From contig JANXZM010000061.1 in the NCBI GenBank assembly GCA_025355505.1, forward strand, positions 1-64,000: DNA of 64,000 nucleotides, written 5' to 3'. The position numbers were made by a program, and so were the translations under genes. The DNA comes from Acidobacteriaceae bacterium (lineage in GTDB: Bacteria > Acidobacteriota > Terriglobia > Terriglobales > Acidobacteriaceae). The notes under the pieces were generated by a model, which made no database searches, was not told where the DNA came from, and saw only the letters and a program-made list of their open reading frames with translations. Below are positions 1 to 64,000 of this stretch, piece by piece. How positions within the stretch are numbered: position 1 is the first letter of the stretch; every line of letters begins with the position of its first letter.

Positions 1-206
1 GATGGGATTGGCCCAGGCAGAAGTGTATCCGTCTCCAGAGACGAACTTTGATGCCGCACAGAAGCCATTATCAGCGCTCCTTGACAACTTAAATGACACC
101 CGAGCAGTCTTTACCAGCCCTCGAATCCGGGCCAAAACGAAATATTTCGCCGCTAAGTCCTTATTCCAGAATACTTTGCCGTTAAGTCCTTATTCCTGAA
201 CACTTT
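1..206. repeat. dispersed repeat A, copy 1
   Basis: This roughly 200-bp stretch closely matches 44469-44661: both begin with ATTGGCCCAGGCAGAAGTG and both contain CTAAGTCCTTATTCCAGAAT. The short open frame 2..199 covers it, but copy 2 breaks the same frame with a TGA, so the shared unit is better seen as a non-coding or decayed element than a gene. In copy 1 the AAGTCCTTATTCC motif occurs twice in tandem. The window edge truncates it on the left, so its true start is unknown. Confidence 0.7.
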
Positions 207-304
207 AGCGCAAATGGGGGGGGTACAAAACCCACTTAACACTTCTGACGCGCTCCAGTCTGAGGTAAGGAATATTATGATAAAGTAAGGAATCGGAGTT
301 CGCC

Positions 305-550
305 ATGCAAAAGCAGGCCAAAATCACCAGCAAAGGCCAGATCACCGTCCCCATCGAAGTGCGCCGCATCCTCGGCGTTCGAGCAGGCGACCGGCTGCTT
401 TTTGAGAGCGATAGCAACGGCGTACACATCCGCCCCGTTCGCAACGAAAGCGTCTTCGCTAAATACGCGAGCATTGGCAATCCCGGAATCCCTTCTGGCA
501 AGAAAGCCATCAATCGATGGCTCCGCGAGATGCGCGGTCATAGCGACTGA
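305..550 (+). CDS. AbrB/MazE-type antitoxin (SpoVT-AbrB fold)
   Basis: An 81-residue protein whose N-terminal half has the swapped-hairpin AbrB signature, with ITSKGQITVPIEVRRILGV at about residues 7-25 followed by GDRLLFE. Such proteins are DNA-binding antitoxins that neutralise a partner nuclease and repress their own promoter. The C-terminal tail (about 45-81) would be the toxin-binding part. It ends 2 bp before a PIN-domain gene, the classic vapBC-like arrangement. The start ATG at 305 has GGAG about 6 nt upstream. The family call is firm; the toxin partner is inferred from position. Confidence 0.88.
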   Translation: MQKQAKITSKGQITVPIEVRRILGVRAGDRLLFESDSNGVHIRPVRNESVFAKYASIGNPGIPSGKKAINRWLREMRGHSD

Positions 551-552
551 TC

Positions 553-975
553 ATGACCACTGCGATCGACACCAACGTCATTGTCGCCTTGTGGGACAAG
601 GACCCATCGGCGACTTTGGCCGCCCGCACCGCGCTCGAAGCTGCCTTTCGTCGTGGGAACCTCATCGCGGCCGCTCCCGTCTTCGCCGAGCTGATCGCCG
701 CTCCAGGACGCAGCGAGGATTTTGTGGGCGCGTTCTTTGAAAACACGGGAATTGCGATTGATTGGGAACTGGGTGAGCGCGTTTGGCGATCCGCCGGCAA
801 CGCCTTCCGAAGGTACGCGGATCGGCGCAGAAAACATCGCGACTTCGGCGCGCGCCGCATTCTTGCCGACTTCTTGATTGGAGCCCACGCGGCCGAGCAC
901 GATTATCAGCTTCTGACTGCGGATGTACGTCTATACCGAGCGGCGTTTCCTACTCTGAAAATCGAGACGATCTAA
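553..975 (+). CDS. PIN-domain ribonuclease toxin (VapC-like)
   Basis: A 140-residue PIN-domain protein. The first acidic residue is in AIDTNVIVAL near the N-terminus, a second lies in AELIAAP at about residue 50, and further acidic residues are in DFLIGAHA and LLTADVRLY near the end. These match the Mg-binding acidic centre of VapC nucleases, which cleave RNA. The gene starts 2 bp after the AbrB-type antitoxin, so the two are almost certainly cotranscribed and translationally linked. Length is normal for the family and the frame is intact, so the toxin may be active. The target RNA cannot be told from sequence. Confidence 0.87.
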   Translation: MTTAIDTNVIVALWDKDPSATLAARTALEAAFRRGNLIAAAPVFAELIAAPGRSEDFVGAFFENTGIAIDWELGERVWRSAGNAFRRYADRRRKHRDFGARRILADFLIGAHAAEHDYQLLTADVRLYRAAFPTLKIETI

Positions 976-979
976 GCTG

Positions 980-3067
980 CTACCGCGCTCGCGCCAGCAC
1001 CAGCGTCACATCGTCCGGCTGTTCGTTGTCGCCAATCCAATCGGCCACTGCCGCAGTGACAATTTCGGTGATGCGCTCCAGCGGCAGATGGCGGTTCGCG
1101 CGGACCAGTTGGATCAGCCTCTCCTCGCCGAACTCGCCATAATCGTTTTCCGGTTCGGTCACTCCATCGCTGTATGCCACCAGCACGTCGCCGGGGCGGA
1201 GTTGCACGGTCGCTTCCGGAAAACTCAAATTGTCGAACAGCCCGACCACGGTTCCACCGCAGCTCAGCAACTGCGACGACCCATCTTCGGAAATCACGAT
1301 CGGCGGCAGGTGACCGCCGTTGGCGTACGTGAACCGGCGCGTCGCTCCGTCATAGACTCCCAAAAATAAAGTTGCGTATTTTTCCAACGGAGTGCTTTCG
1401 TAAAGCTGATGGTTCAGCAGCGTCAGCAGCGCCGCTGGAGACGCTTCGGTCCCCCGCAGCTCGGAAGCCAGCATCAGCCCCGAGTCCCCCGCTATACCTT
1501 CGATGCTGTACGCCCGCACCGCCGAGTGGATGGTCGCCATCAGCAGCGCCGCCGAAATTCCTTTGCCGCTCACGTCGCCGACCGCCAGCATCATTTTGCC
1601 GGAACTCAGCGCGAGAAAATCGTAGTAGTCCCCGCTCACCGTCCGCGCCGGACGGCAGAACCCATTCACTTCCAGGGTCTCGAGTTGCGTGATCGACCTG
1701 GGATAGAGTTGCGCCTGCACTTCCTGCGCAATGGCCAATTCGCCTTCCAGACGCTGCTTCTCCTTCTGCTCAAGAACCAGTTTCTCGATCGACGTGGTCA
1801 TCGAGTTGAAGGAGTTTGCCAGCGTCGCCAGCTGGTCGCTCGACTGCACCGTGATGCGGTGGCTGAAGTCGGCCCGATTGATGTGCTTGGTCGCTTCGTA
1901 AAGTTGGCCCACCGCCGAGGTGATGCTGCGCGTCAGTTTCGTTCCAACGTACAACGCCAGCAGCTCGATGAGCGCAAACACAATCGCAATCGACAACAAA
2001 ATATATTCCACGCCTTTGGCGTAATCTCCCAGCGCCGCAAAAAGTCTGGCATAGAGCACCGAGAGCCGCGTTTCGACCTGCGCCAGCGCTCCCGCGCGCC
2101 GCCGTTCTCCCGTGGCCCAATCCACCACCGGCAGCGGGATCGGGAACGTTATCTCGTGATCGAGCGCGTTTACCGCTGGCGGAATCGTCCCCGAAGTGAA
2201 AGTCTGCTCGCGTTTCCGGTCGTCGAAGGCCGAGGAAGGTTTCGAGTCGCTCTGCTCCGCGGCCGGGTTCGCAGGTGGACTCTCGGTTCCGTAGACCGCA
2301 ATCCGGCCAAGATCGCCCGCGATCTTCTCCACAAAATTCTTGTCCAGCGGCTCACTTAAAATCACGCGCAACCATTCCGGCTCAGCCGAGAGTACGGTCG
2401 CCGTGCGCAGATAGAGTATGCCGTGGTCGCGCACGATTTCACGGAAGTCCCCGGTGATAAATGGAGGAGCGTCAAAACCAGCCGCGCCCTCCGGACCCGA
2501 GCAGTAAGGCTGCGGCTGGCTCCTGGACCACGCACACACCTGCCGATGCGTCCACTCCGGACCACGCGATCTTGCCCGGCCGAGAATTTCCGCATCCAGC
2601 TTTGCGCCGTCCGAGATTTGCGTGGCCAGGTGATGGGCGATGGCTCGGTTGGCCGCCTCCATGCTGCGGAGGTGAGTGGTGATATCGGAAGTTACAACAA
2701 AGCTGGCAAACTGCCCGGCCAGGAGATAGAGCGTGATCAGAGAAATCATCACCAGCAGAAAAACCGGAATCACGCCAATAAAAACATACGTTACGATCAA
2801 CCGGTTTCGCAGTCGCCACAGCAGTTGCGAACGCAGCCAGCGGAACCCGGCAATCGCAAGCAACACAATCGCCAGCAGGCTGAGAAAAATTACCCAGCTT
2901 TCCAGGCTCGCCGACGTTGCTGGCCGCGCACGACGCGTCAGCCACTGCACCACGAACAGAAGCAGGTCGAGCGCCAGCACGTAGAGCGCCGTCCACGCGA
3001 TCCAGCTCTGCGGCCAAAGCTCTTTCTCGCGCAGCTTGCTCTCGAGCTCCAGAGAGATCAGTCTCAT
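980..3067 (-). CDS. membrane PP2C/SpoIIE phosphatase with HAMP domain
   Basis: A 695-residue membrane protein. Three hydrophobic segments occupy about residues 24-125, followed by an extracytoplasmic region with low-complexity parts, another membrane segment at about 350-372, a HAMP linker, a short coiled coil (KLVLEQKEKQRLEGELAIAQ) and a C-terminal SpoIIE-type PP2C phosphatase. Metal-binding motifs are visible: SGDYYDF, AVGDVSGKG, YSDGVTEPEN and PDDVTLV. Such proteins sense a signal outside the membrane and dephosphorylate anti-sigma-factor antagonists (STAS proteins). No kinase or STAS partner is adjacent; the nearest STAS gene is at 52.3 kb. It converges on the PIN toxin gene with 4 bp between stops. 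Confidence 0.9.
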   Translation of the reverse strand: MRLISLELESKLREKELWPQSWIAWTALYVLALDLLLFVVQWLTRRARPATSASLESWVIFLSLLAIVLLAIAGFRWLRSQLLWRLRNRLIVTYVFIGVIPVFLLVMISLITLYLLAGQFASFVVTSDITTHLRSMEAANRAIAHHLATQISDGAKLDAEILGRARSRGPEWTHRQVCAWSRSQPQPYCSGPEGAAGFDAPPFITGDFREIVRDHGILYLRTATVLSAEPEWLRVILSEPLDKNFVEKIAGDLGRIAVYGTESPPANPAAEQSDSKPSSAFDDRKREQTFTSGTIPPAVNALDHEITFPIPLPVVDWATGERRRAGALAQVETRLSVLYARLFAALGDYAKGVEYILLSIAIVFALIELLALYVGTKLTRSITSAVGQLYEATKHINRADFSHRITVQSSDQLATLANSFNSMTTSIEKLVLEQKEKQRLEGELAIAQEVQAQLYPRSITQLETLEVNGFCRPARTVSGDYYDFLALSSGKMMLAVGDVSGKGISAALLMATIHSAVRAYSIEGIAGDSGLMLASELRGTEASPAALLTLLNHQLYESTPLEKYATLFLGVYDGATRRFTYANGGHLPPIVISEDGSSQLLSCGGTVVGLFDNLSFPEATVQLRPGDVLVAYSDGVTEPENDYGEFGEERLIQLVRANRHLPLERITEIVTAAVADWIGDNEQPDDVTLVLARAR

Positions 3068-3113
3068 ACAGTTGCCTGCTTCGCCACCCGATTATAGGAC
3101 GTCGCGCCTGCCG

Positions 3114-3314
3114 TCAAATCTCGGGATAAAAATCGAAAAAGGCCGCCAGGCTGGTCTTGAGCTGCTTCTCGATCTCGTCTTTGCCGCCCTCGAGAATGTG
3201 CATGGTGACGTGCGCATCCCGCCCATTTTTCAGTTTGATCGTGGCCGCGCCCACCTCCGCGACCTCATCGGAGGGCAGTAGACGCAGACCGTACACCAAT
3301 GTCAGGTTTGCCAT
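3114..3314 (-). CDS. small hypothetical protein
   Basis: A 66-residue protein I do not recognise. The ORF track extends it to 3398, but the ATG at 3314 (MANLTLVYG) is the more natural start because the upstream extension is Pro/Arg/Ser-rich and resembles intergenic translation. The body alternates beta-prone and charged stretches (GAATIKLKNGRDAHVTMHIL) and ends in FFDFYPEI, consistent with a small alpha/beta domain. It lies between the phosphatase and HIT genes on the same strand, 46 bp upstream of the phosphatase start. Confidence 0.6.
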   Translation of the reverse strand: MANLTLVYGLRLLPSDEVAEVGAATIKLKNGRDAHVTMHILEGGKDEIEKQLKTSLAAFFDFYPEI

Positions 3315-3434
3315 GCCACGATTGTAAGCCAGAGAATATAAGCCAGAAAGTCTGGGAATTATTGGTGGAGAGCCGAGCGGGGACGCCCGTCGCTCCACCG
3401 TATGGCTTGTTACTCGGTCACGATGCCGATGGAT

Positions 3435-3776
3435 CTATCCCGGTGGCCACTGCAGCGAGCGCCCGCCGATCAGATGCACGTGCAGATGAAAGACCGATTG
3501 CCCAGCCCGCGGACCCACATTCAGCACGGTGCGGTAGCCATCCTCGATCGACCGCTCGCGTGCAATGTGCGCGGCCGCCAGATGACAGCGTCCCACTAAC
3601 TCCGCATCTTCTGCCGTGGCTTCTTTCAAACCAGCAATATGTCTTTTCGGGATGATCAGCACGTGCGTCGGGCCTTGTGGGTTCAGATCTTCAAAGGCAA
3701 ACGTGTGCTCGTCTTCATAAACTTTCTTGGATGGTACTTCGCCGCGAATGATCCGGCAGAATAAACAGTCCGCCAT
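3435..3776 (-). CDS. HIT-family nucleotide-binding hydrolase
   Basis: A 113-residue histidine-triad protein of the HinT/PKCI branch. It starts CLFCRIIRGEVPSKKVYED and carries the catalytic triad HLHVH in GQSVFHLHVHLIGG near the C-terminus, with HVLIIPKRH in the middle. Family members hydrolyse phosphoramidate-linked nucleotides such as AMP-lysine adducts, in the cytoplasm. Cys4 and Cys7 could contribute to a zinc site, as in some HIT proteins. Length is standard. It precedes the 66-aa gene on the same strand. Confidence 0.93.
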   Translation of the reverse strand: MADCLFCRIIRGEVPSKKVYEDEHTFAFEDLNPQGPTHVLIIPKRHIAGLKEATAEDAELVGRCHLAAAHIARERSIEDGYRTVLNVGPRAGQSVFHLHVHLIGGRSLQWPPG

Positions 3777-3894
3777 AAGTGAGTCTCCCCTCGCCTGGGA
3801 TGACGATCACCCGGCAAGTCCACACGGAGATAAGTTCTCTATATCTCTGCAAGAAACAATATCACCCCGGCTAACAGCGTCCTGTAAACAATTG

Positions 3895-4722
3895 TCAGTC
3901 GAGCCGCACCAGAAACACCGACCCCTCTTCCGTCTCGGTCTCGTGAGCCAGAGCGGTTGCGCGCTGGCGGTCATCGTCCAGCACTCGTACCCGCACCCAC
4001 CAGCCTCCGGCGGGACTTACAAATTTGATGACTTTGGCCGTCTGGTAACGCTTCTGCAGGTGCTCCGCTAACTCAGCGGCCGCTTTTTCCTTGGCCAGGG
4101 AGCCGATTTGAACCGCCCAGCGCCCACCCATGTCGAGAGACGCAGGCGCCTGCAGCACCTCCAGCCGGACTTTCGCAGTGCCTGGCAAGTACACATCCAG
4201 CGCCTTCGCGGCGGCCAGCGAAAGATCGACGATGCGTCCGACGACGAACGGTCCGCGGTCGGTGATCCGCACCATCGCCGAATGTCCGTTCTTTAAATTC
4301 GTAACGCGCACGATCGAGCCCAGCGGCAAAGTTAGATGTGCCGCCGTCATCGCGTTCATATCGTAAACCTCGCCGTTCGATCCGCGCCGGTTGTGATACG
4401 GAGCGCCGTACCAGCTCGCCATCCCGGTTTCTTCAAAGATCGGTTTCGCGCCAGTCGGAACCTTGACCTTCTCGCTTTCGCCCGTTATTTCTTTGGATGG
4501 CAGAGTCGCGGCTGGTTTTTCCTGCGGAGGTGGTGGTAGTGGTGGAACCTGCGTATGTTTATGTCCACCACAACCGCTCAGAAGCGCGCTGCCCAGCAAT
4601 AAAAAACACGGCAGATTGCATGACGACGACCATGACGACGACCACGGCAGCCACCATGCCGCCCGCCCGCGCAACGGCCGCCGCGTCTGCTGGGGCGGGT
4701 CGCTTGCAAGAAAGCGGTTCAA
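3895..4722 (-). CDS. rlpA: RlpA-like septal lipoprotein (double-psi barrel plus SPOR)
   Basis: RlpA-type protein with a lipobox (LLLGSALLSGCGG), a Pro-rich linker, a double-psi beta-barrel (MASWYGAPYHNRRGSNGEVYD and RITDRGPFVVGRIVDLS) and a C-terminal SPOR domain (RWAVQIGSLAKEKAAAELAEHL). RlpA proteins are lytic transglycosylases or septal-ring proteins that act on denuded peptidoglycan strands. The track's 398-residue ORF overruns the gene upstream. I prefer the TTG at 4722, which has AAGGG 3 nt upstream and overlaps the upstream TGA as TTGA, suggesting translational coupling. That gives about 275 residues. A CTG start closer to the signal peptide is possible. Confidence 0.85.
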   Translation of the reverse strand: MNRFLASDPPQQTRRPLRGRAAWWLPWSSSWSSSCNLPCFLLLGSALLSGCGGHKHTQVPPLPPPPQEKPAATLPSKEITGESEKVKVPTGAKPIFEETGMASWYGAPYHNRRGSNGEVYDMNAMTAAHLTLPLGSIVRVTNLKNGHSAMVRITDRGPFVVGRIVDLSLAAAKALDVYLPGTAKVRLEVLQAPASLDMGGRWAVQIGSLAKEKAAAELAEHLQKRYQTAKVIKFVSPAGGWWVRVRVLDDDRQRATALAHETETEEGSVFLVRLD

Positions 4723-4949
4723 GAGCCCTTGCGCTGCGTTTCCAGAAAGTCCGCGAACTCCGAGAGCTTCCCTGCTGCCGTTCGGAGCGCATTCGACGAA
4801 TGGCTTCGCACCGCTGGTACAACCTTGTCGTTCAGATACGTAACCAGTTCCGCCGTCTCTTTTTCCAGAGTCTCGGCGATATTCGCTACCGAGCGATTGA
4901 AGCGCACGGAAGCCTCCTCCACCTTGCGGTCGATTTCGGTCATACCCAT
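4719..4949 (-). CDS. small helical protein upstream of rlpA
   Basis: A 76-residue acidic, cysteine-free protein that looks mostly alpha-helical (DRKVEEASVRFNRSVANIAE, then LRTAAGKLSEFADFLETQ). There is no signal peptide or membrane segment. The alternative start MTEID lies 2 codons downstream. It is the first gene of a two-gene unit with rlpA: its TGA stop overlaps the proposed TTG start of rlpA. I do not recognise a family; a cell-envelope role is only suggested by the neighbour. Confidence 0.65.
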   Translation of the reverse strand: MGMTEIDRKVEEASVRFNRSVANIAETLEKETAELVTYLNDKVVPAVRSHSSNALRTAAGKLSEFADFLETQRKGS

Positions 4950-5098
4950 CCTGCCGGTTCGGGTTAATGTTCACGCGTGTGTCGCGGTTACCAGGCTTCA
5001 TCATTATCGTGGGCTCTCTCCCGGCGGTCAATTGGCATTGTGTGCAAGCGGGGCAAAGCCCTGTCCCCACCCAAGCCAGGTCACGGTACAATCACGCC

Positions 5099-5599
5099 AT
5101 GCGTCCGAGGATAGCTGTCGAATCGCCCCCGCTTTCTCTGATGTCCATACTGATGTTTGCGCTAACGTCCCTGCTGATTTTCGCACCGGCCTGTATTTTT
5201 TACGGCGATCATCCGGCGCGCTCAATGGCGGAAGTAACCGGAGGCGAGGGTATGGAGCGCGTCTTCTGGAAAAATGTGCAAGCGGCGAACTGGGTCGAGG
5301 TGGAGCGCGCGCTGGCTTCGAATTACGCCGGCGTAACCCCCGGCGGAACGCTCGATCGCTCCGCCACGCTTGAGCAGTATCGCCGGTGGCAGTTAAAAGA
5401 CTACGCGCTCGGCGATCTGAAAACCGAGTTGAACGGAACCACTATCGTGGTGACCTACACCATCACTCTGAACGGTGCCGGCTCGAATGGAACCGCCGGT
5501 TCGCAACCGCTTTCCGCGGCGCCCCAGCACATGATGACCGTGTGGCAGCAGCAAAAAGCCGGATGGGTCGCCATCGCGCACAGCGTCAGCCAGCAATAA
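5099..5599 (+). CDS. exported NTF2-like / DUF4440-like protein
   Basis: A 166-residue protein with an N-terminal hydrophobic signal (SLMSILMFALTSLLIFAPACIFYG) followed by an NTF2/SnoaL-like alpha+beta domain (VFWKNVQAANWVEVERALAS, then TTIVVTYTITLNG and MTVWQQQKAGWVAIAHSVS). The ATG at 5099 is preferred over the upstream 4967 start because the signal peptide then lies at the N-terminus. A Cys at the end of the signal (PACIFYG) could make it a lipoprotein. Its TAA stop overlaps the mutY ATG as TAATG, so the two are translationally coupled. Substrate or role unknown. Confidence 0.72.
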   Translation: MRPRIAVESPPLSLMSILMFALTSLLIFAPACIFYGDHPARSMAEVTGGEGMERVFWKNVQAANWVEVERALASNYAGVTPGGTLDRSATLEQYRRWQLKDYALGDLKTELNGTTIVVTYTITLNGAGSNGTAGSQPLSAAPQHMMTVWQQQKAGWVAIAHSVSQQ

Positions 5600-6699
5600 T
5601 GCGCGAGTTAGCGGCCATCCCCGTTGAGACGCTGCGAGCCGCGTCTCCAGCCGGCAGCAAGGACCTGGCCGCTTTTCGTCGCGCTCTTCTCCGCTGGTAC
5701 GACAAGAATCTCCGCGACCTTCCCTGGCGCAAAACTCGCGATCCCTATCGCATCTGGCTCAGCGAAATCATGCTGCAGCAGACGCGCGTGGCCGCCGTGC
5801 TTGACCACTACCGGATATTCCTCGAACGTTTTCCGAATGTCCATGCGCTCGCCGCGGCTTCTGAAGATGACGTGCTGGCCGCCTGGAGCGGCCTGGGCTA
5901 CTATCGGCGGGCGCGCATGTTGCATCAGGCCGCCCGGCAGATGGCTGAACAACACGGCGGCTGCCTTCCGCGGAATTCCGGGGCTTTGCTCGCCCTGCCC
6001 GGCATCGGACGCTATACCGCTGCGGCCATCGCCAGCATCGCGTTTGATGAGGCCATCGCCGTCGTGGATGGCAACGTCGAGCGCGTGTTGCAAAGATTTA
6101 TCGGCCCCAACCTCACCACGCCGCAAACCTGGCAGCAAGCGCAAGCGCTTCTCGCCATCGCCCGGCCCGGGGATTTCAATCAAGCCATGATGGAACTCGG
6201 CGCAACCGTGTGCGTGCCGCGCGCGCCGCGCTGTCCGGTGTGCCCTGTCCGCAAATGGTGTGGCGCGCAGCAATCCAGCCAAGCCGCAATCCGCGCAATA
6301 ACCAACCCAATAACGATGGAGCGCCCAGCGTCCCCGCCCGGCAAGAGGCCAACGCCCCCATCGATCCGTCATGTCAAAAAACAATTGTGGTGCGTGCTCA
6401 ACCAGCGCGACGGTGGCGTCCGCCTCGTACAACGCCCACGCAAAGCCTCGCTCATGCCCGGCATGTGGGAACTGCCCCAATCGTCCGAGCCGCCGCGCCC
6501 ATTGCCGGCTTCAGCGCATTGGCGCACATTTCGCCATTCCATTACCGTTACCGACTACACTGTTCATGTAATAAGAAATTCGCCGTTGACAGATGCTGTG
6601 CCCGCCCCGAATGGCAAATGGGTTGCAATCGATCGCATCCCGCAGATCCCAATCACCGGATTAACGCGGAAAATCCTGAAGGCCGGCGGCATCATCTAA
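5599..6699 (+). CDS. mutY: A/G-specific adenine DNA glycosylase
   Basis: A 366-residue MutY, which removes adenine mispaired with 8-oxoguanine. Visible features are the catalytic Glu in LSEIMLQQTRV (about residue 57), the helix-hairpin-helix LPGIGRYTAAAI, the catalytic Asp in VVDGNVERVL, and the iron-sulfur cluster pattern C-x6-C-x2-C-x5-C in CVPRAPRCPVCPVRKWC. The last 110 residues form a MutT-like domain that recognises 8-oxoG (KKQLWCVLNQRDGGVRL, then FRHSITVTDYTVHVI). The track start at 5386 is too early; ATG 5599 overlaps the upstream stop. The cluster makes it a client of the isc operon further along the window. Confidence 0.96.
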   Translation: MRELAAIPVETLRAASPAGSKDLAAFRRALLRWYDKNLRDLPWRKTRDPYRIWLSEIMLQQTRVAAVLDHYRIFLERFPNVHALAAASEDDVLAAWSGLGYYRRARMLHQAARQMAEQHGGCLPRNSGALLALPGIGRYTAAAIASIAFDEAIAVVDGNVERVLQRFIGPNLTTPQTWQQAQALLAIARPGDFNQAMMELGATVCVPRAPRCPVCPVRKWCGAQQSSQAAIRAITNPITMERPASPPGKRPTPPSIRHVKKQLWCVLNQRDGGVRLVQRPRKASLMPGMWELPQSSEPPRPLPASAHWRTFRHSITVTDYTVHVIRNSPLTDAVPAPNGKWVAIDRIPQIPITGLTRKILKAGGII

Positions 6700-6718
6700 C
6701 TTTGTGAGGCATTTCTCT

Positions 6719-7267
6719 ATGAAGTGGCTCGATCGCTCTTTCGGAGGTTCGAAAGATATGGCTGCACTGCCAGCCGGAACTAAAGCGCCTGACTTTTCTT
6801 TGCCCGCCGTCCTTAGCGGCAAAGATGGCGGCGAATTCTCATTGCAAGCTGCTCTCAAAGAAGGACCGGTACTCGCCGCTTTCTTCAAAGTGTCCTGCCC
6901 GGTCTGCCAATACACGTTCCCCTACCTCGAACGCATGCACAAGGCGCAGGGCGACAAGAAAATCACGATCGTGGGCATCTCGCAGGACAACCAGCGCGAC
7001 ACTGCCGCCTTTCTGAAGGAGTACGGTGTTACCTTCCGCACTCTGCTCGACGATCCGAACGGTTACGCGGTTTCGAATGCTTACGGCCTGACCAATGTCC
7101 CTACTTTGTTCTTGATCGGACAAGACGGCAAGATCGAAATCAGCAGCGTCGGGTGGGTCAAGCAGGAAGTGGAGGACATCCACCGCAAGCTCGCCGCCGC
7201 ACAGCAAACTCCGCATTTTCCGATCTTTCAACCCGGAGAAGATGTCCGCGATTTCCGGGCTGGTTGA
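6719..7267 (+). CDS. peroxiredoxin / TlpA-like redoxin
   Basis: A 182-residue AhpC/TSA-redoxin protein. The active centre is FFKVSCPVCQYTFPYLERM, a CxxC redox pair in a TlpA/ResA-like position, followed by ITIVGISQDN and the cis-proline loop NVPTLFLIGQDG. The chemistry is thiol-disulfide exchange or peroxide reduction. No signal peptide is visible, so it is probably cytoplasmic. A second in-frame ATG at 6758 has GGAGG about 11 nt upstream and could be the true start, which would remove a poorly conserved 13-residue tail. It follows mutY by 19 bp, grouping two oxidative-damage functions. Confidence 0.88.
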   Translation: MKWLDRSFGGSKDMAALPAGTKAPDFSLPAVLSGKDGGEFSLQAALKEGPVLAAFFKVSCPVCQYTFPYLERMHKAQGDKKITIVGISQDNQRDTAAFLKEYGVTFRTLLDDPNGYAVSNAYGLTNVPTLFLIGQDGKIEISSVGWVKQEVEDIHRKLAAAQQTPHFPIFQPGEDVRDFRAG

Positions 7268-7697
7268 AGCTCGAAAAACTGATCCCGCGGTCGCGGGACA
7301 ACTTGAAACGCGACACCGCGCAAAATCAGGCGCGGATTAACACTGCCTCCATTTCCCTATTGGCTGTGTGTTTACTATTGAGTTATTATCCCGTGGTTAC
7401 TACGCCCCCCCGACTTTCGTGAAAATCCCTGGCTTCACGCGTCCGTGGATCCCATCCTAAGGAAAGTCTGATTAATTCTCCGCGTACCTCCGTGCACCCC
7501 TGTGTACCCTGTGGTTCAGGGTCTTCGTTGGCACTGAATCAGAGTTTCCCTAACGTCGAAAAGCACGACGTTAGGATTGATTGGATAAGAGGGAAGGCTT
7601 AAAACGAACCCGGCTATGAAGCCCCATTCCTGCGCCACTTCACCGCCAAACTGGAGACTGAACCAGCGGAAGTGCCAGTCGCCGCGCGTCGCTGATT
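7268..7697. other. gene-free stretch with short direct repeats
   Basis: About 430 bp without a credible gene. It contains a C-rich tract (ACGCCCCCCCGAC) and imperfect direct repeats of the type CTCCGTGCACCCCTGTGTACCC at about 7478-7520, resembling the repeated TCCGTGACTCCGTGAC near 46895. The open frames here are short, compositionally odd and lack ribosome binding sites. Confidence 0.5.
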
Positions 7698-7716
7698 TTG
7701 AAGCGAACACACTTAA

Positions 7717-7764
7717 AGAGGGTGCCCCGTCCAAGCTCCGCTTTGGCGGGTCTTTTCGTCGGAA
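7717..7764 (-). repeat. REP-like palindrome R1
   Basis: Contains CCGTCCAAGCTCCGCTTTGG, an imperfect hairpin. Its reverse complement matches repeat R2 at 8209-8262 over about 45 bp. R1 and R2 face each other and bracket the RAYT remnant, which is how REP sequences mobilised by RAYT transposases are often arranged. Confidence 0.7.
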
Positions 7765-7832
7765 GATTCCCGCACATTTGCATTGTTTACCCATCACAGA
7801 CGAAGGTGAAGTTCAAGCAAGATACTCTCCCC

Positions 7833-8198
7833 ATGCCCTGGGGTCTAAAGCGCTACCAGGAGATAATAAAGCGCTACCAGGAAACCGGCCAACTCCACTT
7901 CCTAACCTTCAGTTGTTACCACAGACAGCCGAAGCTGAGAGACGCGGAATTCTGCGCCATGTTCGAAGCCGCGCTGGAGCGAACCCGACAGCAGCACGGA
8001 CTGCAAGTCTACGGATACGTGCTGATGCCCGAACACGTCCACCGGAATCCAGTTACGCGTGGGTTGGTAGCACAGCCCGAAAATTGGCCGTGGAGCAGCT
8101 TTCGTCATTACGCAACCGGTGAAGAGGCCCGGTGCAAATCGAATCCCAGTGGACCGCGCGACGCAGGGAACGCGCCGGAATCTTTCCGACAGTGTTAG
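7833..8198 (+). pseudogene. RAYT/IS200-like (Y1) transposase with internal deletion
   Basis: The N-terminal part (MPWGLKRYQ, GQLHFLTFSCYHRQPKL, YGYVLMPEHVH) is the start of a REP-associated tyrosine transposase, including the His-x-His metal-binding motif. It then jumps in frame to the family's C-terminal motif (RNPVTRGLVAQPENWPWSSFRHY). The intervening region of the family, which holds the catalytic Tyr, is missing, so the product should be inactive. The frame runs on about 20 codons past the family end. REP-like repeats R1 and R2 flank it in inverted orientation. The ORF track starts upstream at 7698, but the family start is the ATG at 7833. Confidence 0.82.
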
Positions 8199-8208
8199 TG
8201 CGGTCAGC

Positions 8209-8262
8209 CGACAAAATTCCCGCCCAAGCGGAGCTTGGACGGGCCACCCTTCAGAGTTTAAA
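8209..8262 (+). repeat. REP-like palindrome R2
   Basis: Core CCCAAGCGGAGCTTGG forms a CCAAGC/GCTTGG hairpin, extended by CCCG and CGGG arms. It is the inverted counterpart of R1 and matches R3 at 21490-21534 in the same orientation (shared GAGCTTGGAC and CTTCAGAGTT). Confidence 0.75.
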
Positions 8263-8349
8263 TAATGGCGTAGGCCGGGCCACCCGCCATCGGGCGCGGT
8301 CAGCGACGCCCGGTTCGACGCTGCGTCGTCAGCAGGGCTCCGCCTCCGC
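8263..8349. other. GC-rich spacer with palindromic bits
   Basis: A short GC-rich tract (GGCCGGGCCACCCGCC and GACGCTGCGTCGTCAGC) between REP R2 and the stop of the next gene. It has no gene and probably continues the repeat cluster. Confidence 0.4.
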
Positions 8350-8901
8350 CTAGTCCTCGGTCTGAACCGCTTCTATTTTCTTATGCTTCCTGTTCCAGTA
8401 ATAGACTACTTTGGCTTGGCCAAAATAGGTAACCTCAATCCCAGTAGCACTAAGCCTTACTGGGGACGCGTGATCATTTGTATCTATCGCGTCTGTCTGG
8501 GACACCTGTGATCCGGCCTGCACAGGCCTAATGTAAACTTCGCCAGATTGCGCTGTTACGTCCAGCTCATAAACGCTCTTGCATTGGGCACCCCCTGAGC
8601 ACAAAAGAACGACAAGTTTCGTCGTCTTTGCCTTGTTATCTTTTAGCAATATTGCATAGTCTGGATGTCCATCTCCGTCAAAGTCAGCGCGAACGACACT
8701 TGGATCATCCTTCGGGAAATTCCGGAGCATGAACGTTCTTGCGTCGGAGTTACGCTCTCGCAAGGTCAGTTTATGATATCCCGAAAAACGACCTAGGATG
8801 ATACCCAAGGCGTTCTTAGGCGCTTCACCACTTGACGTTGCAGCACAACACAAGAGACCGACGACCACAGGGACCCAAAAAAAGATTCGGCGGCGCTTCA
8901 T
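8350..8901 (-). CDS. exported protein with Asp-rich DFDGDGHPD motif
   Basis: A 183-residue protein starting at MKRRRIFFW with a signal peptide ending near SSGEA. The mature part contains VVRADFDGDGHPDYAILLKD, a calcium-binding-like DxDxDG loop of the FG-GAP/VCBS or dockerin-like kind, and a mostly beta-predicted tail with one Cys pair (LLCSGGAQCKS). Family unknown. Its codon use is less GC-rich than that of neighbours and it lies in the repeat-rich accessory block, which suggests acquisition, though this is weak. The longer start at 8910 would add only three residues. Confidence 0.7.
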   Translation of the reverse strand: MKRRRIFFWVPVVVGLLCCAATSSGEAPKNALGIILGRFSGYHKLTLRERNSDARTFMLRNFPKDDPSVVRADFDGDGHPDYAILLKDNKAKTTKLVVLLCSGGAQCKSVYELDVTAQSGEVYIRPVQAGSQVSQTDAIDTNDHASPVRLSATGIEVTYFGQAKVVYYWNRKHKKIEAVQTED

Positions 8902-8941
8902 GCGTATCATCTCCTTCAGTTACAGTCACATGGTTTAGGAA

Positions 8942-9050
8942 GAAAGCGGGTGGCCCACGCCTCGGTTTTGGTTTCCTTTCCAATAACACAACTGTGCCCC
9001 ATCCTTCGCGTGCTTTTCGCGAAGGGTGGGTGGCAGTCTGATCGCACCGT
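8942..9050. repeat. dispersed repeat B, copy 1
   Basis: About 110 bp matching 44828-44945 (shared CGAAAGCGGGT-like start, TTTCCAAT-ACACAACTGTG, and GGGTGGCAGTCTGATCGCAC end). The middle holds a strong hairpin, CCTTCGCG-tgctttt-CGCGAAGG, typical of a REP-like unit. Copy 2 carries a small insertion (GGTAGGCG) before the hairpin. Confidence 0.8.
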
Positions 9051-9064
9051 GGACTTCGCCGCAA

Positions 9065-9238
9065 AATGCGGGGACAGGAACATGTGAAAAAATTGATTTT
9101 TGGGAAAAGACGAGTTTGTGCTTTGAAAAAGTTTGCAATTAGATGACCTACAAGCGATCTTTGGCACTTGGCGATACATTTTCGATCGCCTGCAAAAAAC
9201 GGAAAATCGATTTCTTCACATGTTCCTGTCCCCGAGTT
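9065..9238. mobile_element. MITE-like element E1
   Basis: A 174-bp unit bounded by inverted repeats of about 35 bp: the left starts AATGCGGGGACAGGAACATG, and the right end, read in reverse complement, starts AACTCGGGGACAGGAACATG. Both continue into near-identical A/T-rich sequence (GTGAARAAATYGATTTT). It has no coding capacity. A second unit with the same tips lies at 17738-17883, so the tips define a family. Confidence 0.78.
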
Positions 9239-9341
9239 TAAGCACGCCGGCCACGACATCCGCGACCTTTTGAAGTCTCGGGGCTTCCTCGTTCGCGAAA
9301 AGTCCGTCGGGGTCGGAATTTTCCATTTGTTTCCCGCTTGA
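9234..9341 (+). pseudogene. orphan C-terminal coding fragment
   Basis: Right of element E1 an open frame of 35 codons reads EFKHAGHDIRDLLKSRG and ends HLFPA followed by TGA. It has no start codon and looks like the tail of a real protein whose front was lost where the element sits. I cannot name the family. It could also be a chance frame. Confidence 0.3.
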
Positions 9342-9550
9342 CCGAGCTGCTGTTTAACTCTATACCTCTTGGTTACACGCCGTGATGTAAACTGCGCTGG
9401 GCGGAACTGTCTGTTGGTGTGTTCCGGATCGCGCGGCATTCTGATCCTTTATCCTTCGTCCGTTGCTGTGCGGGTGAAACGGCAATGGAGGGGAGCTACG
9501 CCGGGTTGTTGGACTCGCGATCAATACAAATTGTCGTGATAGGAGGAGCC
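9342..9550. other. upstream region of S9 peptidase
   Basis: About 200 bp with no gene. It ends in AGGAGGAGCC just before the ATG at 9551, a strong ribosome binding site that fixes the start of the S9 peptidase 132 bp downstream of the track start. Confidence 0.6.
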
Positions 9551-11713
9551 ATGCCGAGATACAAGTATGCGCTTCGGTCAACGATTGCAGTGGCTGTGAT
9601 GGTCTTGGCCGTAGCCGCATTGGCTCAGTCGGATACGGCGGTAAATCCCCTCTCCATCGAAGCACTCATTGAAATTAAACATCCATCGAATCCAGTTTGG
9701 TCGCCCGATGGGGAGCGTGTGGCATTCCTCTGGGATCGGGCAGACATCGTTAACCTATACGTTGCATCTTCCGACGGCCGGGACAACCCGTTGGCCTTGA
9801 CCTCATTTCCTGACGGCAAAGTAGCAGACATATTCTGGAGTCGCAACAGCCGAACCGTATATTTTTCGCGCGGCGAAGATTTGTGGCAGGTAGACGTTGC
9901 CGGAGGTCAGGCGCGTCCTGCGTGGAGCACCTCCAGCCCCGAAGAGGAATTTTCTCCTTCGCCCGACGGGACTAAATTGGCGTTTGTCCGTGCTCGCAAA
10001 TTCGGGGAAGCGCAGCACGGTGGCGATCTAATCGTGCGCTCGCTGAACGACGGAAGCGAGTCGGTGATCGTACACGATAGCGAGAGTATCCTTAGCCCGA
10101 TCTGGTCACCTGACGGAAAACGGATTGCGTACCTCGGTGGCAGCAAGGTCATTCGCCATGATGAGACGCCTTCGTATTCTGGAGAAAAGATAGCCTTCGC
10201 TGTTTTTGAGTATGCGGCTGGACAGCTCTATGTAGTGCAGGCCGGTGGAGGCAAGCCGATTGCGATTGACACGGCTGGGGAATACAACGGGATCGCGTGG
10301 CTCGATTCCGCGCGCCTGACCTACGATCGTCAGTCCAACGGCTTCAAGACAAGGACAATCTATGTTGCGGATGCCAATGGCGACAAGCCTAAAGCCATCC
10401 ATGAAGACAAAGAAGAAAAGTTCTGGAGCCTTCCCGACTGGGAAGCCGAATCCAGACCCAAGCCCTCGCCCGATGGCAAGTGGATCGCCTTTCTGACCGA
10501 CCGGGACGGATGGGATCACCTATATGTTGTCGCATCCCATGGTGGGCCGGCCATTCAAATTACAAAAGGGCACTTCGAAGTCTGGCGTCCACGCTGGTCT
10601 CACGACAGCTCGCGGATTGTATTCGACGCCAACGAGCCCGATCATCCGGGCAATCGACGCCTCGGAGTCGCAACGTTGGGGACTGACTTTAACAACACAA
10701 AGATTGACTACGTGACTAGTGACATGGGAACGAACATCGACGCTTGGTGGTCGCCCGACGACAAGCGTCTCGCTTATCAGCATACCGACACGCACAATTC
10801 GGCTGACATTTTTGTGACCGCTGCAACCGCGGGTAGCAAGCCAGTACGGCTCTCGGATTCCATGCCGCCAAGCATGGATCGTTCCGTCTTTGTGGAGCCG
10901 CAACTTATCCACTATCCCGGCCCCGATGGCCAGTCCGTTCCGGCGTGGCTCTTTGTGCCTAAAAACCTCGATCGCAGCAAGAAACACGCAGCCATCGTTT
11001 GGATTCACGGCGACGGCATCAATCAGAATTACAACGGCTGGCACGTGCAGCGAAACTACGCGGTCTACTACAGCTATCACCAATACCTCCTGCAGCAGGG
11101 CTACGTCGTGATTGCCCCAGACTACCGCGGCAGCACTGGTTACGGGCGCGACTGGCGCAACGGGGTTCACATGGACGTCGGCGGCAACGATGCCAAAGAT
11201 GCATGGATGGCAGCCAACTATCTTAAGACTCTTCCTTATGTTGACTCCGAACGCATGGGGGTCTGGGGCTTAAGCTATGGCGGGTTCTTTACGCTGATCG
11301 CAATGACCGATCAGCCTACGCTGTTCCGTGCTGGGGTGGACGTCGCGGGTGTGGCCGACTATGTCATGTACTATCACGATCCTTACAACAACGACTGGAC
11401 CGAGGGCCGAATCGGCACACCCCAACAAAATCCCGAAATCTATGCTAACGCGTCGCCCTTGTCGCATATCGGCCAATTGGCACGGCCGTTGCTGGTATTG
11501 CACGGGACCTCCGACGTGAATGTACCGTTCCTGCAATCTGTGTGGTTGATGGATGAAGCTCTAAAGAAGAACAGAGGCGACTTGGTTCAATTCATGATTT
11601 ACCCCGGCGAATTCCACTACTTCAGTCGAGAGCACGTCCTGCGGGATGCGTGGAACCGGGTCGACCGCTTTTTCAGTCTCCAATTGCGCGAAGCCGACCG
11701 ATCGAAGCAATAA
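9551..11713 (+). CDS. secreted S9-family prolyl oligopeptidase-like peptidase
   Basis: A 720-residue protein with signal peptide (ALRSTIAVAVMVLAVAALAQS), an N-terminal beta-propeller of PD40/WD40-like blades (NPVWSPDGERVAFLWDR, SPIWSPDGKRIAYLGG) and a C-terminal alpha/beta hydrolase. The nucleophile is in WGLSYGGFF, the acid is likely in HGTSDVNVPF, and the His is in PGEFHYFSREH. This is the dipeptidyl-peptidase IV / acylaminoacyl-peptidase type, cleaving short peptides outside the cytoplasm. It precedes a TonB receptor, DUF1028 and amidohydrolase, all exported, which suggests peptide scavenging. Length is normal. Confidence 0.93.
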   Translation: MPRYKYALRSTIAVAVMVLAVAALAQSDTAVNPLSIEALIEIKHPSNPVWSPDGERVAFLWDRADIVNLYVASSDGRDNPLALTSFPDGKVADIFWSRNSRTVYFSRGEDLWQVDVAGGQARPAWSTSSPEEEFSPSPDGTKLAFVRARKFGEAQHGGDLIVRSLNDGSESVIVHDSESILSPIWSPDGKRIAYLGGSKVIRHDETPSYSGEKIAFAVFEYAAGQLYVVQAGGGKPIAIDTAGEYNGIAWLDSARLTYDRQSNGFKTRTIYVADANGDKPKAIHEDKEEKFWSLPDWEAESRPKPSPDGKWIAFLTDRDGWDHLYVVASHGGPAIQITKGHFEVWRPRWSHDSSRIVFDANEPDHPGNRRLGVATLGTDFNNTKIDYVTSDMGTNIDAWWSPDDKRLAYQHTDTHNSADIFVTAATAGSKPVRLSDSMPPSMDRSVFVEPQLIHYPGPDGQSVPAWLFVPKNLDRSKKHAAIVWIHGDGINQNYNGWHVQRNYAVYYSYHQYLLQQGYVVIAPDYRGSTGYGRDWRNGVHMDVGGNDAKDAWMAANYLKTLPYVDSERMGVWGLSYGGFFTLIAMTDQPTLFRAGVDVAGVADYVMYYHDPYNNDWTEGRIGTPQQNPEIYANASPLSHIGQLARPLLVLHGTSDVNVPFLQSVWLMDEALKKNRGDLVQFMIYPGEFHYFSREHVLRDAWNRVDRFFSLQLREADRSKQ

Positions 11714-11851
11714 AATTGCGTGGAAAAAGAATTGCCTACGAGCAGAATTGATGTATACTGCTCGCCATTATCCGAGTAGAAACGCGCTCGCAAAGGGCCA
11801 CTCATTATCAATGGTCTCCGTGGGCGAATCCCAGGATGAACGGAAACCACT

Positions 11852-14767
11852 ATGTCCTTTCCCAAGGTAGTGAGCAAACGGAATTGGCCTTCGCCGCGCT
11901 ATTGGCAGGCGGCAATGCTCTTGACTCTGTTAACCGGTACGCTTTGCGCACAAGTTGCTATCACGGGCAGAATCACAGGCGTAGTGGAAGACGCATCCGG
12001 CGCAGCCGTCACGGGTGCCACGGTGACGGTAAAGGGGCCAGCGTTGATGGCCCTGCGGACCGTCGGCACACAATCGGACGGTAGCTATCTCCTCGATTTT
12101 TTGCCGATTGGCACCTATGAAGTCAGTATCAGCGCCCCTGGCTTCAAGACGTTTGTTCAGAAAGACGTTGTCCTGAACTCGGGATTTATCGCTACGGTCA
12201 GCCCGCATTTGCAGGTGGGCACCGTGCAGGAGATCGTCGAGATCTCCGGCCAGGCGCCGATTGTGGACATGAAGAGCGATGCCACCCTCACCACCTTTGA
12301 TTACGACTTGCTCCAGAATATTCCCAGCGGCCGCGATCCCTGGTCGACCGTTGCCGAAGCGCCCGGCACCATGATGAGCAACTACGACGTCGGCGGCAAC
12401 CAGAGTTTTCAGCAAGCGAGCATGGAAGTCCACGGCAGCGTTCCAGGAGAGCAGGTCTACAGCTTCAACGGCCTGCGCTTGAACTGGCCTGGATTTACTG
12501 GTGGGTTCACCGCCTTCTATATTGACCACGATGCGTTACAGGAATTTCAGGTAGTCACCGACTCAGCCCCGGCAGAAGTCAGCGTGGGCGGCGTGTACAT
12601 GAACATGGTTACCAAGTCGGGATCGAACCAGATTCACGGGACGGCTGCGGGATACTACACTACGGCGGCGCTTCGCAAAGATGTAACCAAACCGATTTAT
12701 AATGGAAACCCAATTACGGTGGGTAGTCCGATGACCATGCTGCGCGACACGACCGTAAATATGGGAGCACCACTCATCAAAGATCGCTGGTGGATTTTTG
12801 GGGGCTATCGCCGATACGACGTAAAGGAAAGCATTCTGGCGATCAATCGGCCAGCGTCCCAAGGCGGCGGTCCGATTGCGGATACCAACCACCAATCAAA
12901 CACGATTTTGCGCAGCGACTTCCAAATAAATAGCACCAACCGGGTCAACTTCCAGTGGTTGTACAACAGTCAGAACCGGTTTGCCCGGCGTGACACCTCG
13001 GTACTATTTGTGGATGAGAAGGCTAGCTGGTTGCAGATTGAGCCGGCATACATACTCCAGGCGCAGTGGACCGGCCAAATCACTCCGAGTTTCCTGGTCG
13101 ACGCCCGCATTGGCTATATGCACTTGCTGTTCCCGCTTGGTTACCAGCGGAGCGTTGGCCCAGACGACATCAACCTCACCGATACGGGAACACAGACAGA
13201 AACCGGGGCTGCTCCATATAACTACTTGAACCCAGCTCAGACGGCCCGCTTCGCGATTAGCGGTTCGTACTACAAGGGGGCGTGGGGCGGCAGCCACAAC
13301 TTGAAGTTCGGCTTCGATTTCGGCAAAAGCAAGAACGGTAATTTCTTCGATGTCAACCACGACATTACCGCGCAGTTTAATAGTGATCCGGCCGTCGGCC
13401 CCTACACCCATCCCATCCAGGTAACAATATTCAATACGCCGGTGCGGGAGCAGGCAATCTTCCATGACGCTGCTTTCTTTTTCCAGGACGCCTGGACGCT
13501 AAAACAACGTCTAACGCTGAACCTTGGTCTCCGCTACGAGCATTTCCGGACGTTTAATCCAGCGCAGAGCAGCCCCAACACCGGCACCTATGTAGATCTT
13601 TTCCCAACACGTTCATTTCCGCAGTCACCCAACGTAGTGAATTGGAACAACGTGGCGCCGCGCGTGGGTATGGCTTACGACGTATTGGGCAAAGGCAAGG
13701 CCGTTCTACGATCTGCCTATGGACGTTTTTACCGGATTGAAGGCACCGAACTGGCGGAAGCAGTGAATGCAAACGGCCTTGGCGGGAGAGGATATTCGTG
13801 GAGTGATCCGAACGGGGATGGTATCCCACAAACGAGCGAGTTTTTCGACCCAGCGAATCCTAACAATGGCCTTCTTTTTCAATTCGGGGGATTCGTATCA
13901 CACATCGATCCGAACGTGAAGCGACCGTATTCTGACCAGTTTTCAGTGGGCTGGGATCAGCAGGTCTACAAGGATCTGCACATCGGCGCTACCTACTACT
14001 ATCGCACCAACAAGCGGCTGATCGCGCAACGCAACTTGCAGCTGCCACTATCGGCCTACTCTCCCATTACCGTGCTGAATGGCGAGCCAATTGTAAATCC
14101 AGTCACAAATCAACCACTGACACTCTTCACAGTGACCCACCCCGAAGATGTTGGCAAAAGCGATCTGTTGGTCAGCAACATTCACGAACTGGATAACAAC
14201 GCCTACAACGGCTTGGAATTCACTGCCGTTAAGCGCATGACCAGCAAATGGCAAATGCTGGCAGGCTTCACCATCCAACGTACGAAAGGCGTTTACAGCC
14301 CTGCATATAGCAACGGGTCAGCGAGCGATGACTTTAACAACCCGAACAAGAATATCAATCGCAACAATAACTATCTGAATTTCGATTCGACCTATGTGTT
14401 CAAGCTATCGGGCACTTACGAACTTCCCTACGGAATTACCAGCAGCGTCAGTTTTCAGCACTACACAGGCTATCCGTTCCAGCCGGTAAATACGTTCGCA
14501 GGACCGGAACTGGCACAGGGGAATGAAAGCGTGATTCTTGAGCCAGCTGGAACAACCCGCTTGCCGAGTGTGAATCTACTTAGCTTTCGTATTTCGCGTC
14601 CGACCAAGATTGGAGAGCGCTTCAAGATAGAGCCGATTGTGGACTTGGACAACGTCACCAACGCCAACACAGTGATCTCCCAGTCCAATAATGCGTTAAG
14701 TCTCCGGTTTCCCGGAGACGTCTTACATCCATTCCTTGCCAAGCTGGGTTTAAGGATTACGTTCTAG
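11852..14767 (+). CDS. Oar-like TonB-dependent outer membrane receptor
   Basis: A 971-residue receptor. It has a signal peptide (MLLTLLTGTLCAQ), a carboxypeptidase-regulatory-like domain at about residues 35-120 (ITGVVEDASGAAVTGATVTV), a plug-like region (APIVDMKSDATLTTFDYDLLQNIP) and a long beta-barrel ending in LGLRITF with the terminal aromatic typical of outer membrane proteins. This architecture is heavily expanded in Acidobacteria and imports large substrates using TonB energy. No classical TonB box is obvious. It lies 138 bp after the S9 peptidase, and its likely cargo is peptide or glycan fragments. No ExbB/ExbD is nearby; a TonB-like protein lies at 26.4 kb. Confidence 0.92.
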   Translation: MSFPKVVSKRNWPSPRYWQAAMLLTLLTGTLCAQVAITGRITGVVEDASGAAVTGATVTVKGPALMALRTVGTQSDGSYLLDFLPIGTYEVSISAPGFKTFVQKDVVLNSGFIATVSPHLQVGTVQEIVEISGQAPIVDMKSDATLTTFDYDLLQNIPSGRDPWSTVAEAPGTMMSNYDVGGNQSFQQASMEVHGSVPGEQVYSFNGLRLNWPGFTGGFTAFYIDHDALQEFQVVTDSAPAEVSVGGVYMNMVTKSGSNQIHGTAAGYYTTAALRKDVTKPIYNGNPITVGSPMTMLRDTTVNMGAPLIKDRWWIFGGYRRYDVKESILAINRPASQGGGPIADTNHQSNTILRSDFQINSTNRVNFQWLYNSQNRFARRDTSVLFVDEKASWLQIEPAYILQAQWTGQITPSFLVDARIGYMHLLFPLGYQRSVGPDDINLTDTGTQTETGAAPYNYLNPAQTARFAISGSYYKGAWGGSHNLKFGFDFGKSKNGNFFDVNHDITAQFNSDPAVGPYTHPIQVTIFNTPVREQAIFHDAAFFFQDAWTLKQRLTLNLGLRYEHFRTFNPAQSSPNTGTYVDLFPTRSFPQSPNVVNWNNVAPRVGMAYDVLGKGKAVLRSAYGRFYRIEGTELAEAVNANGLGGRGYSWSDPNGDGIPQTSEFFDPANPNNGLLFQFGGFVSHIDPNVKRPYSDQFSVGWDQQVYKDLHIGATYYYRTNKRLIAQRNLQLPLSAYSPITVLNGEPIVNPVTNQPLTLFTVTHPEDVGKSDLLVSNIHELDNNAYNGLEFTAVKRMTSKWQMLAGFTIQRTKGVYSPAYSNGSASDDFNNPNKNINRNNNYLNFDSTYVFKLSGTYELPYGITSSVSFQHYTGYPFQPVNTFAGPELAQGNESVILEPAGTTRLPSVNLLSFRISRPTKIGERFKIEPIVDLDNVTNANTVISQSNNALSLRFPGDVLHPFLAKLGLRITF

Positions 14768-14880
14768 CTTTATTCAACATGGGGCCGGCCGTCGCCGACT
14801 TCTTCATTTTGCTGTGCGCTCAGCACTGGACGCGACAGATTTCCGCCCCCAGTTCACTTCACTGACAGGAGAGATTCACT

Positions 14881-15888
14881 GTGAAACGCATCTCGACATT
14901 TGCAACGCTGGTTTTACTTTGCCCAATGGCTTTGGCCCGGGATCATTCCGTGCTTCATCCGCAGAACGTTTCTACCTTTTCGATTGTCGCTCGTGATCCC
15001 GCGACCGGCCAGATGGGAATCGCTGTTGCTTCCCGATACTTTTCTGTGGGGGCGGTCGTCCCGTGGGCAATGGCCGACGTGGGAGCGGTCGCGACCCAAG
15101 CCGATGTCAACGTTGGTTATGGTCCCAAAGCGATTGATCTGCTGCGTCAGGGGCTGACCGCCCAGCAAGTCGCCGACAAATTACTGGCGGAAGATACTTT
15201 TCCCGGGAAAGACGGCCGGCAGTTCGCGATCGTTGATAAGAAGGGCAATGTTGTGACCTATACCGGCCCCCATGCGCCTGACTGGGCTGGCGGCCGGAAA
15301 GGTGCAAATTGGGCCACTCAGGGCAACATTCTAGTCGGGCCACAAGTGCCGGAAGCCATGGGTAAGGCATTCGAGGCCGCTGAGGGCGAGCTCGCTGAGA
15401 AGCTGTTTGCCGCTTTGAAGGCCGGAGATGCGGCCGGCGGAGACAAGCGCGGCCGCCAGTCCGCCTCCATCCTGATTGTGTGTAAAGAGTGTGGCCGCAA
15501 CACAAACAACGATCGGTACGTATATATCAATGTCGATGACAATCCTGAACCATTTGGAGAGCTGCGCCGGCTGCTCAATTTGAACCTAACATATGCTTAT
15601 CAGGATCTTTCCTTCAAGCAGCTCCTCAAGGGCGACGTAGCCAAAGCCAGGGCTGCGGCAGAGAAGTCGGTGCAATATTCTCCCAACAGCACAGACAGCC
15701 ACATGGGCCTGGCCTTCATTGACTACTCGGCCGGAGATAAGAAAGCTTCGCTGGTGGAGTTTCAGAAGGCCCAAGAAGGGAATCCGGGTTTCAAGAAGCA
15801 ATGGGATTCGGAAGTGCAATTCTTTCCCGAGGGTAAGAAGATGCTGGCAGACCAGGATTTCATGGTCCAGTTATTTCCGGCAAAGTAG
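14881..15888 (+). CDS. exported DUF1028 protein with C-terminal TPR-like tail
   Basis: A 335-residue protein with a signal peptide (TFATLVLLCPMALA) and a DUF1028 domain (STFSIVARDPATGQMGIAVAS, then GPHAPDWAGGRKG and NWATQGNILVG). DUF1028 is a putative Ntn-hydrolase fold. Residues about 235-335 look like tetratricopeptide repeats (AKARAAAEKSVQYSPNSTDSHMGLAFI), an extra module. The start is GTG at 14881, with AGGAGAG 8 nt upstream. Its position between a TonB receptor and an amidohydrolase supports amide or peptide hydrolysis. Catalysis is not demonstrated for the family. Confidence 0.88.
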   Translation: MKRISTFATLVLLCPMALARDHSVLHPQNVSTFSIVARDPATGQMGIAVASRYFSVGAVVPWAMADVGAVATQADVNVGYGPKAIDLLRQGLTAQQVADKLLAEDTFPGKDGRQFAIVDKKGNVVTYTGPHAPDWAGGRKGANWATQGNILVGPQVPEAMGKAFEAAEGELAEKLFAALKAGDAAGGDKRGRQSASILIVCKECGRNTNNDRYVYINVDDNPEPFGELRRLLNLNLTYAYQDLSFKQLLKGDVAKARAAAEKSVQYSPNSTDSHMGLAFIDYSAGDKKASLVEFQKAQEGNPGFKKQWDSEVQFFPEGKKMLADQDFMVQLFPAK

Positions 15889-15982
15889 TTACTCTTAACA
15901 AGGTTGTGCAGGCGCGTGGCTTCAGCCTTGCCAAGACATGGAAACATGCGCGCTTGCGCCTTGACAAGCCACAGGAGGATCC

Positions 15983-17659
15983 GTGAATCCGACATTCGTG
16001 CGGTCTCTAAGAATCGCATTTGCGTTTCTCATCTTTGGATCAACCTTTGTTTCGCTAGCGCAGCCCGGCAAGAAAGCTCCGGTGGTTGCCGACGACGTTA
16101 TGCAAAAAGCCCCGCCCCGTTCGGAAGGCGAGGGTCCGTTTCCCCATCTGATTCTCCGGGGAGCTATTCTGATCGACGGGACCGGAGCGCCCGCAGTCGG
16201 ACCCGTCGACATTGTGATCGAAAAAGATCGGATCGCAAAAATCGTCAACGTTGGCTTTCCCGGTGTGCCGCTGGCCGACAAAATTCCAGGCAAAAAGAAC
16301 GAATTTCGCCCCAAAGCCGGGCCAGGTGACAAAGAACTCGATCTCACCGGAATGTACGTACTGCCCGGCTTCATCAACGCGCACGTTCATATTGGGCCCG
16401 AGCACAGCACGGGAGCGGAATACATTTACAAGCTCTGGATGGGCCATGGCATTACGACGGTCCGTGAAGTCTGGGGCGAAAATGGTGTGCCGTGGATGCT
16501 TGACCAGCGAAACAAGAGCGCGCGCAACGAGATCACCGCTCCCCGCATTAAGGTCTACATCGCGTTTGGTATGAATCTGAAAAGTGAGACCGGCGACCTT
16601 GACACGATTGCAACTCCTGAAGCCGCCCGGCGCTGGGTCGACAGTCTGGCCGACGCGGGAGCTGACGGCATCAAGTTCATCGGTGCGCCTCCGGATATTT
16701 TTCGGGCCGCTATCGACGAAGCCAAGAAAAAGCACTTGGGCACAGCCGCTCATCTCTCCCAGACATTCGTTGCACAAGCTAACGCCCTCGACGCGGCGCG
16801 ATGGGGGCTGAACTCGATGGAACACTGGTACGGCCTGCCCGAAGCATTGTTCGACAACCGCGCGGTCCAGGATTTTCCGCTGAACTACAACTATTCAAAT
16901 GAACAGGACCGATTCGGCAATGCTGGGCGTTTGTGGATGCAGGCGGCAGTTCCAGGCAGTGCCAAGTGGAATGAAGTTCGCGATGAATTAGTGAAACTGA
17001 ATTTCACGATCGACCCAACGCTCACGATCTACGAGGCTGGACGTGACTTGATGCGAGCTCGGCGGGCTGAATGGCATGAAGACTATACCCTGCCTGTGCT
17101 GTGGAAGCATTACAGCCCCAGTCGTACCGATCACGGCTCGTACTGGTACTACTGGACGACGGAAGACGAAGTGGCATGGAAACACAATTACCAACGCTGG
17201 ATGGAATTTCTCAACGATTACAAGAACCACGGCGGGCGAGTGACCACCGGCGAGGATGCTGGTTTCATCTACAGTTTGTACGGATTCGGTTATATCCGCG
17301 AAATGGAACTTTTGCGGGAGGCCGGTTTCCATCCCCTCGAGGTATTTCGGGCGGCCACTTTAAACGGGGCGCAGTTGCTGGGACTGGCTGATCAGCTTGG
17401 GAGCGTCGAAGTCGGCAAACTCGCCGACTTGGTGGTGGTTCCGGTGAATCCGCTTGAAAATATCGCGGCACTGTATGGCACCGGCGCGATCAAGCTAAAC
17501 GAGCGCAACGAAGTAACCCGCGTGGGAAGCGTGCGCTACACGATCAAAGATGGGATCGTTTATGACGCACCGAAGTTGCTGGCAGATGTGCGTCGTATGG
17601 TGCGGGAGACCAAGGAAAAGGAGAAGTTCACGCTGACACAACCGGGGATGGAGAAGTAA
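15983..17659 (+). CDS. secreted metal-dependent amidohydrolase
   Basis: A 558-residue amidohydrolase of the imidazolonepropionase/prolidase-like group with a signal peptide (RIAFAFLIFGSTFVSLAQ). Metal ligands are visible: HxH in INAHVHIGPEH, a probable bridging Lys in GIKFIGAPPD, His in TAAHLSQTF and SMEHWYG, and the catalytic Asp in TTGEDAGF. It likely hydrolyses N-acylated amino acids, peptides or a cyclic amide in the periplasm. The start GTG at 15983 has AGGAGG 7 nt upstream. It is the last of four exported genes. MITE-like element E2 begins 78 bp after its stop. Confidence 0.93.
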   Translation: MNPTFVRSLRIAFAFLIFGSTFVSLAQPGKKAPVVADDVMQKAPPRSEGEGPFPHLILRGAILIDGTGAPAVGPVDIVIEKDRIAKIVNVGFPGVPLADKIPGKKNEFRPKAGPGDKELDLTGMYVLPGFINAHVHIGPEHSTGAEYIYKLWMGHGITTVREVWGENGVPWMLDQRNKSARNEITAPRIKVYIAFGMNLKSETGDLDTIATPEAARRWVDSLADAGADGIKFIGAPPDIFRAAIDEAKKKHLGTAAHLSQTFVAQANALDAARWGLNSMEHWYGLPEALFDNRAVQDFPLNYNYSNEQDRFGNAGRLWMQAAVPGSAKWNEVRDELVKLNFTIDPTLTIYEAGRDLMRARRAEWHEDYTLPVLWKHYSPSRTDHGSYWYYWTTEDEVAWKHNYQRWMEFLNDYKNHGGRVTTGEDAGFIYSLYGFGYIREMELLREAGFHPLEVFRAATLNGAQLLGLADQLGSVEVGKLADLVVVPVNPLENIAALYGTGAIKLNERNEVTRVGSVRYTIKDGIVYDAPKLLADVRRMVRETKEKEKFTLTQPGMEK

Positions 17660-17737
17660 CCCAAATTTTCTACAGAGAGGACTGTCATATAGATCTCTTC
17701 TCGCGTTGGCCGAACAAGCTTGTCGCATTCTTACGGA

Positions 17738-17883
17738 AATGCGGGGACAGACGTGCGGAGACAGACGGGACGTTCCCCACTGGCAACAATACTTGAGGGG
17801 AACGGGCGCCGACAGGGAAAATGTGACGCATCCAAACTAGGGCAGGCTTAAGGAATGGAAACCATCCCGTCTGTCCCCGAGTT
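17738..17883. mobile_element. MITE-like element E2
   Basis: A 146-bp unit with tips AATGCGGGGACAG and CTGTCCCCGAGTT, the same as element E1. The inverted homology continues inward as GACG and CGTC, with GACGGGACGTTCCCC in the left arm. The interior is unrelated to E1. Its right end lies directly against the stop codon of the nine-heme cytochrome gene. Confidence 0.75.
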
Positions 17884-19152
17884 CTAACTCTCTGTCTTCT
17901 TGATGTACAGCCAAAGCCCAGCCAACACGATCCCGATTGCGATGAGGGACATTCCCAGCCCGACCCGGCGATGGTTGCGCTCAACCATGGCTTTCTTCCC
18001 AGCTTCCAGGTTCTTGGCGGTGATTTTCAGGCCGGCTTGAATATCCTGATCCACCAAGTCCTTCCGAAAGCTATGGATCGTGACTCGAGCCTTGGTCAGC
18101 GAATCCCGTGCCTGATCCTGTCCCAGCCGAGCCTCGCTCACCTCCATGCCAGAAGACTCGGCGACACCGAGAACCTGGTCTGCGCTTTTGATGGCCTCGT
18201 CCAATCGACTCAACCCACTTTGAAATCCTGCCCTTGCTTGATCGCAGGCGTCGCCTGGGCTATGACACTGCATGCAGACGGCGTCAGGACCAGTGCCAAG
18301 CTTCGCGTCCGTTGGATGGCTGATGCCATGATTGCTATGACACACGACGCAACCTGGAAGGGAAGCCGATTCAAAAGCCTTTTTGTGCGAACTTTTTTCG
18401 TACATCTGGGCTTGGAAAGCGTGACAGTTCGAACACACATTCTGAACCTTGTCTACTCCTGGCGGCGCCGCGCCATGGTTCCCATGACACGTCGTACAGG
18501 TTGGCGCACTCAGATCGCCTCGCACCGCCAGCGCTTCGTGGTGCACGCTCGTGCTGTACTTCGCGAACTGATCCGTCGGAATGGAGTATCCCTTCATGTA
18601 ATCCGCATCAGAATGGCAGCGAGAGCACGTGTTCGCCACGTTGACCGGGTTCACCGTGGAACGGGGATCACTAGGCGCCCTCAGATCGTGGACGCTATGA
18701 CAATCCGTGCACACCGCAACCTTCGTGTCTCCAGCCGCGAGGCGCTTGCCGTGCACACTGGTGTGGTATTGGTCTAGCTGGTCGGTGCGCAAGCTGGGGT
18801 TGAACTGCCGAATGTATGTTGGATCCGAATGGCAAGAACCGCACAACTGCGGGATCTGCTTGCGATCAATCTTGCCTTTCCAACCGGCCTTCCGGCTCAT
18901 GGCTTTGTCTGGATCGTCACTGGTTGGGTCGCCTCCGTGGCAACTGGCGCAAGTCAAACCCTTTTGTGCGTGGATGTCCTGGCTGAATTTCTCCTGGCTC
19001 ACTCCCAGTAGATCAGGCAAGGCGGAGTGACAATCCAGGCACGAGTTCGTGGTTTGCCCATAACCCAGGCACGCTGCAAGCACGACGATGCCGGCCAGCC
19101 CGACATAGCGGGCTGCGCTGAACCGTCGGTGCTTATTTCGCAAGATAGCCAT
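17884..19152 (-). CDS. membrane-anchored nine-heme c-type cytochrome
   Basis: About 422 residues with an N-terminal signal segment ([15 protein letters not shown]), nine CxxCH heme motifs (CLDCH, CASCH, CGSCH, CTDCH, CSRCH, CTTCH, CSNCH, CVVCH, CMQCH), a coiled region, and a C-terminal membrane anchor ([22 protein letters not shown]). The hemes sit in the first 300 residues, so the protein should face the periplasm and carry electrons to or from the cytochrome b encoded just upstream. The start ATG at 19152 overlaps the end of the cytochrome b gene by 20 bp, implying coupling. The spacing resembles NrfB/cytochrome c7-type multihemes, but no catalytic heme motif such as CxxCK is present. Confidence 0.9.
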
Positions 19153-20218
19153 AAACACTCATACCTGCCACATATGCAAGAGCAAAGACTGCAACTCCGG
19201 TAATCCACCGCTTGGTGCGCGAGGGGTGGTCACTCTCAAAGAAAGGCAGCAGAAGCCACAGCAGGCCGACCAAGCCGAAAACAAGTACACCGAGAACTTC
19301 CCCGTCGATGAACCATACCTTGGGCGGGATGAGCTTGAGCGTCTGGAACATGAAGAGGAAGTACCACTCGGGCTTGATGCCCGCTGGGGCAGACACGAAA
19401 GGATCTGCTTTGACACCGAGGTTCCACGGGAACAGTGCCGCCAACGCACCCAGCACTCCCAGGGCGACGTACCAAGCCATCAATTCCCGCAGCAAGAAGT
19501 TGGGGAAGAATTTCATTTCCCGCTTCTCAGACGGATTCGCGGTCCACTGCACCTCTAGCTTCGGGGGAATGCTGATTCCAAGGCGCTGAACCAACAGCAC
19601 GTGCAGAAGAATCAGCAATGTCGTCAACCCCGGTAGAACGGCAACGTGGAATCCAAAGAACCGGCTCAGCGTGGCTGCAGTGACGTCTTCACCACCGCGA
19701 AGAAAGATCATCAAAGGCTTCCCGATGACGGGGACTTGACCAGTAATCTCGGTGCCGACCTTGGTGGCGAAGAAAGCCAAGGTGTTCCAAGGCAGCAAGT
19801 AACCACTGAAGCCGAAGCCCATGACCAGAAATAGCAGGATCACTCCGCTGACCCAGGTGAGCTCGCGCGGTTTGCGGTACGCCTTGAGGAACAGCACGCT
19901 GAACATGTGCGCGAACGCAGTAAAGATCATTAAATTTGCGGACCAGGAGTGGATCGACCGAATCAGCCAGCCAAACTGCACCTGGGTCATGATGTACTGC
20001 ACGCTCTCGAACGCTTCGTTTGCACCGGGCCGGTAGTACAGAAGCAGCAGGATCCCGGTCAGCACCTGGATGACGAACAAGAAGAGAGTGATACCCCCGA
20101 GGAAGTACCAATAGGAGAGCCCGTGGAGAGGAACAGTTTTCTTCCGCAACGGGGCGATCAGGCCCTCCCAGCCCAACCGTTCGTCCAGCCAGCCGCGCAC
20201 GTTGCGTAAGGGACTCAT
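19133..20218 (-). CDS. cytochrome b of a bc-type complex
   Basis: About 361 residues with eight or more hydrophobic helices, equivalent to fused cytochrome b6/subunit IV. Heme-ligand histidines are in [12 protein letters not shown] and FGFHVAVLP, and the quinone-site motif is present as KPEWYFLF. The start [10 protein letters not shown] at 20218 is preferred; the track's N-terminal extension overlaps the Rieske gene. The protein takes electrons from membrane quinol and splits them between the Rieske protein and its b hemes. It lies between the Rieske gene (1-bp gap) and the nine-heme cytochrome. Cytochrome c1 is absent, so the multiheme protein probably replaces it. Confidence 0.93.
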
Positions 20219-20219
20219 C

Positions 20220-20705
20220 TCAAGCCTCCCGCCGACGCCGTACGAATATCTCGTCCCCTCGCACCTGCACCTCAAAACCCTCCAGCGGACGCGGAGGAGG
20301 ACCCGAAATATTTCGGCCGTTGAGGTCATACTTACCGTTGTGGCAGGCGCACCAGACTTGACGCAGATCGTCGCGGTACTGCACCGTGCAGGATAGATGC
20401 GTGCAGGTCGCTGACATTGCGCGGTACTCTCCGCTAGCAGTGCGAATCAGCAGACCAGGGCGATTGCCGAACCGGAAAATCTTTCCACTGTTCGGCTTCA
20501 GCTCACCGACACGCCCGGCTACGACGGAATCGCTTCCCATGTCGGAAAGTTTCGGTGGCACTAAGTAGCGCAAGACGGGGTAGACAAATGCAGCAGCCGT
20601 TGCCAGAAACCCGCCACCCAGCAGCACTTCGACGAACCGTCGACGAGGTACCGGGGCCGATTGCCCGTCGCTAGGGTTTGTCATTCCCTGGTCACTTGTT
20701 GCCAT
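20220..20705 (-). CDS. Rieske iron-sulfur protein
   Basis: A 161-residue Rieske protein. It has an N-terminal Tat-like signal/anchor ([25 protein letters not shown]) and the cluster-binding boxes CTHLSC and CACHNGKYD, which supply two Cys and two His to a 2Fe-2S centre. It accepts the first electron from quinol at the cytochrome b complex. Its stop is immediately before the cytochrome b start and it follows the Rrf2 regulator gene by 95 bp on the same strand, making a four-gene operon. Confidence 0.95.
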
Positions 20706-20800
20706 AGCCGCCTCTCCAATGGATTGTTTCTTGCCTGACCCGAATGTGTGTCACCAATCGCCTGCCAGAACGTGACGTGCCATCCGATCTGAATCGAACT

Positions 20801-21274
20801 TCATCTGCGGCTCGTCTTCTTTTGAGGTGGAGGTTTGCGATGCTCCTCTGTTGCCATAGTCCTGCGGGGACGACTCGACACAGTTGGTTCGCATCCCGAA
20901 ACCTTCGCGAGATCGGCCACCGTAATCTGTGCGAATTCTTTGCGACAGCGAGCGGTGGCCCGGGCCAATGCCTTCAACAGTGGGTCTCGTTCTTGCCGAA
21001 GATTGCCCTGAGCGTGGTAAGTGAAGAAATCAGCTACATCGGTCACCCGAATCCGCTCCGCCGGCGTGACGAGCCAAAAACCTCCGTTGGTGCCACGTCG
21101 CGATTCGACAAATCCCGCCCAGGTCATCAACTGGAGGATCTTGGCGGTTTGTGCAGGGGGGAGGCTAGCCGCCGCCGCGATCTCGTGCGCTTGAAGCGCT
21201 CCGGCGGCATTCGCCAAACAACAAAGCGTCTTGAGCGATTCGTAGATGCGCGGCGGCAGACCCGCACAGAGCAT
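20801..21274 (-). CDS. Rrf2-family transcriptional regulator
   Basis: About 157 residues. The N-terminal winged helix matches Rrf2 (YESLKTLCCLANAAGALQAHEIAAA, then QTAKILQLMTWAGFVESRRGTNGGFWL). Several Rrf2 proteins sense iron-sulfur clusters, nitric oxide or redox; the usual cluster Cys triad in the middle is not clear here, so the signal is unknown. The start ATG at 21274 is fixed by AAAGGAGAG upstream. It heads the Rieske-cytochrome b-multiheme operon and probably controls it together with a CRP/FNR-like site at 21345. Confidence 0.86.
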   Translation of the reverse strand: MLCAGLPPRIYESLKTLCCLANAAGALQAHEIAAAASLPPAQTAKILQLMTWAGFVESRRGTNGGFWLVTPAERIRVTDVADFFTYHAQGNLRQERDPLLKALARATARCRKEFAQITVADLAKVSGCEPTVSSRPRRTMATEEHRKPPPQKKTSRR

Positions 21275-21344
21275 GCTTCTCTCCTTTGGGAGCGTATTGT
21301 CCGAAATCAGGTACACATACTCAGTGATTTAGGACATCCTTCGC

Positions 21345-21360
21345 TGTGACCGAGATCACG
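21345..21360. promoter_or_regulatory. CRP/FNR-type palindrome upstream of the bc operon
   Basis: TGTGACCGAGATCACG fits TGTGA-N6-TCACA with one mismatch. It lies about 70 bp upstream of the Rrf2 start, in the right place to activate the operon by a CRP/FNR/DNR-type regulator. The call is by motif only. Confidence 0.5.
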
Positions 21361-21489
21361 TTATAAAGGTCGTTTATCCGGAACGGCGTAAATTAATTGT
21401 GGAAAGGAGAAGAGCAGAACGATGGGAGCCACGCTTTCCAGCTGTCTGCGATTATGACCTGACCGGCGAGAGTTGTACCAAGTGGAAAG

Positions 21490-21534
21490 TGCCGCCCGAG
21501 GGGAGCTTGGACAGGGCCCCCTTCAGAGTTGAGT
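21490..21534 (+). repeat. REP-like palindrome R3
   Basis: Contains GGGGAGCTTGGACAGGGC and CCCTTCAGAGTTGAG, matching repeat R2 (8209-8262) in the same orientation with a degraded left arm. It lies just downstream of the 21576-22094 gene, between it and the bc operon promoter. Confidence 0.6.
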
Positions 21535-21575
21535 TGGACGCGAAGTCCGGGCCATGCGCCGGGAAAAGCGGCCTC

Positions 21576-22094
21576 TCAAGGTCTGTACAGCAGGCGAGGG
21601 AGCAGCTTGAATACCCAAATCAGGGCCAGGAGGCTACCCGCTGCGACAACCCACACCTTCAAAACCTGTTCCCAGTCGAGAGGAAGCTTTTCCAAGAAGG
21701 TAATTTGGTTCGAAAGGAACTCGCGCTTCTTCTCGGCAAGATAGGTGCCGGTTGGTATTAACGGGAAATAAAACAATACGACGAAAACGGTTGTCGTAAA
21801 CCGTTCCATCCCCGTCTCCGAATTGTAGAGGTACCCGGCCTTGCCAAACCGCCTACGACCGGAACCGTAGAAGGAAAACAGGCTTCCCGGGTTCCTTGCC
21901 TGCTCAGTTTGGCGCTGGGCTTCCTGCTCACGAAAGGCGCTCAGACGGTCTGTCCCAGTGATTACCCGCCTTGATAGTTCGCCTTTGAGAGCGTCATTCG
22001 CTTCGGGGGTCAGTTGTTCGGAAACAAGTTCCAACCGCAGGAGTTCCTCGTCCGTTTTGGACTGATATTCTCTGGCGAAGTCCTGGATTTCCAT
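21576..22094 (-). CDS. membrane protein of unknown function
   Basis: About 172 residues starting at MEIQDFAREYQ. The N-terminal third is helical and charged (KTDEELLRLELVSEQLTPEANDALKGEL), a pattern often seen as a small zinc-ribbon-free sensor tail in bacterial membrane proteins. Then come two hydrophobic segments (FTTTVFVVLFYFPLIPTGTYL and VWVVAAGSLLALIWVFKLL). No family is recognised. The overlapping plus-strand ORF 21399-21761 looks like its shadow. Confidence 0.65.
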   Translation of the reverse strand: MEIQDFAREYQSKTDEELLRLELVSEQLTPEANDALKGELSRRVITGTDRLSAFREQEAQRQTEQARNPGSLFSFYGSGRRRFGKAGYLYNSETGMERFTTTVFVVLFYFPLIPTGTYLAEKKREFLSNQITFLEKLPLDWEQVLKVWVVAAGSLLALIWVFKLLPRLLYRP

Positions 22095-22239
22095 GTCACG
22101 GAATGTTAGTCCACTTCTAACAATCGAAACGGGCAGCAAGCCCCACGCCCGCGCTACTGCTCAAGTAACCGCGCCGGTCGCGCTTTTTCCATTACAATCG
22201 GTGCACATTCGTTAACAACGAGATTTCGAGGTGCCCTGC

Positions 22240-23961
22240 TTGTCAATTCGCAGAATTGCTGTGCTTGCCGCCGTTCTGTTTGCGATCGCCGGAATGTCGG
22301 CGCAAGAGAAGCCACCGAAACCGCGAGCCGAAGCGCGTTTCGGCTCGCATCTTCCTCCGGCGGCCATCGCCGCCATGCAGAGCATTCGTCCCGGAAACAT
22401 CGAGCAGCAGGTCCGCTTCCTCTCCCACGATCTTCTCGAGGGACGCGGCACCGGCCAACGCGGCGGCGACCTGGCTGCCGAATACATCGCCACGCAGTTT
22501 GCGCTGTATGGACTGAAACCTGCCGGCGAAAACGGCAGCTACATGCAAAAAGTCCCGATGGTCGGCATCACGCCCGGCGCCGACACGCGCTTCACGCTGG
22601 TTCCCGGCAGCGGGCAGTCGTCAGATATTAAGTCCACGGATATTAAGCCCCTCAACCTCAAGCCTCTCGACGACTACGTGGCCTACGATCAGACCCAGCA
22701 GCCCGAATCGAACATTGACGCCGAAATTATCTACGTCGGCTACGGTATCGAGGCGCCCGAATACAACTGGGACGACTACAAAGGTGTGGACGTCAAAGGT
22801 AAAGTCCTGCTCATGCTGGTGAACGAACCGTTTTCTGACGATCCGAAGTTTTTCACCGGCAAGGCGCTCACTTATTACGGACGCTGGATGTACAAGTACG
22901 AGGAAGCCGCGCGCAAAGGGGCCGTCGGCGCCATCCTGATCCACCAGACGAAAATGGCCAGTTATGGCTGGGAAGTGGTGCGCAACTCGAACTCAGGCGA
23001 GAAGTCGTATCTCAGGCTCGACGGCACTCCGAAGCTGAAAACCGCCGCCTGGATCCATCTCGATATCGCGCGCAAGCTCGCCTCCACCGCCGGCAAGGAT
23101 CTGGACAAGATGCTGGCCGATGCGGAGTCGCGCGACTTCAAGCCCGTTTCCATGAACTTCCGCTTGTCCGCGCACATGACCAGCAATATTCGCCGGTTCG
23201 AATCGAACAACGTGATTGCCGTGCTGCCCGGCTCGGACAAAACACTGAAAGACGAAGGCGTCCTCTACACCGCGCACTACGATCACTTCGGCATTCGCCC
23301 CGACATGACGGGCGACAACATCTTCAATGGAGCAATGGACAACGCAACCGGCTGCGGCATCGTACTCGAAATCGCGCGTGTCTATGCGCAGGCTGCGCAA
23401 AAGCCGCGGCGGTCCATCTTCTTTTCGTCGGTTACCGCCGAAGAACAGGGGCTGCTCGGTTCGGAATACCTAGGCAAGCATCCGCCGATTCCCGCCGGGA
23501 AAATTTCGCTCGATCTCAACTACGACGACGTAAGCCCGCTCGGCGCACCCGAAGAAGTTCAGGTTTCCGGAGCCGAGCGAACGACGTTTTATCCGGCGGT
23601 GCAGGCGATGGCGCAGGATTTCCACTTTAAGATTCGTCCGGACGCGCGCCCCGAAGCCGGACATTACTACCGCTCCGATCATTTCAGCCTCGCGCGCGTC
23701 GGCATACCAGCGTTTTCCATCAATGCCGGGATGAAGTTCAAGGGCCACGATGAAGCTTGGGGCCTCGAGCAGGACGCCGACTACACCGCCCATCACTACC
23801 ACCAGCCGAGCGACGAGTATCAACCCGGCATGGACTACACCTCCGACACTGCTATGGCGCGGTTCGGTTTCGCGCTGGGCTGGGAGGCTGGCAACCAGGC
23901 GCAGCCCGTCGGTTGGAATAAAGGCGATGAGTTCGAAAGACCGCGCCGCGCCAGTCAATAG
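22240..23961 (+). CDS. secreted M28 zinc aminopeptidase
   Basis: About 573 residues with a signal peptide (RRIAVLAAVLFAIAGMSAQ). It has a PA-type insertion domain (about 140-290, with VKGKVLLMLVNEP) and a C-terminal M28 peptidase: first metal His in TAHYDHFGI, bridging Asp in AMDNATGCG, catalytic Glu pair in VTAEEQGLLGSEYL, and second-metal residues in LDLNYDD and HYHQPSDEY. It releases N-terminal amino acids from peptides outside the cytoplasm. I chose TTG at 22240 because GAGG lies 8 nt upstream; the track's GTG at 22231 falls inside that site. It fits with the peptide-degrading genes at 9.5-17.7 kb. Confidence 0.92.
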   Translation: MSIRRIAVLAAVLFAIAGMSAQEKPPKPRAEARFGSHLPPAAIAAMQSIRPGNIEQQVRFLSHDLLEGRGTGQRGGDLAAEYIATQFALYGLKPAGENGSYMQKVPMVGITPGADTRFTLVPGSGQSSDIKSTDIKPLNLKPLDDYVAYDQTQQPESNIDAEIIYVGYGIEAPEYNWDDYKGVDVKGKVLLMLVNEPFSDDPKFFTGKALTYYGRWMYKYEEAARKGAVGAILIHQTKMASYGWEVVRNSNSGEKSYLRLDGTPKLKTAAWIHLDIARKLASTAGKDLDKMLADAESRDFKPVSMNFRLSAHMTSNIRRFESNNVIAVLPGSDKTLKDEGVLYTAHYDHFGIRPDMTGDNIFNGAMDNATGCGIVLEIARVYAQAAQKPRRSIFFSSVTAEEQGLLGSEYLGKHPPIPAGKISLDLNYDDVSPLGAPEEVQVSGAERTTFYPAVQAMAQDFHFKIRPDARPEAGHYYRSDHFSLARVGIPAFSINAGMKFKGHDEAWGLEQDADYTAHHYHQPSDEYQPGMDYTSDTAMARFGFALGWEAGNQAQPVGWNKGDEFERPRRASQ

Positions 23962-24108
23962 CGGTTAACCGCAGGAGCCACGGCGGTAATTCTACGTTTG
24001 CACTTGCGTAACTTTGGAGCCGTCCCGGCGACGTGCTAGCCTGCTGATTAGTAGCGTAGTTTCAGTAATTTGCAGGTTAGTAAGAGACGAGAGACGAGCC
24101 AGTCGCCG

Positions 24109-26373
24109 ATGCCCAAACTCCCGATTTTTCGGTTGCGTAATTCTGAACCGCCCAGCCGCCCCGATCTGCAATACTACGGGCTCACACTGGCGTTCAGCGA
24201 TTTGCAACTGGGCGTCGACAATCTCCGCTACGATGTTTTCCTCAGCCCGCGCATCACCGCGGATTTAAGTTTTCATCTCGGGCGTTACATCTGCCGCTTC
24301 GGCGAGGTGGAATCGCTGTTCGAAATGGACGTTCCCTCCGCAACCCAAACGAAATTCATACGGGCTGCCGAGGCCACCTCCCAACTGCGCAAGGCCGGTC
24401 CCGCCGACCTGAAAACTCTGCTGCTCTCGATTCATCTCGCGATCCTGAATCGTGCGAAGGCGGAAGGCAATCCATCGGTCGATGTGCTCGGCCGGCTGGC
24501 CGTGCTCAAGTTCATACGCACCGAACTGCAAACGCAGTTTGTCAGGATTCTCGAACAATGCCGCATGAAATCGAAGGCGCTCGAGGGCGTGCGGCAAGTG
24601 AAGATGATGCAAACACAGGAACTCGTCTCATCATTCCAGGTGCGCAAGAAAATTATTCTCCGCCGCGCCGGGCAGGAGATGTTCCGGCTGCTTCGCGAAA
24701 TTGAAAAAGAAACGCTGGCCCGCACTCGCCGCTCGCTGCTCGGCGAATTGCCCGCCGACTGCTATCGTCTGTTCCTCAACCCGCTGATTCTTGGCGAAGA
24801 TGGACGCGACGACTATCTCTGCGCCGAACACTATTATATGTTCGGCAACTTCGACAAAGATCCTGACCGTTTTCCCAATCTCCGCCAGTTTGCGCTAAAT
24901 TTTCTGCGCGAACTCGGATACGGCGAAGGCATTGACGATGAGCATCTGGAACAGGCGCTCAATGTTCCGGAGAATGCGGCCGCGCTGGTGGGCACGGGCA
25001 ACGGCGAAGACTCGACGCCGGAAGATCGCAATCGAAAAGACCGCCTCGAAATCTGGACCCGCATGCTGCAGCGCGAAGGTGTTCTTTCGCACGTCGTTGC
25101 TTCCTATGAAGCGGTTCCGCTGCTGGCCGAGTATGCGCCGCGGGTAAATCCGCAACAGCTCAAAAACGCGCTGCTGTTTCGGGAAGAATCAGCGCGCGTC
25201 GAAAAAATAATTGCGGAAAGCCGCCTTCATTCCGACCGTCTCTTTGCCGCCGTGGGACGCGTAGCCTCCTGCCGCGGCTCGGAGCGCAGCCGCTTTGCCG
25301 CGCGTCTCCTGCACGACCTGTTTTGCTATCACCGCGACCTGCGCGGCCTGGAAGCCCTCACTACCGGTTTTGACAGTATCAACCTGGTGAGCGACGGCAA
25401 AGTCCGCGAACTCTCCACGCTCAACGGCATGCTCTACGAGTTCCTGCCTCCCGAAGACCAGAAGCCCGCCGAGGATCGTGTTGTTCACCATGTGATCCTG
25501 AAAGCCGACGTACGCGACTCTTCGAGGCTCACCCGTTCGCTGATGGAAAAAGGCATGAACGCCGCCTCCTATTTCAGTCTTAATTTCTACGATCCGATCA
25601 ACAAGTTGCTGGCGAAATACGGCGCCACCAAAGTTTTCCTCGAAGGCGATGCCATCATCGTGGCGCTGCTCGAGCGCGAAGGTGAAGCCATGCTCAGCGT
25701 GGGCCGCTCCTGCGTCCTGGCGTGGGAGATTGTGAGCCTCCTGCGCGAGTACAACGAACTCCTGGAACGCTCCGGTCTACCCCAGATGGAGGTCGGCCTG
25801 GGCATCGCCTACCAGGATTCGCCTCCGCTCTACCTGATGGATGGCGAGCACCGCATCATGATTTCCGACGCCATCAATGAGAGCGACCGTCTCTCCTCGT
25901 GCAGCAAGCGCGTCCGCAAGAAAATCGCGCCCCATGCGGGAGTCTTTCAGGTGTACTCGGTTCAGATTGGAGACGGACACAACCGGGCGGGCAATAACAA
26001 CGACAGCGGGTGTGCTGAAACCGGCATAGAAGAAATGCGCCTCAACTACAACGTAGGCGGGATCTGCCTGAGTGAAGCGGCCTTCCTTAAACTGCAGCAG
26101 GAAATCTCTCTTGCCCCCTGGACGGCAGACCTCACCGGACCTGGCTTTACTGGACCATGGATCGACGAGCAGCACGAACTTTTTGTTGGCACCGTTCCCA
26201 TCTCCAATGGAGTGTTTCGCAAGATTGCGATCCGCAAGAACCGCATCGCCCAGGTCGATGTTCGCGATCTATCCATTTTGCAGTGGACCGACCGCTGGTA
26301 TTACGAAGTCTGTGCAAACCCCGCCGTGTACGCCGCCCTGCCCGGAGAAAAATCCGCTTCTGCTCCGCGTTAG
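24109..26373 (+). CDS. large protein with divergent class III nucleotidyl cyclase domain
   Basis: A 754-residue protein. The first 450 residues have no family I recognise and are helical and charged. Residues about 458-600 resemble a class III adenylate/guanylate cyclase: metal Asp in ILKADVRDSSRLT, second metal Asp in KVFLEGDAIIVAL, then GLGIAYQDSP and SDAINESDRLSS, which align with the usual GDAVNxAARL stretch. The transition-state Asn and Arg may be kept as N and R there. It ends with a further unknown domain (YNVGGICLSEAAFLKLQQEI). There is no signal peptide, so it is cytoplasmic. ATG 24109 is preferred to 24070. Whether it cyclises a nucleotide is uncertain. Confidence 0.7.
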   Translation: MPKLPIFRLRNSEPPSRPDLQYYGLTLAFSDLQLGVDNLRYDVFLSPRITADLSFHLGRYICRFGEVESLFEMDVPSATQTKFIRAAEATSQLRKAGPADLKTLLLSIHLAILNRAKAEGNPSVDVLGRLAVLKFIRTELQTQFVRILEQCRMKSKALEGVRQVKMMQTQELVSSFQVRKKIILRRAGQEMFRLLREIEKETLARTRRSLLGELPADCYRLFLNPLILGEDGRDDYLCAEHYYMFGNFDKDPDRFPNLRQFALNFLRELGYGEGIDDEHLEQALNVPENAAALVGTGNGEDSTPEDRNRKDRLEIWTRMLQREGVLSHVVASYEAVPLLAEYAPRVNPQQLKNALLFREESARVEKIIAESRLHSDRLFAAVGRVASCRGSERSRFAARLLHDLFCYHRDLRGLEALTTGFDSINLVSDGKVRELSTLNGMLYEFLPPEDQKPAEDRVVHHVILKADVRDSSRLTRSLMEKGMNAASYFSLNFYDPINKLLAKYGATKVFLEGDAIIVALLEREGEAMLSVGRSCVLAWEIVSLLREYNELLERSGLPQMEVGLGIAYQDSPPLYLMDGEHRIMISDAINESDRLSSCSKRVRKKIAPHAGVFQVYSVQIGDGHNRAGNNNDSGCAETGIEEMRLNYNVGGICLSEAAFLKLQQEISLAPWTADLTGPGFTGPWIDEQHELFVGTVPISNGVFRKIAIRKNRIAQVDVRDLSILQWTDRWYYEVCANPAVYAALPGEKSASAPR

Positions 26374-26416
26374 CATTCCGGGCAAGAATTCCGAAAATCA
26401 GCCTCGCTTCGCCTAA

Positions 26417-28057
26417 TCAGAAATCCTTCCGAGCTCGAAACGGAATTACCACTACCGCTTCGAGTGCCACCGGTTTCCCCGCTCTAACTGCCGGCAGGAA
26501 TTTCCAGCGGGCCAGGGCATGCGCCGCATAGGAATCCAGACGTTCGTCCGGGCTGTTGAGGACGCGAATGTCACCCACCATGCCATCAGAGTGAATGACC
26601 GCATAGAGGGTGACCATGCCGTGCACGTTGGCACGCATTAGTTCCAGCGGATAGCCGGGGTCCGATTTTTCCGTGGCCACCGGCGCCAGCAGTTCCCCTT
26701 CTTTGTGTCCCGCCTGGAGTTCCGCAAACCGGATCACCCAACTACCGGTCGAGGAATTCAGGTTCGGCATATTCAGCGCCATCTCATAGAAGCGCTTAAC
26801 GCCAAAGACCTGGCGGTCCACGTCGGTGATCTTATCGTCAGGAACCGCAGACAGGGCGCGCGCGGGCGAACGAGCGCCCGGCGTGGCTCCCGGAGTTGAA
26901 AGGCTAGCCATCTCGCCTGCGTCGTGCGCTCCGTTGCTGGGCGTTTTGAAGCCGCCGCTGCCGTCTCCTCTACCGCCCAAGGCCTTCGCATCCAATTTCG
27001 ATCCCGCCAAACCTGGTGTTCCCGAAGCACCCGGTTTTCCCTGAGGAGTCGCGACGAATGTTCCCCGGCGATTGCCTCCGGGAACAGTGACAGGCCCGTT
27101 GGGCGCGACGGGATGAATCCCCAACGCGATCATGCGTCCGTTCGACCTGGCGCCGCCCCCCGCTGCCATGGTCGGAGGAGGACCCACCGGTTGCACGCTG
27201 CCGCCCGGCAGACGTCCGCTACCGCGCGCCGCCAGCGAATGTTGTTCCGCCAGCATAAGCTGCGGAGCCGGCGCCACCACTACGCTCGGGCCAATGTTCA
27301 TGCGCCCGACGTGTCCCTTGGTCGATTGCGTTAACTCCGGAGGTGGTTCCACCACCGCCGTCTCTGGCCCGGCCAGTCCGCGGGTGTGATGCTGCGTCAC
27401 TTCCGGAGGCGGCGGAATCACGTCCGATTTCATCGCCGCCTGCACCACGCGGTCCCGCGCAAACTGCACCTCGGGCGCGGGCGCCACGACCTGCGTCTCG
27501 GGCCCGACCATGCGGCGGATGGAAGCTTGCGTCGCATCCAGCGGAACCGCCGGGACTATCGCTCCCGGGGCAATAATGTTGGGCAAGGCAACGTCGCGGG
27601 CGAGCTTGAGATCGGGCGGCACAACGATGGTTTGGGACCGGTTGTCCGCTTCCCGCGGAACGGAAAGGATCGGCTCCCTGGCGTAAGCGGGGTCTCGATT
27701 TTCCGCCTTCGGAGCCTCGGACGCGGCCGTAAAGAGCGGAGGCAAATATTCTTCCGGCGAATACGTTACCAGCGACGACCGGTCAAACGTGGCGCGATCC
27801 AGAATTTTTTGCTGTCGAATCCACGAGAGCGAAATTGTCCATATGAGGGCGACTGCCGCCGCGTGCAACAGCGCGGATTGCAGGAAGCGTCCCCACGGCA
27901 GCTTTTGCTGGACGAATACATCCCGCCACAGATCGAATTCGTCGTCGCCGGGCAATTCCGCTGGACGAAAAGCTGCCCGAACTCCGCGCCAGAATTCCGG
28001 GCTGGCGGGATCGCGTTCCACCAAAAATCTCAACAGTTTCTTCTCCGGGGATTCCAT
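26417..28057 (-). CDS. TonB-like protein with long Pro/Ala/Gly linker
   Basis: A 546-residue protein. A cytoplasmic N-terminal part (about 1-55) is followed by one membrane helix (FLQSALLHAAAVALIWTISLSWI), a long low-complexity periplasmic stretch rich in Pro, Ala and Gly with recurring blocks (GPETQVVAPAPEVQFARD, GPETAVVEPPPELTQ) and a C-terminal TonB domain (GYPLELMRANVHGMVTLYAVIHSDGM, then ALARWKFLPAVRAGKPVAL). TonB-type proteins transmit proton-motive energy to outer membrane receptors such as the one at 11.8 kb. ExbBD genes are not in the window. The extra 55-residue cytoplasmic head is unusual for TonB. Confidence 0.85.
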   Translation of the reverse strand: MESPEKKLLRFLVERDPASPEFWRGVRAAFRPAELPGDDEFDLWRDVFVQQKLPWGRFLQSALLHAAAVALIWTISLSWIRQQKILDRATFDRSSLVTYSPEEYLPPLFTAASEAPKAENRDPAYAREPILSVPREADNRSQTIVVPPDLKLARDVALPNIIAPGAIVPAVPLDATQASIRRMVGPETQVVAPAPEVQFARDRVVQAAMKSDVIPPPPEVTQHHTRGLAGPETAVVEPPPELTQSTKGHVGRMNIGPSVVVAPAPQLMLAEQHSLAARGSGRLPGGSVQPVGPPPTMAAGGGARSNGRMIALGIHPVAPNGPVTVPGGNRRGTFVATPQGKPGASGTPGLAGSKLDAKALGGRGDGSGGFKTPSNGAHDAGEMASLSTPGATPGARSPARALSAVPDDKITDVDRQVFGVKRFYEMALNMPNLNSSTGSWVIRFAELQAGHKEGELLAPVATEKSDPGYPLELMRANVHGMVTLYAVIHSDGMVGDIRVLNSPDERLDSYAAHALARWKFLPAVRAGKPVALEAVVVIPFRARKDF

Positions 28058-28256
28058 TTCGCTCCAAGTTGCTCTCTAGCCAACTCCCACGACAATGCCC
28101 CCGGAAGGCGGGTTCCGCGGCGCTTTGGCTGGCTCGCCACGGACGGCTACTCTGTAGTCAGATTATAACTGACCTCGAGGGGTTGCTTGGCGTAACGTAA
28201 CCGCATTTTGCTCGCTCATAATCATGACGACTATACTGAAGACTTCCGAGGTGAGC

Positions 28257-28784
28257 ATGCCGATCCACACCCATGGCTTCCACACGCGGCAAGTTGCGTG
28301 TTTCGTTCTCGTTGCGTTGATGCTTGCGGGCGCGCAGGTGAACCCGGATCGACAGAATAAAGATCGGGAGAGTCCGGCAACGCCCGGCGCGGATTACTCC
28401 GGCATGTACAGCTTCTTGCGCGACGGCGAATTTGTGCAGGTGACCGTCGAAGACCGGGGACGCGTTACCGGCTTTGTTTCGCGCTACGGCGATTCGGAGA
28501 ACGATCGTGGCGTTTTTCTCGATCACTTTTTTAAGCCGGGTAAGCTCGATGGCAACCAACTCGCGTTTACCACCGAGACCGTGCATGGCCTGTCGTTCGA
28601 GTTTCGGGGGACGGTCGAGCGCGGCGAGGGCAAGAGTCCGGGCGACGAAGCGTATTATGTGCTGAAAGGAACTCTCGTCGAAAACACGAGCGACGAAGCA
28701 AAGAAAACTTTCTCCCGCTCGCGCGAGGTTGCACTGAAAAGCTTCCCGCAGGATGTGATTCCTCCACATGCGAAAAAGAAGTAG
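28257..28784 (+). CDS. exported protein of unknown function
   Basis: About 175 residues with a signal peptide (QVACFVLVALMLAGAQ) and a beta-rich body (GMYSFLRDGEFVQVTVEDRGRVTGFVSRYG, FEFRGTVERG). The central FLRDGEFVQVTVED block occurs in several acidobacterial exported proteins of unknown role, as far as I recall. ATG 28257 is chosen over 28224 because GAGGTGAG lies just upstream. It is followed by the SYLF gene on the same strand after 100 bp. Confidence 0.65.
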   Translation: MPIHTHGFHTRQVACFVLVALMLAGAQVNPDRQNKDRESPATPGADYSGMYSFLRDGEFVQVTVEDRGRVTGFVSRYGDSENDRGVFLDHFFKPGKLDGNQLAFTTETVHGLSFEFRGTVERGEGKSPGDEAYYVLKGTLVENTSDEAKKTFSRSREVALKSFPQDVIPPHAKKK

Positions 28785-28884
28785 GCCGTCAGTTTTCGAG
28801 ATGCCATCGATCAATTTACCTCTCGAACCGTCGTTTGAACCAGCGTTCGAACGATCGGTCAAACCATCGATGCAAGGAGCGATT

Positions 28885-29577
28885 ATGAAAAAGGAAGTAT
28901 TGCTGGTAGTTCTCATGTTGGTCTGCGTGCTGCCGGTTGTGGGACAGAAGAAGGAAAACGAGCGCATCAACGAAGCCGCGACCGTGATGAAGGAAATCCT
29001 CGGCATGCCGGACGGGGTTCCGAAGGATCTGCTGAACAAGACGGATTGCATTGTGATCTATCCGTCGGTAAAAAAGGCGGCGTTTATTGTAGGCGGCAGC
29101 TATGGGCGAGGACTGATCACCTGCCGCAAGGGGCAGGACTTTTCAGGTCCGTGGAGCGCACCGGCGATGTTTGCGCTGGAGGGCGGGAGTTTCGGTTTCC
29201 AAATTGGAGCGCAGGCAACCGACTTCGTGCTGCTGGTGATGAATGAGTCGGGCGCAAAATCGGTGATGTCGAGCAAGGTGAAGCTGGGAGCGGACGCTTC
29301 GGTTGCGGCCGGCCCGGTGGGACGCGCCGCTTCCGCGGAAACCGATATCGTTATGAAAGCTGAGATTCTGTCGTACTCCAGATCAAAAGGACTGTTTGCA
29401 GGCTTGTCGCTGGAGGGTTCGACAATGCGATCCGACGACGGAGGCAACAAGTCCCTGTACGGAAAAGAACTGAGCGCCAAGGAGATCGTGCGGGAGGGAA
29501 AAGTTGCGCCACCCGCGTCGGCGCAGGGACTGCTGGCGATCCTGAGGAAAGCTTCTCCGAAGCACGTGAATAAGTAG
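28885..29577 (+). CDS. exported SYLF-domain lipid-binding protein (YSC84-like)
   Basis: About 230 residues with a signal peptide (LLVVLMLVCVLPVVGQ) followed by a SYLF/DUF500 domain (VIYPSVKKAAFIVGGSYGRGLI, ALEGGSFGFQIGAQATDFVLLVMN, KLGADASVAAGPVGR). The family binds phosphoinositide-like or other anionic lipids. ATG 28885 has AAGGAG 5 nt upstream; the track's earlier start adds an unrelated 39 residues. A strong terminator lies 70 bp downstream. Confidence 0.88.
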   Translation: MKKEVLLVVLMLVCVLPVVGQKKENERINEAATVMKEILGMPDGVPKDLLNKTDCIVIYPSVKKAAFIVGGSYGRGLITCRKGQDFSGPWSAPAMFALEGGSFGFQIGAQATDFVLLVMNESGAKSVMSSKVKLGADASVAAGPVGRAASAETDIVMKAEILSYSRSKGLFAGLSLEGSTMRSDDGGNKSLYGKELSAKEIVREGKVAPPASAQGLLAILRKASPKHVNK

Positions 29578-29649
29578 TTCCGGCCGGGTAAATTGGGCGG
29601 TACGGGTGCGGGTTGTGGAAATACCGGCCGCCGACCAGACCCGTCAAGA

Positions 29650-29692
29650 CCCCCCGAACCGGGCTTATGGCCCTTTCGGGGGGTTGTTTTTT
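29650..29692 (+). terminator. Rho-independent terminator after SYLF gene
   Basis: CCCCCCGAA and TTCGGGGGG form a perfect 9-bp stem around a loop that itself contains GGGC/GCCC. It is followed by TTGTTTTTT. It isolates the SYLF gene from the sigma-54 activator gene downstream. Confidence 0.88.
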
Positions 29693-29706
29693 CCTCTCCG
29701 TGGGTG

Positions 29707-29739
29707 AAAAATTAACCCTTAAGTCCGCGGTTAATTTTT
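29707..29739. promoter_or_regulatory. TTAACC/GGTTAA inverted repeat before the sigma-54 activator
   Basis: AAAAATTAACC and GGTTAATTTTT are perfect 11-bp arms with an 11-bp spacer, about 50 bp upstream of the activator start. The same GGTTAA half-site recurs downstream at 31196-31232, suggesting one regulator binds both, possibly the activator itself. Confidence 0.55.
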
Positions 29740-29791
29740 GCTCGCTTCCGCCCCCGCGGTAAGCGGCGTTTGGGGGCCTACTCGCGTGTCA

Positions 29792-31189
29792 ATGAACGTT
29801 CCATTCAGCAGCGCGGCCGCGCGCATTGCCGTGATGACCACCGACGAGTCGGTCATACTGGCTGCTCAGGAAAACCTCGCCTCGGATTTTCATATCACTT
29901 TGCTGGACGCGGGCGATGGCGTGCTGGCGCTGCAGAATGAAGTTCCGCTGGAAGCCGTCATTCTGGACCTGGACACACCGGAGGGGCCGGCCGAGCCGAT
30001 GCTGGAATTGGTCAGCCATCTCCGCGCGAAGGATGAGCACCTGGTGCTGATTGGCCTGATCCAGTCGCTGACCAAAGTATCGCGGCGCAAGTTTCTGGCG
30101 GCGGGAATCGCTCACTGTTTTGTGGCCCCGGTCGAATTTGCCGAAGTGCAGCGGTTCCTGCAGAGCGCGCTCGATCAGCGCCGACTCGATATCGAAGGGC
30201 AAAAAGTCCGTGAAGATGCGCGGAGCCGGTATTGCTTCGGTGAGCTGATCGGCGGCAGTGAAGCCATGCGTCGGGTGTATGACGCGGTCAGCCGCGTAGC
30301 GCCGGGTAACACCACGATCATGATCCTGGGTGAGAGCGGCACCGGGAAAGAACTGGTGGCGCGCGCCATTGTAGCCAACAGCCAGCGGAGCGAGCAGGCT
30401 TTTATCAGCGTAAACTGCGCGGCGCTGCCGGAAGCGCTGATTGAATCGGAATTGTTTGGGCACGAAAAGGGGGCGTTCACGGGAGCGCACCAATCGCGCG
30501 CGGGGCACATCGAGATGGCCCATGGAGGCACGCTGTTTCTCGACGAGATCGGCGCGGTGGGGCTGGCGCTGCAGAGCAAGCTACTGCGGGTTCTGGAACA
30601 ACACACGGTCCAGCGCCTTGGGGGGAAGGTGCCGAGGAAGATCGACTTTCGCCTGATCACGGCGACCAATGAAGATCTTGAGCAGGCGATGCATGCGGGA
30701 AGATTCCGCGAAGATCTTTATTACCGGATCAACGTGATTCCGATTGTTCTGCCTCTGTTGCGCGAGCGGCAAGGCGACATCGCGCTGCTGGTGGATCACT
30801 TTCTGCGTTTTTACTGCGCCGCGAACAGTCTGCCGGTCAAAACCATCGACACCGACGCGCTGGAGGTGCTGGAGGACTATCACTGGCCGGGCAACGTGCG
30901 CGAACTGGAAAACCTGATGCAGCGGCTGGTGCTGATGGTCCCGGGTTCGAACATCGCCGTAAAACATCTGCCGCAGGGAATCTTGTACACAAGCTCAGTG
31001 AAACAGGAGTCTCTACTGATCCCGGAAGAGGGGCTTTCCTTTGACGAGGAGATGGCGCGGATCGAAGTCGCGTACCTGCAGGCGGCGCTGCGGCGGACCG
31101 ATGGAAAAAAGACGGCGGCAGCGGCGCTGCTGCGGATGGACGGGCAAAAGATGAAGTATCTCTGCCGCAAGTACGGGCTTCAGAGTTGA
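29792..31189 (+). CDS. sigma-54-dependent Fis-family response regulator-like activator
   Basis: About 465 residues: a receiver-like domain (about 10-120, with [11 protein letters not shown] as the region of the phosphorylated Asp), an AAA+ sigma-54 interaction domain with Walker A GESGTGKE, the sigma-54 contact loop GAFTGA, Walker [10 protein letters not shown] and arginine finger [12 protein letters not shown], then a HTH_8/Fis helix near the end ([25 protein letters not shown]). Such proteins bind upstream sites and remodel RNA polymerase with sigma-54. The receiver lacks a clear acidic pair, so it may be a degenerate sensor. A GTG at 29786 is an alternative start. GGTTAA palindromes follow directly. 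Confidence 0.9.
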
Positions 31190-31195
31190 GCAATT

Positions 31196-31232
31196 GGTTA
31201 AAAACTAACCTCCCGGTGGTTAATTATTAACC
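31196..31232. promoter_or_regulatory. two GGTTAA palindromes (candidate enhancer sites)
   Basis: GGTTAAAAACTAACC and GGTTAATTATTAACC (a perfect 7-1-7 palindrome) are 22 bp apart, two helix turns, and lie about 115-150 bp upstream of the -24/-12 promoter. That is the usual distance for enhancer sites of sigma-54 activators. Motif sharing with 29707-29739 supports a common regulator. Confidence 0.6.
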
Positions 31233-31346
31233 GTGCGGGAGGACGCGGGCGGAAAAACCGCTCCCCCACGAAGAACAGTTCTTGTATCTTGCTGAAATGA
31301 TTGAGGCTCACAGGCAGACGCCCTGCGTTCTGGGCGCTGTGGGGTT

Positions 31347-31362
31347 TGGCATGGCTCTTGCA
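31347..31362 (+). promoter_or_regulatory. sigma-54 (-24/-12) promoter
   Basis: TGGCATGGCTCTTGCA fits TGGCACG-N4-TTGCA with one mismatch in the -24 block. Transcription would start near 31373, giving an 80-nt leader before the ASKVA-repeat gene. The activator gene and its likely enhancer sites lie immediately upstream. A perfect AAGAACAGTTCTT palindrome also lies between them at 31271. Confidence 0.8.
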
Positions 31363-31453
31363 ATATGGAATGGCAGACAAGGCGGGGCAAACAAGACTCC
31401 CTGCGGTCAAAGCATCCAGATCGAAAACTTCCGCAAAGGAAATGGAGAACCAA

Positions 31454-31699
31454 ATGAGCATCGAAAAGAAATCGCTGATCAACAACATGACGGCCACCAA
31501 GAAGGCCCTCTTCGCCACCTCGCCTGCCAGCCCGATCGTCTCCAACAAGATCGCTGAGAAGAGCTCGGTGTCTGCGAGCAAAGTCGCTGCCAGTAAAGTA
31601 GCCGCCAGCAAGGTAGCCGCGAGCAAAGTAGCCGCCAGCAAAGTAGCTGCCAGCAAAGTCGCTGCCAGCAAAGTCGCCGCCAGCAAGATGCTTGGCTAG
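31454..31699 (+). CDS. small lysine-rich protein with seven ASKVA repeats
   Basis: An 81-residue cysteine-free protein. A 40-residue leader-like part (MSIEKKSLINNMTATKKALF, then ATSPASPIVSNKIAEKSSVS) is followed by seven tandem ASKVA units and an ASKMLG end. The repeat codons vary (GTC/GTA, AGC/AGT, AAA/AAG), so the peptide repeat is held by selection rather than recent slippage. ATG 31454 has GGAG 7 nt upstream; ATG 31442 is an alternative. The ORF track's 31301 start would lie inside the sigma-54 promoter. It may be a secreted peptide processed by the exporter genes facing it, or a histone-like repeat protein such as AlgP. Confidence 0.72.
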   Translation: MSIEKKSLINNMTATKKALFATSPASPIVSNKIAEKSSVSASKVAASKVAASKVAASKVAASKVAASKVAASKVAASKMLG

Positions 31700-31723
31700 A
31701 ATTTCAGGGTATTGTACTAGCTT

Positions 31724-31761
31724 AGGGGCCGTGCGGTGGGGGACTGCGCGGCCTTTAGGTT
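31724..31761 (+). terminator. probable terminator between ASKVA gene and exporter operon
   Basis: GGCCGTGCGG and CTGCGCGGCC pair imperfectly around TGGGGGA and are followed by TTTAGGTTTTTT. It sits between convergent genes and would end the ASKVA transcript. Confidence 0.55.
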
Positions 31762-31763
31762 TT

Positions 31764-33923
31764 TTACCAGAGTTTCCGTCTGACGAAATCGCTGACCGTT
31801 CGCCAAACCAAGCCGGCGATGCTGCGGCGCACGGTGTAGATCTTGGCCGTGCCGGTCATTCCATACATCAGTTTGCTTTCAGAGTTCGGTTCCTGCACCG
31901 TGACGGCGTAGTAGCGTGGTGCAGCCAGCCCCTTATATTCGGATTTCGGTTCCAGCCCCGGCTCGATCTCCGAGGACGCCAAAGCGATCTCCCCGACCAC
32001 ACCTGACAGTGACCGGAAAGAGGAATCCACGCGAAGGCTGACTGCCTGCCCGGGCCTAACCTCGCGCATTTCAGATTCCCGAACGTACAGGCGTGCCGAC
32101 AGCGAAGAAAGATCCGCGATCTCAACCGCGGTGGCGCCGGCATTTAGATGCGAGCCGAGCAGATCAGCCGTGCGCGGGCTTACTACGCTGCCGGCAATTG
32201 GACTGCGCAGTTGCAACTGCTTAACCTTCCGGGCCAGCAATTGAGATTTCTCGCGAGTTTTCTGAAATTCCTGCTCCACCCCGACCGCATCCGTGTAGTG
32301 CATCTGGGCCTCGGTGTTGCGGGAGCGGGCCAGTTGCAGATCAGCCTCCGTCAGCGCCTGTTGCGACTCCAGATCAAGATTGCGCAGGCGCAGGAGCGGG
32401 CTATCGCGATCCACCGTCTGTCCCTCATGCACGAGCACTTCGACCACGGTTCCGGGGACTTCGGCGCGAACCACGGCGCGCTGCACTGGTTCGAGAATGA
32501 ATCGTGCGTGCACGGTGTCCCGAAGATACGGAATAACGAGCAGCGCGACAAGAACGATGGTAAGAATTGCGATGCGCGCGGGTGTCATCGAACGTACCAG
32601 CGAGGATCTGAGCAGCGGGTCCCGCTTCGCGGTGTATACGGTTTGCATAAATTTTCCAAATTTTAGAAGTCTGGATTTGAAGATCAGAAACGCCACCAAA
32701 ATCGTAGGAATGAACGCCCACTCCGGGCTGTAGTGGCGAAAGATGTTCCCCACAAACCTCGCCACTGCGTACAGAAGCAGGTAGCTGTACATGCCTGAGA
32801 GGATCGCGTAGGGCACGAAAAACCAGCGCAGTCGCGGACGGACATAGGCGACTTCGACGGGAAGCCGGAGGATGTGTTTCTGCACCCAGCCCGACACCAG
32901 CGCGGTTGAACGCTCCTTGATTTCGTCAAGGCCGAGGGTTTCCGACAATATGTAATAGCCGTCGAGCTTGATCAACGGGTTGAGATTCATGAGTACGACA
33001 GCGACCCCGGTGATCAAGATCACTTTGTAGGCGAGATCGTGGATGGAGCCGCCCGGCGGCGTCCCCCACCAGACCGCGGTGGCAGCGGCACAGATGATTA
33101 ACTCCGTCCAGATGCCTGCCAGCATGGTGACCACGCGCTGGAAGCGATTGGCATAGACCCACGCCTCGGTCACGTCGACGAAGAACGCGGGCGTCAGGTA
33201 GATCAGGTGAAAGCCCGTGCTGTGGACGCCGCCTCCGTAGTGCTTGCAGGTGACTGCGTGCGCCGACTCATGAAAGAACGCCATGATCAGGAACAGAAAC
33301 CAGAACTCGGCGAGATCGGCGGCCGACTTATCGGTGAATGTATAGTATTCAAGCGTGTCGGCGCCGATCTGCGACCACTGGGTGACAAAGATGTAAACCA
33401 TGAACGCAAAGATGACGAGCGTCAGGGCCGTAAACCACGGGGTGTAGATAAACTGCAGGCTGCGGTGCGCGGTGTCAACCAACTTGTCCGCATCCCATTG
33501 CGCGATCGGGATGCGCGCCATGTCCCCGGCCTTGGCCTTTTTCTGTTTCTTACGGCGGTCGCGCAGTTTCTGCATGAGCGCGATGTTTTTTTCGTGCGGA
33601 GACTGATACCAGAAATCAGCGTCCTGCATCATCTCCGCGAAATTCCGGACCTGTTCGACGCCCAACTGGATTGCAGTCTCCGCCAGGAATAACTCCGCAA
33701 TTTCCGCATAAGGCCGCTGCCCATCAAATAGATGCGCGAGCTTCCATTGTTCCGGGGTCAAGCGGAAAATGTTCGTCGATCCCGGCACATGCGCCAGAAA
33801 CATCGGCGCGCCTTCCTCGATGTGCTGGCGGCCCACCAGTCGCGCATCGATCTTGAAGACGCGCTTGCTCCGTGTGGGCGTGGTTATCTCGGGAAGAACA
33901 TCCAGCGCTTCTGCCAGGTTCAT
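31764..33923 (-). CDS. PqqD-like / M50 site-2 protease / HlyD fusion protein
   Basis: A 719-residue fusion. Residues about 20-110 look like a PqqD/RRE-type peptide-binding domain (TNIFRLTPEQWKLAHLFDGQRPYAEIAELF). Next is a membrane M50 metalloprotease with HExxH in FFHESAHAV and the second metal motif in LNPLIKLDGYY. The last 220 residues are a HlyD-like adaptor (VQRAVVRAEVPGTVVEVLVHEGQTV and IAGSVVSPRTADLLG). This combines substrate recognition, membrane proteolysis and export. Its ATG overlaps the stop of the upstream adaptor gene as ATGA. I infer a peptide maturation-export role for the facing ASKVA gene. Confidence 0.82.
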   Translation of the reverse strand: MNLAEALDVLPEITTPTRSKRVFKIDARLVGRQHIEEGAPMFLAHVPGSTNIFRLTPEQWKLAHLFDGQRPYAEIAELFLAETAIQLGVEQVRNFAEMMQDADFWYQSPHEKNIALMQKLRDRRKKQKKAKAGDMARIPIAQWDADKLVDTAHRSLQFIYTPWFTALTLVIFAFMVYIFVTQWSQIGADTLEYYTFTDKSAADLAEFWFLFLIMAFFHESAHAVTCKHYGGGVHSTGFHLIYLTPAFFVDVTEAWVYANRFQRVVTMLAGIWTELIICAAATAVWWGTPPGGSIHDLAYKVILITGVAVVLMNLNPLIKLDGYYILSETLGLDEIKERSTALVSGWVQKHILRLPVEVAYVRPRLRWFFVPYAILSGMYSYLLLYAVARFVGNIFRHYSPEWAFIPTILVAFLIFKSRLLKFGKFMQTVYTAKRDPLLRSSLVRSMTPARIAILTIVLVALLVIPYLRDTVHARFILEPVQRAVVRAEVPGTVVEVLVHEGQTVDRDSPLLRLRNLDLESQQALTEADLQLARSRNTEAQMHYTDAVGVEQEFQKTREKSQLLARKVKQLQLRSPIAGSVVSPRTADLLGSHLNAGATAVEIADLSSLSARLYVRESEMREVRPGQAVSLRVDSSFRSLSGVVGEIALASSEIEPGLEPKSEYKGLAAPRYYAVTVQEPNSESKLMYGMTGTAKIYTVRRSIAGLVWRTVSDFVRRKLW

Positions 33924-34831
33924 GGCAGGTTGGGAACACGGATGCTCGTGGTCATGCCCGGTCGTAGATCTTTGGTGGGTCCGACGAGTTGGGCGAGAAC
34001 TTCGATGGTGCCGCTGGAAGGATCGATGACCGGACTGATTTGCATTACCTTGGCGCTGAACCTGGCGCCTCCACTGTCGGCCGAGGTGACTTCGAAGGTT
34101 TGCCCGCGCTGAATCTTACCGGCGAAGCGCTCGGGGAGAGTAAACTTCACGCGCAGCGGCGAAGTTTCTGTGATCCAGAACATGCGATCGCCGCGGTTGA
34201 CCTGTTGTCCGGCGCGAACGTAGCGGCGCGCTACAATCCCTGAAAACGGGGCGCGAATGCGAGTTTTCTCCAGCTCAAGTTCAAGCGAGCGCTCGGTCTG
34301 TTGCGAGTTGACAAGCATCTCCTGCACGCGCTTGACGTCCCACTGGTCCGATTCGGCTTTGAAGCGGGCGTGATCGAACTGCTCCTGGGTGATGAGCTGG
34401 GCCTCCCACATTTTTCGCGAACGTTCGGCGTCGGCTTCTAGCACCTTGGCTTCCGCTTCCCAGTTCTTAAGGTCGGCTGCGGTGCTGCGGGTGCGGGCGC
34501 GCGCCGCATTGAGGTCAGCGGTCGCCTGACGATCATCCAGCTGGGCCAAAAGCCGGCCTTCACGAACCATGAGCCCAGGTTCAGCGTGAACTTCGGCGAC
34601 AACTCCGTCGCGCTGTGCAGCAACGTCCACCTGGTGCTCGACGATGAGCGGGCCGGAGGCGACAAAGAAAGGCTCGCGATCGGACGGAAGAGGAGGAGGA
34701 GCGGCGGGCGCGTTCGGGACGGGCCGAGCCGCAGCGGTAACTTCGGCAGGCCTCGAGTCGCTGCAGCCAAACTGCGAGAGGACGAGTGTGAGTAACAGCA
34801 AAATCTTCGCCGCGGTTTTCAAGTTCATCAT
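33920..34831 (-). CDS. HlyD/RND-type periplasmic adaptor lipoprotein
   Basis: About 303 residues starting MMNLKTAAKI. A lipobox (LLLTLVLSQFGCSDS) is followed by a Pro-rich linker, a biotin/lipoyl hairpin (VDVAAQRDGVVAEVHAEPGLMV), a long coiled-coil (ARTRSTAADLKNWEAEAKVLEADAE, continuing to LELELEKTRIRAPF) and beta-barrel and membrane-proximal domains (VKFTLPERFAGKIQ, LRPGMTTSIRV). Such adaptors bridge an inner-membrane pump to an outer-membrane channel. The start at 34831 lies after the upstream gene's stop. It sits between a GAF-HlyD and an M50-HlyD gene, so the system has three adaptors, and no ABC or RND pump is next to it. Confidence 0.86.
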   Translation of the reverse strand: MMNLKTAAKILLLLTLVLSQFGCSDSRPAEVTAAARPVPNAPAAPPPLPSDREPFFVASGPLIVEHQVDVAAQRDGVVAEVHAEPGLMVREGRLLAQLDDRQATADLNAARARTRSTAADLKNWEAEAKVLEADAERSRKMWEAQLITQEQFDHARFKAESDQWDVKRVQEMLVNSQQTERSLELELEKTRIRAPFSGIVARRYVRAGQQVNRGDRMFWITETSPLRVKFTLPERFAGKIQRGQTFEVTSADSGGARFSAKVMQISPVIDPSSGTIEVLAQLVGPTKDLRPGMTTSIRVPNLP

Positions 34832-34872
34832 CGCTTGTTCCTGACTTCGCCCCTCACTCACCGATCCAATCG

Positions 34873-37308
34873 TCACCATCCAAACCATGACCACAGCTTG
34901 GAGTAGAACCACATAAACGGGCTCCGGAAAAGCACGTAGCCAATGGGACGCCATCCGACAGAAATTTTTCCGCGTCCCTGCATACCGGGACGCAGGCGAC
35001 CGTCGGGATTCGGGACGTCGACGCGAGCATAGAAAAACCGCGCATCGCCGTCGGCCTGGCTCTTGGGGCTGACGACGGCGACATTGCCGCGAAAGGTCTG
35101 GGTCGGGAATCCCTCCACCTTAATTGCAGCGGCCGCACCGGAATGAAGCAAAGAAATCTCGGACTCATCGATGGCAACGTCAACCCGGGCTTGGGAACTG
35201 TCCGCAACTTCAGCCAACGTGTCTCCAGCGGCGAGGCGGCGGCCGGTCAAGTCTTCGACGTGAGGGGTGGTAACCCAGCCATCAAGAAGCGCATGCAGGT
35301 GCGTTCTCTCCAAACGCTCGCGGGCGCGGTCAACCTCGGATGCCCAATACCTGGCTTGCACGCCCTGGATGCCGGCCTGGGCGCCATCGTTGGCGGCGAG
35401 CGCGCGGTTCACCTCCATGGCTGCGGTCTGGTACTTGGCTTGGGCCCCGGCGAGAGCTGCGCGGTAATCCCAATCTTCCAGATCAGCCAACACTTGGCCG
35501 CGCTGCACGTGTTGGCCTTCACGAACGTAGACTTGGCGAACCACGCCGTCGATTTCCGGTTGCACCTGGGCCGAGCGGGCGGATGCTACGGTGGAAGTTC
35601 CATCCACGCGCATCGGGATCGGAAAAACCGCAAGAAACAAAGCGAACGCTGCCACGGCTGCCACAAACAGCGCCCGCCGGCGTTTTTCGAGGGCCAGAAA
35701 TTTCGTTTTCCTTTGCAGAATCGGCCCGAGCAGCCCGATGAACGGGACTTCTTTGTAGAGCGAAGCATTGCGCACGGCGACGGTCGCCTGCCCGGCAAGA
35801 ACCCGAATCATCTCCAGGTGGGCTTCGCTGAGAAAGTCGGGGTCACTGCTTTCGAATAACAGGATTCCGAGCCGGCCTTCATCATCGGCGAGCGGGAGTG
35901 CATAGAAGGCGCGCATCCCGGTCTGGGCAAAATATTTGCGGAACGGCGCTTTCATCGCTTCTTCGGGAGCGTCGATCCGAGCTTCGACCTCGTCTTCGCG
36001 CTGGACAATAAAGATGGCGTCGCTGCCGCCCGACACGGCGGGGATCACGTCTTCGAGTTGCGCGATCTCGCGCGCTCCGGGATTGATTTGTTCCATGCCT
36101 GAGACGGCCTTCAAGCGCAACTTGCCACGCTCGTCGAGCGCAACCGAAGCCCGCTCATACGGAATCACGGCACTGGGCGTGTTGACCACAGCCTGTAGAA
36201 CGCGGTCAAGGTTGAGAGTGGAAGTGATCTCGGCGCTCACATGCACCAGGGTTTGCAGAATTTCCACCTTGCGTTCGGCCTGGAGAAGCCCGGCATTGTT
36301 CAGGGCAATAGCGGCCGTTTCGGAAATGGCGTTCAGCAGAAACAGCTCGTCTTCGTCGAACGGACTTCCGTCCATTTTGTTAATCGCTTCGATGATCCCC
36401 ACTTGTTTTTCATGGGCAACGAGCGGGCAAACAATGGCGGAAAACGGTCCACCCTGGACCGCGGATGGATTGCGGATGGCAAGACGCTCGTCTTTGTCAT
36501 CAGCTTTGTCGCCAGTGATGAGCAGGGGTTCGCCTGAATCGGAGACCTCTGCAATGTAGCCTTCGCCGGTTCGCTGCGACGAGCCGACCGATGCGGTGGG
36601 ATCGTTTCCCGACTGTTGCATGAGCAGCAGTTCGTGTTCATCTTTGACAAACCACAGATTTACAGCCTGGACGCCCAGCACCTCGCGAATTTTAGAGGTG
36701 ATCAGGGGTAGAAGCTCGTCCATTTCGAGCGTGGAACTGAACACTTTCTCAAGATCGTAGAGTTGCGTAAGCCGCGAAATCGATTCGAGCAGGGAGTTGC
36801 GCTCGTCTTCGTACAGCATCGCGCTGACCAGTCCCGGTCCCGCATGCTCGACTAGATCCACCAGGACCTGAAGGTCCGATGAGTCGATCGTATCTTCGAA
36901 AGAGGCCACTTCCAGCGCACCGATCAGAACGCCATTCACCTTGACAGGAACGCAGGCCAGGGATACCAGGGTTCGCCGGGCATGGAGATGGGCGTAATCC
37001 TCGCGCGTCAGTTCGTTGCCGGAAAACAGGAGCGGCTGCTGCTCTTGCGCCAGAGTTCCCAGCGTCCCGGAGTCGGCGGGCACGGTCGGATCATCCAGTC
37101 GAACCTCCCCGGCAGTTGCTTTGGCGGTCCATGTTGCGGCAACGGCTGGTGGGTCGCCCGCGTCCAGCACATACACGATGGCGGCGCCTCCGGAGACCAA
37201 TTCGGCAGCCTGTTGAGCCAGGAGCGCGGCCCGCGGAGCACACTCGCGCTCTCTAAGCATTGCGCTCAGTAACCGGGCTGACACTTCGACGTGTCCGGAG
37301 GGTTGCAT
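34873..37308 (-). CDS. triple-GAF sensor fused to HlyD adaptor
   Basis: About 811 residues. Three GAF-like domains are present (ALLAQQAAELVSGGAAIVYVLD; ITSKIREVLGVQAVNLWFV; VVNTPSAVIPYERASVALD), then a membrane helix at about 560 (ALFVAAVAAFALFLAVFPIPM), and a HlyD adaptor in the periplasm (VQPEIDGVVRQVYVREGQHV and LDGWVTTPHVEDLTGRRLAAGD). The GAF half would sense a small molecule in the cytoplasm and the HlyD half would reach out. It is the first gene of the operon with 33920 and 31764. The ATG at 37308 is the likely start; a GTG at 37317 is the track start. This fusion is uncommon. Confidence 0.83.
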   Translation of the reverse strand: MQPSGHVEVSARLLSAMLRERECAPRAALLAQQAAELVSGGAAIVYVLDAGDPPAVAATWTAKATAGEVRLDDPTVPADSGTLGTLAQEQQPLLFSGNELTREDYAHLHARRTLVSLACVPVKVNGVLIGALEVASFEDTIDSSDLQVLVDLVEHAGPGLVSAMLYEDERNSLLESISRLTQLYDLEKVFSSTLEMDELLPLITSKIREVLGVQAVNLWFVKDEHELLLMQQSGNDPTASVGSSQRTGEGYIAEVSDSGEPLLITGDKADDKDERLAIRNPSAVQGGPFSAIVCPLVAHEKQVGIIEAINKMDGSPFDEDELFLLNAISETAAIALNNAGLLQAERKVEILQTLVHVSAEITSTLNLDRVLQAVVNTPSAVIPYERASVALDERGKLRLKAVSGMEQINPGAREIAQLEDVIPAVSGGSDAIFIVQREDEVEARIDAPEEAMKAPFRKYFAQTGMRAFYALPLADDEGRLGILLFESSDPDFLSEAHLEMIRVLAGQATVAVRNASLYKEVPFIGLLGPILQRKTKFLALEKRRRALFVAAVAAFALFLAVFPIPMRVDGTSTVASARSAQVQPEIDGVVRQVYVREGQHVQRGQVLADLEDWDYRAALAGAQAKYQTAAMEVNRALAANDGAQAGIQGVQARYWASEVDRARERLERTHLHALLDGWVTTPHVEDLTGRRLAAGDTLAEVADSSQARVDVAIDESEISLLHSGAAAAIKVEGFPTQTFRGNVAVVSPKSQADGDARFFYARVDVPNPDGRLRPGMQGRGKISVGWRPIGYVLFRSPFMWFYSKLWSWFGW

Positions 37309-37367
37309 GCTTGACACTGCTTAAGCGCGCAGAATATTACGAACAATCAGGGGAGAGGTTTGACCCT

Positions 37368-37383
37368 AGCAAGTTGCGGGCCG
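37368..37383 (-). promoter_or_regulatory. possible sigma-54 promoter of the exporter operon
   Basis: Read on the minus strand the site is CGGCCCGCAACTTGCT, keeping GG and GC at the -24/-12 spacing of TGGCACG-N4-TTGCW. It would start transcription about 45 nt before the GAF-HlyD gene. The same bases form one arm of a perfect 11-bp hairpin, which weakens the promoter reading. Confidence 0.35.
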
Positions 37384-37396
37384 CTCCCGCAACTTG
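37370..37396. promoter_or_regulatory. perfect 11-bp inverted repeat upstream of the exporter operon
   Basis: CAAGTTGCGGG and CCCGCAACTTG flank CCGCT. No T-run follows on either strand, so an operator or an mRNA leader hairpin is more likely than a terminator. Confidence 0.6.
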
Positions 37397-37469
37397 AGCG
37401 TCGAACTTTAGCAAACGGGCGCGTCGCTGTCAATTGCTTGTACTCGCGCTTGCACTCGTCCTATGACAG

Positions 37470-37916
37470 CTAGCGCCGGCAAGCGGAGCAGTATCCACCA
37501 ACCTCGAGGCGCGCCACAAGAATGTGAAAGCGGCAATCCCGCTCTAACTGCTTCTTCAGGGACTCGAAAGTCTTGCTGACAAATTCAGCGATTTTCCCGC
37601 ACCGGAGACATGCCATGTGAATATGATCGCGGCCGAGCTTGCGCTCGTAGTAATGGCCTTCGCCGTTCAGGTGCATCAGGTCGAGTTCGTCGATTAGTCC
37701 TTGCCGCTTGAGCAGGTCCAGCGTCCGATAAACAGTACTGCGATCTACTGAGGCGTCTACGGTCCGCGCCTTGCGCAAGATCTGGCTGGCGTCCAGATGT
37801 TGGTTCGCGGTCTCAATCACGCTTAAAATCGCCCGGCGCGGACCGGTCATGCGGATGCCACGTTCGGCCAGTTGCATTTGCAAACGGCCGGGAATCTCAG
37901 TCTGTGGAAGCGGCAT
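37470..37916 (-). CDS. Fur-family transcriptional regulator
   Basis: A 148-residue Fur-family protein with a winged-helix half (RMTGPRRAILSVIETANQHLDA, DRSTVYRTLDLLKRQGLI) and a metal-binding dimerisation half. It keeps the HxH-type regulatory-metal region (RDHIHMACLRCGKIAEF) and two structural zinc Cys pairs (CLRC and CSAC). The iron, peroxide and zinc branches cannot be told apart from this alone. It is divergent from the 38072 outer membrane gene; the spacer has a 25-bp near-perfect palindrome and a second TCGCAACTGA-type site near its own start, implying autoregulation and repression. Confidence 0.92.
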   Translation of the reverse strand: MPLPQTEIPGRLQMQLAERGIRMTGPRRAILSVIETANQHLDASQILRKARTVDASVDRSTVYRTLDLLKRQGLIDELDLMHLNGEGHYYERKLGRDHIHMACLRCGKIAEFVSKTFESLKKQLERDCRFHILVARLEVGGYCSACRR

Positions 37917-37933
37917 TCATAGTTTCCTTCTTC

Positions 37934-37951
37934 AGTCGCAACTGATCGCAA
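37934..37951. promoter_or_regulatory. Fur-type half-site cluster at the fur gene
   Basis: AGTCGCAACTGATCGCAA, about 18 bp before the fur start, repeats the TCGCAA/TTGCGA half-sites seen in the stronger palindrome at 38024. The position fits autoregulation. Confidence 0.5.
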
Positions 37952-37981
37952 ATAAAATGCGACGAAATGTTAGGGCTCCCG

Positions 37982-38011
37982 TTGACAGTGTCTGGAGGCG
38001 CGCCCTACGAT
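37982..38011 (+). promoter_or_regulatory. sigma-70-like promoter upstream of 38072
   Basis: TTGACA at 37982 and TACGAT at 38006 with an 18-bp spacer. The operator palindrome begins 13 bp downstream of the -10, where a bound repressor would block transcription. Confidence 0.45.
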
Positions 38012-38023
38012 GAGATTGTAATA

Positions 38024-38048
38024 CTTGTTGCAACTCAGTCGCAACAAG
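38024..38048. promoter_or_regulatory. near-perfect 25-bp palindromic operator in the fur divergent spacer
   Basis: Arms CTTGTTGCAACT and AGTCGCAACAAG around a central C pair at 11 of 12 positions. Its core (TTGCAACTCAGTCGCAA) has the 8-1-8 geometry of Fur-family sites. The distance from the TTGACA-N18-TACGAT promoter suits repression. Confidence 0.72.
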
Positions 38049-38071
38049 AACTTTTACTAATAGGGGAGCCG

Positions 38072-38992
38072 ATGGTCGCGTGCTTTTTTTTCGAGCCTGT
38101 CCAGCAGAAGTTCCCGTATTTCACTTTTATTGCCCTGATTTTTCCATTGCTCTTTTGCGGGTCTTCTTTGGTCTTGGCGCAAGAGAGTCCATTCATCGTG
38201 ACCTACAACCATTACCTCGAAGAGCCCGGCAGTCTGGAGGTGGCGTATTCCTCGACCTTTGGCACACAGCGCGGCGGCGGCGACTTCCATGCCTTCTGGG
38301 CGGAATTTGAATACGGCGCTACTGCATGGTGGACGACCGAGTTGTATTTGGACGGACAGACGACCGTCCACGACAGTACGGTTTTTACCGGGTTTCGCTT
38401 AGAGAATCGGTTTCGCCTGCTGCAGCGCGAGCACCTTGTCAATCCCGTGCTCTATGTCGAATACGCGCAAATCAGCGGAGCAGACAAGATTCTGAAGGAA
38501 GTCGAAGGACACGACGTAGAATCCGACTTCGCCGATTCGAACGCCGCATCGCGGAAGGAGCACAAACACGAGTTGGAGTTCAAGCTTTTGCTTTCCAGCA
38601 CCTTCAAAGGATGGAATGTCGCCGTAAACCCCATTGTTACCAAGAACCTGTTGCCGAGCGAGCCCTGGGAGTTCGCGTACGCCATCGGTGCAAGCCGTCC
38701 ACTCGCGTTTAAGGCCTCATCCAACCGCTGCAATTTTTGCCTGGAGAATTTCGTTACCGGACTGGAAATGTACGGAGGTCTGGGCGACACACAAAGTGCC
38801 GGGCTGCATGACACCTCGCATTACCTCGCGCCCGTGGTCGCGTGGAATCTTCCGTCGGACTGGACCTTTCGCTTTTCGAGCGGCTTCGGTCTGAATAACA
38901 ACAGCCATCGACTTCTGTTGCGCTGGGGAGTCTCGCGTGAGTTCTCCGGCTTTGGTGAGATGGTCAGGCGGTTGTTCGGAGGCCGGCCTTGA
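38072..38992 (+). CDS. outer-membrane-type exported protein, Fur-controlled
   Basis: About 306 residues with a signal peptide (FTFIALIFPLLFCGSSLVLAQ). The mature part is rich in alternating aromatic and polar residues (FHAFWAEFEYGATAWWTTELYLDG; WTFRFSSGFGLNNNSHRLLLRWGV), as expected for a beta-barrel. It contains a lone CNFC pair. The start ATG at 38072 has GGGGAG 9 nt upstream; the longer track start crosses the operator. Its TGA overlaps the TTG start of a cytochrome c gene. A role in metal or electron handling is inferred from these neighbours. Family not recognised. Confidence 0.75.
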   Translation: MVACFFFEPVQQKFPYFTFIALIFPLLFCGSSLVLAQESPFIVTYNHYLEEPGSLEVAYSSTFGTQRGGGDFHAFWAEFEYGATAWWTTELYLDGQTTVHDSTVFTGFRLENRFRLLQREHLVNPVLYVEYAQISGADKILKEVEGHDVESDFADSNAASRKEHKHELEFKLLLSSTFKGWNVAVNPIVTKNLLPSEPWEFAYAIGASRPLAFKASSNRCNFCLENFVTGLEMYGGLGDTQSAGLHDTSHYLAPVVAWNLPSDWTFRFSSGFGLNNNSHRLLLRWGVSREFSGFGEMVRRLFGGRP

Positions 38993-39444
38993 AAATAACG
39001 TTTGAATTATTCCGCCCAACCGCACGCATCGGTCTTGCGACCATCGGTATCGTCGTCGGGATTAGTCTGGCTCTGGCACAGAAGGAAGACGCTGCTGCAA
39101 GTGAGCATAGAAAGTCAACTTACGCCGCCCTGGCAGACGCTCCCGAAAAGGCGAGAGCGAGGAAAAACCCTTTTGAAGGCGATACTCAGGCGGTAGCTGC
39201 GGGAGGAAAACTATTTGCCCAACACTGCGCCGGCTGTCACGGAAGAAAAGCCGGAGGCACGAGAAAAGGCCCGAGTTTGCTGCGGGAAGAAGTGCAGCAG
39301 ACAGCGCCCGGCACGCTGTTCTGGATACTGACCAATGGAGTTGTCCGCCGAGGCATGCCGGTTTGGTCCAAGCTGCCGGAGCAACAGCGCTGGCAGCTTG
39401 TCACGTTCTTAGAGTCATTGAAGTTGCAATCGAGCGGAAGGTGA
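38989..39444 (+). CDS. small exported mono-heme cytochrome c
   Basis: A 151-residue class I cytochrome c with a signal segment (IGLATIGIVVGISLALAQ), heme motif CAGCH in LFAQHCAGCHGRKAGG, and a probable Met ligand in NGVVRRGMPVWSKLPE. The mature domain is about 90 residues. The TTG start at 38989 overlaps the upstream TGA, so it is coupled to the beta-barrel gene. It would work in the periplasm as an electron carrier. It is unlinked to the multiheme cytochrome at 18 kb. Confidence 0.88.
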   Translation: MKITFELFRPTARIGLATIGIVVGISLALAQKEDAAASEHRKSTYAALADAPEKARARKNPFEGDTQAVAAGGKLFAQHCAGCHGRKAGGTRKGPSLLREEVQQTAPGTLFWILTNGVVRRGMPVWSKLPEQQRWQLVTFLESLKLQSSGR

Positions 39445-39446
39445 CA

Positions 39447-39471
39447 GCGGTGCGGAGCTTCGCTCCGCTGA
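39447..39471. repeat. palindrome after the cytochrome gene
   Basis: GCGGAGCTTCGCTCCGC is a perfect 7-bp stem with a TTC loop. No T-run follows. It resembles the many short GC-rich palindromes in this window and could weakly stabilise or terminate transcripts. Confidence 0.45.
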
Positions 39472-39596
39472 ACGACCGAGTGTGTCGGCTCCTAAATGTT
39501 TTATCGTTCCACGATACTTGAACAATTCAAATTTTCAGGCATAATGCGCAGGTTATCAATTGCGTACAATCCTGCAGCCGGATCGCGTGAGGTTTC

Positions 39597-40724
39597 ATGG
39601 GCCGAAAACAGTCTCCCATCCTGAACGACAACAAATTGAAGTTGGGCTTCTTTTCTCCGAACTGCTCGGGGGGGATGTCGGTAACGAAAGTTCCCGAGCG
39701 CTGGGTTAATTCGTGGGACAACAACATCCGCCTGGCCCAGCTTGCCGATGAAGCGGGCATCGAATTCCTGCTGCCGATCGCGCGGTGGATCGGCTACGGT
39801 GGTGAAACCGACTTCCACGGCAGCGTCCTGGAGACGCTCACATGGGCGACCGGTCTCCTTGCGAACACGAAACGGATCAACGTCTTCGCCACCGTCCACA
39901 CGGCTTTCATTCATCCCGTGGTTTCCGCCAAGCAACTCGCCACCGCCGACCAACTCGGCCACGGACGCCTTGGTCTCAACATCGTTGCCGGTTGGAACAA
40001 GCCCGAGTACGAAGCCTTCGGCATCGATCTGCCGGAGAAACACGCCGACCGCTATGCGCTCGCGCAGGAGTGGTTCGACGTGGTCAAAGCCATCTGGAAC
40101 CACAATGGTCCCGCCGATTGGAACGGAAAGTTCTTCCACCTGAAGGGCGTGTACGGATTTCCGCGTCCCTATGACGGCATTCCGCCCATCATGAACGCGG
40201 CTGGATCGGGCGAAGGCCGCGACTTTGCCGCGCGCAACGCCGATTTTCTGTTCGCGATCTCCGTCGATCTCGATAAATCCAAAACTGAAGTTGAGGCAAT
40301 CAAGGCAAACTCTGCCAAGTTGGGGCGGAACACTGGCGTCTTCACCCTATGTCACGTGGTATGTCGCCCAACAAAAAAAGAGGCTGAAGAGTACTACCGT
40401 AATTATGCGCATGACAATGCCGACTGGGGCGCGGTGGACAACCTGATGCGCCTTCAGGGCATGCACGCGCAATCCTTCCCGGCGGAGGCGCTGCAGACGA
40501 TGCGTGATCGCTTCGCCGCCGGACACGGCACTTATCCTTTGGTCGGCGATCCCGACACCATTGTGAAAGAGATGGAAAAAATTCCCGCATCCGGCTTTGC
40601 CGGGACCACGCTGAGTTTTGTGGACTACGTAAAAGAATTTCCTTATTTTCGCGATGAGGTTATGCCACGTTTAGAAAAGAAAGGTTTGCGCCAAAAATTC
40701 ACAGGGCAAGCGGTTGGGGACTGA
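39597..40724 (+). CDS. LLM-class flavin-dependent monooxygenase (RutA-like)
   Basis: A 375-residue luciferase-like monooxygenase. Motifs shared with RutA-type enzymes are seen at LKLGFFSPNCSGG, YGGETDFHGSVLETLTWATGLL, FATVHTAFIHP, GRLGLNIVAGWNKPEYEAFG and GRDFAARNADFLF. Family members use FMNH2 and oxygen to oxidise small molecules such as pyrimidines or sulfonates. A nitroreductase-type flavoprotein follows after 16 bp and might supply reduced flavin. The exact substrate is unknown: the ring-opening rut operon partners are absent. Confidence 0.88.
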   Translation: MGRKQSPILNDNKLKLGFFSPNCSGGMSVTKVPERWVNSWDNNIRLAQLADEAGIEFLLPIARWIGYGGETDFHGSVLETLTWATGLLANTKRINVFATVHTAFIHPVVSAKQLATADQLGHGRLGLNIVAGWNKPEYEAFGIDLPEKHADRYALAQEWFDVVKAIWNHNGPADWNGKFFHLKGVYGFPRPYDGIPPIMNAAGSGEGRDFAARNADFLFAISVDLDKSKTEVEAIKANSAKLGRNTGVFTLCHVVCRPTKKEAEEYYRNYAHDNADWGAVDNLMRLQGMHAQSFPAEALQTMRDRFAAGHGTYPLVGDPDTIVKEMEKIPASGFAGTTLSFVDYVKEFPYFRDEVMPRLEKKGLRQKFTGQAVGD

Positions 40725-40740
40725 GGTTCAAAAGACAAAT

Positions 40741-41427
40741 ATGACGCAAGCATCCGACCCCAGCCCCGAGAAGACGTTCTCCCAGGCCATCGAAGATCGT
40801 CGAGCGACGCCTAGCTTTTTGCCCGAACCGGTGCCGGAGAATGACCTCAAGAAAATTCTTGCGGCGGGACTCTCTGCTCCCAGCGCCTACAATCTTCAGC
40901 CCTGGCGATTCGTAGTTGTGCGCGAGGCTGAGCAGCGTGCGCGCTTGCGTCAGGCGGCTATGCAGCAGCCCAAGGTGGAAGAGGCTCCGGTGGTCATTGT
41001 GGCCTGCGCCGATCTGGAAGGCTGGCGCAATGGCGATCTCGACGAAATTATCCGTCTTGCCCAGCAACACGGCTACGGCGATGAAGCCCGCTATGCCAGC
41101 ATGCGCAAGAACATTGCCAAATTCTTCGGCTCTACTCCCGGCGCCGCGGGCGGACTAGCACCCGATTTCGCGGTGTGGGCCAACCGGCAAACCATGATCG
41201 CCTTCACTACCATGATGTGGATGGCCGAAGTGCTCGGCTACGATACCGCTCCCATGGAAGGCTTTTACGAAGACCAGGTCAAAGCGACGCTCGGCATTGC
41301 CGCCCACGTTCGGGTTGTCGCACTGCTTGCCGTCGGCCATCGCAAAGGAGAAGACAAGCGCTTCGCCGGACGCTTTGCCATGCAGCGCACGGTATTTGCC
41401 GAAAAGTGGGGCAATCCGATTCCGTAG
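40741..41427 (+). CDS. nitroreductase-family flavoprotein
   Basis: A 228-residue nitroreductase fold protein. It shows the FMN-binding start TFSQAIEDRRATPSFLPEPV, LSAPSAYNLQPWRFVVVRE and MIAFTTMMWMAEVLGYDT, then a C-terminal LLAVGHRKGEDKR. Such enzymes reduce nitro groups, quinones or flavins with NAD(P)H. It lies 16 bp after the LLM monooxygenase on the same strand; together they could form a two-component flavin oxygenase, an inference from position. The ATG at 40741 replaces the track's 40714 start, which overlaps the upstream gene. Confidence 0.88.
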   Translation: MTQASDPSPEKTFSQAIEDRRATPSFLPEPVPENDLKKILAAGLSAPSAYNLQPWRFVVVREAEQRARLRQAAMQQPKVEEAPVVIVACADLEGWRNGDLDEIIRLAQQHGYGDEARYASMRKNIAKFFGSTPGAAGGLAPDFAVWANRQTMIAFTTMMWMAEVLGYDTAPMEGFYEDQVKATLGIAAHVRVVALLAVGHRKGEDKRFAGRFAMQRTVFAEKWGNPIP

Positions 41428-41493
41428 CGCCGGCGGCTGGCCCGCCCTGCTAAGCTCATTAAAGCGTTAGCATTGTTGCGGCAATAGGGCTGC

Positions 41494-42675
41494 GTGAATC
41501 AGAAATACGACGTCATCATTCTCGGAGCCGGCGCTGCTGGCCTGATGTGCGCGATCGAAGCCGGCAAGCGGGGCCGACGCGTCCTGCTGCTTGAACGCGC
41601 GGATCGAAGCGGCAAGAAAATCCTGATTTCCGGCGGCGGCCGCTGCAACTTCACCAACCTGCACACCAGCCCAGACAATTTTCTTTCGGCCAATCCACAC
41701 TTCGCCAAGTCGGCGCTCGCCCGCTACACTCCTGCCGCCTTTGTGCACCTCGTCGAAAAGCATCGCATCCCCTACCACGAGAAAAAGCTCGGCCAGTTGT
41801 TCTGCGATCGAGCGGCGAGCGACATCACCGCGATGCTGGAGGAGGAATGCCGCGACGCTGGAGTAGAAATTCGCCTCAACACGAAAGTGATCGAAGTGCG
41901 CAAGAACGACCAGTTCACTGTGCAAGCCGAGGATGCCAGTTTCGGCGCGCCCCGACTGGTGGTCGCCACGGGAGGCCTCTCCATCGCGAAAATCGGCGCC
42001 ACTTCATTTGGTTACGATCTGGCCCGGCAATTCGGCATGAGGATCGAGCCTCCGCGCCCCGCCCTGGTCCCTCTCGTTTTCAGCGAACGCGACTGCAAGC
42101 GCTGGTGCGATCTGGCGGGAGTCTCAATCGAGGTGGTTGCTTCCACGAGCAGCACGAAGCGCAACAGCAACCCAGCGTTCCGGGAAAACATGCTTTTCAC
42201 TCATCACGGCATCAGCGGCCCCGCGATTCTCCAGATCTCTTCTTACTGGGGCGGCAAGGAACCTATTCATCTCGACCTTGCGCCGGACCGAAATCTCACC
42301 GCCGATTTGCGAGAGCGCGGCCATCGCGACCAGTCGAGTTGGAAATTGCTGATGAGAGAAGTCCTGCCTCGCCGCTTTGCGGATCGCTGGCTTGAAACTT
42401 ATCCCTTGGCCGGCAACTCCGATCTCGCCTTCGCTGACGCCGAACATCAACTGCATGCGTGGGAAGTCAGGCCGGAAGGAACCGAGGGTTACGGAAAGGC
42501 GGAAGTCACCGCGGGCGGCGTCGATACCGACGAACTTTCTGCCAAGACGATGGAATCCCGGAAGGTGCCCGGCCTTTTCTTCATCGGAGAAGTAGTTGAC
42601 GTTACCGGCCAGCTCGGCGGTTTCAACTTCCAGTGGGCTTGGGCATCCGGATTTTGTGCCGGACAGGCGGTGTGA
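41494..42675 (+). CDS. HI0933/YhiN-type FAD-dependent oxidoreductase
   Basis: A 393-residue flavoprotein. It has an N-terminal dinucleotide-binding site (DVIILGAGAAGLMCAIEAGKRG), the family motif SGGGRCNFTN at about residue 45, a middle insertion, and the C-terminal FAD-binding segment (GLFFIGEVVDVTGQLGGFNFQWAWASGF). YhiN-like enzymes are conserved but their reaction is not established. The start GTG at 41494 is supported by the conserved N-terminus. It follows the nitroreductase by 66 bp. Confidence 0.92.
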   Translation: MNQKYDVIILGAGAAGLMCAIEAGKRGRRVLLLERADRSGKKILISGGGRCNFTNLHTSPDNFLSANPHFAKSALARYTPAAFVHLVEKHRIPYHEKKLGQLFCDRAASDITAMLEEECRDAGVEIRLNTKVIEVRKNDQFTVQAEDASFGAPRLVVATGGLSIAKIGATSFGYDLARQFGMRIEPPRPALVPLVFSERDCKRWCDLAGVSIEVVASTSSTKRNSNPAFRENMLFTHHGISGPAILQISSYWGGKEPIHLDLAPDRNLTADLRERGHRDQSSWKLLMREVLPRRFADRWLETYPLAGNSDLAFADAEHQLHAWEVRPEGTEGYGKAEVTAGGVDTDELSAKTMESRKVPGLFFIGEVVDVTGQLGGFNFQWAWASGFCAGQAV

Positions 42676-42716
42676 AATTTTTCGCCGGAAAAAAGCGCAG
42701 ACTCGATACGGTCGTA

Positions 42717-43277
42717 CTAAATCTCCGCGCCTTCCTGCATAAACGGCATGCGGGCAAGAATTTCCGCTGCCTTCTCCAGTTGCTTCAGGTCTTCGTTGGT
42801 GAAGTCTGCGCCCGCAAGCGAAGCATCCAGCCCTTTGCGAGAAATCTGCACCACTCCCATCACGTTTCCTACGGGGGGCGCCACCGGGACCGACATGATC
42901 TTCTGAATCGGCATTTGCTCCTGGCTTCGATCTTCTACCTCGGCTCCCAGCTTGACCGCCTCAAATAGGCTGACGTGTTTTACCCGCATGAAAACATTCG
43001 AAAGAAGTGGAGTGCGAGTCGCTGCCGTCCGCGCTGCAACCGCCGATCCGTTCAGCGGAAGCATGCCTGCGGATCGCAGTTCGGGCGGAAAGATAAATCG
43101 CAGACTACCCTTGTCTAACCTGAGCAGCGCCACTTCGCTGCAGCGCACCCGCAGGATCTGCGCCAGCTTCAGGCAAACTCTATCTGAACTTGGAGATTCC
43201 GCAAGCATGCTCTCCAAGTCGCCGAGACTTGCCTTCGCTGCCTTGGCTGCGGAACCCTGATTACCAGTCGGTGCCAT
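42717..43277 (-). CDS. stand-alone GAF-domain protein
   Basis: A 186-residue protein with a short charged N-terminus and one GAF domain (LAQILRVRCSEVALLRLDKGSLRFI, MSVPVAPPVGNVMGVVQISRKG, NEDLKQLEKAAEILARM). There is no output domain, membrane segment or cyclase motif. GAF domains bind cyclic nucleotides or other small ligands. It may act by partner binding. It converges on the FAD oxidoreductase gene. Confidence 0.85.
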   Translation of the reverse strand: MAPTGNQGSAAKAAKASLGDLESMLAESPSSDRVCLKLAQILRVRCSEVALLRLDKGSLRFIFPPELRSAGMLPLNGSAVAARTAATRTPLLSNVFMRVKHVSLFEAVKLGAEVEDRSQEQMPIQKIMSVPVAPPVGNVMGVVQISRKGLDASLAGADFTNEDLKQLEKAAEILARMPFMQEGAEI

Positions 43278-43576
43278 AGTTTGGCCTTTGGACCCTACTC
43301 ATCTATCCTGCGGGCACCCGCAACTTTTCGACAAGTTACCAGAGTACTTTTGCTGCCTTCTGGCAACGCAAAGTAGTCCCTGCCCCAACGAACGACTTTT
43401 TTCATCCGGAGGAGCGGTTTTTTCGATGCCTTCCGGCACACTTCCACCGGCGTTCGCGTTATAGTTGATACACAGTTCATCGCAAATAGTCGGATAGCGG
43501 CTATGGCGGTACACGTATGTCGCTTATTCATTACGTAAGACCATTCTTGGAGTTGGGAATCTGTAAGGAGTACTGT
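43278..43576. other. spacer upstream of DUF2934 gene
   Basis: About 300 bp between divergent genes. I see no convincing gene, operator or repeat; it should hold promoters for the GAF gene (minus strand) and the DUF2934 gene (plus strand). AAGGAG lies just before the ATG at 43577. Confidence 0.4.
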
Positions 43577-43873
43577 ATGGCACGCAAAACGACTGGAATC
43601 ACAACCACCCGTAGCAAGAAAACCGGCGCTTCCGTTCAGCCTGCGGCGGTGGAGGGTGCGCTGGAAGTTCGCAAGGAAGTACGCAAGAATGGAAAGCTAG
43701 CCAATCTGGCTCCTGCCAATCTTGAAGAAGAGATTCGCCGCCGTGCCTACGAACTCTATCTGCAGCGCAGAGCGACTGCGAGCAGCGAGAGCGGCAACCA
43801 GAACCAGGATTGGCTGCTTGCGGAGCGCGAGATTCGTTTGCGCCACGGCAGTCAGGAACAGCACTCGGCATAG
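43577..43873 (+). CDS. DUF2934 small protein
   Basis: A 98-residue protein with a Lys/Thr-rich basic start (MARKTTGITTTRSKKTGASV) and a C-terminal DUF2934 motif (LEEEIRRRAYELYLQRR, then DWLLAEREI). DUF2934 proteins are small, abundant in Acidobacteria and of unknown function. The ATG at 43577 has AAGGAG 9 nt upstream; the track's 43517 start is in the spacer. No partner gene is obvious. Confidence 0.85.
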   Translation: MARKTTGITTTRSKKTGASVQPAAVEGALEVRKEVRKNGKLANLAPANLEEEIRRRAYELYLQRRATASSESGNQNQDWLLAEREIRLRHGSQEQHSA

Positions 43874-44244
43874 CTCTCGGCGCGTTATTCGCGCTGGACT
43901 TTTACCGAGACTTGGAATCTGCCTGCTGGCTCTGCGCGGGACGCGATACGACCAACGGTCGAGCTTGGGTGCGCGCTTTGGTACGAATGCTCGCCAGCCA
44001 CAATCGCAGGCGGTCGATGTAGATATAGACCACGGGAGTGGTAAACAGCGTCAGCATCTGGCTCACAATGAGCCCGCCCACGATGGTGATGCCGAGCGGC
44101 CGTCGCTGTTCCGATCCCGTACCGGTGCCCAGAGCCAGACGCAATCCGCCGAGCAGCGCCGCCATCGTCGTTATCATAATGGGGCGAAAACGCAGCAGGC
44201 ATGCCTCGCGAATCGCCTCCATACTCCCAGCCATAGCGCGCTTC

Positions 44245-44310
44245 TGCACTCCCGCTCCGCATACTCGTTTGGCGTCAGATACCCCAGCAAACCGTTCCGC
44301 ACGTGTAGAG
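44245..44310 (-). mobile_element. IS3-family transposase C-terminal remnant
   Basis: On the minus strand the frame reads [21 protein letters not shown], which matches the end of IS3-type integrase-core transposases (typically LGYLTPxEYA). Only about 20 residues survive. The track frame 44174-44389 contains it but is otherwise a chance ORF. Confidence 0.65.
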
Positions 44311-44468
44311 CGGACACTCCTGTCCGCTGCCGTTGACCTTGATTTGTTTGATCTGGAACCGCGAGAAAACAAGTGCAGCGAAATTCCATTTCCTTCGACC
44401 CGGTTTTTTCATCACACCCAACCAGTGACCGCCATCACTGACATCCAACCCGCCATGCGCGAAAATGA

Positions 44469-44661
44469 AGATGGATTGGCCCAGGCAGAAGTGTATCCGT
44501 CTCCAGAGACGGACTGCGATGCCGCCCGGAAGCCATTGTTAGCGCTCTTTGACAACCTAAATAACACCTGAGCAGTCGTCACCCGCTCCCAATTTGGGAC
44601 CAAAGCGCAGTATGTATCCGCTAAGTCCTTATTCCAGAATACTTTGATATAAGTCCTTTCG
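44469..44661. repeat. dispersed repeat A, copy 2
   Basis: Matches window positions 1-206 (ATTGGCCCAGGCAGAAGTG near the start; CTAAGTCCTTATTCCAGAAT near the end). The frame is broken by a TGA relative to copy 1. It sits inside the insertion in the RND pseudogene. Confidence 0.7.
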
Positions 44662-44827
44662 TTTCAAAGACCGAGCCCAAAAATTCCTCCTATCCTTATG
44701 ATTCCTATAGACCGGGGGAGGGGGGGTGGGGGTACTAAGTAGTAATATCCTCCGCCTTTACTGAAAACCGGGAACTCAGAACTCGGCTGCGCTACACTTC
44801 CTCCACATGCCCGTCGTCACCTATCTC

Positions 44828-44945
44828 GAAAGCGGGTAACCCACGCTTCGGGTTTGGTTCCCTTTCCAATCACACAACTGTGGGTAGGCGCCCCATCCTT
44901 CGCGTGCTTTTCGCAAAGGGTGGGTGGCAGTCTGATCGCACCGTG
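44828..44945. repeat. dispersed repeat B, copy 2
   Basis: Matches 8942-9050 with about 85% identity by eye, the CCTTCGCG/CGCAAAGG hairpin being slightly degraded. The two copies have the same orientation. Confidence 0.8.
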
Positions 44946-45363
44946 CTGTGCTGGCTCTTCGACATACCCTTCCCCCTTTCCCCAATATCAAATCATATTT
45001 AGGTGCGTGCGGTTTTTGGGGAGCAGGTCACAAAGTCAACCATCAGGATGGCACTCTTCTTGACGATGCCGATCAGCAGGATAATCCCAATCAGTCCGAC
45101 CACGTTGAGCTCATTTTTCGGAATCAGCAAAGCCAGCAGCGCGCCCACGCCGCCGGCAATCGTGTTCACCGCGGGATCCTTCATTACCACGTTCACGAAC
45201 TGGCTCATCTTCCCCTTCTTGGCGCACATCATCGGCGTCACCGTCAGTGAAATGAGCAATGACATGCCGATAGCGACGCTGAGGACGACGGCAAATTCCC
45301 GGAACAGCCGCCCGACGATGCCGCCCATCAGCAGAATAGGAATGAAGTGTCCCTATGGAATTA

Positions 45364-46887
45364 CTACGGTACGGCCTGAACTAGCGTCGGCCTAACCTGT
45401 TCGCGCTGAATTTCGGAGGCGTCCCACGCGCCGCCCAGAGCCTTCACCAGGAACACAGAAGTAACCAGTTGCTGGCCAAGCAACTGCGTTGACAGGCGTT
45501 GGTTGTTCAGCAACGCGGATTGCGCGGTAATCACATCAAGGTAGGTTGTCACACCGCCGACATAACGGCTGTTGGCGATGTCGAGCGCGCGGCGCGAGTC
45601 GGCGACCGCTGCCGCCTGAGTTTTCGCAGCCTGGTTAAGCAGGGCGAGACCGGAGAGTCCATCCTCCACCTGCTGAAATGCCACCAGCACAGATTCGCGA
45701 TAATTGGCGACCGATTCGTCATAAGCAGCGCGGGTGCCCGCCAGGTTGGCGCGATTGCGGTCGCCATTAAATATCGGTTGCAGCAGATCGCCGCCGAGCG
45801 ACCAGAAAGCGCTGGGAGCGTTGATCAGCGTGGCGATGTCGCGGCTCTCCCATCCGCCGCTCCCACCCAGCGTGATATGAGGATAAAACGCGGCCATCGC
45901 TAAACCGACTTGCGCATTTTCGAATGCCATCTGGCGCTCACTGGCGGCAACGTCCGGTCTGCGCTCCAGAATCCCGGATGGAACTCCGGTGGGAATTGCT
46001 GGAGGAGCGGCGTCGAACGGCGCCTCAGCCACGGTGAAAGCCGAGGCGGACTTCCCCGTCAGCACGGCGATGGCATGTTCGTATTGCGCCCGCTGCCGCA
46101 GTACGAGCGAAAGCTGCGTCGCAGTCGAATCCAACAACGCGGTCTGCTGTGCCACTTCCAGCCCATTCGCGACCCCGCCGTCGTGACGCCGGTTGACCAG
46201 GTCCAATCCCTTTTGCTGGATTTCGACCGACTGCCGCACCACTCCCGCTTCACGATCAAGTTCGCGCAGGTTGAAGTAGTCGGCGGCGAGTTCGGCAGTC
46301 AACACCAGGCGCACATTTTCCAGGTCGGCCGCACTCACCTGGAGCGAAGCGTTGGCCGCTTCAAGATTCCGGCGTACGCGTCCAAATAAATCAAGCTCGT
46401 AGCTGACGGAAAACGGGACGGTGAAAACGTTCTGGGTAACGGGCGCAGTCGCAACCTTGCTGCCCGAAACCGGGCGATTGCCGGAGAGGCGCTGGCGCTG
46501 CCCGCCGGGATCCACGCTGAGCGCGGGGAAGTACGCCGATGACGCGATCCGCGCCTGCGACCGGGCCTGCGAGAGACGATCCTGCGCCGCTACCAGCGAC
46601 TGGTTTGCCTGCAGCAGCTCTTGCTCCAGCCGGTCCAGTTCCGCGTCGTGAAATATCTGCCACCACGCGCCCTTCGGAATTGCATCCTTCGGAGCAGCCG
46701 TCTGCCACGGCCCTTCCCCTTTCCACGCGTCGGGAACCTGCGCAGTGGGGCGCCTATATCCCGGCCCGACCGTGCAACCTACGGTACAGACCGCAAGCAA
46801 TGCGACGATAAGCAATCCACTTTTCAAGTCACTCTTGCCAACAGGCTTATTGTCGAGTCGTAGTTGCTTTATAAGGGACGGAATCAT
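45364..46887 (-). CDS. RND outer membrane channel lipoprotein (NodT/OprM-like)
   Basis: About 507 residues starting MIPSLIKQL with a lipobox (LLIVALLAVCTVGCTVGPGYRRP). It has two OEP repeats with long helices (LLQANQSLVAAQDRLSQARSQARIA; VADSRRALDIANSRYVGGVTTYLDVITAQ). These form a trimeric TolC-like tunnel for drug efflux. It follows the membrane fusion gene and permease on the same strand. The track's start at 47016 overlaps the fusion protein gene, so ATG 46887 is chosen. Confidence 0.92.
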   Translation of the reverse strand: MIPSLIKQLRLDNKPVGKSDLKSGLLIVALLAVCTVGCTVGPGYRRPTAQVPDAWKGEGPWQTAAPKDAIPKGAWWQIFHDAELDRLEQELLQANQSLVAAQDRLSQARSQARIASSAYFPALSVDPGGQRQRLSGNRPVSGSKVATAPVTQNVFTVPFSVSYELDLFGRVRRNLEAANASLQVSAADLENVRLVLTAELAADYFNLRELDREAGVVRQSVEIQQKGLDLVNRRHDGGVANGLEVAQQTALLDSTATQLSLVLRQRAQYEHAIAVLTGKSASAFTVAEAPFDAAPPAIPTGVPSGILERRPDVAASERQMAFENAQVGLAMAAFYPHITLGGSGGWESRDIATLINAPSAFWSLGGDLLQPIFNGDRNRANLAGTRAAYDESVANYRESVLVAFQQVEDGLSGLALLNQAAKTQAAAVADSRRALDIANSRYVGGVTTYLDVITAQSALLNNQRLSTQLLGQQLVTSVFLVKALGGAWDASEIQREQVRPTLVQAVP

Positions 46888-47002
46888 GAACTCGCCTTTC
46901 TCCGTGACTCCGTGACTCCGTGGTGAGGTTCTGGTTTGTGAACGGCCCGGAGATCGCAGCTCGAAGTTGAATTTAGGACACGATCGACTGGCGGCAATCG
47001 CT

Positions 47003-48241
47003 TCACGAGCGTCCATCTCCCGCGTTCGGCTTAGCCACGCGCACTTTCTGCCCTTCCTCGAGTGAGTCGGCCGGGTTGATGATGATCTGATCGTTTACGT
47101 CGAGGCCGCCAAGAATTTCGAGCGTAGCGCCGAAGTCGCGCCCAATCGTGATCGGGCGCAAATGCACCTTGCTGTCCGTGTCGACAACCGCTACCCGCGG
47201 CCCCTCGGCGCGGAACAACATGGCGTTCACCGGGATCGTAATCCTCGAAATGGAAGTCCCAGTCGCAAAATGCACTTGGCCGAAAGAACCAGGCAACAGC
47301 TTGCCGCCTTTGTTTGGAACATCCACTTCCGTGAGCAGCGTACGCGTTGCGGGATCGATGGCATCGGCGGTGCGTGCCACCGTTCCCATAAATTTCTGGC
47401 CGGGAAATTCCTGGAGCGTAACGTTCGCCTTCATCCCAGCTTTCATGGACGGCGCATACGCCTGCGGAACACTGGCGTAAACACGAAGCGGATTGACGCG
47501 AGAGATAACGAACAGCTCCTTGCCAGCCGCTCCCGCCCCGGAATTGATGAGCGCGCCCGGATCGACATTGCGCCGGGTAAGCACTCCGGAAAAAGGTGCG
47601 TATACGTTCTTGAACGACTCGAGTTGCTCGAGGCGGCGAACATTCGCGTCCCCCGCCGCCAAGTTGGCTTGCGCCTGCTGGTAGCCGCTCGCCTGCTGGT
47701 CGGCTTCCTGCTGCGAAACCGAGTCGGACTTGCGCAGATTCGCCCAACGGTCGGCGGAGATCTTCGCCAGCTCCAGCGCCGCCTTGATCTGCTCGCGGCT
47801 GGCTCGCGCCTGTAAAAGCTCCTGGTCAATTTCCGGGGTATCGATCGCCGCCAGTAGTTCCCCCTTCTGAATCTTGCTTCCAATATCCTTGTACCAGCGT
47901 AAGAGGTAGCCGTTGGTTCGGGCAAAAATCGGTGACTCTTCAAAAGCCTGCAAATTTGCCGGCAACACAAGTTCGTCGTTCCCGGGCTCGGATTGAGGTT
48001 GCACCACCGCAACGGTCGGAACCGAGACGGCTTCGGTTTCTTTCGCCAGCGCGTTAGCTTCGGTGTTTCTGTTCAGAAATGTAACTGCACCGGCGGTGAT
48101 CAGGACCAGCAGCGCGGCGCCAACCAGAATCTTTCCCCGGCCTGCCGGAGCCGGACCCGGATCGAAGGGCTCACTGATGTCTGGGCGCACTGGCTGCGTC
48201 TGGTTCTGCTGCGTCGTTACAGGCGGCGGTTGTACTGGCAT
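47003..48241 (-). CDS. RND periplasmic membrane fusion protein (AcrA/MexA-like)
   Basis: About 412 residues. An N-terminal membrane anchor (GKILVGAALLVLITAGAVTFLNRN) is followed by a lipoyl domain, an alpha-hairpin (LLQARASREQIKAALELAKISADRW to QAQANLAAGDANVRRLEQL), a beta-barrel (NVTLQEFPGQKFMGTVARTADAIDP) and a membrane-proximal domain. It links the inner membrane permease to the outer membrane channel. ATG 48241 has GGAGG 7 nt upstream. It lies 39 bp downstream of the permease gene. Confidence 0.93.
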   Translation of the reverse strand: MPVQPPPVTTQQNQTQPVRPDISEPFDPGPAPAGRGKILVGAALLVLITAGAVTFLNRNTEANALAKETEAVSVPTVAVVQPQSEPGNDELVLPANLQAFEESPIFARTNGYLLRWYKDIGSKIQKGELLAAIDTPEIDQELLQARASREQIKAALELAKISADRWANLRKSDSVSQQEADQQASGYQQAQANLAAGDANVRRLEQLESFKNVYAPFSGVLTRRNVDPGALINSGAGAAGKELFVISRVNPLRVYASVPQAYAPSMKAGMKANVTLQEFPGQKFMGTVARTADAIDPATRTLLTEVDVPNKGGKLLPGSFGQVHFATGTSISRITIPVNAMLFRAEGPRVAVVDTDSKVHLRPITIGRDFGATLEILGGLDVNDQIIINPADSLEEGQKVRVAKPNAGDGRS

Positions 48242-48279
48242 GATGGCGACCTCCAACAAATTCTCTATTCTTGCTCTTT

Positions 48280-51200
48280 TTACATTTGCTCCTGCAACAG
48301 CCGCTCTTGGCGGCGGCCATGAATAATCGTAAATACACTGGGCACGAAAAATAAGGTGGCTACGGTTGCGAAGAGCAGGCCGCCAATCACGGCTCGGCCT
48401 AACGGCGCGTTCTGCTCACCGCCCTCCCCGAAGCCTAACGCCATCGGCAGCATGCCGACAATCATGGCCAGGGCCGTCATGAGTACCGGCCGCATGCGCG
48501 TGTAGCCGGCTTCAAGCGCCGCTTGCCGCGCCGGCACTCCAGCATCCATGCGGTCGCGAGCAAACGAAACCAGCAGAATCGAATTCGCGGTCGCCACCCC
48601 CATGCACATGACTGCGCCCGTCAGCGACGGAACATTGAGCGTGGTGCGCGTTATCAGCAGGAACCAGCAGATTCCCGCCAGCGCTCCCGGCAACGCTGTA
48701 ATGATAATGAAGGGATCGAGCCACGACTGAAAGTTGACCACGATCAGCAAATAGACGAGCACGATCGCCCCCAGAAGGCCTATGCCCAGGCCGAAGAACG
48801 AGGACTGCATGGTCTCAATCTGCCCGCGAACCACGATGCGCGTGCCGCGTGGCAAATGGTCCTGGAATGGTTTGAGCGCCTTCATCACGTCCGACGCAAC
48901 TCCACCCAGATCGCGCCCCTGCGTGCTGGCATACACATCGATAACCGGCTGCACGTTGTAATGGTTCACCACTGCCGGACGCGCCGCCGGCGTGAGCTGA
49001 ACCAGATTCCCCAGCACTTGCGGGGCCTGCGCCGTTACGCTGTTTACCGGTGTGTTCATCATGTCCTGCACCGACGTCATCCGATACTGTGGCGTTTGAA
49101 TGGCGATCGGATACGTCACACCGTTCTTCGGATTAAGCCAGAAATTCGGGGCCGTCTGAAAGCTTCCACTCAAGCTGATCAACACACTTTGCGCAACATC
49201 GCGGGCATTGAGTCCGACCTGATTGATGCGCGTGCGGTCCATATCCAGGTGGAGAGTGGGCAGACTCATTATCTGCTGCACGTGAACGTCCGCCGTGCCG
49301 GGAATCTGGCGCACCTGATTTGCGATCTTCTGCGCCAGGTCGTAGTTCGCGCGCATATCGGCGCCCATGATCTGGATGTCGACCGGCGCGGGTAATCCAA
49401 AATTGAGAATTTGCGACACGATATCGGCGGGCTGGAAAAAGAATTCCACGCCCGGAAAACGCGATGGCAGTTCGCGGCGCAACCTGCGTACATACTGCGC
49501 CGTCGGATGATGGTGCTCCGGATTCAGCGAAATCAGAATCTCCGCATCACTCGTCCCAATCACTCCCGAACTGCTGTAGGAAAGATTCAATCCCGAGTAC
49601 GGGACGCCGATATTGTCCAGCACAGTCTGCAACTCTTCCTTCGGAATCTCGCTGCGCAGCACGCGCTCCACTTCGTCGCACAGCCGCGCGGTCTCTTCCA
49701 CCCGCAGGCCGGACCGGGCACGGACGTGCAAGCGGATCAAGCCCGCATCCACTTGCGGGAAAAAGTCCTGCCCCAGAAAAAACACCAGCCCCAGCGACAA
49801 GAAACAGAAAGCCACAAAACCGATGGCGAATAATTTGCGGCGTTCGAGAGTGGTTTCCAAAAGTTGCTGATAGCCGCTCCGGAATCTTTCAAACCAGCGC
49901 TCGAATCTCCGCTGGAATTTTGCGAGGACGTTTGTCGGCTCGGCGGCACGGTGCTCGTGCCCGCGCATGATAAACATCACCATCGTCGGAATCAGGGTTC
50001 GCGACAGCAGGTAGGACGCCAGCATGGCAAAGCACACCGCTTCCGCCATGGGAACAAAAAGAAACTTCGCGACTCCGGACAGAAAAAACATCGGCACAAA
50101 CACAATGCAGATCGACAACGTCGATACAAGCGCAGGCACCGCAATTTCCCGCGCGCCATCGAGGATGGCCTGCTTCATGTCCTTGCCCATGGCCAGATAG
50201 CGCTCGATGTTTTCGATCGTCACCGTCGCGTCATCCACCAAAATGCCCACCGCAAGCGCCAGCCCTCCCAGAGTCATGATGTTGATGGTCTGGCCAAGTG
50301 CGCTCAGCAAAATCACGGAGACGAAAATAGACAAGGGGATCGAGACCGCGATGATCACCGTCGGACGCCAATCGCCCAGAAAAAGCAGAATCATGGCGGC
50401 GGTAAGACAGGCGGCAATCATCCCTTCCCGCAAAACTCCCTGAACCGACGCGCGCACAAAAAGCGACTGATCGAACAACGCCTTGATGCTGAGTTCAGGC
50501 GGCAGCGTCTGTGCCGCCAGCGGCACCATCGCCTTCACTGCATTAACGACGGTCAGCGTAGAAGATCCGCCCAGCTTGAAGATCGACATCAGTACGCCGC
50601 GCACGCCGTCCTGTCGCACGATGTTGGTTTGCGGCGCGAATCCGTCACGCACGTGCGCCACGTCGCGCAGGTAAAGTGTGGACGAGTGCGAGGTTTTTAC
50701 CGGCAGATCGTTCAGTTCGGCGATGGTCTGCGGAGTGCCGTTCATCTCCACCGTGTACTCGGTCGGCCCGATCTTGGCCGTACCTGCCGGCAGAATCAAA
50801 TTCTGCGCTGCCACCGCGTTGACAATGTCCGCGGGCGCCAGACCATAGGCCTGCAGCTTCGCGGAATCGAGGTCCACCTGCACCTGCCGAATCTTGCCTC
50901 CATAAGGATACGGCGTGCTCGCGCCCTGAACCGTGGTCAACTGTGTGCGCAGAAAATTGTTCCCCAGATCGAATAACTGCTGTTCCGGCAGCGTTTTGCT
51001 GCTCAACCCCAGTTGCACAACTGCGGTCGACGACGCCGTGTAAGTGATGACCAGCGGCGGATTCGCGCCCGGGGGCAGTCCGCGCAGCACCGTTTGGGAC
51101 ATCGCCGTCACCTGGGTCACGGCCATGGAAATATTGACGGAAGGCCGGAAGAAAATCTTGATCACGGCGATTCCGCTGAGCGACTGTGACTCCTGATGTT

Positions 51201-51435
51201 CGATGTCGTTGACCGTAACCGTGAATCCGCGCTCGGAGTTGCTCACGATCCGGTCCGCCATCTCACTCGGCGACAGACCCGTATAGCTCCATATCACGCT
51301 GACTACGGGTATGTTGATTTCGGGGAAAATATCGACCGGCGTGCGCAGGATGGTGATGGGCGTAAGAATAATGATGAGCAGCGCCATCACCACGAACGTG
51401 TAAGGGCGGCGAAGCGCTAATGCGACGATCCACAT
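48280..51435 (-). CDS. RND multidrug efflux permease (HAE-1 type)
   Basis: A 1051-residue permease with the twelve-helix layout and two periplasmic loops of AcrB-like pumps. The proton-relay Asp pair is seen in GLALAVGILVDDATVTIENI. The start is MWIVALALRRPYTFVVMALLIIIL. It exports hydrophobic compounds using proton-motive force. It is the first gene of a permease-adaptor-channel operon, with a TetR gene divergent. There is no ribosome binding site before the ATG; instead two 13-bp direct repeats lie there, so expression may be set by an operator or a leaderless message. Confidence 0.95.
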   Translation of the reverse strand: MWIVALALRRPYTFVVMALLIIILTPITILRTPVDIFPEINIPVVSVIWSYTGLSPSEMADRIVSNSERGFTVTVNDIEHQESQSLSGIAVIKIFFRPSVNISMAVTQVTAMSQTVLRGLPPGANPPLVITYTASSTAVVQLGLSSKTLPEQQLFDLGNNFLRTQLTTVQGASTPYPYGGKIRQVQVDLDSAKLQAYGLAPADIVNAVAAQNLILPAGTAKIGPTEYTVEMNGTPQTIAELNDLPVKTSHSSTLYLRDVAHVRDGFAPQTNIVRQDGVRGVLMSIFKLGGSSTLTVVNAVKAMVPLAAQTLPPELSIKALFDQSLFVRASVQGVLREGMIAACLTAAMILLFLGDWRPTVIIAVSIPLSIFVSVILLSALGQTINIMTLGGLALAVGILVDDATVTIENIERYLAMGKDMKQAILDGAREIAVPALVSTLSICIVFVPMFFLSGVAKFLFVPMAEAVCFAMLASYLLSRTLIPTMVMFIMRGHEHRAAEPTNVLAKFQRRFERWFERFRSGYQQLLETTLERRKLFAIGFVAFCFLSLGLVFFLGQDFFPQVDAGLIRLHVRARSGLRVEETARLCDEVERVLRSEIPKEELQTVLDNIGVPYSGLNLSYSSSGVIGTSDAEILISLNPEHHHPTAQYVRRLRRELPSRFPGVEFFFQPADIVSQILNFGLPAPVDIQIMGADMRANYDLAQKIANQVRQIPGTADVHVQQIMSLPTLHLDMDRTRINQVGLNARDVAQSVLISLSGSFQTAPNFWLNPKNGVTYPIAIQTPQYRMTSVQDMMNTPVNSVTAQAPQVLGNLVQLTPAARPAVVNHYNVQPVIDVYASTQGRDLGGVASDVMKALKPFQDHLPRGTRIVVRGQIETMQSSFFGLGIGLLGAIVLVYLLIVVNFQSWLDPFIIITALPGALAGICWFLLITRTTLNVPSLTGAVMCMGVATANSILLVSFARDRMDAGVPARQAALEAGYTRMRPVLMTALAMIVGMLPMALGFGEGGEQNAPLGRAVIGGLLFATVATLFFVPSVFTIIHGRRQERLLQEQM

Positions 51436-51462
51436 AAGACTGACGAAACAAGACTGACGAAA
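51436..51462. promoter_or_regulatory. tandem AAGACTGACGAAA repeats upstream of the RND operon
   Basis: The 13-bp sequence occurs at 51436-51448 and 51450-51462, a 14-bp period, directly against the permease start and in the TetR/RND divergent spacer. It may be a regulator site, but direct rather than inverted repeats are atypical for TetR. Confidence 0.45.
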
Positions 51463-51594
51463 ACCGGTATTGCCGGAAATCGATACTAGCGGAAACCGTC
51501 ACTGCCGAAGCTGCGGCCCCACGCTCGCCTACGGAATTACAATTACAGATTCAAAACAGTACGTTTCGAATTTAAATTATATTAGACTTCAGCC

Positions 51595-52263
51595 ATGGTT
51601 CAAAATCATACGCGGCGCGCCAATGCTGGGAATGCCGATCCCCGTAACGGAATCGAGGGGGCTGCCGGGAAGCGCCCGCCCGGGCGGCCACGCAGTGAGG
51701 CGTCGCGTCAGTCGATCCTGCGCAGCACTCTGAAACTGCTCAAGCAGCATGGTGGATTCGCGGAACTGAGCATTGAGGCCATCGCCGCCGACGCCAATGT
51801 TGGCAAGACAACTGTCTACCGCTGGTGGCCGACCAAGGCCGCCTTGGTCGCCGACGCTTTCTCCACTAGTGCCGACCAAGAACTCCGCTTTCCGGATACA
51901 GGCTCTGTGCAACGCGACATGAGTCTGCAGATGAGGCGGCTGATTCGCATCTTCCGGTCCAATCGCGGCAAGCTGGTGGCGGCTCTGCTCGCCGGAGGGC
52001 AATCGGATCCGAAGCTGATCCAGGCTTTTCGTGAAAGATTCTTGTGGCCCAGGCGTAAACAGGCCTATCAAACTCTGCAACGCGGCATCGACCGCGGTGA
52101 ACTCCCCGCTGGCAGCGACCTCGACCTCGTTCTCGACTCGCTCTACGGTCCGATCTACATGCGCTTTCTGATCCGGCACGACAAGCTCGACGAAAGCTTC
52201 GCCGACGATATTTGCGCGCTCATTCTGAATGGCCTGAAATGCCGGCCACCACGCGGAAATTAG
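51595..52263 (+). CDS. TetR-family repressor
   Basis: A 222-residue TetR protein with a helix-turn-helix (RQSILRSTLKLLKQHGGFAELSIEAIAADANVGKTTVYRWWPTK) and a helical ligand-binding half with a TetR_C-like end. It lies divergently 159 bp from the RND permease gene, the usual place for its repressor. The preceding 18 residues are a Pro/Gly-rich tail (KRPPGRPR). Confidence 0.92.
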   Translation: MVQNHTRRANAGNADPRNGIEGAAGKRPPGRPRSEASRQSILRSTLKLLKQHGGFAELSIEAIAADANVGKTTVYRWWPTKAALVADAFSTSADQELRFPDTGSVQRDMSLQMRRLIRIFRSNRGKLVAALLAGGQSDPKLIQAFRERFLWPRRKQAYQTLQRGIDRGELPAGSDLDLVLDSLYGPIYMRFLIRHDKLDESFADDICALILNGLKCRPPRGN

Positions 52264-52287
52264 GGGGCGCTGGAAACGTACTGTGAA

Positions 52288-52632
52288 CTATTGCGACCCA
52301 TACGATTCGACCGCCTGGTCTTCGTTTTCGAAAGTGGTAAAAAGATTCAGTACGCCGATCAGCCGCAACGTCTGGGTCACGAATTTGGAAGGACTCACCA
52401 ATCGAATGTCGCCGCCGCGTTGCTTTGCCGAACTCAGCGACTTCACCATCACTCCAATTCCGCTGGAGTCGATCATGGGAACCTCGGCACAGTTGAGGAT
52501 CAAGCGGACGTCTCCTGCCGAAAAAGCGTCGTTAACCGCTTGACGGAAGGTATCCACAGCCTGGCCCAGTCGCACCGCTCCGCGGAGTTGGATAATCTGC
52601 ACATCGGAACGCCGGCGCACCGTAATTTCCAT
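52288..52632 (-). CDS. STAS-domain anti-sigma-factor antagonist
   Basis: About 114 residues of SpoIIAA/RsbV type. The phosphorylatable Ser is in MIDSSGIGVMV and the strand-rich start VQIIQLRGAVRLG is typical. Such proteins are switched by a kinase and a PP2C/SpoIIE phosphatase; one phosphatase of that class is at 980-3067, but direct pairing is not shown. The ATG at 52632 replaces the track's 52638 start. It converges on the TetR gene by 25 bp. Confidence 0.9.
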   Translation of the reverse strand: MEITVRRRSDVQIIQLRGAVRLGQAVDTFRQAVNDAFSAGDVRLILNCAEVPMIDSSGIGVMVKSLSSAKQRGGDIRLVSPSKFVTQTLRLIGVLNLFTTFENEDQAVESYGSQ

Positions 52633-52638
52633 CCGCAA

Positions 52639-52932
52639 GACCTCTTTTCTTCACCCCAGCCGCCGGGGGGAGCTTTCAGCCTGCATTGTATCAGTGCTCA
52701 GCCAGGCAGGACGGTTAGAGAGGACAGTTAAGAACTTAAGACCATCGAGGGGAGCCGTCTACATCCTTCGGCAGCGACTTCGATAGAAAGCCCCTCCATC
52801 CAGACGACAAAGCACAACAGGGGCGCCACTCCCTAAGCCGTTTGCCTGCCAAAACTTACCGTTCAGTAGCAAAATCAGACCGATGCCTGACAAGGCTTGC
52901 GTGAAGTAGCATCTAGCGTTAGAATCAAAGTG
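52639..52932. other. spacer with no clear feature
   Basis: About 290 bp without a convincing ORF, hairpin or repeat; GC-rich at the STAS end. The iscR operator cluster begins at its right edge. Confidence 0.4.
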
Positions 52933-52973
52933 CGACCGAAACGGTCGGACTTTTATCCGACTATATAGGTCGG
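52933..52973. promoter_or_regulatory. overlapping palindromes upstream of iscR
   Basis: Three palindromes share half-sites: CGACCG-AAA-CGGTCG at 52933-52947, GTCGGA-N6-TCCGAC at 52944-52961 and CCGAC-N7-GTCGG at 52957-52973. Together they give four alternating CCGAC/GTCGG half-sites in 40 bp, ending 12 bp before the iscR ATG. This suits autorepression by the Rrf2-type IscR. Confidence 0.7.
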
Positions 52974-52984
52974 TATTCGGCGAC

Positions 52985-53452
52985 ATGCTGAAACTGACTA
53001 AAAAAGCGGACTACGGACTCATGGCCATGAAGCATCTGGCCGAGCACGTTGACCAGGGCGCATGCAGCGCCAAGGATGTCGCCGAAGCCTACGGCATCCC
53101 ACAGGAAGCGCTGGCAAAGATCCTGCAACGGCTGGCGAAGGTCGGCTTGGTGCGGTCTCAGCATGGCATGAACGGCGGTTACACCCTGACGCGCGATGCG
53201 AGGATGATTTCCGCCTTCGAGGTAATCAAAGCCATTGACGGTCCGCTCTTCATTACGTCGTGCGTGACCGTTCGCGGCGAATGCGGTCAGAGTGATCGTT
53301 GCACGATTCGCGAGCCGCTGCGCAAAGTGAATGAAAGCATCGAGCAGGTGCTCAAGAACATCAAGATTTCGCAGATGAGGGAAGAGCCGGAAGTCATCCA
53401 TGTCGACAAACTGGAGACGAAGAAACCGGCGGAGTTTGTAACAATTTCGTAG
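52985..53452 (+). CDS. iscR: IscR-like Rrf2 regulator of the isc operon
   Basis: A 155-residue Rrf2 protein. The winged helix is at LTKKADYGLMAMKHLAEHVDQGACSAKDVAEAYGIP and the cluster-binding Cys triad is likely CVTVRGECGQSDRC, matching C-x6-C-x5-C of IscR/SufR-type sensors. It binds an iron-sulfur cluster and represses the biogenesis operon when clusters are plentiful. It is first in a complete isc operon, 27 bp upstream of iscS, behind a GTCGG/CCGAC operator. This Rrf2 keeps the Cys ligands that the 20.8-kb paralogue appears to lack. Confidence 0.93.
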   Translation: MLKLTKKADYGLMAMKHLAEHVDQGACSAKDVAEAYGIPQEALAKILQRLAKVGLVRSQHGMNGGYTLTRDARMISAFEVIKAIDGPLFITSCVTVRGECGQSDRCTIREPLRKVNESIEQVLKNIKISQMREEPEVIHVDKLETKKPAEFVTIS

Positions 53453-53479
53453 CGACGGCTTTCAAGGAGAACGGTGATC

Positions 53480-54769
53480 ATGAGTACGGATGTGAAGACG
53501 GCGACCCCAACCAGCCAGGACATCGGACAGCGCACGGCTCCCCATGGCATCAAGCTGCCCATTTACATGGATAATCACGCGACCTCGCCCATGGATCCGC
53601 GGGTTCTCGAAGAAATGCTGCCCTACTTCATGGAGAAGTTCGGCAACTCCGCCAGCCGCAATCACCCCTTTGGATGGGCGGCGGAAGAAGCGGTCGAGAT
53701 ATCGCGCGAGCGTATCGCAAAGCTGATCGGCGCAACTGCGAAAGAAATCATCTTCACCTCGGGCGCCACCGAAAGCGACAACCTCGCCATCAAAGGCGTA
53801 GCCGAGATGTACCGCGAGAAAGGCAACCACATCATCACTGCGGTCACCGAACACAAGGCGGTGCTCGACACCTGCAAGCATCTGGAGAAGTTGGGCTTCC
53901 GCGTGACCTATCTGCCGGTACAGAAGGATGGGCTGGTTGACCTCGACGACCTGAAGCGCGCCATCGACGACAAAACGATTCTGGTGACGATCATGGCGGC
54001 AAACAACGAAATCGGCGTACTGCAACCGGTCGCGGAAATCGGCAAACTGTGCCGCGAGCGGGGCGTGATCTTCCACACCGACGCCGTGCAGGCCATTGGC
54101 AAGGTGCCGGTGGACGTCAACAAGATGAACATCGATGTCGCGTCCATCACCGGACACAAACTGTACGGGCCCAAAGGCGCGGGCGCGCTTTATGTCCGCC
54201 GCAAGAATCCCCGCGTGCAACTGGTGCCGCTTATTGACGGCGGCGGGCACGAGCGCGGAATGCGCTCCGGGACCCTGAATGTTCCCGGCATCGCCGGTCT
54301 CGGCAAGGCTTGCGCCATCGCGCAGGAAGAGATGCCGCAGGAATCGTGCAAGATGGCCGGTATGCGAAACCGGCTGAAAAACAGCATCATGAGCCGCCTG
54401 GATGAGGTGTATGTCAATGGCTCCGAGGAACATCGCCTGCCGGGCAATCTGAATATCAGCTTTGCCTACGTGGAAGGCGAGTCGCTTCTGATGGGCATCA
54501 ACGATATCGCGGTTTCAAGCGGATCGGCATGCACCTCGGCGACGCTTGAACCATCCTATGTGTTGAAAGCTCTCGGCACCGGCGACGATCTGGCGCACAG
54601 CTCGATCCGCTTCGGCATCGGGCGCTTCAATACCGAGGCCGAGATCGATTACGTGGGCGACCGGGTGGTTGAGACGGTACTGCGTCTGCGCGAGCTTTCG
54701 CCGCTCTACGAGATGGCGAAAGAGGGTGTGGATTTGAAGAGTGTAAAGTGGGCGGCGGAAGCGCATTAG
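53480..54769 (+). CDS. iscS: cysteine desulfurase
   Basis: A 429-residue PLP enzyme that takes sulfur from cysteine for cluster assembly. PLP-lysine is in [18 protein letters not shown], and the persulfide Cys is in [17 protein letters not shown]. The long flexible Cys loop marks the IscS class over SufS. A 30-residue tail precedes [19 protein letters not shown], slightly longer than E. coli IscS. The ATG at 53480 is 27 bp after iscR. The end ([17 protein letters not shown]) is the usual IscU-binding tail. Confidence 0.95.
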
Positions 54770-54782
54770 AAGCAGGGCTCAG

Positions 54783-54900
54783 AGTTTCAAGGTTTCAAGG
54801 TTTCAAAGTACCTTGAGCAAGCTTGGAACTGTGACTGCCTAGCGGGAACCCTCGCTGAAATTTTTAAACGTATAAACTTTGAAACCTTTTGCAAGGGGTG
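54783..54900. repeat. inverted low-complexity repeat in the iscS-iscU spacer
   Basis: The left end has TTTCAAGGTTTCAAGGTTTC and the right end has CTTTGAAACC. Together they could fold a long stem-loop in the mRNA. The same unit occurs at 58618-58687 and 59119-59190 in two further spacers of the operon. Confidence 0.6.
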
Positions 54901-54907
54901 AGGAAAA

Positions 54908-55324
54908 ATGTCATACAGCGATAAGGTAATCGACCACTACAACAATCCGCGCAACGTGGGTTCCATGGACAAGAAAGATACCGATGTGGGCACCGGCCTG
55001 GTCGGCGCGCCCGAGTGCGGCGACGTGATGAAGTTGCAGATCAAGGTCAACCCGCAGACCAACATCATCGAAGACGCCAAGTTCAAGACCTTCGGCTGCG
55101 GATCGGCGATTGCATCGTCTTCGCTGGCGACCGAGTGGGTCAAGGGCAAGACGATTGACGAGGCGCTGGAGATCAAGAACACCGAGATCGTGAAGGAACT
55201 GGCCTTGCCGCCAGTGAAAATTCACTGCTCGGTGCTGGCCGAGGACGCCATCCGAGCCGCGATTGGCGACTGGAAGAAAAAGCAGGAAGCCGTGAAACCC
55301 CAGGCAGTGCAGGCGGCGCAGTAA
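54908..55324 (+). CDS. iscU: iron-sulfur cluster scaffold protein
   Basis: A 138-residue scaffold. Cluster Cys residues are in GAPECGDVM, FGCGSAIASSS and HCSVLAED, with the LPPVK motif just before the third, where the HscA chaperone docks. IscU receives sulfur from IscS and iron to build 2Fe-2S and 4Fe-4S clusters. The last dozen residues are an Ala/Gln tail. It is preceded by a strong GGGTGAGG-type site. Confidence 0.96.
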   Translation: MSYSDKVIDHYNNPRNVGSMDKKDTDVGTGLVGAPECGDVMKLQIKVNPQTNIIEDAKFKTFGCGSAIASSSLATEWVKGKTIDEALEIKNTEIVKELALPPVKIHCSVLAEDAIRAAIGDWKKKQEAVKPQAVQAAQ

Positions 55325-55334
55325 CTCATCTCCC

Positions 55335-55415
55335 GTAGAGACAGGGCTTGCCCCGTCTCCGTCGCAATCTGGCTTGCTCGCGGCTCGAAGCTGGAAGCTC
55401 GAAGTTTTTACACTC
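55335..55415. repeat. palindromic spacer between iscU and iscA
   Basis: GAGACAGGGC-TT-GCCCCGTCTC (one mismatch) forms a strong hairpin at 55340-55362. The flanking GGCTCGAAGCTGGAAGCTCGAAG repeats GCTCGAAG. The hairpin core matches the one at 62711-62734. Confidence 0.5.
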
Positions 55416-55419
55416 AATC

Positions 55420-55806
55420 ATGGATCAAGCACTCAAAGATCAGCCCGTCAAACCCGCCGTGCCCACCACTCCAGCCAAGGGCATTCAGGTCACCGGCAAC
55501 GCGCTCCAGAAGATTCGCTCGGCGATGGTGAAAGAAAGCGTTTCGCCGGAGCAGGGCGGCCTTCGTTTGGGCGTGCAGGGCGGCGGATGCTCGGGCCTGA
55601 GTTATAACATACGGTTCGATACCCAACCGCGCGAGCGCGACCGTGTGTTTCAGTTCGAAGATGTGCGGGTTTTTGTGGACCCGAAGTCTTTCATCTATCT
55701 GCACGGGATGATTCTCGATTACCAGGAAACCCTGATGCAGCAGGGATTCGTGTTCGTGAATCCGAACTCGACCAAGTCCTGCGGCTGCGGTAGTTCTTTC
55801 TCGTAG
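55420..55806 (+). CDS. iscA: A-type iron-sulfur carrier (IscA/HesB)
   Basis: A 128-residue A-type carrier. The cluster Cys residues are in GVQGGGCSGLSYN and KSCGCGSSFS, as in IscA/ErpA. It accepts and transfers clusters or iron. The N-terminus is about 25 residues longer than in E. coli and rich in Pro/Lys. ATG 55420 is preferred to the track start at 55348, which falls in the palindromic spacer. Confidence 0.93.
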   Translation: MDQALKDQPVKPAVPTTPAKGIQVTGNALQKIRSAMVKESVSPEQGGLRLGVQGGGCSGLSYNIRFDTQPRERDRVFQFEDVRVFVDPKSFIYLHGMILDYQETLMQQGFVFVNPNSTKSCGCGSSFS

Positions 55807-55812
55807 TAGAAA

Positions 55813-55900
55813 TGTGGCGCGGGCGCCCTCGCCCGCGAACCGCTCTGCCGAGAAATAAAACTGGATGGTGAGGGCGGGCCGTGCGCTCGCCCTAAATTTT
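55813..55900. repeat. palindromic spacer between iscA and hscB
   Basis: CGCGGGCG-CCCT-CGCCCGCG forms a perfect 8-bp stem at 55818-55837 and a second GAGGGCGGGCCGTGCGCTCGCCC follows. There is no T-run, so read-through to hscB seems likely. Confidence 0.5.
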
Positions 55901-55902
55901 GT

Positions 55903-56655
55903 ATGGCAAACATAGAATCCAAATCGCCGTTGATCATGCCCGGAGATGCAACCTCGATTTGCTGGTCGTGTGGCACAATGCGCGCGGTGCACTTCTGCGG
56001 TTCGTGCGGCAAAGTGCAACCACCGGTCCCGGTGGACTATTTCACATTCTTTGGATTTCCGCGCAAGCTCAACCTCGACACGGCCGCACTGGAAAAAGAG
56101 TTCTACGCGCTCAGCCGCCGCCTCCATCCTGACGTGTTCGTTCAGGCGAACTCCGAGGAACGCGCCTGGAGCCTGGAGCAAAGCTCCATGCTCAACGACG
56201 CGTACCGCACGCTGAAAGATCCGGTCAAGCGCTCGGAGTACCTGTTGCGCATCGAAGGCGTCGAACTGGAAGAGCAATCCAAGCAAGCGACCGACAAAGC
56301 TCGCGCTACCGGCGAACTGAAGAAGCAGGTCGTACCTCCCGATCTCTTGGAGGAAGTCTTCGAGCTCAACATGCATTTGGAAGAGCTGCGAGTCCAGAAA
56401 AAGATTGGCGAAGACGATCCCGCTTTGCTTGAGGAAATCGGCAAGGCCAAGCTTTCGCTGGAAGAAAAATACGACGCGCTCCTGAACGAACTTAAGACCC
56501 AGTGGCACGAGTGGGACAAGTCCGTGGACGGCCGGACTGAATACGGAACTGAAGAGGACCGGCGGAAAATTCTCGGCCGGATGCTGGATGTGCTGAACCG
56601 CAGGAACTATGTCCGGAACCTGGTACGGGACGTGAATGAGGCTTTAGAAAATTGA
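55903..56655 (+). CDS. hscB: HscB co-chaperone with N-terminal four-Cys motif
   Basis: A 250-residue J-protein. The J-domain HPD is in ALSRRLHPDVFVQ and a C-terminal three-helix bundle binds IscU (FELNMHLEELRVQKKIGE). Ahead of it residues 20-45 carry two CxxC pairs (CWSCGTMRAVHFCGSCGK), a possible zinc ribbon. Eukaryotic HSC20 has such a tetra-Cys N-terminus, while E. coli HscB does not. HscB stimulates the HscA ATPase and delivers IscU. It lies 44 bp upstream of hscA. Confidence 0.92.
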   Translation: MANIESKSPLIMPGDATSICWSCGTMRAVHFCGSCGKVQPPVPVDYFTFFGFPRKLNLDTAALEKEFYALSRRLHPDVFVQANSEERAWSLEQSSMLNDAYRTLKDPVKRSEYLLRIEGVELEEQSKQATDKARATGELKKQVVPPDLLEEVFELNMHLEELRVQKKIGEDDPALLEEIGKAKLSLEEKYDALLNELKTQWHEWDKSVDGRTEYGTEEDRRKILGRMLDVLNRRNYVRNLVRDVNEALEN

Positions 56656-56699
56656 AAGATTGAGTCATTGATTCAATGGCTCAATGAATAAATGATTCC
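56655..56699. repeat. short inverted repeat between hscB and hscA
   Basis: The 44-bp spacer holds GAGTCATTGATTCAATGGCTC, with internal TGATTCA and TTGATTCAATG near-palindromes. It probably forms a small hairpin. Confidence 0.35.
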
Positions 56700-58601
56700 A
56701 TGGCAACTGACTACATCGTCGGCATCGATCTCGGCACCACGAACTCGCTCGTGGCCTACATGCAGGGGGATTCTCCTGTCGTCATCCCCGGGGAAGACGG
56801 GCTGAACCTTGTTCCCTCGGTGGTGGCGCTCGACGAAAAAAACAAGATCGTAGTCGGCAACGCGGCCCGCCGGTATCTGATCGAAACTTCCGAGCGCGCT
56901 GTGTACTCGGTCAAGCGCCTGATGGGGCGCGGGGTCGAGGATATACAGGACGAACTGAAGCTGTTTCCCTTCCAGTTGGCGGAAGATCTGCAGGAGGGAG
57001 AGGTTCTGCGCATCAAGATTGGTGAGCGAACCTACACACCACCTGAGATTTCGGCGCTGGTGCTGCGCCAACTCAAGCGCAATGCCGAGCGATTTTTCGG
57101 TGCACCCGTAACCCAGGCGGTGATTACCGTCCCCGCATATTTTAATGACGCGCAGCGGCAGGCGACAAAAGATGCCGGTCGCATCGCCGGACTGAATGTT
57201 TTGCGCCTGGTCAACGAGCCGACGGCAGCATCGCTGGCTTACGGTCTGGACAAGAAAAAGAACGGCACGATTGTGGTTTACGATCTCGGCGGCGGCACGT
57301 TCGACATCTCGATTCTCAAGCTGCACGACGGCATTTTCGAGGTACTTGCCACCAACGGCGACACGCATCTCGGCGGTGACGATATCGATAATCTGCTGAT
57401 CGCGATTGCGCTCGACGACATCCGCGGCGAGCTTGAACTCGATGTGCGGCGCAGCGGCGAAGCGGTGCAACGCATCCGCAAGGCCGTGATTGAGGCCAAG
57501 ATTGCTCTTTCCTCGCAGCCCACTGCAAAGCTCGACGTCGATTTGCCTGGTGGAAAGAAGTATCAGCGAGAAATTACGCTCGAAGTCTTTGAGCAGATGA
57601 TCCAACCGATCATTGACCGCACGGTTGGTCCCTGCAAGCAGGCGCTCAAAGACGCAGGCCTGAGGCCCGAACAAATCGACGAGGTCGTGCTCGTCGGAGG
57701 ATCCACGCGCATTCCGAAGGTGCGGCGGTTGGTGCTAGATTTGTTCAAACGCGCGCCGCACACGGACTTAAATCCTGACGAAGTCGTCGCGCTCGGCGCG
57801 GCCGTGCAGGCAAATATTCTGGGCGGCGGCTCCGAAATCACGAAAGAGATGCTGTTGCTTGACGTAACCCCGTTGTCTCTCGGAATTGAAGTGGCGGGCG
57901 GGGTGACCGATAAAATCATCCTGCGCAACTCGACCGTACCGGCTTCGGCAACGCAGTACTACACCACCCAGGTGGATGGCCAGATTAACGTCGCGATTCA
58001 CGTGCTGCAAGGCGAACGCGAACTGGCGCGGGATTGCCGGTCGCTGGCGCGATTCGATCTGAAGGGCGTTCCGCCGATGCTCGCCGGCCTGGCGCGCATT
58101 GAAGTAAAGTTCTTGATCGACGCCAACGGCATTTTACGCGTCTCGGCTCGCGAGCAGCGTAGTGGAAAAGAGGCTGAAATCGACGTTCAGCCCACTTATG
58201 GCCTCACCGACGAGCAGGTCGAGAACATGCTGCTCGAATCTTTCGACTATGCCGAAGAAGATTTCCGCCAGCGGCAGGTCATCGAGGCGAGACGTGAAGC
58301 AGACACCATCCTGACCGCGCTCGCAAAAGGGAAGAACAATCCGGCTTGGCAAGAGCTCACGACCGATGAACGCCGCAACGTCGAGACGCTGAAGAAAGCT
58401 CTTGTCGAGGTAAAGGATGGCGATGACTATCACGCGATTCGCGGAAGCATTGACGCCCTCAACGAGGCGACTCTGCGGCTCGCCGAATTAATGATGAATA
58501 CTGCTGTCTCCACCGCCCTCAAGGGAAAGGCCATGGACGACACAGATATCGACGAAGGCCCGCAAGCCGGCCATCCGATGGCGAAGGCCGATTTTGAATA
58601 A
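56700..58601 (+). CDS. hscA: HscA (Hsp70-class) iron-sulfur chaperone
   Basis: A 633-residue Hsp70. It has the ATPase motifs [28 protein letters not shown] and [17 protein letters not shown], the linker [14 protein letters not shown], and a substrate-binding half. HscA, with HscB, releases clusters from IscU through the LPPVK loop. The tail ([19 protein letters not shown]) is slightly longer than in E. coli. It lies in the expected position between hscB and fdx. No GrpE is nearby, as expected for HscA. Confidence 0.95.
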
Positions 58602-58617
58602 AGCAGAATAACGCAGG

Positions 58618-58690
58618 GTTCAAGGTTTCAGGGTAAATCCCTGGTGTACTGGCTTTGAAATTTTGCAACCTTGAAACTTTGAAACATGGG
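58618..58690. repeat. inverted low-complexity repeat in the hscA-fdx spacer
   Basis: TTCAAGGTTTCAGGG on the left and CCTTGAAACTTTGAAAC on the right are related to the repeats at 54783-54900 and 59119-59190. They can pair to form a stem. Confidence 0.6.
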
Positions 58691-58698
58691 GTCTTGAC

Positions 58699-59112
58699 AT
58701 GTCTGACGAAAAAACGCAGGGAACCGGAGCAACTACAATGGATGCTCCCGGTGAAAACACGGTCCAGGTTACCTTTCTTCCCGAAGGCAAGACGGTCACC
58801 TTCGAACACGGCAAACTGCCTTATAAAGACCACGGCAAGGAAGAGTCGCTGCTCGATGTCGCGCTAAACTTCGGCATTCATCTCGATCATGCGTGCGGAG
58901 GAAACTGCGCCTGCACCACCTGCCATATCTGGGTGAAAGAAGGTGCGGACCTGCTCTCGGAGTTGGAAGACGACGAAGCCGACAAGCTCGACATGGCCGC
59001 CGATCTTCAGTTAAACTCGCGCCTCGGATGCCAGACCGTGATTAAGAAACCGGGCAAACTGGTCGTGGAAATCCCGGCGTGGAACCGGAACTACGTTTCA
59101 GAAGAACACTAA
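58699..59112 (+). CDS. fdx: isc-type 2Fe-2S ferredoxin
   Basis: A 137-residue adrenodoxin-type ferredoxin with the cluster ligands C-x5-C-x2-C in HACGGNCACTTCHIWV and the fourth in RLGCQTVI. A Thr/Gly-rich 25-residue N-terminus precedes the ferredoxin fold. It supplies electrons for cluster assembly on IscU. The ATG at 58699 follows CTTGAC-type sequence without a clear ribosome site. Confidence 0.95.
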   Translation: MSDEKTQGTGATTMDAPGENTVQVTFLPEGKTVTFEHGKLPYKDHGKEESLLDVALNFGIHLDHACGGNCACTTCHIWVKEGADLLSELEDDEADKLDMAADLQLNSRLGCQTVIKKPGKLVVEIPAWNRNYVSEEH

Positions 59113-59118
59113 GAGCCA

Positions 59119-59195
59119 GGTTTCGCGGCTGCAAGGTTTCAAGGAACCATGCTCAGCGATCCGAATCTTTGAAACTCTGAAACTTTGAATTCTTG
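59119..59195. repeat. inverted low-complexity repeat in the fdx-iscX spacer
   Basis: CAAGGTTTCAAGGAACC on the left and CTTTGAAACTCTGAAACTTTG on the right, the third copy of the isc spacer repeat type. Confidence 0.6.
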
Positions 59196-59209
59196 ATTTG
59201 GAGCCATTC

Positions 59210-59431
59210 ATGCCTAAAGAACTGACCTGGAGCGATCCCGAAGACATCGGGATTCTGCTCTCTGAAATTCATCCGAAACTCGACCCGCTCGCGGTGCGTT
59301 TCACCGACCTGCACAAATATGTGATCGCACTTCCCGGCTTCAAAGACGACCTTACGAAGTCAAACGAAGCTAAGCTGGAAGCGATCCAGATGGCGTGGCA
59401 TGCCGAGGTTCTTGACCGAACCCAGGGGTAG
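59210..59431 (+). CDS. iscX: IscX (YfhJ) Isc-pathway protein
   Basis: A 73-residue acidic protein matching IscX (LTWSDPEDIGILLSEIHPKLDPLAVRFTDLHKYVI). It binds IscS and iron and tunes cluster assembly. Its presence at the end of the operon completes the classic isc set. The ATG at 59210 has TTGGAG 7 nt upstream. Confidence 0.93.
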   Translation: MPKELTWSDPEDIGILLSEIHPKLDPLAVRFTDLHKYVIALPGFKDDLTKSNEAKLEAIQMAWHAEVLDRTQG

Positions 59432-59473
59432 ATTCAGCGCGGATAGATTCAGCAGTTCCAGCAACGCGAGAAC

Positions 59474-60517
59474 TCAGCGCGCTGCCACCGCATTGGGAGC
59501 CGCATCCTCCACACTCGCCTCGCGCAGAAACTTCGCCGCCTCTTCGGGCGGTGTGGGATTGATGTAGAAACCAGTTCCCCATTCAAATCCCGCCGTCTTG
59601 GTCAGCTTTGGCATGAATTCGATGTGCCAGTGGTAGTACTCGTTGGCCGGATCCTGCGCCGGCGACGTGTGCACGACCAGGTTGTACGGGGGATTGTCGA
59701 GCACTCGGTCCGCTTTCATCAGCAGCAGCTTAAGCGCTTTCGCCAGATTTTCGAACATGTGCGACGACGAGTTCTCGAAGGCGGATTCGTGCCGCTTGGG
59801 GAGAATCCAGGTTTCAAAGGGAAATCGCGGAGCATACGGGGCGAGAGTCAGAAAATCTTCGTTCTCGGCCACGACTCGAATGCCGCTCTCGGTTTCCTGC
59901 CGGATGGCGTCGCAGAAAACACACCGCTCTTTGTAGATGTAATACTGCTTGGCTCCCTGCAACTCCTCAACCACATAAATGGGCAGAATCGGCAACGCGA
60001 TCAATTGCGAGTGCGAGTGCTCGAGCGACGCGCCCGCTGCTTCTCCGTGGTTCTTAAACAGCAGAATGTACTTGAAGCGCCGGTCTTTCTTGAGATCGAG
60101 AATACGATCGCGGAAGGCCCATAGAACGTCCTCGATTTTTTTCGAAGGCAGCGAGGCCAGGGTGGCATTGTGGTCGGGCGTTTCGATTACCACTTCGTGA
60201 GCGCCGATGCCATTCATTTTGTCAAACATGCCCTCGGCCTGCTTATTCAAAGTGCCTTCGATGCCGAGTGCCGGGAACTTGTTCGGAACGACACGGATCG
60301 TCCAACCCGGACTGTCTTTCTGAGCAGTCCCGCCGTTGGCACTGGGGCGATACGCCAGGATCTCCGACGGGGTCTTGCTTTCATTGCCCGCGCAGAAGGG
60401 ACAGAATCCGCCCTTGATCTTCACAGCTTCGCGCACAAAGTCGGTAGGCCGCTTGGCGCGATCCGTGGAAATAATCACCCACCGGCCCACGATGGGGTCT
60501 TTTCTCAGTTCAGGCAC
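59474..60517 (-). CDS. galT: galactose-1-phosphate uridylyltransferase-like enzyme
   Basis: A 347-residue HIT-superfamily nucleotidyltransferase. It starts MPELRKDPIVGRWVIIS, with zinc-type CPFCAGNE and CVFCDAI pairs. The nucleophile His region is SLEHSHSQLIALPILP rather than the NPHPHGQ seen in E. coli GalT, which resembles the ADP-glucose phosphorylase-like branch. It likely transfers UMP or AMP between sugar phosphates in the Leloir or related route. It converges on iscX with a 42-bp gap. Confidence 0.82.
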   Translation of the reverse strand: MPELRKDPIVGRWVIISTDRAKRPTDFVREAVKIKGGFCPFCAGNESKTPSEILAYRPSANGGTAQKDSPGWTIRVVPNKFPALGIEGTLNKQAEGMFDKMNGIGAHEVVIETPDHNATLASLPSKKIEDVLWAFRDRILDLKKDRRFKYILLFKNHGEAAGASLEHSHSQLIALPILPIYVVEELQGAKQYYIYKERCVFCDAIRQETESGIRVVAENEDFLTLAPYAPRFPFETWILPKRHESAFENSSSHMFENLAKALKLLLMKADRVLDNPPYNLVVHTSPAQDPANEYYHWHIEFMPKLTKTAGFEWGTGFYINPTPPEEAAKFLREASVEDAAPNAVAAR

Positions 60518-60530
60518 GTACTAAATCCTT

Positions 60531-61022
60531 TCAGCTAAAGTCTGCAAATCTGGAGCCTGCGAATTTACGATTGTACGACACGGAAAACGCATTTTGAAAC
60601 AGCTCGAATGAGGGTCGGCTGCGTCCGCGCTCATGATATACGGCGAGCACGTCGAACCGCCACTGGCACGCAGGCGGCATTTGGTGCAGGAAGTCGCGGG
60701 CCACCATCGATAACTCCTTTTGTTTGTGGCGATCTACAGCGGCTTCGGCGGGCTTGACGTCGCGCGTCGTCCGAGTCTTCACTTCGATAAAACAGAGAAC
60801 GTCCCGATCCCAGCCGACAAGATCGAGTTCGCCGCGATGATTGGGGGAACGGTAGTTGCGGGCGATGATCGTATAGCCCCGCCGCCGAAGGTAGAAATAG
60901 GCGTCTTCCTCGCCACGTTGACCGGTACGCTGGTGCGCCGGCATGTCCTCCGCCGTAAGCGTGTGGGCTGCCAGCCAGTCCAGTGCGCGCAGTGTGGCTT
61001 GCGTAAGGCGTCCTGCGAACAT
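60531..61022 (-). CDS. YraN/UPF0102 nuclease-fold protein
   Basis: A 163-residue UPF0102 protein with an endonuclease-like core (GQRGEEDAYFYLRRRGYTIIARNYRS, GELDLVGWDRDVLCFIEVKTRT). The ELDxV...EVKxR pattern marks a restriction-type nuclease fold, though activity is rarely shown. An N-terminal 30-residue extension is present. It lies 13 bp upstream of galT. Confidence 0.9.
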   Translation of the reverse strand: MFAGRLTQATLRALDWLAAHTLTAEDMPAHQRTGQRGEEDAYFYLRRRGYTIIARNYRSPNHRGELDLVGWDRDVLCFIEVKTRTTRDVKPAEAAVDRHKQKELSMVARDFLHQMPPACQWRFDVLAVYHERGRSRPSFELFQNAFSVSYNRKFAGSRFADFS

Positions 61023-61169
61023 GAAAGAACTCCATCTTCACCCTAGCCTGGAGCATAGCGCGCATTCTGTGATGCCGATCACCGCGCGTCCGGTACATTT
61101 CACCGCTCGCGCTTGCTGGCGGCTGGCTGACCGCTGGTCGACACTTCAGTTCGCCACTTCCGAGACAGG

Positions 61170-62075
61170 CTAGGCAACTGCTTCGACTGCCTTCCCTTCG
61201 TTCAGATTCTTTTTCCCGACGGTGTTCACCAGCACCACGCCGCCAAGCGCGACCGCGCCACCGACCAAAGAAATCAGCTTTGGCACCTCGGCCAGCCAGA
61301 TCCATGCAATGCCGATGGCCACGATCGGAATCACGTACAGCAGCGTTGCCGTGCGTCCGGCGGCGCCGTGCGAAAGCACGTAGGCCCAGGCCACATATGC
61401 GAGTGCTCCCGGAACGATACCCAGATACATCACCACCAGCGTCGCCGAGGCGGGTGCAGCGTGCAGGGTGTGAATGAGGCCGTTGCCAAAGGGCAGCATC
61501 AGTGCCGTACCAAACCAGATCGAGTACGCCGTAAATTCCAGCGCGCTGTACCTGCCCAGATAGTGCTTCTGAAGAATCATGTAAAGCGCGGATGTTACCG
61601 CCGCCGCCAGAATAATCAGCGCTTGCGGTGAGAGGCGGATGCCCTCGCCTTCTCCGCTGGCAATCAGCGCGACTCCCGCGAAGCTCACAAACACTCCACA
61701 CCATCCGATAGGAGTCAGTTTCTCGTGCAGCCAGAATCGCGCCGCCAGCGCGGTCCAAATCGGCGTGGAGGCAATCAGCATGCTGGCCGCGCCCGCGGTC
61801 ACGCGCGTCTCTCCGTAATTAAGTGCCAGGTTGTAAAAAGTGATCCCGATCGCGCCGGTCAGGACCAGCCCGGGAATGTCGCGCAAGTCCGGACGGCGAA
61901 AATGTGCGATCCCGGCATAGATGGCGAGCACCAGAGACGCGACCAGAAAACGCAGGATGGCAAGATTCGCGGGCGAATAAGCGCGCAGGCCGGCGCGAAT
62001 CCCGGCAAACGCAGACGCCCAAACAACCAAGGCGAACGCCAGAGCGACAAGAGTGCGAGAGGTAAAGCGCGGCAT
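61170..62075 (-). CDS. EamA/DMT-family transporter
   Basis: A 301-residue protein with ten hydrophobic helices arranged as two EamA repeats (VALAFALVVWASAFAGIRAGLRAYSPANLAILRFLVAS; LGGVVLVNT). Family members export small metabolites or amino acids. Substrate unknown. Confidence 0.92.
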   Translation of the reverse strand: MPRFTSRTLVALAFALVVWASAFAGIRAGLRAYSPANLAILRFLVASLVLAIYAGIAHFRRPDLRDIPGLVLTGAIGITFYNLALNYGETRVTAGAASMLIASTPIWTALAARFWLHEKLTPIGWCGVFVSFAGVALIASGEGEGIRLSPQALIILAAAVTSALYMILQKHYLGRYSALEFTAYSIWFGTALMLPFGNGLIHTLHAAPASATLVVMYLGIVPGALAYVAWAYVLSHGAAGRTATLLYVIPIVAIGIAWIWLAEVPKLISLVGGAVALGGVVLVNTVGKKNLNEGKAVEAVA

Positions 62076-62178
62076 CGAGAGGCCTCCTTCCAGTAGGAAT
62101 TTCGGCGGATGAATTTCTGTTTATGCAGAGCGGCGACGGAATCACGGCTTCTACCAGGTGCCGTTTACCAGCCAAGGC

Positions 62179-62706
62179 TCACCAGGTATCGCCGCCTCGT
62201 TCAGGAGGCCAGTCGCCAAACTGCCTGCGGAGCAATGCAATTTGGCCGGCGTGATAACTGTTATGCGCCGCAATTTGCCACAGCATGGCATGCACGGTGG
62301 ATTCGCGCGGAGCCTGTGGCGAACCGGCGTCCTGAATTTTTTTCTCCAGCACCGCCCCATCGGATTCCGCAAGCTGTGCAAGCCGGGCCAGCATATCGGT
62401 GAAGCGGCGTGTCGTGGCCTGCCATTGCGAATCGGCCGCGCGACTCTCGGCGGCTGGACTCGGATTCACCGGCCAGCTTTCGATTGCCTTGTCCGGGTAA
62501 TGTGGATTCTCCCCAGCGATCTTGGCGAGTTCGTAGTCCATCCAGTAGTTCATGTGTTCCACGATCTGCCAGATGGAATGCGGATAGTTCGCTACGCTCC
62601 GGGCCGCCATCTCCGCCGAAATATCTTCGACGCAAGCAACCGGATCCACGTGGGCGCCTTTGCCGTACACGAGTTCGCGCAGCGTGCTGTCGCCCATACA
62701 TTCCAT
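62179..62706 (-). CDS. DinB-family metal-dependent protein
   Basis: A 175-residue four-helix DinB protein. Metal-binding His residues are in WQIVEHMNYWMDY and IAAHNSYHAGQIALLRR. DinB-like proteins include bacillithiol- and other thiol-dependent transferases, but most are of unknown function. Start may be MGDSTLREL at 62697. It lies 100 bp upstream of the DMT gene. Confidence 0.88.
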   Translation of the reverse strand: MECMGDSTLRELVYGKGAHVDPVACVEDISAEMAARSVANYPHSIWQIVEHMNYWMDYELAKIAGENPHYPDKAIESWPVNPSPAAESRAADSQWQATTRRFTDMLARLAQLAESDGAVLEKKIQDAGSPQAPRESTVHAMLWQIAAHNSYHAGQIALLRRQFGDWPPERGGDTW

Positions 62707-62836
62707 CCTGTAGAGACGCGGCTTGCCGCGTCTCGTGCTGCGGACAAATTCGCCCCAGCATTTGATTTTGGGTGGCGCAGCGCTTCAGCGCTGCGGTAAC
62801 TGCAATGTCTTGAATCCGGATTCAGCCCCTCGGCGA
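62707..62836. repeat. two palindromes in the DinB-aminotransferase spacer
   Basis: GAGACGCGGC-TT-GCCGCGTCTC at 62712-62733 is a perfect 10-bp stem and matches the hairpin at 55340. CGCAGCGCT-TC-AGCGCTGCG at 62776-62795 is a second perfect stem. Neither has a T-run. They look like short REP-type palindromes. Confidence 0.6.
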
Positions 62837-64000
62837 CTACGCGCTCTTCTCGACGACCGCAATCGACTCTTCCAGCACGTCGACGGCAACGTCAGCTTCG
62901 TCCCTGGTAACAATCAGCGGCGGCGCGATGCGAACCGTGCTCGGGCCACAGCCCAGAAACAGCACCCCGCGCTCGAACGCCAGCTCCACAATACGATCGC
63001 GCTCGCTGGCGCCGTACTCGCGAGTCGTCTGATCTTTCACGATCTCAACTCCGATCATCAGGCCGCGTCCGCGGACATCGCCGACAATTTTGTGCTTCTT
63101 TGGCCAGTCCGCCATACGCTTCCGCATGTGGTCGCCGACCTCCTGCGAGTTCCGCAGCAGCCCTTCTTTCTCGATCACATCGAGCGTAGCCAGCGCCGCA
63201 GCAATGCAAACGGGGTTGCCACCGAAAGTCGACGCGTGCGAACCGGGAATCCAGTCCATGATGTCGGCCTTGCTCATGGTGACGCCGAGCGGCATCCCGG
63301 AGGCAATGCCCTTCGCCATGCAAACGATGTCGGGCTGCACGCCGGTGTGTTCAACCGCAAACCATTTGCCCGTGCGCCCGACGCCACTCTGTACTTCGTC
63401 CACCACCAGCAGGATGCTGTGCTTGTCGCAGATGCGGCGAAGTTCCCGCATGAAGATCGTCGGAGCAACCACGTATCCGCCTTCACCCTGGATCGGCTCG
63501 ACAAAAATGGCCGCGACTTCTTCCGGCGCGAGAATGGTCTTAAACAGTTTGTCTTCGATGTAGCGCGCACAGCCCAGCGCGAATTTCTCCGCATCCTGCG
63601 GCCCGCCCGCACAGCCGCGATATACATCGGGATAGCGCACATGCGTAACTCCCGGCACAAGTGGCGAGAAACCGCGCTTCTGCTGCGGCTTCGAGGCCGT
63701 CAGCGACAGCGCACCCATGGTCCGTCCGTGGAACGCGCCGAAGAAGGCGATCATCTGCTGCCGCTTGGTGTGATAGCGTGCCAGCTTCAAAGCGCACTCG
63801 ATCGCTTCAGCGCCGGAGTTTCCGTAATAAATCTTGTGTGGCCCCGGCATAGGCGCGATCTTTGACAGCCGCTCGGCCAGCGTCACCATGCCCTCATAGT
63901 AAAAGTCGGTGCCCGACATGTGGATCAGTTCGCCCGCCTGCTTCTGAATCGCGGCAACCACTTCCGGATGGCAGTGGCCGGTCGAGGTCACGGCAATCCC
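62837..64000 (-). CDS. class III aminotransferase, N-terminus cut by window edge
   Basis: The last 387 residues of a PLP aminotransferase of the GABA/acetylornithine group. Seen are GIAVTSTGHCHPEVVAAI at the cut end, the PLP region GNSGAEAIECALKLAR, FHGRTMGALSLT, VVDEVQSGVGRTGKWFA, the PLP-Lys block CMAKGIASGMPLG and TFGGNPVCIAAALATL. It transfers amino groups to 2-oxoglutarate. The ORF-track start at 63991 is internal (a GTG); the frame runs off the window at 64000. Confidence 0.93.
   Translation of the reverse strand, partial: GIAVTSTGHCHPEVVAAIQKQAGELIHMSGTDFYYEGMVTLAERLSKIAPMPGPHKIYYGNSGAEAIECALKLARYHTKRQQMIAFFGAFHGRTMGALSLTASKPQQKRGFSPLVPGVTHVRYPDVYRGCAGGPQDAEKFALGCARYIEDKLFKTILAPEEVAAIFVEPIQGEGGYVVAPTIFMRELRRICDKHSILLVVDEVQSGVGRTGKWFAVEHTGVQPDIVCMAKGIASGMPLGVTMSKADIMDWIPGSHASTFGGNPVCIAAALATLDVIEKEGLLRNSQEVGDHMRKRMADWPKKHKIVGDVRGRGLMIGVEIVKDQTTREYGASERDRIVELAFERGVLFLGCGPSTVRIAPPLIVTRDEADVAVDVLEESIAVVEKSA

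What the first reader, a model, noticed from the sequence alone, without database searches (positions are those of the whole stretch)
31454..31699. Lysine-rich ASKVA repeat protein under a -24/-12 promoter
Seven exact peptide repeats are encoded with varied synonymous codons, showing selection on the peptide rather than recent slippage. The 40-residue front looks like a leader. It could be an antimicrobial or signalling peptide, a histone-like protein (AlgP type) or a beta-helix.
Basis: partly seen in the sequence, partly recalled or inferred. Interest (0 to 1): 0.75.

Follow-up and report, generated by a model that had tools for sequence, protein, structure and literature searches.

The report
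Species-specific repeat peptides with dedicated exporter
Soil Acidobacteria carry a switchable gene for a small peptide whose front end is nearly the same in every species but whose body is a short motif, repeated many times, that differs in almost every species; it sits beside a membrane protease-adaptor protein that probably recognises the front end, trims it off and helps send the repeat peptide out of the cell.

Summary
In detail: an 81-residue ORF with seven exact ASKVA units, synonymous codon variation and a perfect -24/-12 promoter. It is a gene in a conserved five-gene module of Acidobacteriia: sigma54 activator / peptide / RRE-M50-HlyD / HlyD / GAF-HlyD. I found 54 distinct peptides (window included). 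They share a ~22-residue leader (M-x-I-Q-K-K-S-L-I-S...KKAI.A), while the repeat unit (consensus period 3-15) differs between species: ASKVA, SKGAGL, LSGGKG, KPAI, KRLDSA, ADAGSMA. Within arrays, units are held by purifying selection (pooled pN/pS 0.14). Leader and protease gene occur together in the same 19 of 120 genomes. The protease's N-terminal domain models as a RiPP recognition element (RRE), and the M50 motifs are invariant. Best reading: a sigma54-induced, leader-guided secreted tandem-repeat peptide; the precedent is the daptide RRE-site-2-protease MpaP. Four relatives with no basic residue in the units argue against DNA-binding (AlgP/H1) and general cationic-antimicrobial readings; variable unit length and a disordered model argue against a beta-helix. 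No step is shown experimentally, and what the mature repeat does outside the cell is unknown. Remote relatives in other phyla pair the same protease type with peptides bearing other leaders; I found no description of this class.

The parts
31346..31362 (+). sigma54 -24/-12 promoter TTGGCATGGCTCTTGCA (GG 31348-31349, GC 31360-31361)
   Evidence: Sequence; best site 59-108 nt before the ATG in 52 of 53 homologues; 7 exact matches in the genome; rpoN present
31444..31447 (+). ribosome-binding site GGAG
   Evidence: Sequence
31454..31699 (+). 81-aa tandem-repeat peptide gene
   Evidence: homologues
31454..31519 (+). conserved leader, residues 1-22 (MSIEKKSLINNMTATKKALFAT)
   Evidence: Alignment A2, column counts, HMM search
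31574..31678 (+). seven exact ASKVA units (residues 41-75)
31719..31761 (.). 19-bp hairpin between the convergent genes, possible shared terminator
   Evidence: RNA fold -35.3 kcal/mol, z -3.06; the consensus terminator scan found none
31764..33923 (-). RRE-like domain - M50 site-2 protease - HlyD fusion, 719 aa
   Evidence: NCBIfam daptide_HExxH NF041824 E 5e-42 (144 bits, below its cut-off of 300), Pfam HlyD_3/HlyD_D23; Peptidase_M50 matches all ten members of A1 at E <= 1, best 4.7e-7; window protein 5.8e-5, below the gathering score
33594..33863 (-). RRE-like putative leader-binding domain (residues 21-110)
   Evidence: AF2 block pLDDT 81-91; best PDB fold matches are RiPP recognition elements 5v1u, 5v1v, 6jx3
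33258..33272 (-). HExxH zinc site (HESAH, residues 218-222)
   Evidence: H218, E219, H222 invariant in A1
32958..32981 (-). NPLIKLDG (residues 315-322), third zinc ligand motif
   Evidence: N315, P316, L317, K319-G322 invariant in A1
33920..34954 (-). HlyD/RND-type periplasmic adaptor, probable lipoprotein from an internal Met (about residue 43 of the ORF)
   Evidence: TIGR01730 E 1e-46; lipobox read from sequence
34873..37317 (-). protein with three GAF stretches fused to a HlyD adaptor, 814 aa
   Evidence: Pfam GAF, HlyD_D23
29738..31189 (+). sigma54 activator (AAA+ with GAFTGA, Fis-type HTH; degenerate receiver-like N-terminus)
   Evidence: Pfam Sigma54_activat E 2e-69, HTH_8; homologue cluster in 45 loci

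Best explanation
The gene encodes the substrate of a leader-guided peptide export system. (1) Shown by sequence: a sigma54 activator gene sits next to a peptide gene with a -24/-12 promoter. (2) Shown by comparison: the peptide has a constant ~22-residue leader and a body of short tandem units that is kept uniform within a species by selection but replaced between species. (3) Inferred from fold, motifs and homology: the leader binds the RRE-like domain at the N-terminus of the 719-aa membrane protein; its M50 (site-2 protease) centre removes the leader; the fused HlyD domain, with the other two HlyD adaptors of the operon and a TolC-type channel encoded elsewhere, passes the leaderless repeat out of the cell. 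(4) Inferred, weakly: because the exact unit is preserved within an array yet changes between close species, and unit length is not fixed, the unit is probably what is recognised outside (a species-specific signal or antagonist presented in many copies) rather than one common structural fold.
For: Leader constant, units variable in 54 distinct peptides. The peptide gene lies tail-to-tail with the RRE-M50-HlyD gene where the contig spans both. Leader HMM at E<1e-3 and M50-HlyD HMM at E<1e-250 hit the same 19 of 120 genomes with no discordance. Best -24/-12 site lies 59-108 nt upstream in 52 of 53; sigma54 activator homologue in 45 loci. Units under purifying selection: pooled pS 0.57, pN 0.08, pN<pS in 41 of 42 arrays. 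Leader identity 0.86 but shared array 3-mers 0.28 in the 12 pairs with M50 identity of at least 0.7; window versus nearest relative: 78% M50, 82% leader, no shared 3-mer. RRE fold: the six best PDB matches are RREs of lasso-peptide systems, solved with leader bound. M50 motifs invariant. Precedent: the daptide RRE fused to a site-2 protease is described as removing the leader (PMC10036551); the M50 protease EpeP is thought to cleave and export epipeptide (PMC10885120). 14 OEP-domain matches (TolC-type channels, usually two per protein) in the genome.
Against: No experiment shows expression, binding, cleavage or secretion. No ABC/RND/MFS pump or outer-membrane channel gene is conserved in the module, so the energy source is unknown. 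The RRE call rests on fold similarity (best E 2.8e-3, TM by target about 0.6) with no Pfam PqqD hit, and the match to the daptide protease model is below its cut-off. Three of 52 complete peptides are not significantly more periodic than shuffles at the threshold used (L066, L075, L083), so repetition is usual, not absolute.
Confidence: 0.7

Rival explanations
1. The secreted repeat is a bulk structural or surface polymer (matrix, envelope coat, charge shield); composition and flexibility matter, not unit identity.
For: Low complexity (A, K, S, G, L, V, R; no Trp or Tyr, almost no Phe or Cys), predicted disorder, neutral or acidic arrays in L132, L134-L136.
Against: Units are held nearly exact within arrays while synonymous sites have diverged strongly (pS 0.57); a bulk polymer should tolerate drift between units.
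Confidence: 0.3
2. A cationic antimicrobial (bacteriocin-like) peptide exported by the module.
For: 48 of 52 arrays carry at least one basic residue in the consensus unit, net charge usually +9 to +20; M50 proteases are implicated in maturing the epipeptide antimicrobial (PMC10885120).
Against: Four homologues with no basic residue in the unit, one peptide with net charge -14 (L134); no immunity-like gene conserved beside it.
Confidence: 0.2
3. A cytoplasmic histone-like DNA-binding protein (AlgP/H1 type).
For: Weak NCBIfam match to hist_H1_lk_Burk, E 7.8e-5, 23 bits against a cut-off of 80; Lys-rich repeats.
Against: Non-basic arrays in the same family; strict co-occurrence with RRE-M50-HlyD; the match looks compositional.
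Confidence: 0.04
4. The peptide is not cargo but a regulator that occupies the RRE-like domain and controls the protease or adaptor complex.
For: RRE binding would suffice; no energised pump is encoded in the module.
Against: Does not explain fast unit turnover, uniform arrays, or the remote loci where several different short peptides share one protease gene.
Confidence: 0.1

Closest known systems
Daptide biosynthesis, RRE-fused intramembrane site-2 protease MpaP (PMC10036551)
   Same: RRE at the N-terminus of an M50 protease, short precursor with conserved leader, adjacent genes; NF041824 aligns over residues 47-412.
   Different: Here HlyD is fused behind the protease; no daptide decarboxylase, aminotransferase or methyltransferase in the module; tandem-repeat core; different leader; sigma54 control; below the family cut-off.
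Epipeptide YydF/EpeX with M50 protease YydH/EpeP
   Same: M50 protease thought to cut and export a ribosomal peptide (PMC10885120); YydH/LiaK model matches at 46 bits, cut-off 225.
   Different: No radical SAM epimerase or ABC transporter in the module, Gram-negative adaptors, repeat core.
Type I secretion / tripartite efflux adaptors (HlyD, RND_mfp)
   Same: Three proteins with HlyD adaptor domains in one operon.
   Different: No ABC, RND or MFS pump in the module; one adaptor is fused to RRE-like domain and protease, one to GAF domains.
Multi-copy precursor peptides such as yeast alpha-factor and fungal KEX2-processed repeat proteins (from general knowledge, not tested)
   Same: Tandem near-identical units whose sequence differs between species.
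   Different: No evidence here that units are cut apart; bacterial leader and exporter-like module.
AlgP / histone H1-like Lys-rich repeat proteins
   Same: Lys/Ala-rich low complexity.
   Different: Leader, genomic context and non-basic family members.

Membership tests
RiPP (ribosomally synthesised, post-translationally modified peptide) | precursor with leader and variable core beside the processing genes | tested here: met
RiPP (ribosomally synthesised, post-translationally modified peptide) | leader-binding RRE in the system | tested here: inconclusive
   Best fold-search hits are RREs, but E 2.8e-3 and no sequence-model hit
RiPP (ribosomally synthesised, post-translationally modified peptide) | dedicated modifying enzyme beyond leader removal | tested here: not met
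   No such gene conserved in the neighbourhoods; unlinked enzymes not excluded
Daptides | oxidoreductase, aminotransferase and methyltransferase cluster | tested here: not met
Daptides | RRE-M50 protease above NF041824 cut-off (300 bits) | tested here: not met
   144 bits
M50 site-2 protease | HExxH and NPxxxxDG zinc motifs | tested here: met
   Invariant in the ten sequences of A1
M50 site-2 protease | proteolytic activity on the leader | not testable with these tools
   Needs biochemistry
sigma54-dependent promoter | -24 GG / -12 GC element, activator gene beside it, rpoN in the genome | tested here: met
Type I secretion system | ABC ATPase with adaptor and outer-membrane channel | tested here: not met
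   No ABC or channel gene conserved in the module
AlgP/H1 histone-like protein | basic repeats throughout the family; score above model cut-off | tested here: not met
   L132, L134, L135, L136 have no K/R in the unit; 23 bits versus cut-off 80
Pentapeptide-repeat / beta-helix protein | fixed period and predicted solenoid | tested here: not met
   Consensus periods 3-15; AF2 model disordered, pLDDT 58, no strands

The most novel reading that the evidence does not exclude
A new kind of bacterial peptide system: species-specific, multi-copy peptide units (signals or kin-specific antagonists) made from a constant leader plus a tandem array, matured and exported by a single RRE-site-2-protease-HlyD protein without a dedicated ATPase, one branch of a class that spans several phyla.
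Probability: 0.3. Interest if true: 0.92.

Novelty: new variant of a known kind. Interest (0 to 1): 0.8.

Why it matters
It points to a compact way in which Gram-negative soil bacteria may secrete ribosomal peptides: recognition (RRE), cutting (M50) and envelope passage (HlyD) in one protein, switched by sigma54. The pairing of a near-frozen leader with a body that is uniform inside each species and replaced between species is unusual and testable, and it gives a handle for mining a peptide class in Acidobacteria and, with the LEERIAP-type leader, in Planctomycetota, Bacteroidetes and Verrucomicrobia. No Pfam or NCBIfam model describes the peptides tested, and I found no paper on them in the library searched.

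Tried and rejected
The antisense ORF 31198-31686 (162 aa, LLAATL repeats) is the reverse reading of the repeats; the sense frame has the promoter, the RBS and the conserved leader. The longer TTG start (132 aa) is rejected because the leader family begins at ATG 31454. Weak leader hits in G078, G043 and G011 (L137-L139) look like chance matches. Four repeat-only matches of the first protein search (L002, L006, L008, L009) are to the repeat part only and were not pursued. Literature searches combining M50, HlyD, RRE, RiPP and Acidobacteria gave nothing; a broader one gave only general reviews; the leader motif LEERIAP matched unrelated text, mostly fungal taxonomy. The second exact -24/-12 match in the window (11477-11493) lies inside a long coding frame. 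The OEP/RND genes at 45364-51435 look like a separate pump with its own regulator (read from sequence).

Full report
The observation. The ORF 31454-31699 encodes MSIEKKSLINNMTATKKALFATSPASPIVSNKIAEKSSVS(ASKVA)x7 ASKMLG. TRF places the array at 31577-31686. The seven units use seven different codon spellings with no amino-acid change (pS 0.60, pN 0). A perfect -24/-12 element lies at 31346-31362, the genome has rpoN, and that pattern occurs exactly only seven times in 4.16 Mb.

The neighbourhood. Upstream on the same strand is an AAA+ sigma54 activator (29738-31189). Facing the peptide, tail to tail, is an operon: a 719-aa protein with M50 protease and HlyD domains, a HlyD/RND-type adaptor with a likely lipobox, and a protein with three GAF stretches fused to HlyD. 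A strong hairpin lies between the convergent genes, although the consensus terminator scan found nothing.

A family with a constant leader and a changing body. Reading the same position in other genomes, then in the 79 loci of a whole-collection scan with the M50-HlyD alignment and in more genomes, gave 54 distinct peptides (57 minus three chance matches). They begin with a leader close to M-x-I-Q-K-K-S-L-I-S-x5-K-K-A-I-x-A. After a variable linker comes, in most, a tandem array whose unit differs between species: ASKVA (window), SKGAGL, LSGGKG x20, GKL, ANTR, KPAI, NQPLLK, KRLDSA, RVTPHA, GHSPKVV, LAKSTN, AAKAPAKL, ADAGSMA x17, GGLQGG and so on; consensus periods run from 3 to 15 residues. 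49 of 52 complete peptides are significantly more periodic than shuffles. In the 12 pairs whose M50 proteins are at least 70% identical, the mean leader identity is 86% but the mean share of array 3-mers is 28%; the window and its nearest relative share none. Within arrays, pooled pS is 0.57 and pN 0.08, with pN below pS in 41 of 42. The pN values are if anything inflated, because switches between the two serine codon families count as non-synonymous steps.

Linkage. In 120 relatives the leader model (E<1e-3) and the M50-HlyD model (E<1e-250) hit exactly the same 19 genomes. The best sigma54-like site in the 400 nt upstream lies 59-108 nt before the start in 52 of 53 genes; in 45 of these none of 20 shuffles scored as high (counts read from its table). 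The module EBP - peptide - RRE-M50-HlyD - HlyD - GAF-HlyD recurs; the only other frequent neighbour is a STAS-domain anti-sigma antagonist gene (22 loci), sometimes with an RsbW-like gene (5 loci). No pump ATPase, outer-membrane channel or modifying enzyme is conserved.

The partner protein. Residues 1-160 were modelled with 49 sequences; the core is confident (block means 81-91 in residues 21-110). The six best PDB fold matches are RiPP recognition elements of lasso-peptide systems solved with their leader peptides: five TbiB1 chains (prob 1.00, TM by target 0.60-0.65, best E 2.8e-3) and 6jx3. The M50 motifs HExxH and NPLxKLDG are invariant in ten sequences. The daptide RRE-site-2 protease is the nearest named relative, and there the protease is described as removing the leader (PMC10036551). 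This makes leader docking, cleavage and passage the most economical mechanism; none of the three steps is shown here.

What the product does. Arrays without any basic residue (L132, L134, L135, L136) and one acidic peptide (L134, net charge -14) argue against a general cationic or DNA-binding role. Variable unit length and a disordered AF2 model (pLDDT 58, only a weak helix in the leader) argue against a shared solenoid. Near-exact units inside a species and replacement between species fit recognition of the unit best, so I lean to a species-specific signal or antagonist, with a structural polymer as the main rival.

Wider class. More remote RRE-M50-HlyD loci keep the logic with other leaders: LQR-type repeats (L091, L093, L101, L143), ARKAPL repeats (L097, L099), and, in loci from Verrucomicrobia, Bacteroidetes, Planctomycetota, Eisenbacteria and other Acidobacteria, one to five short genes with an EELEERIAP-like leader and often Gly/Asn/Pro-rich cores. 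The daptide leader motif ELExMEAP (PMC10036551) resembles the latter. I found no description of these peptides in the library searched.

Form of submission.

Noticed in passing
L105, L109, L110, L111, L114, L117, L118, L119, L147 (coordinates): Remote RRE-M50-HlyD genes stand beside 1-5 short genes (about 45-76 aa) with an EELEERIAP-type leader and mostly Gly/Asn/Pro-rich low-complexity cores; the leader resembles the daptide ELExMEAP motif.
   Followed up: partly
L097:5742-6269, L099:9932-10504: Longer peptides (176 and 191 aa) with a different leader (VVIKLTNEQQEAIRRATGQEI) and ARKAPL repeats at the same place beside the module.
   Followed up: partly
cluster 2, e.g. L067:13449-13787, L060:8969-9307: STAS-domain anti-sigma antagonist gene next to the module in 22 loci, RsbW-like gene in 5; suggests partner-switching input to the system.
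   Followed up: partly
L076 and L088: Two different copies of the system, with different units (GHSPKVV and RVQS), are in contigs assigned to one metagenome-assembled genome (bin.60).
   Followed up: no
window 45364-52263: Outer-membrane factor (OEP), adaptor-like ORF, RND-like pump and TetR-like regulator, read from sequence: probably a separate efflux system 8 kb from the module.
   Followed up: no
window 31198-31686 (-): Antisense frame of the repeats is also open (162 aa, LLAATL repeats); judged a by-product of the codon usage.
   Followed up: partly
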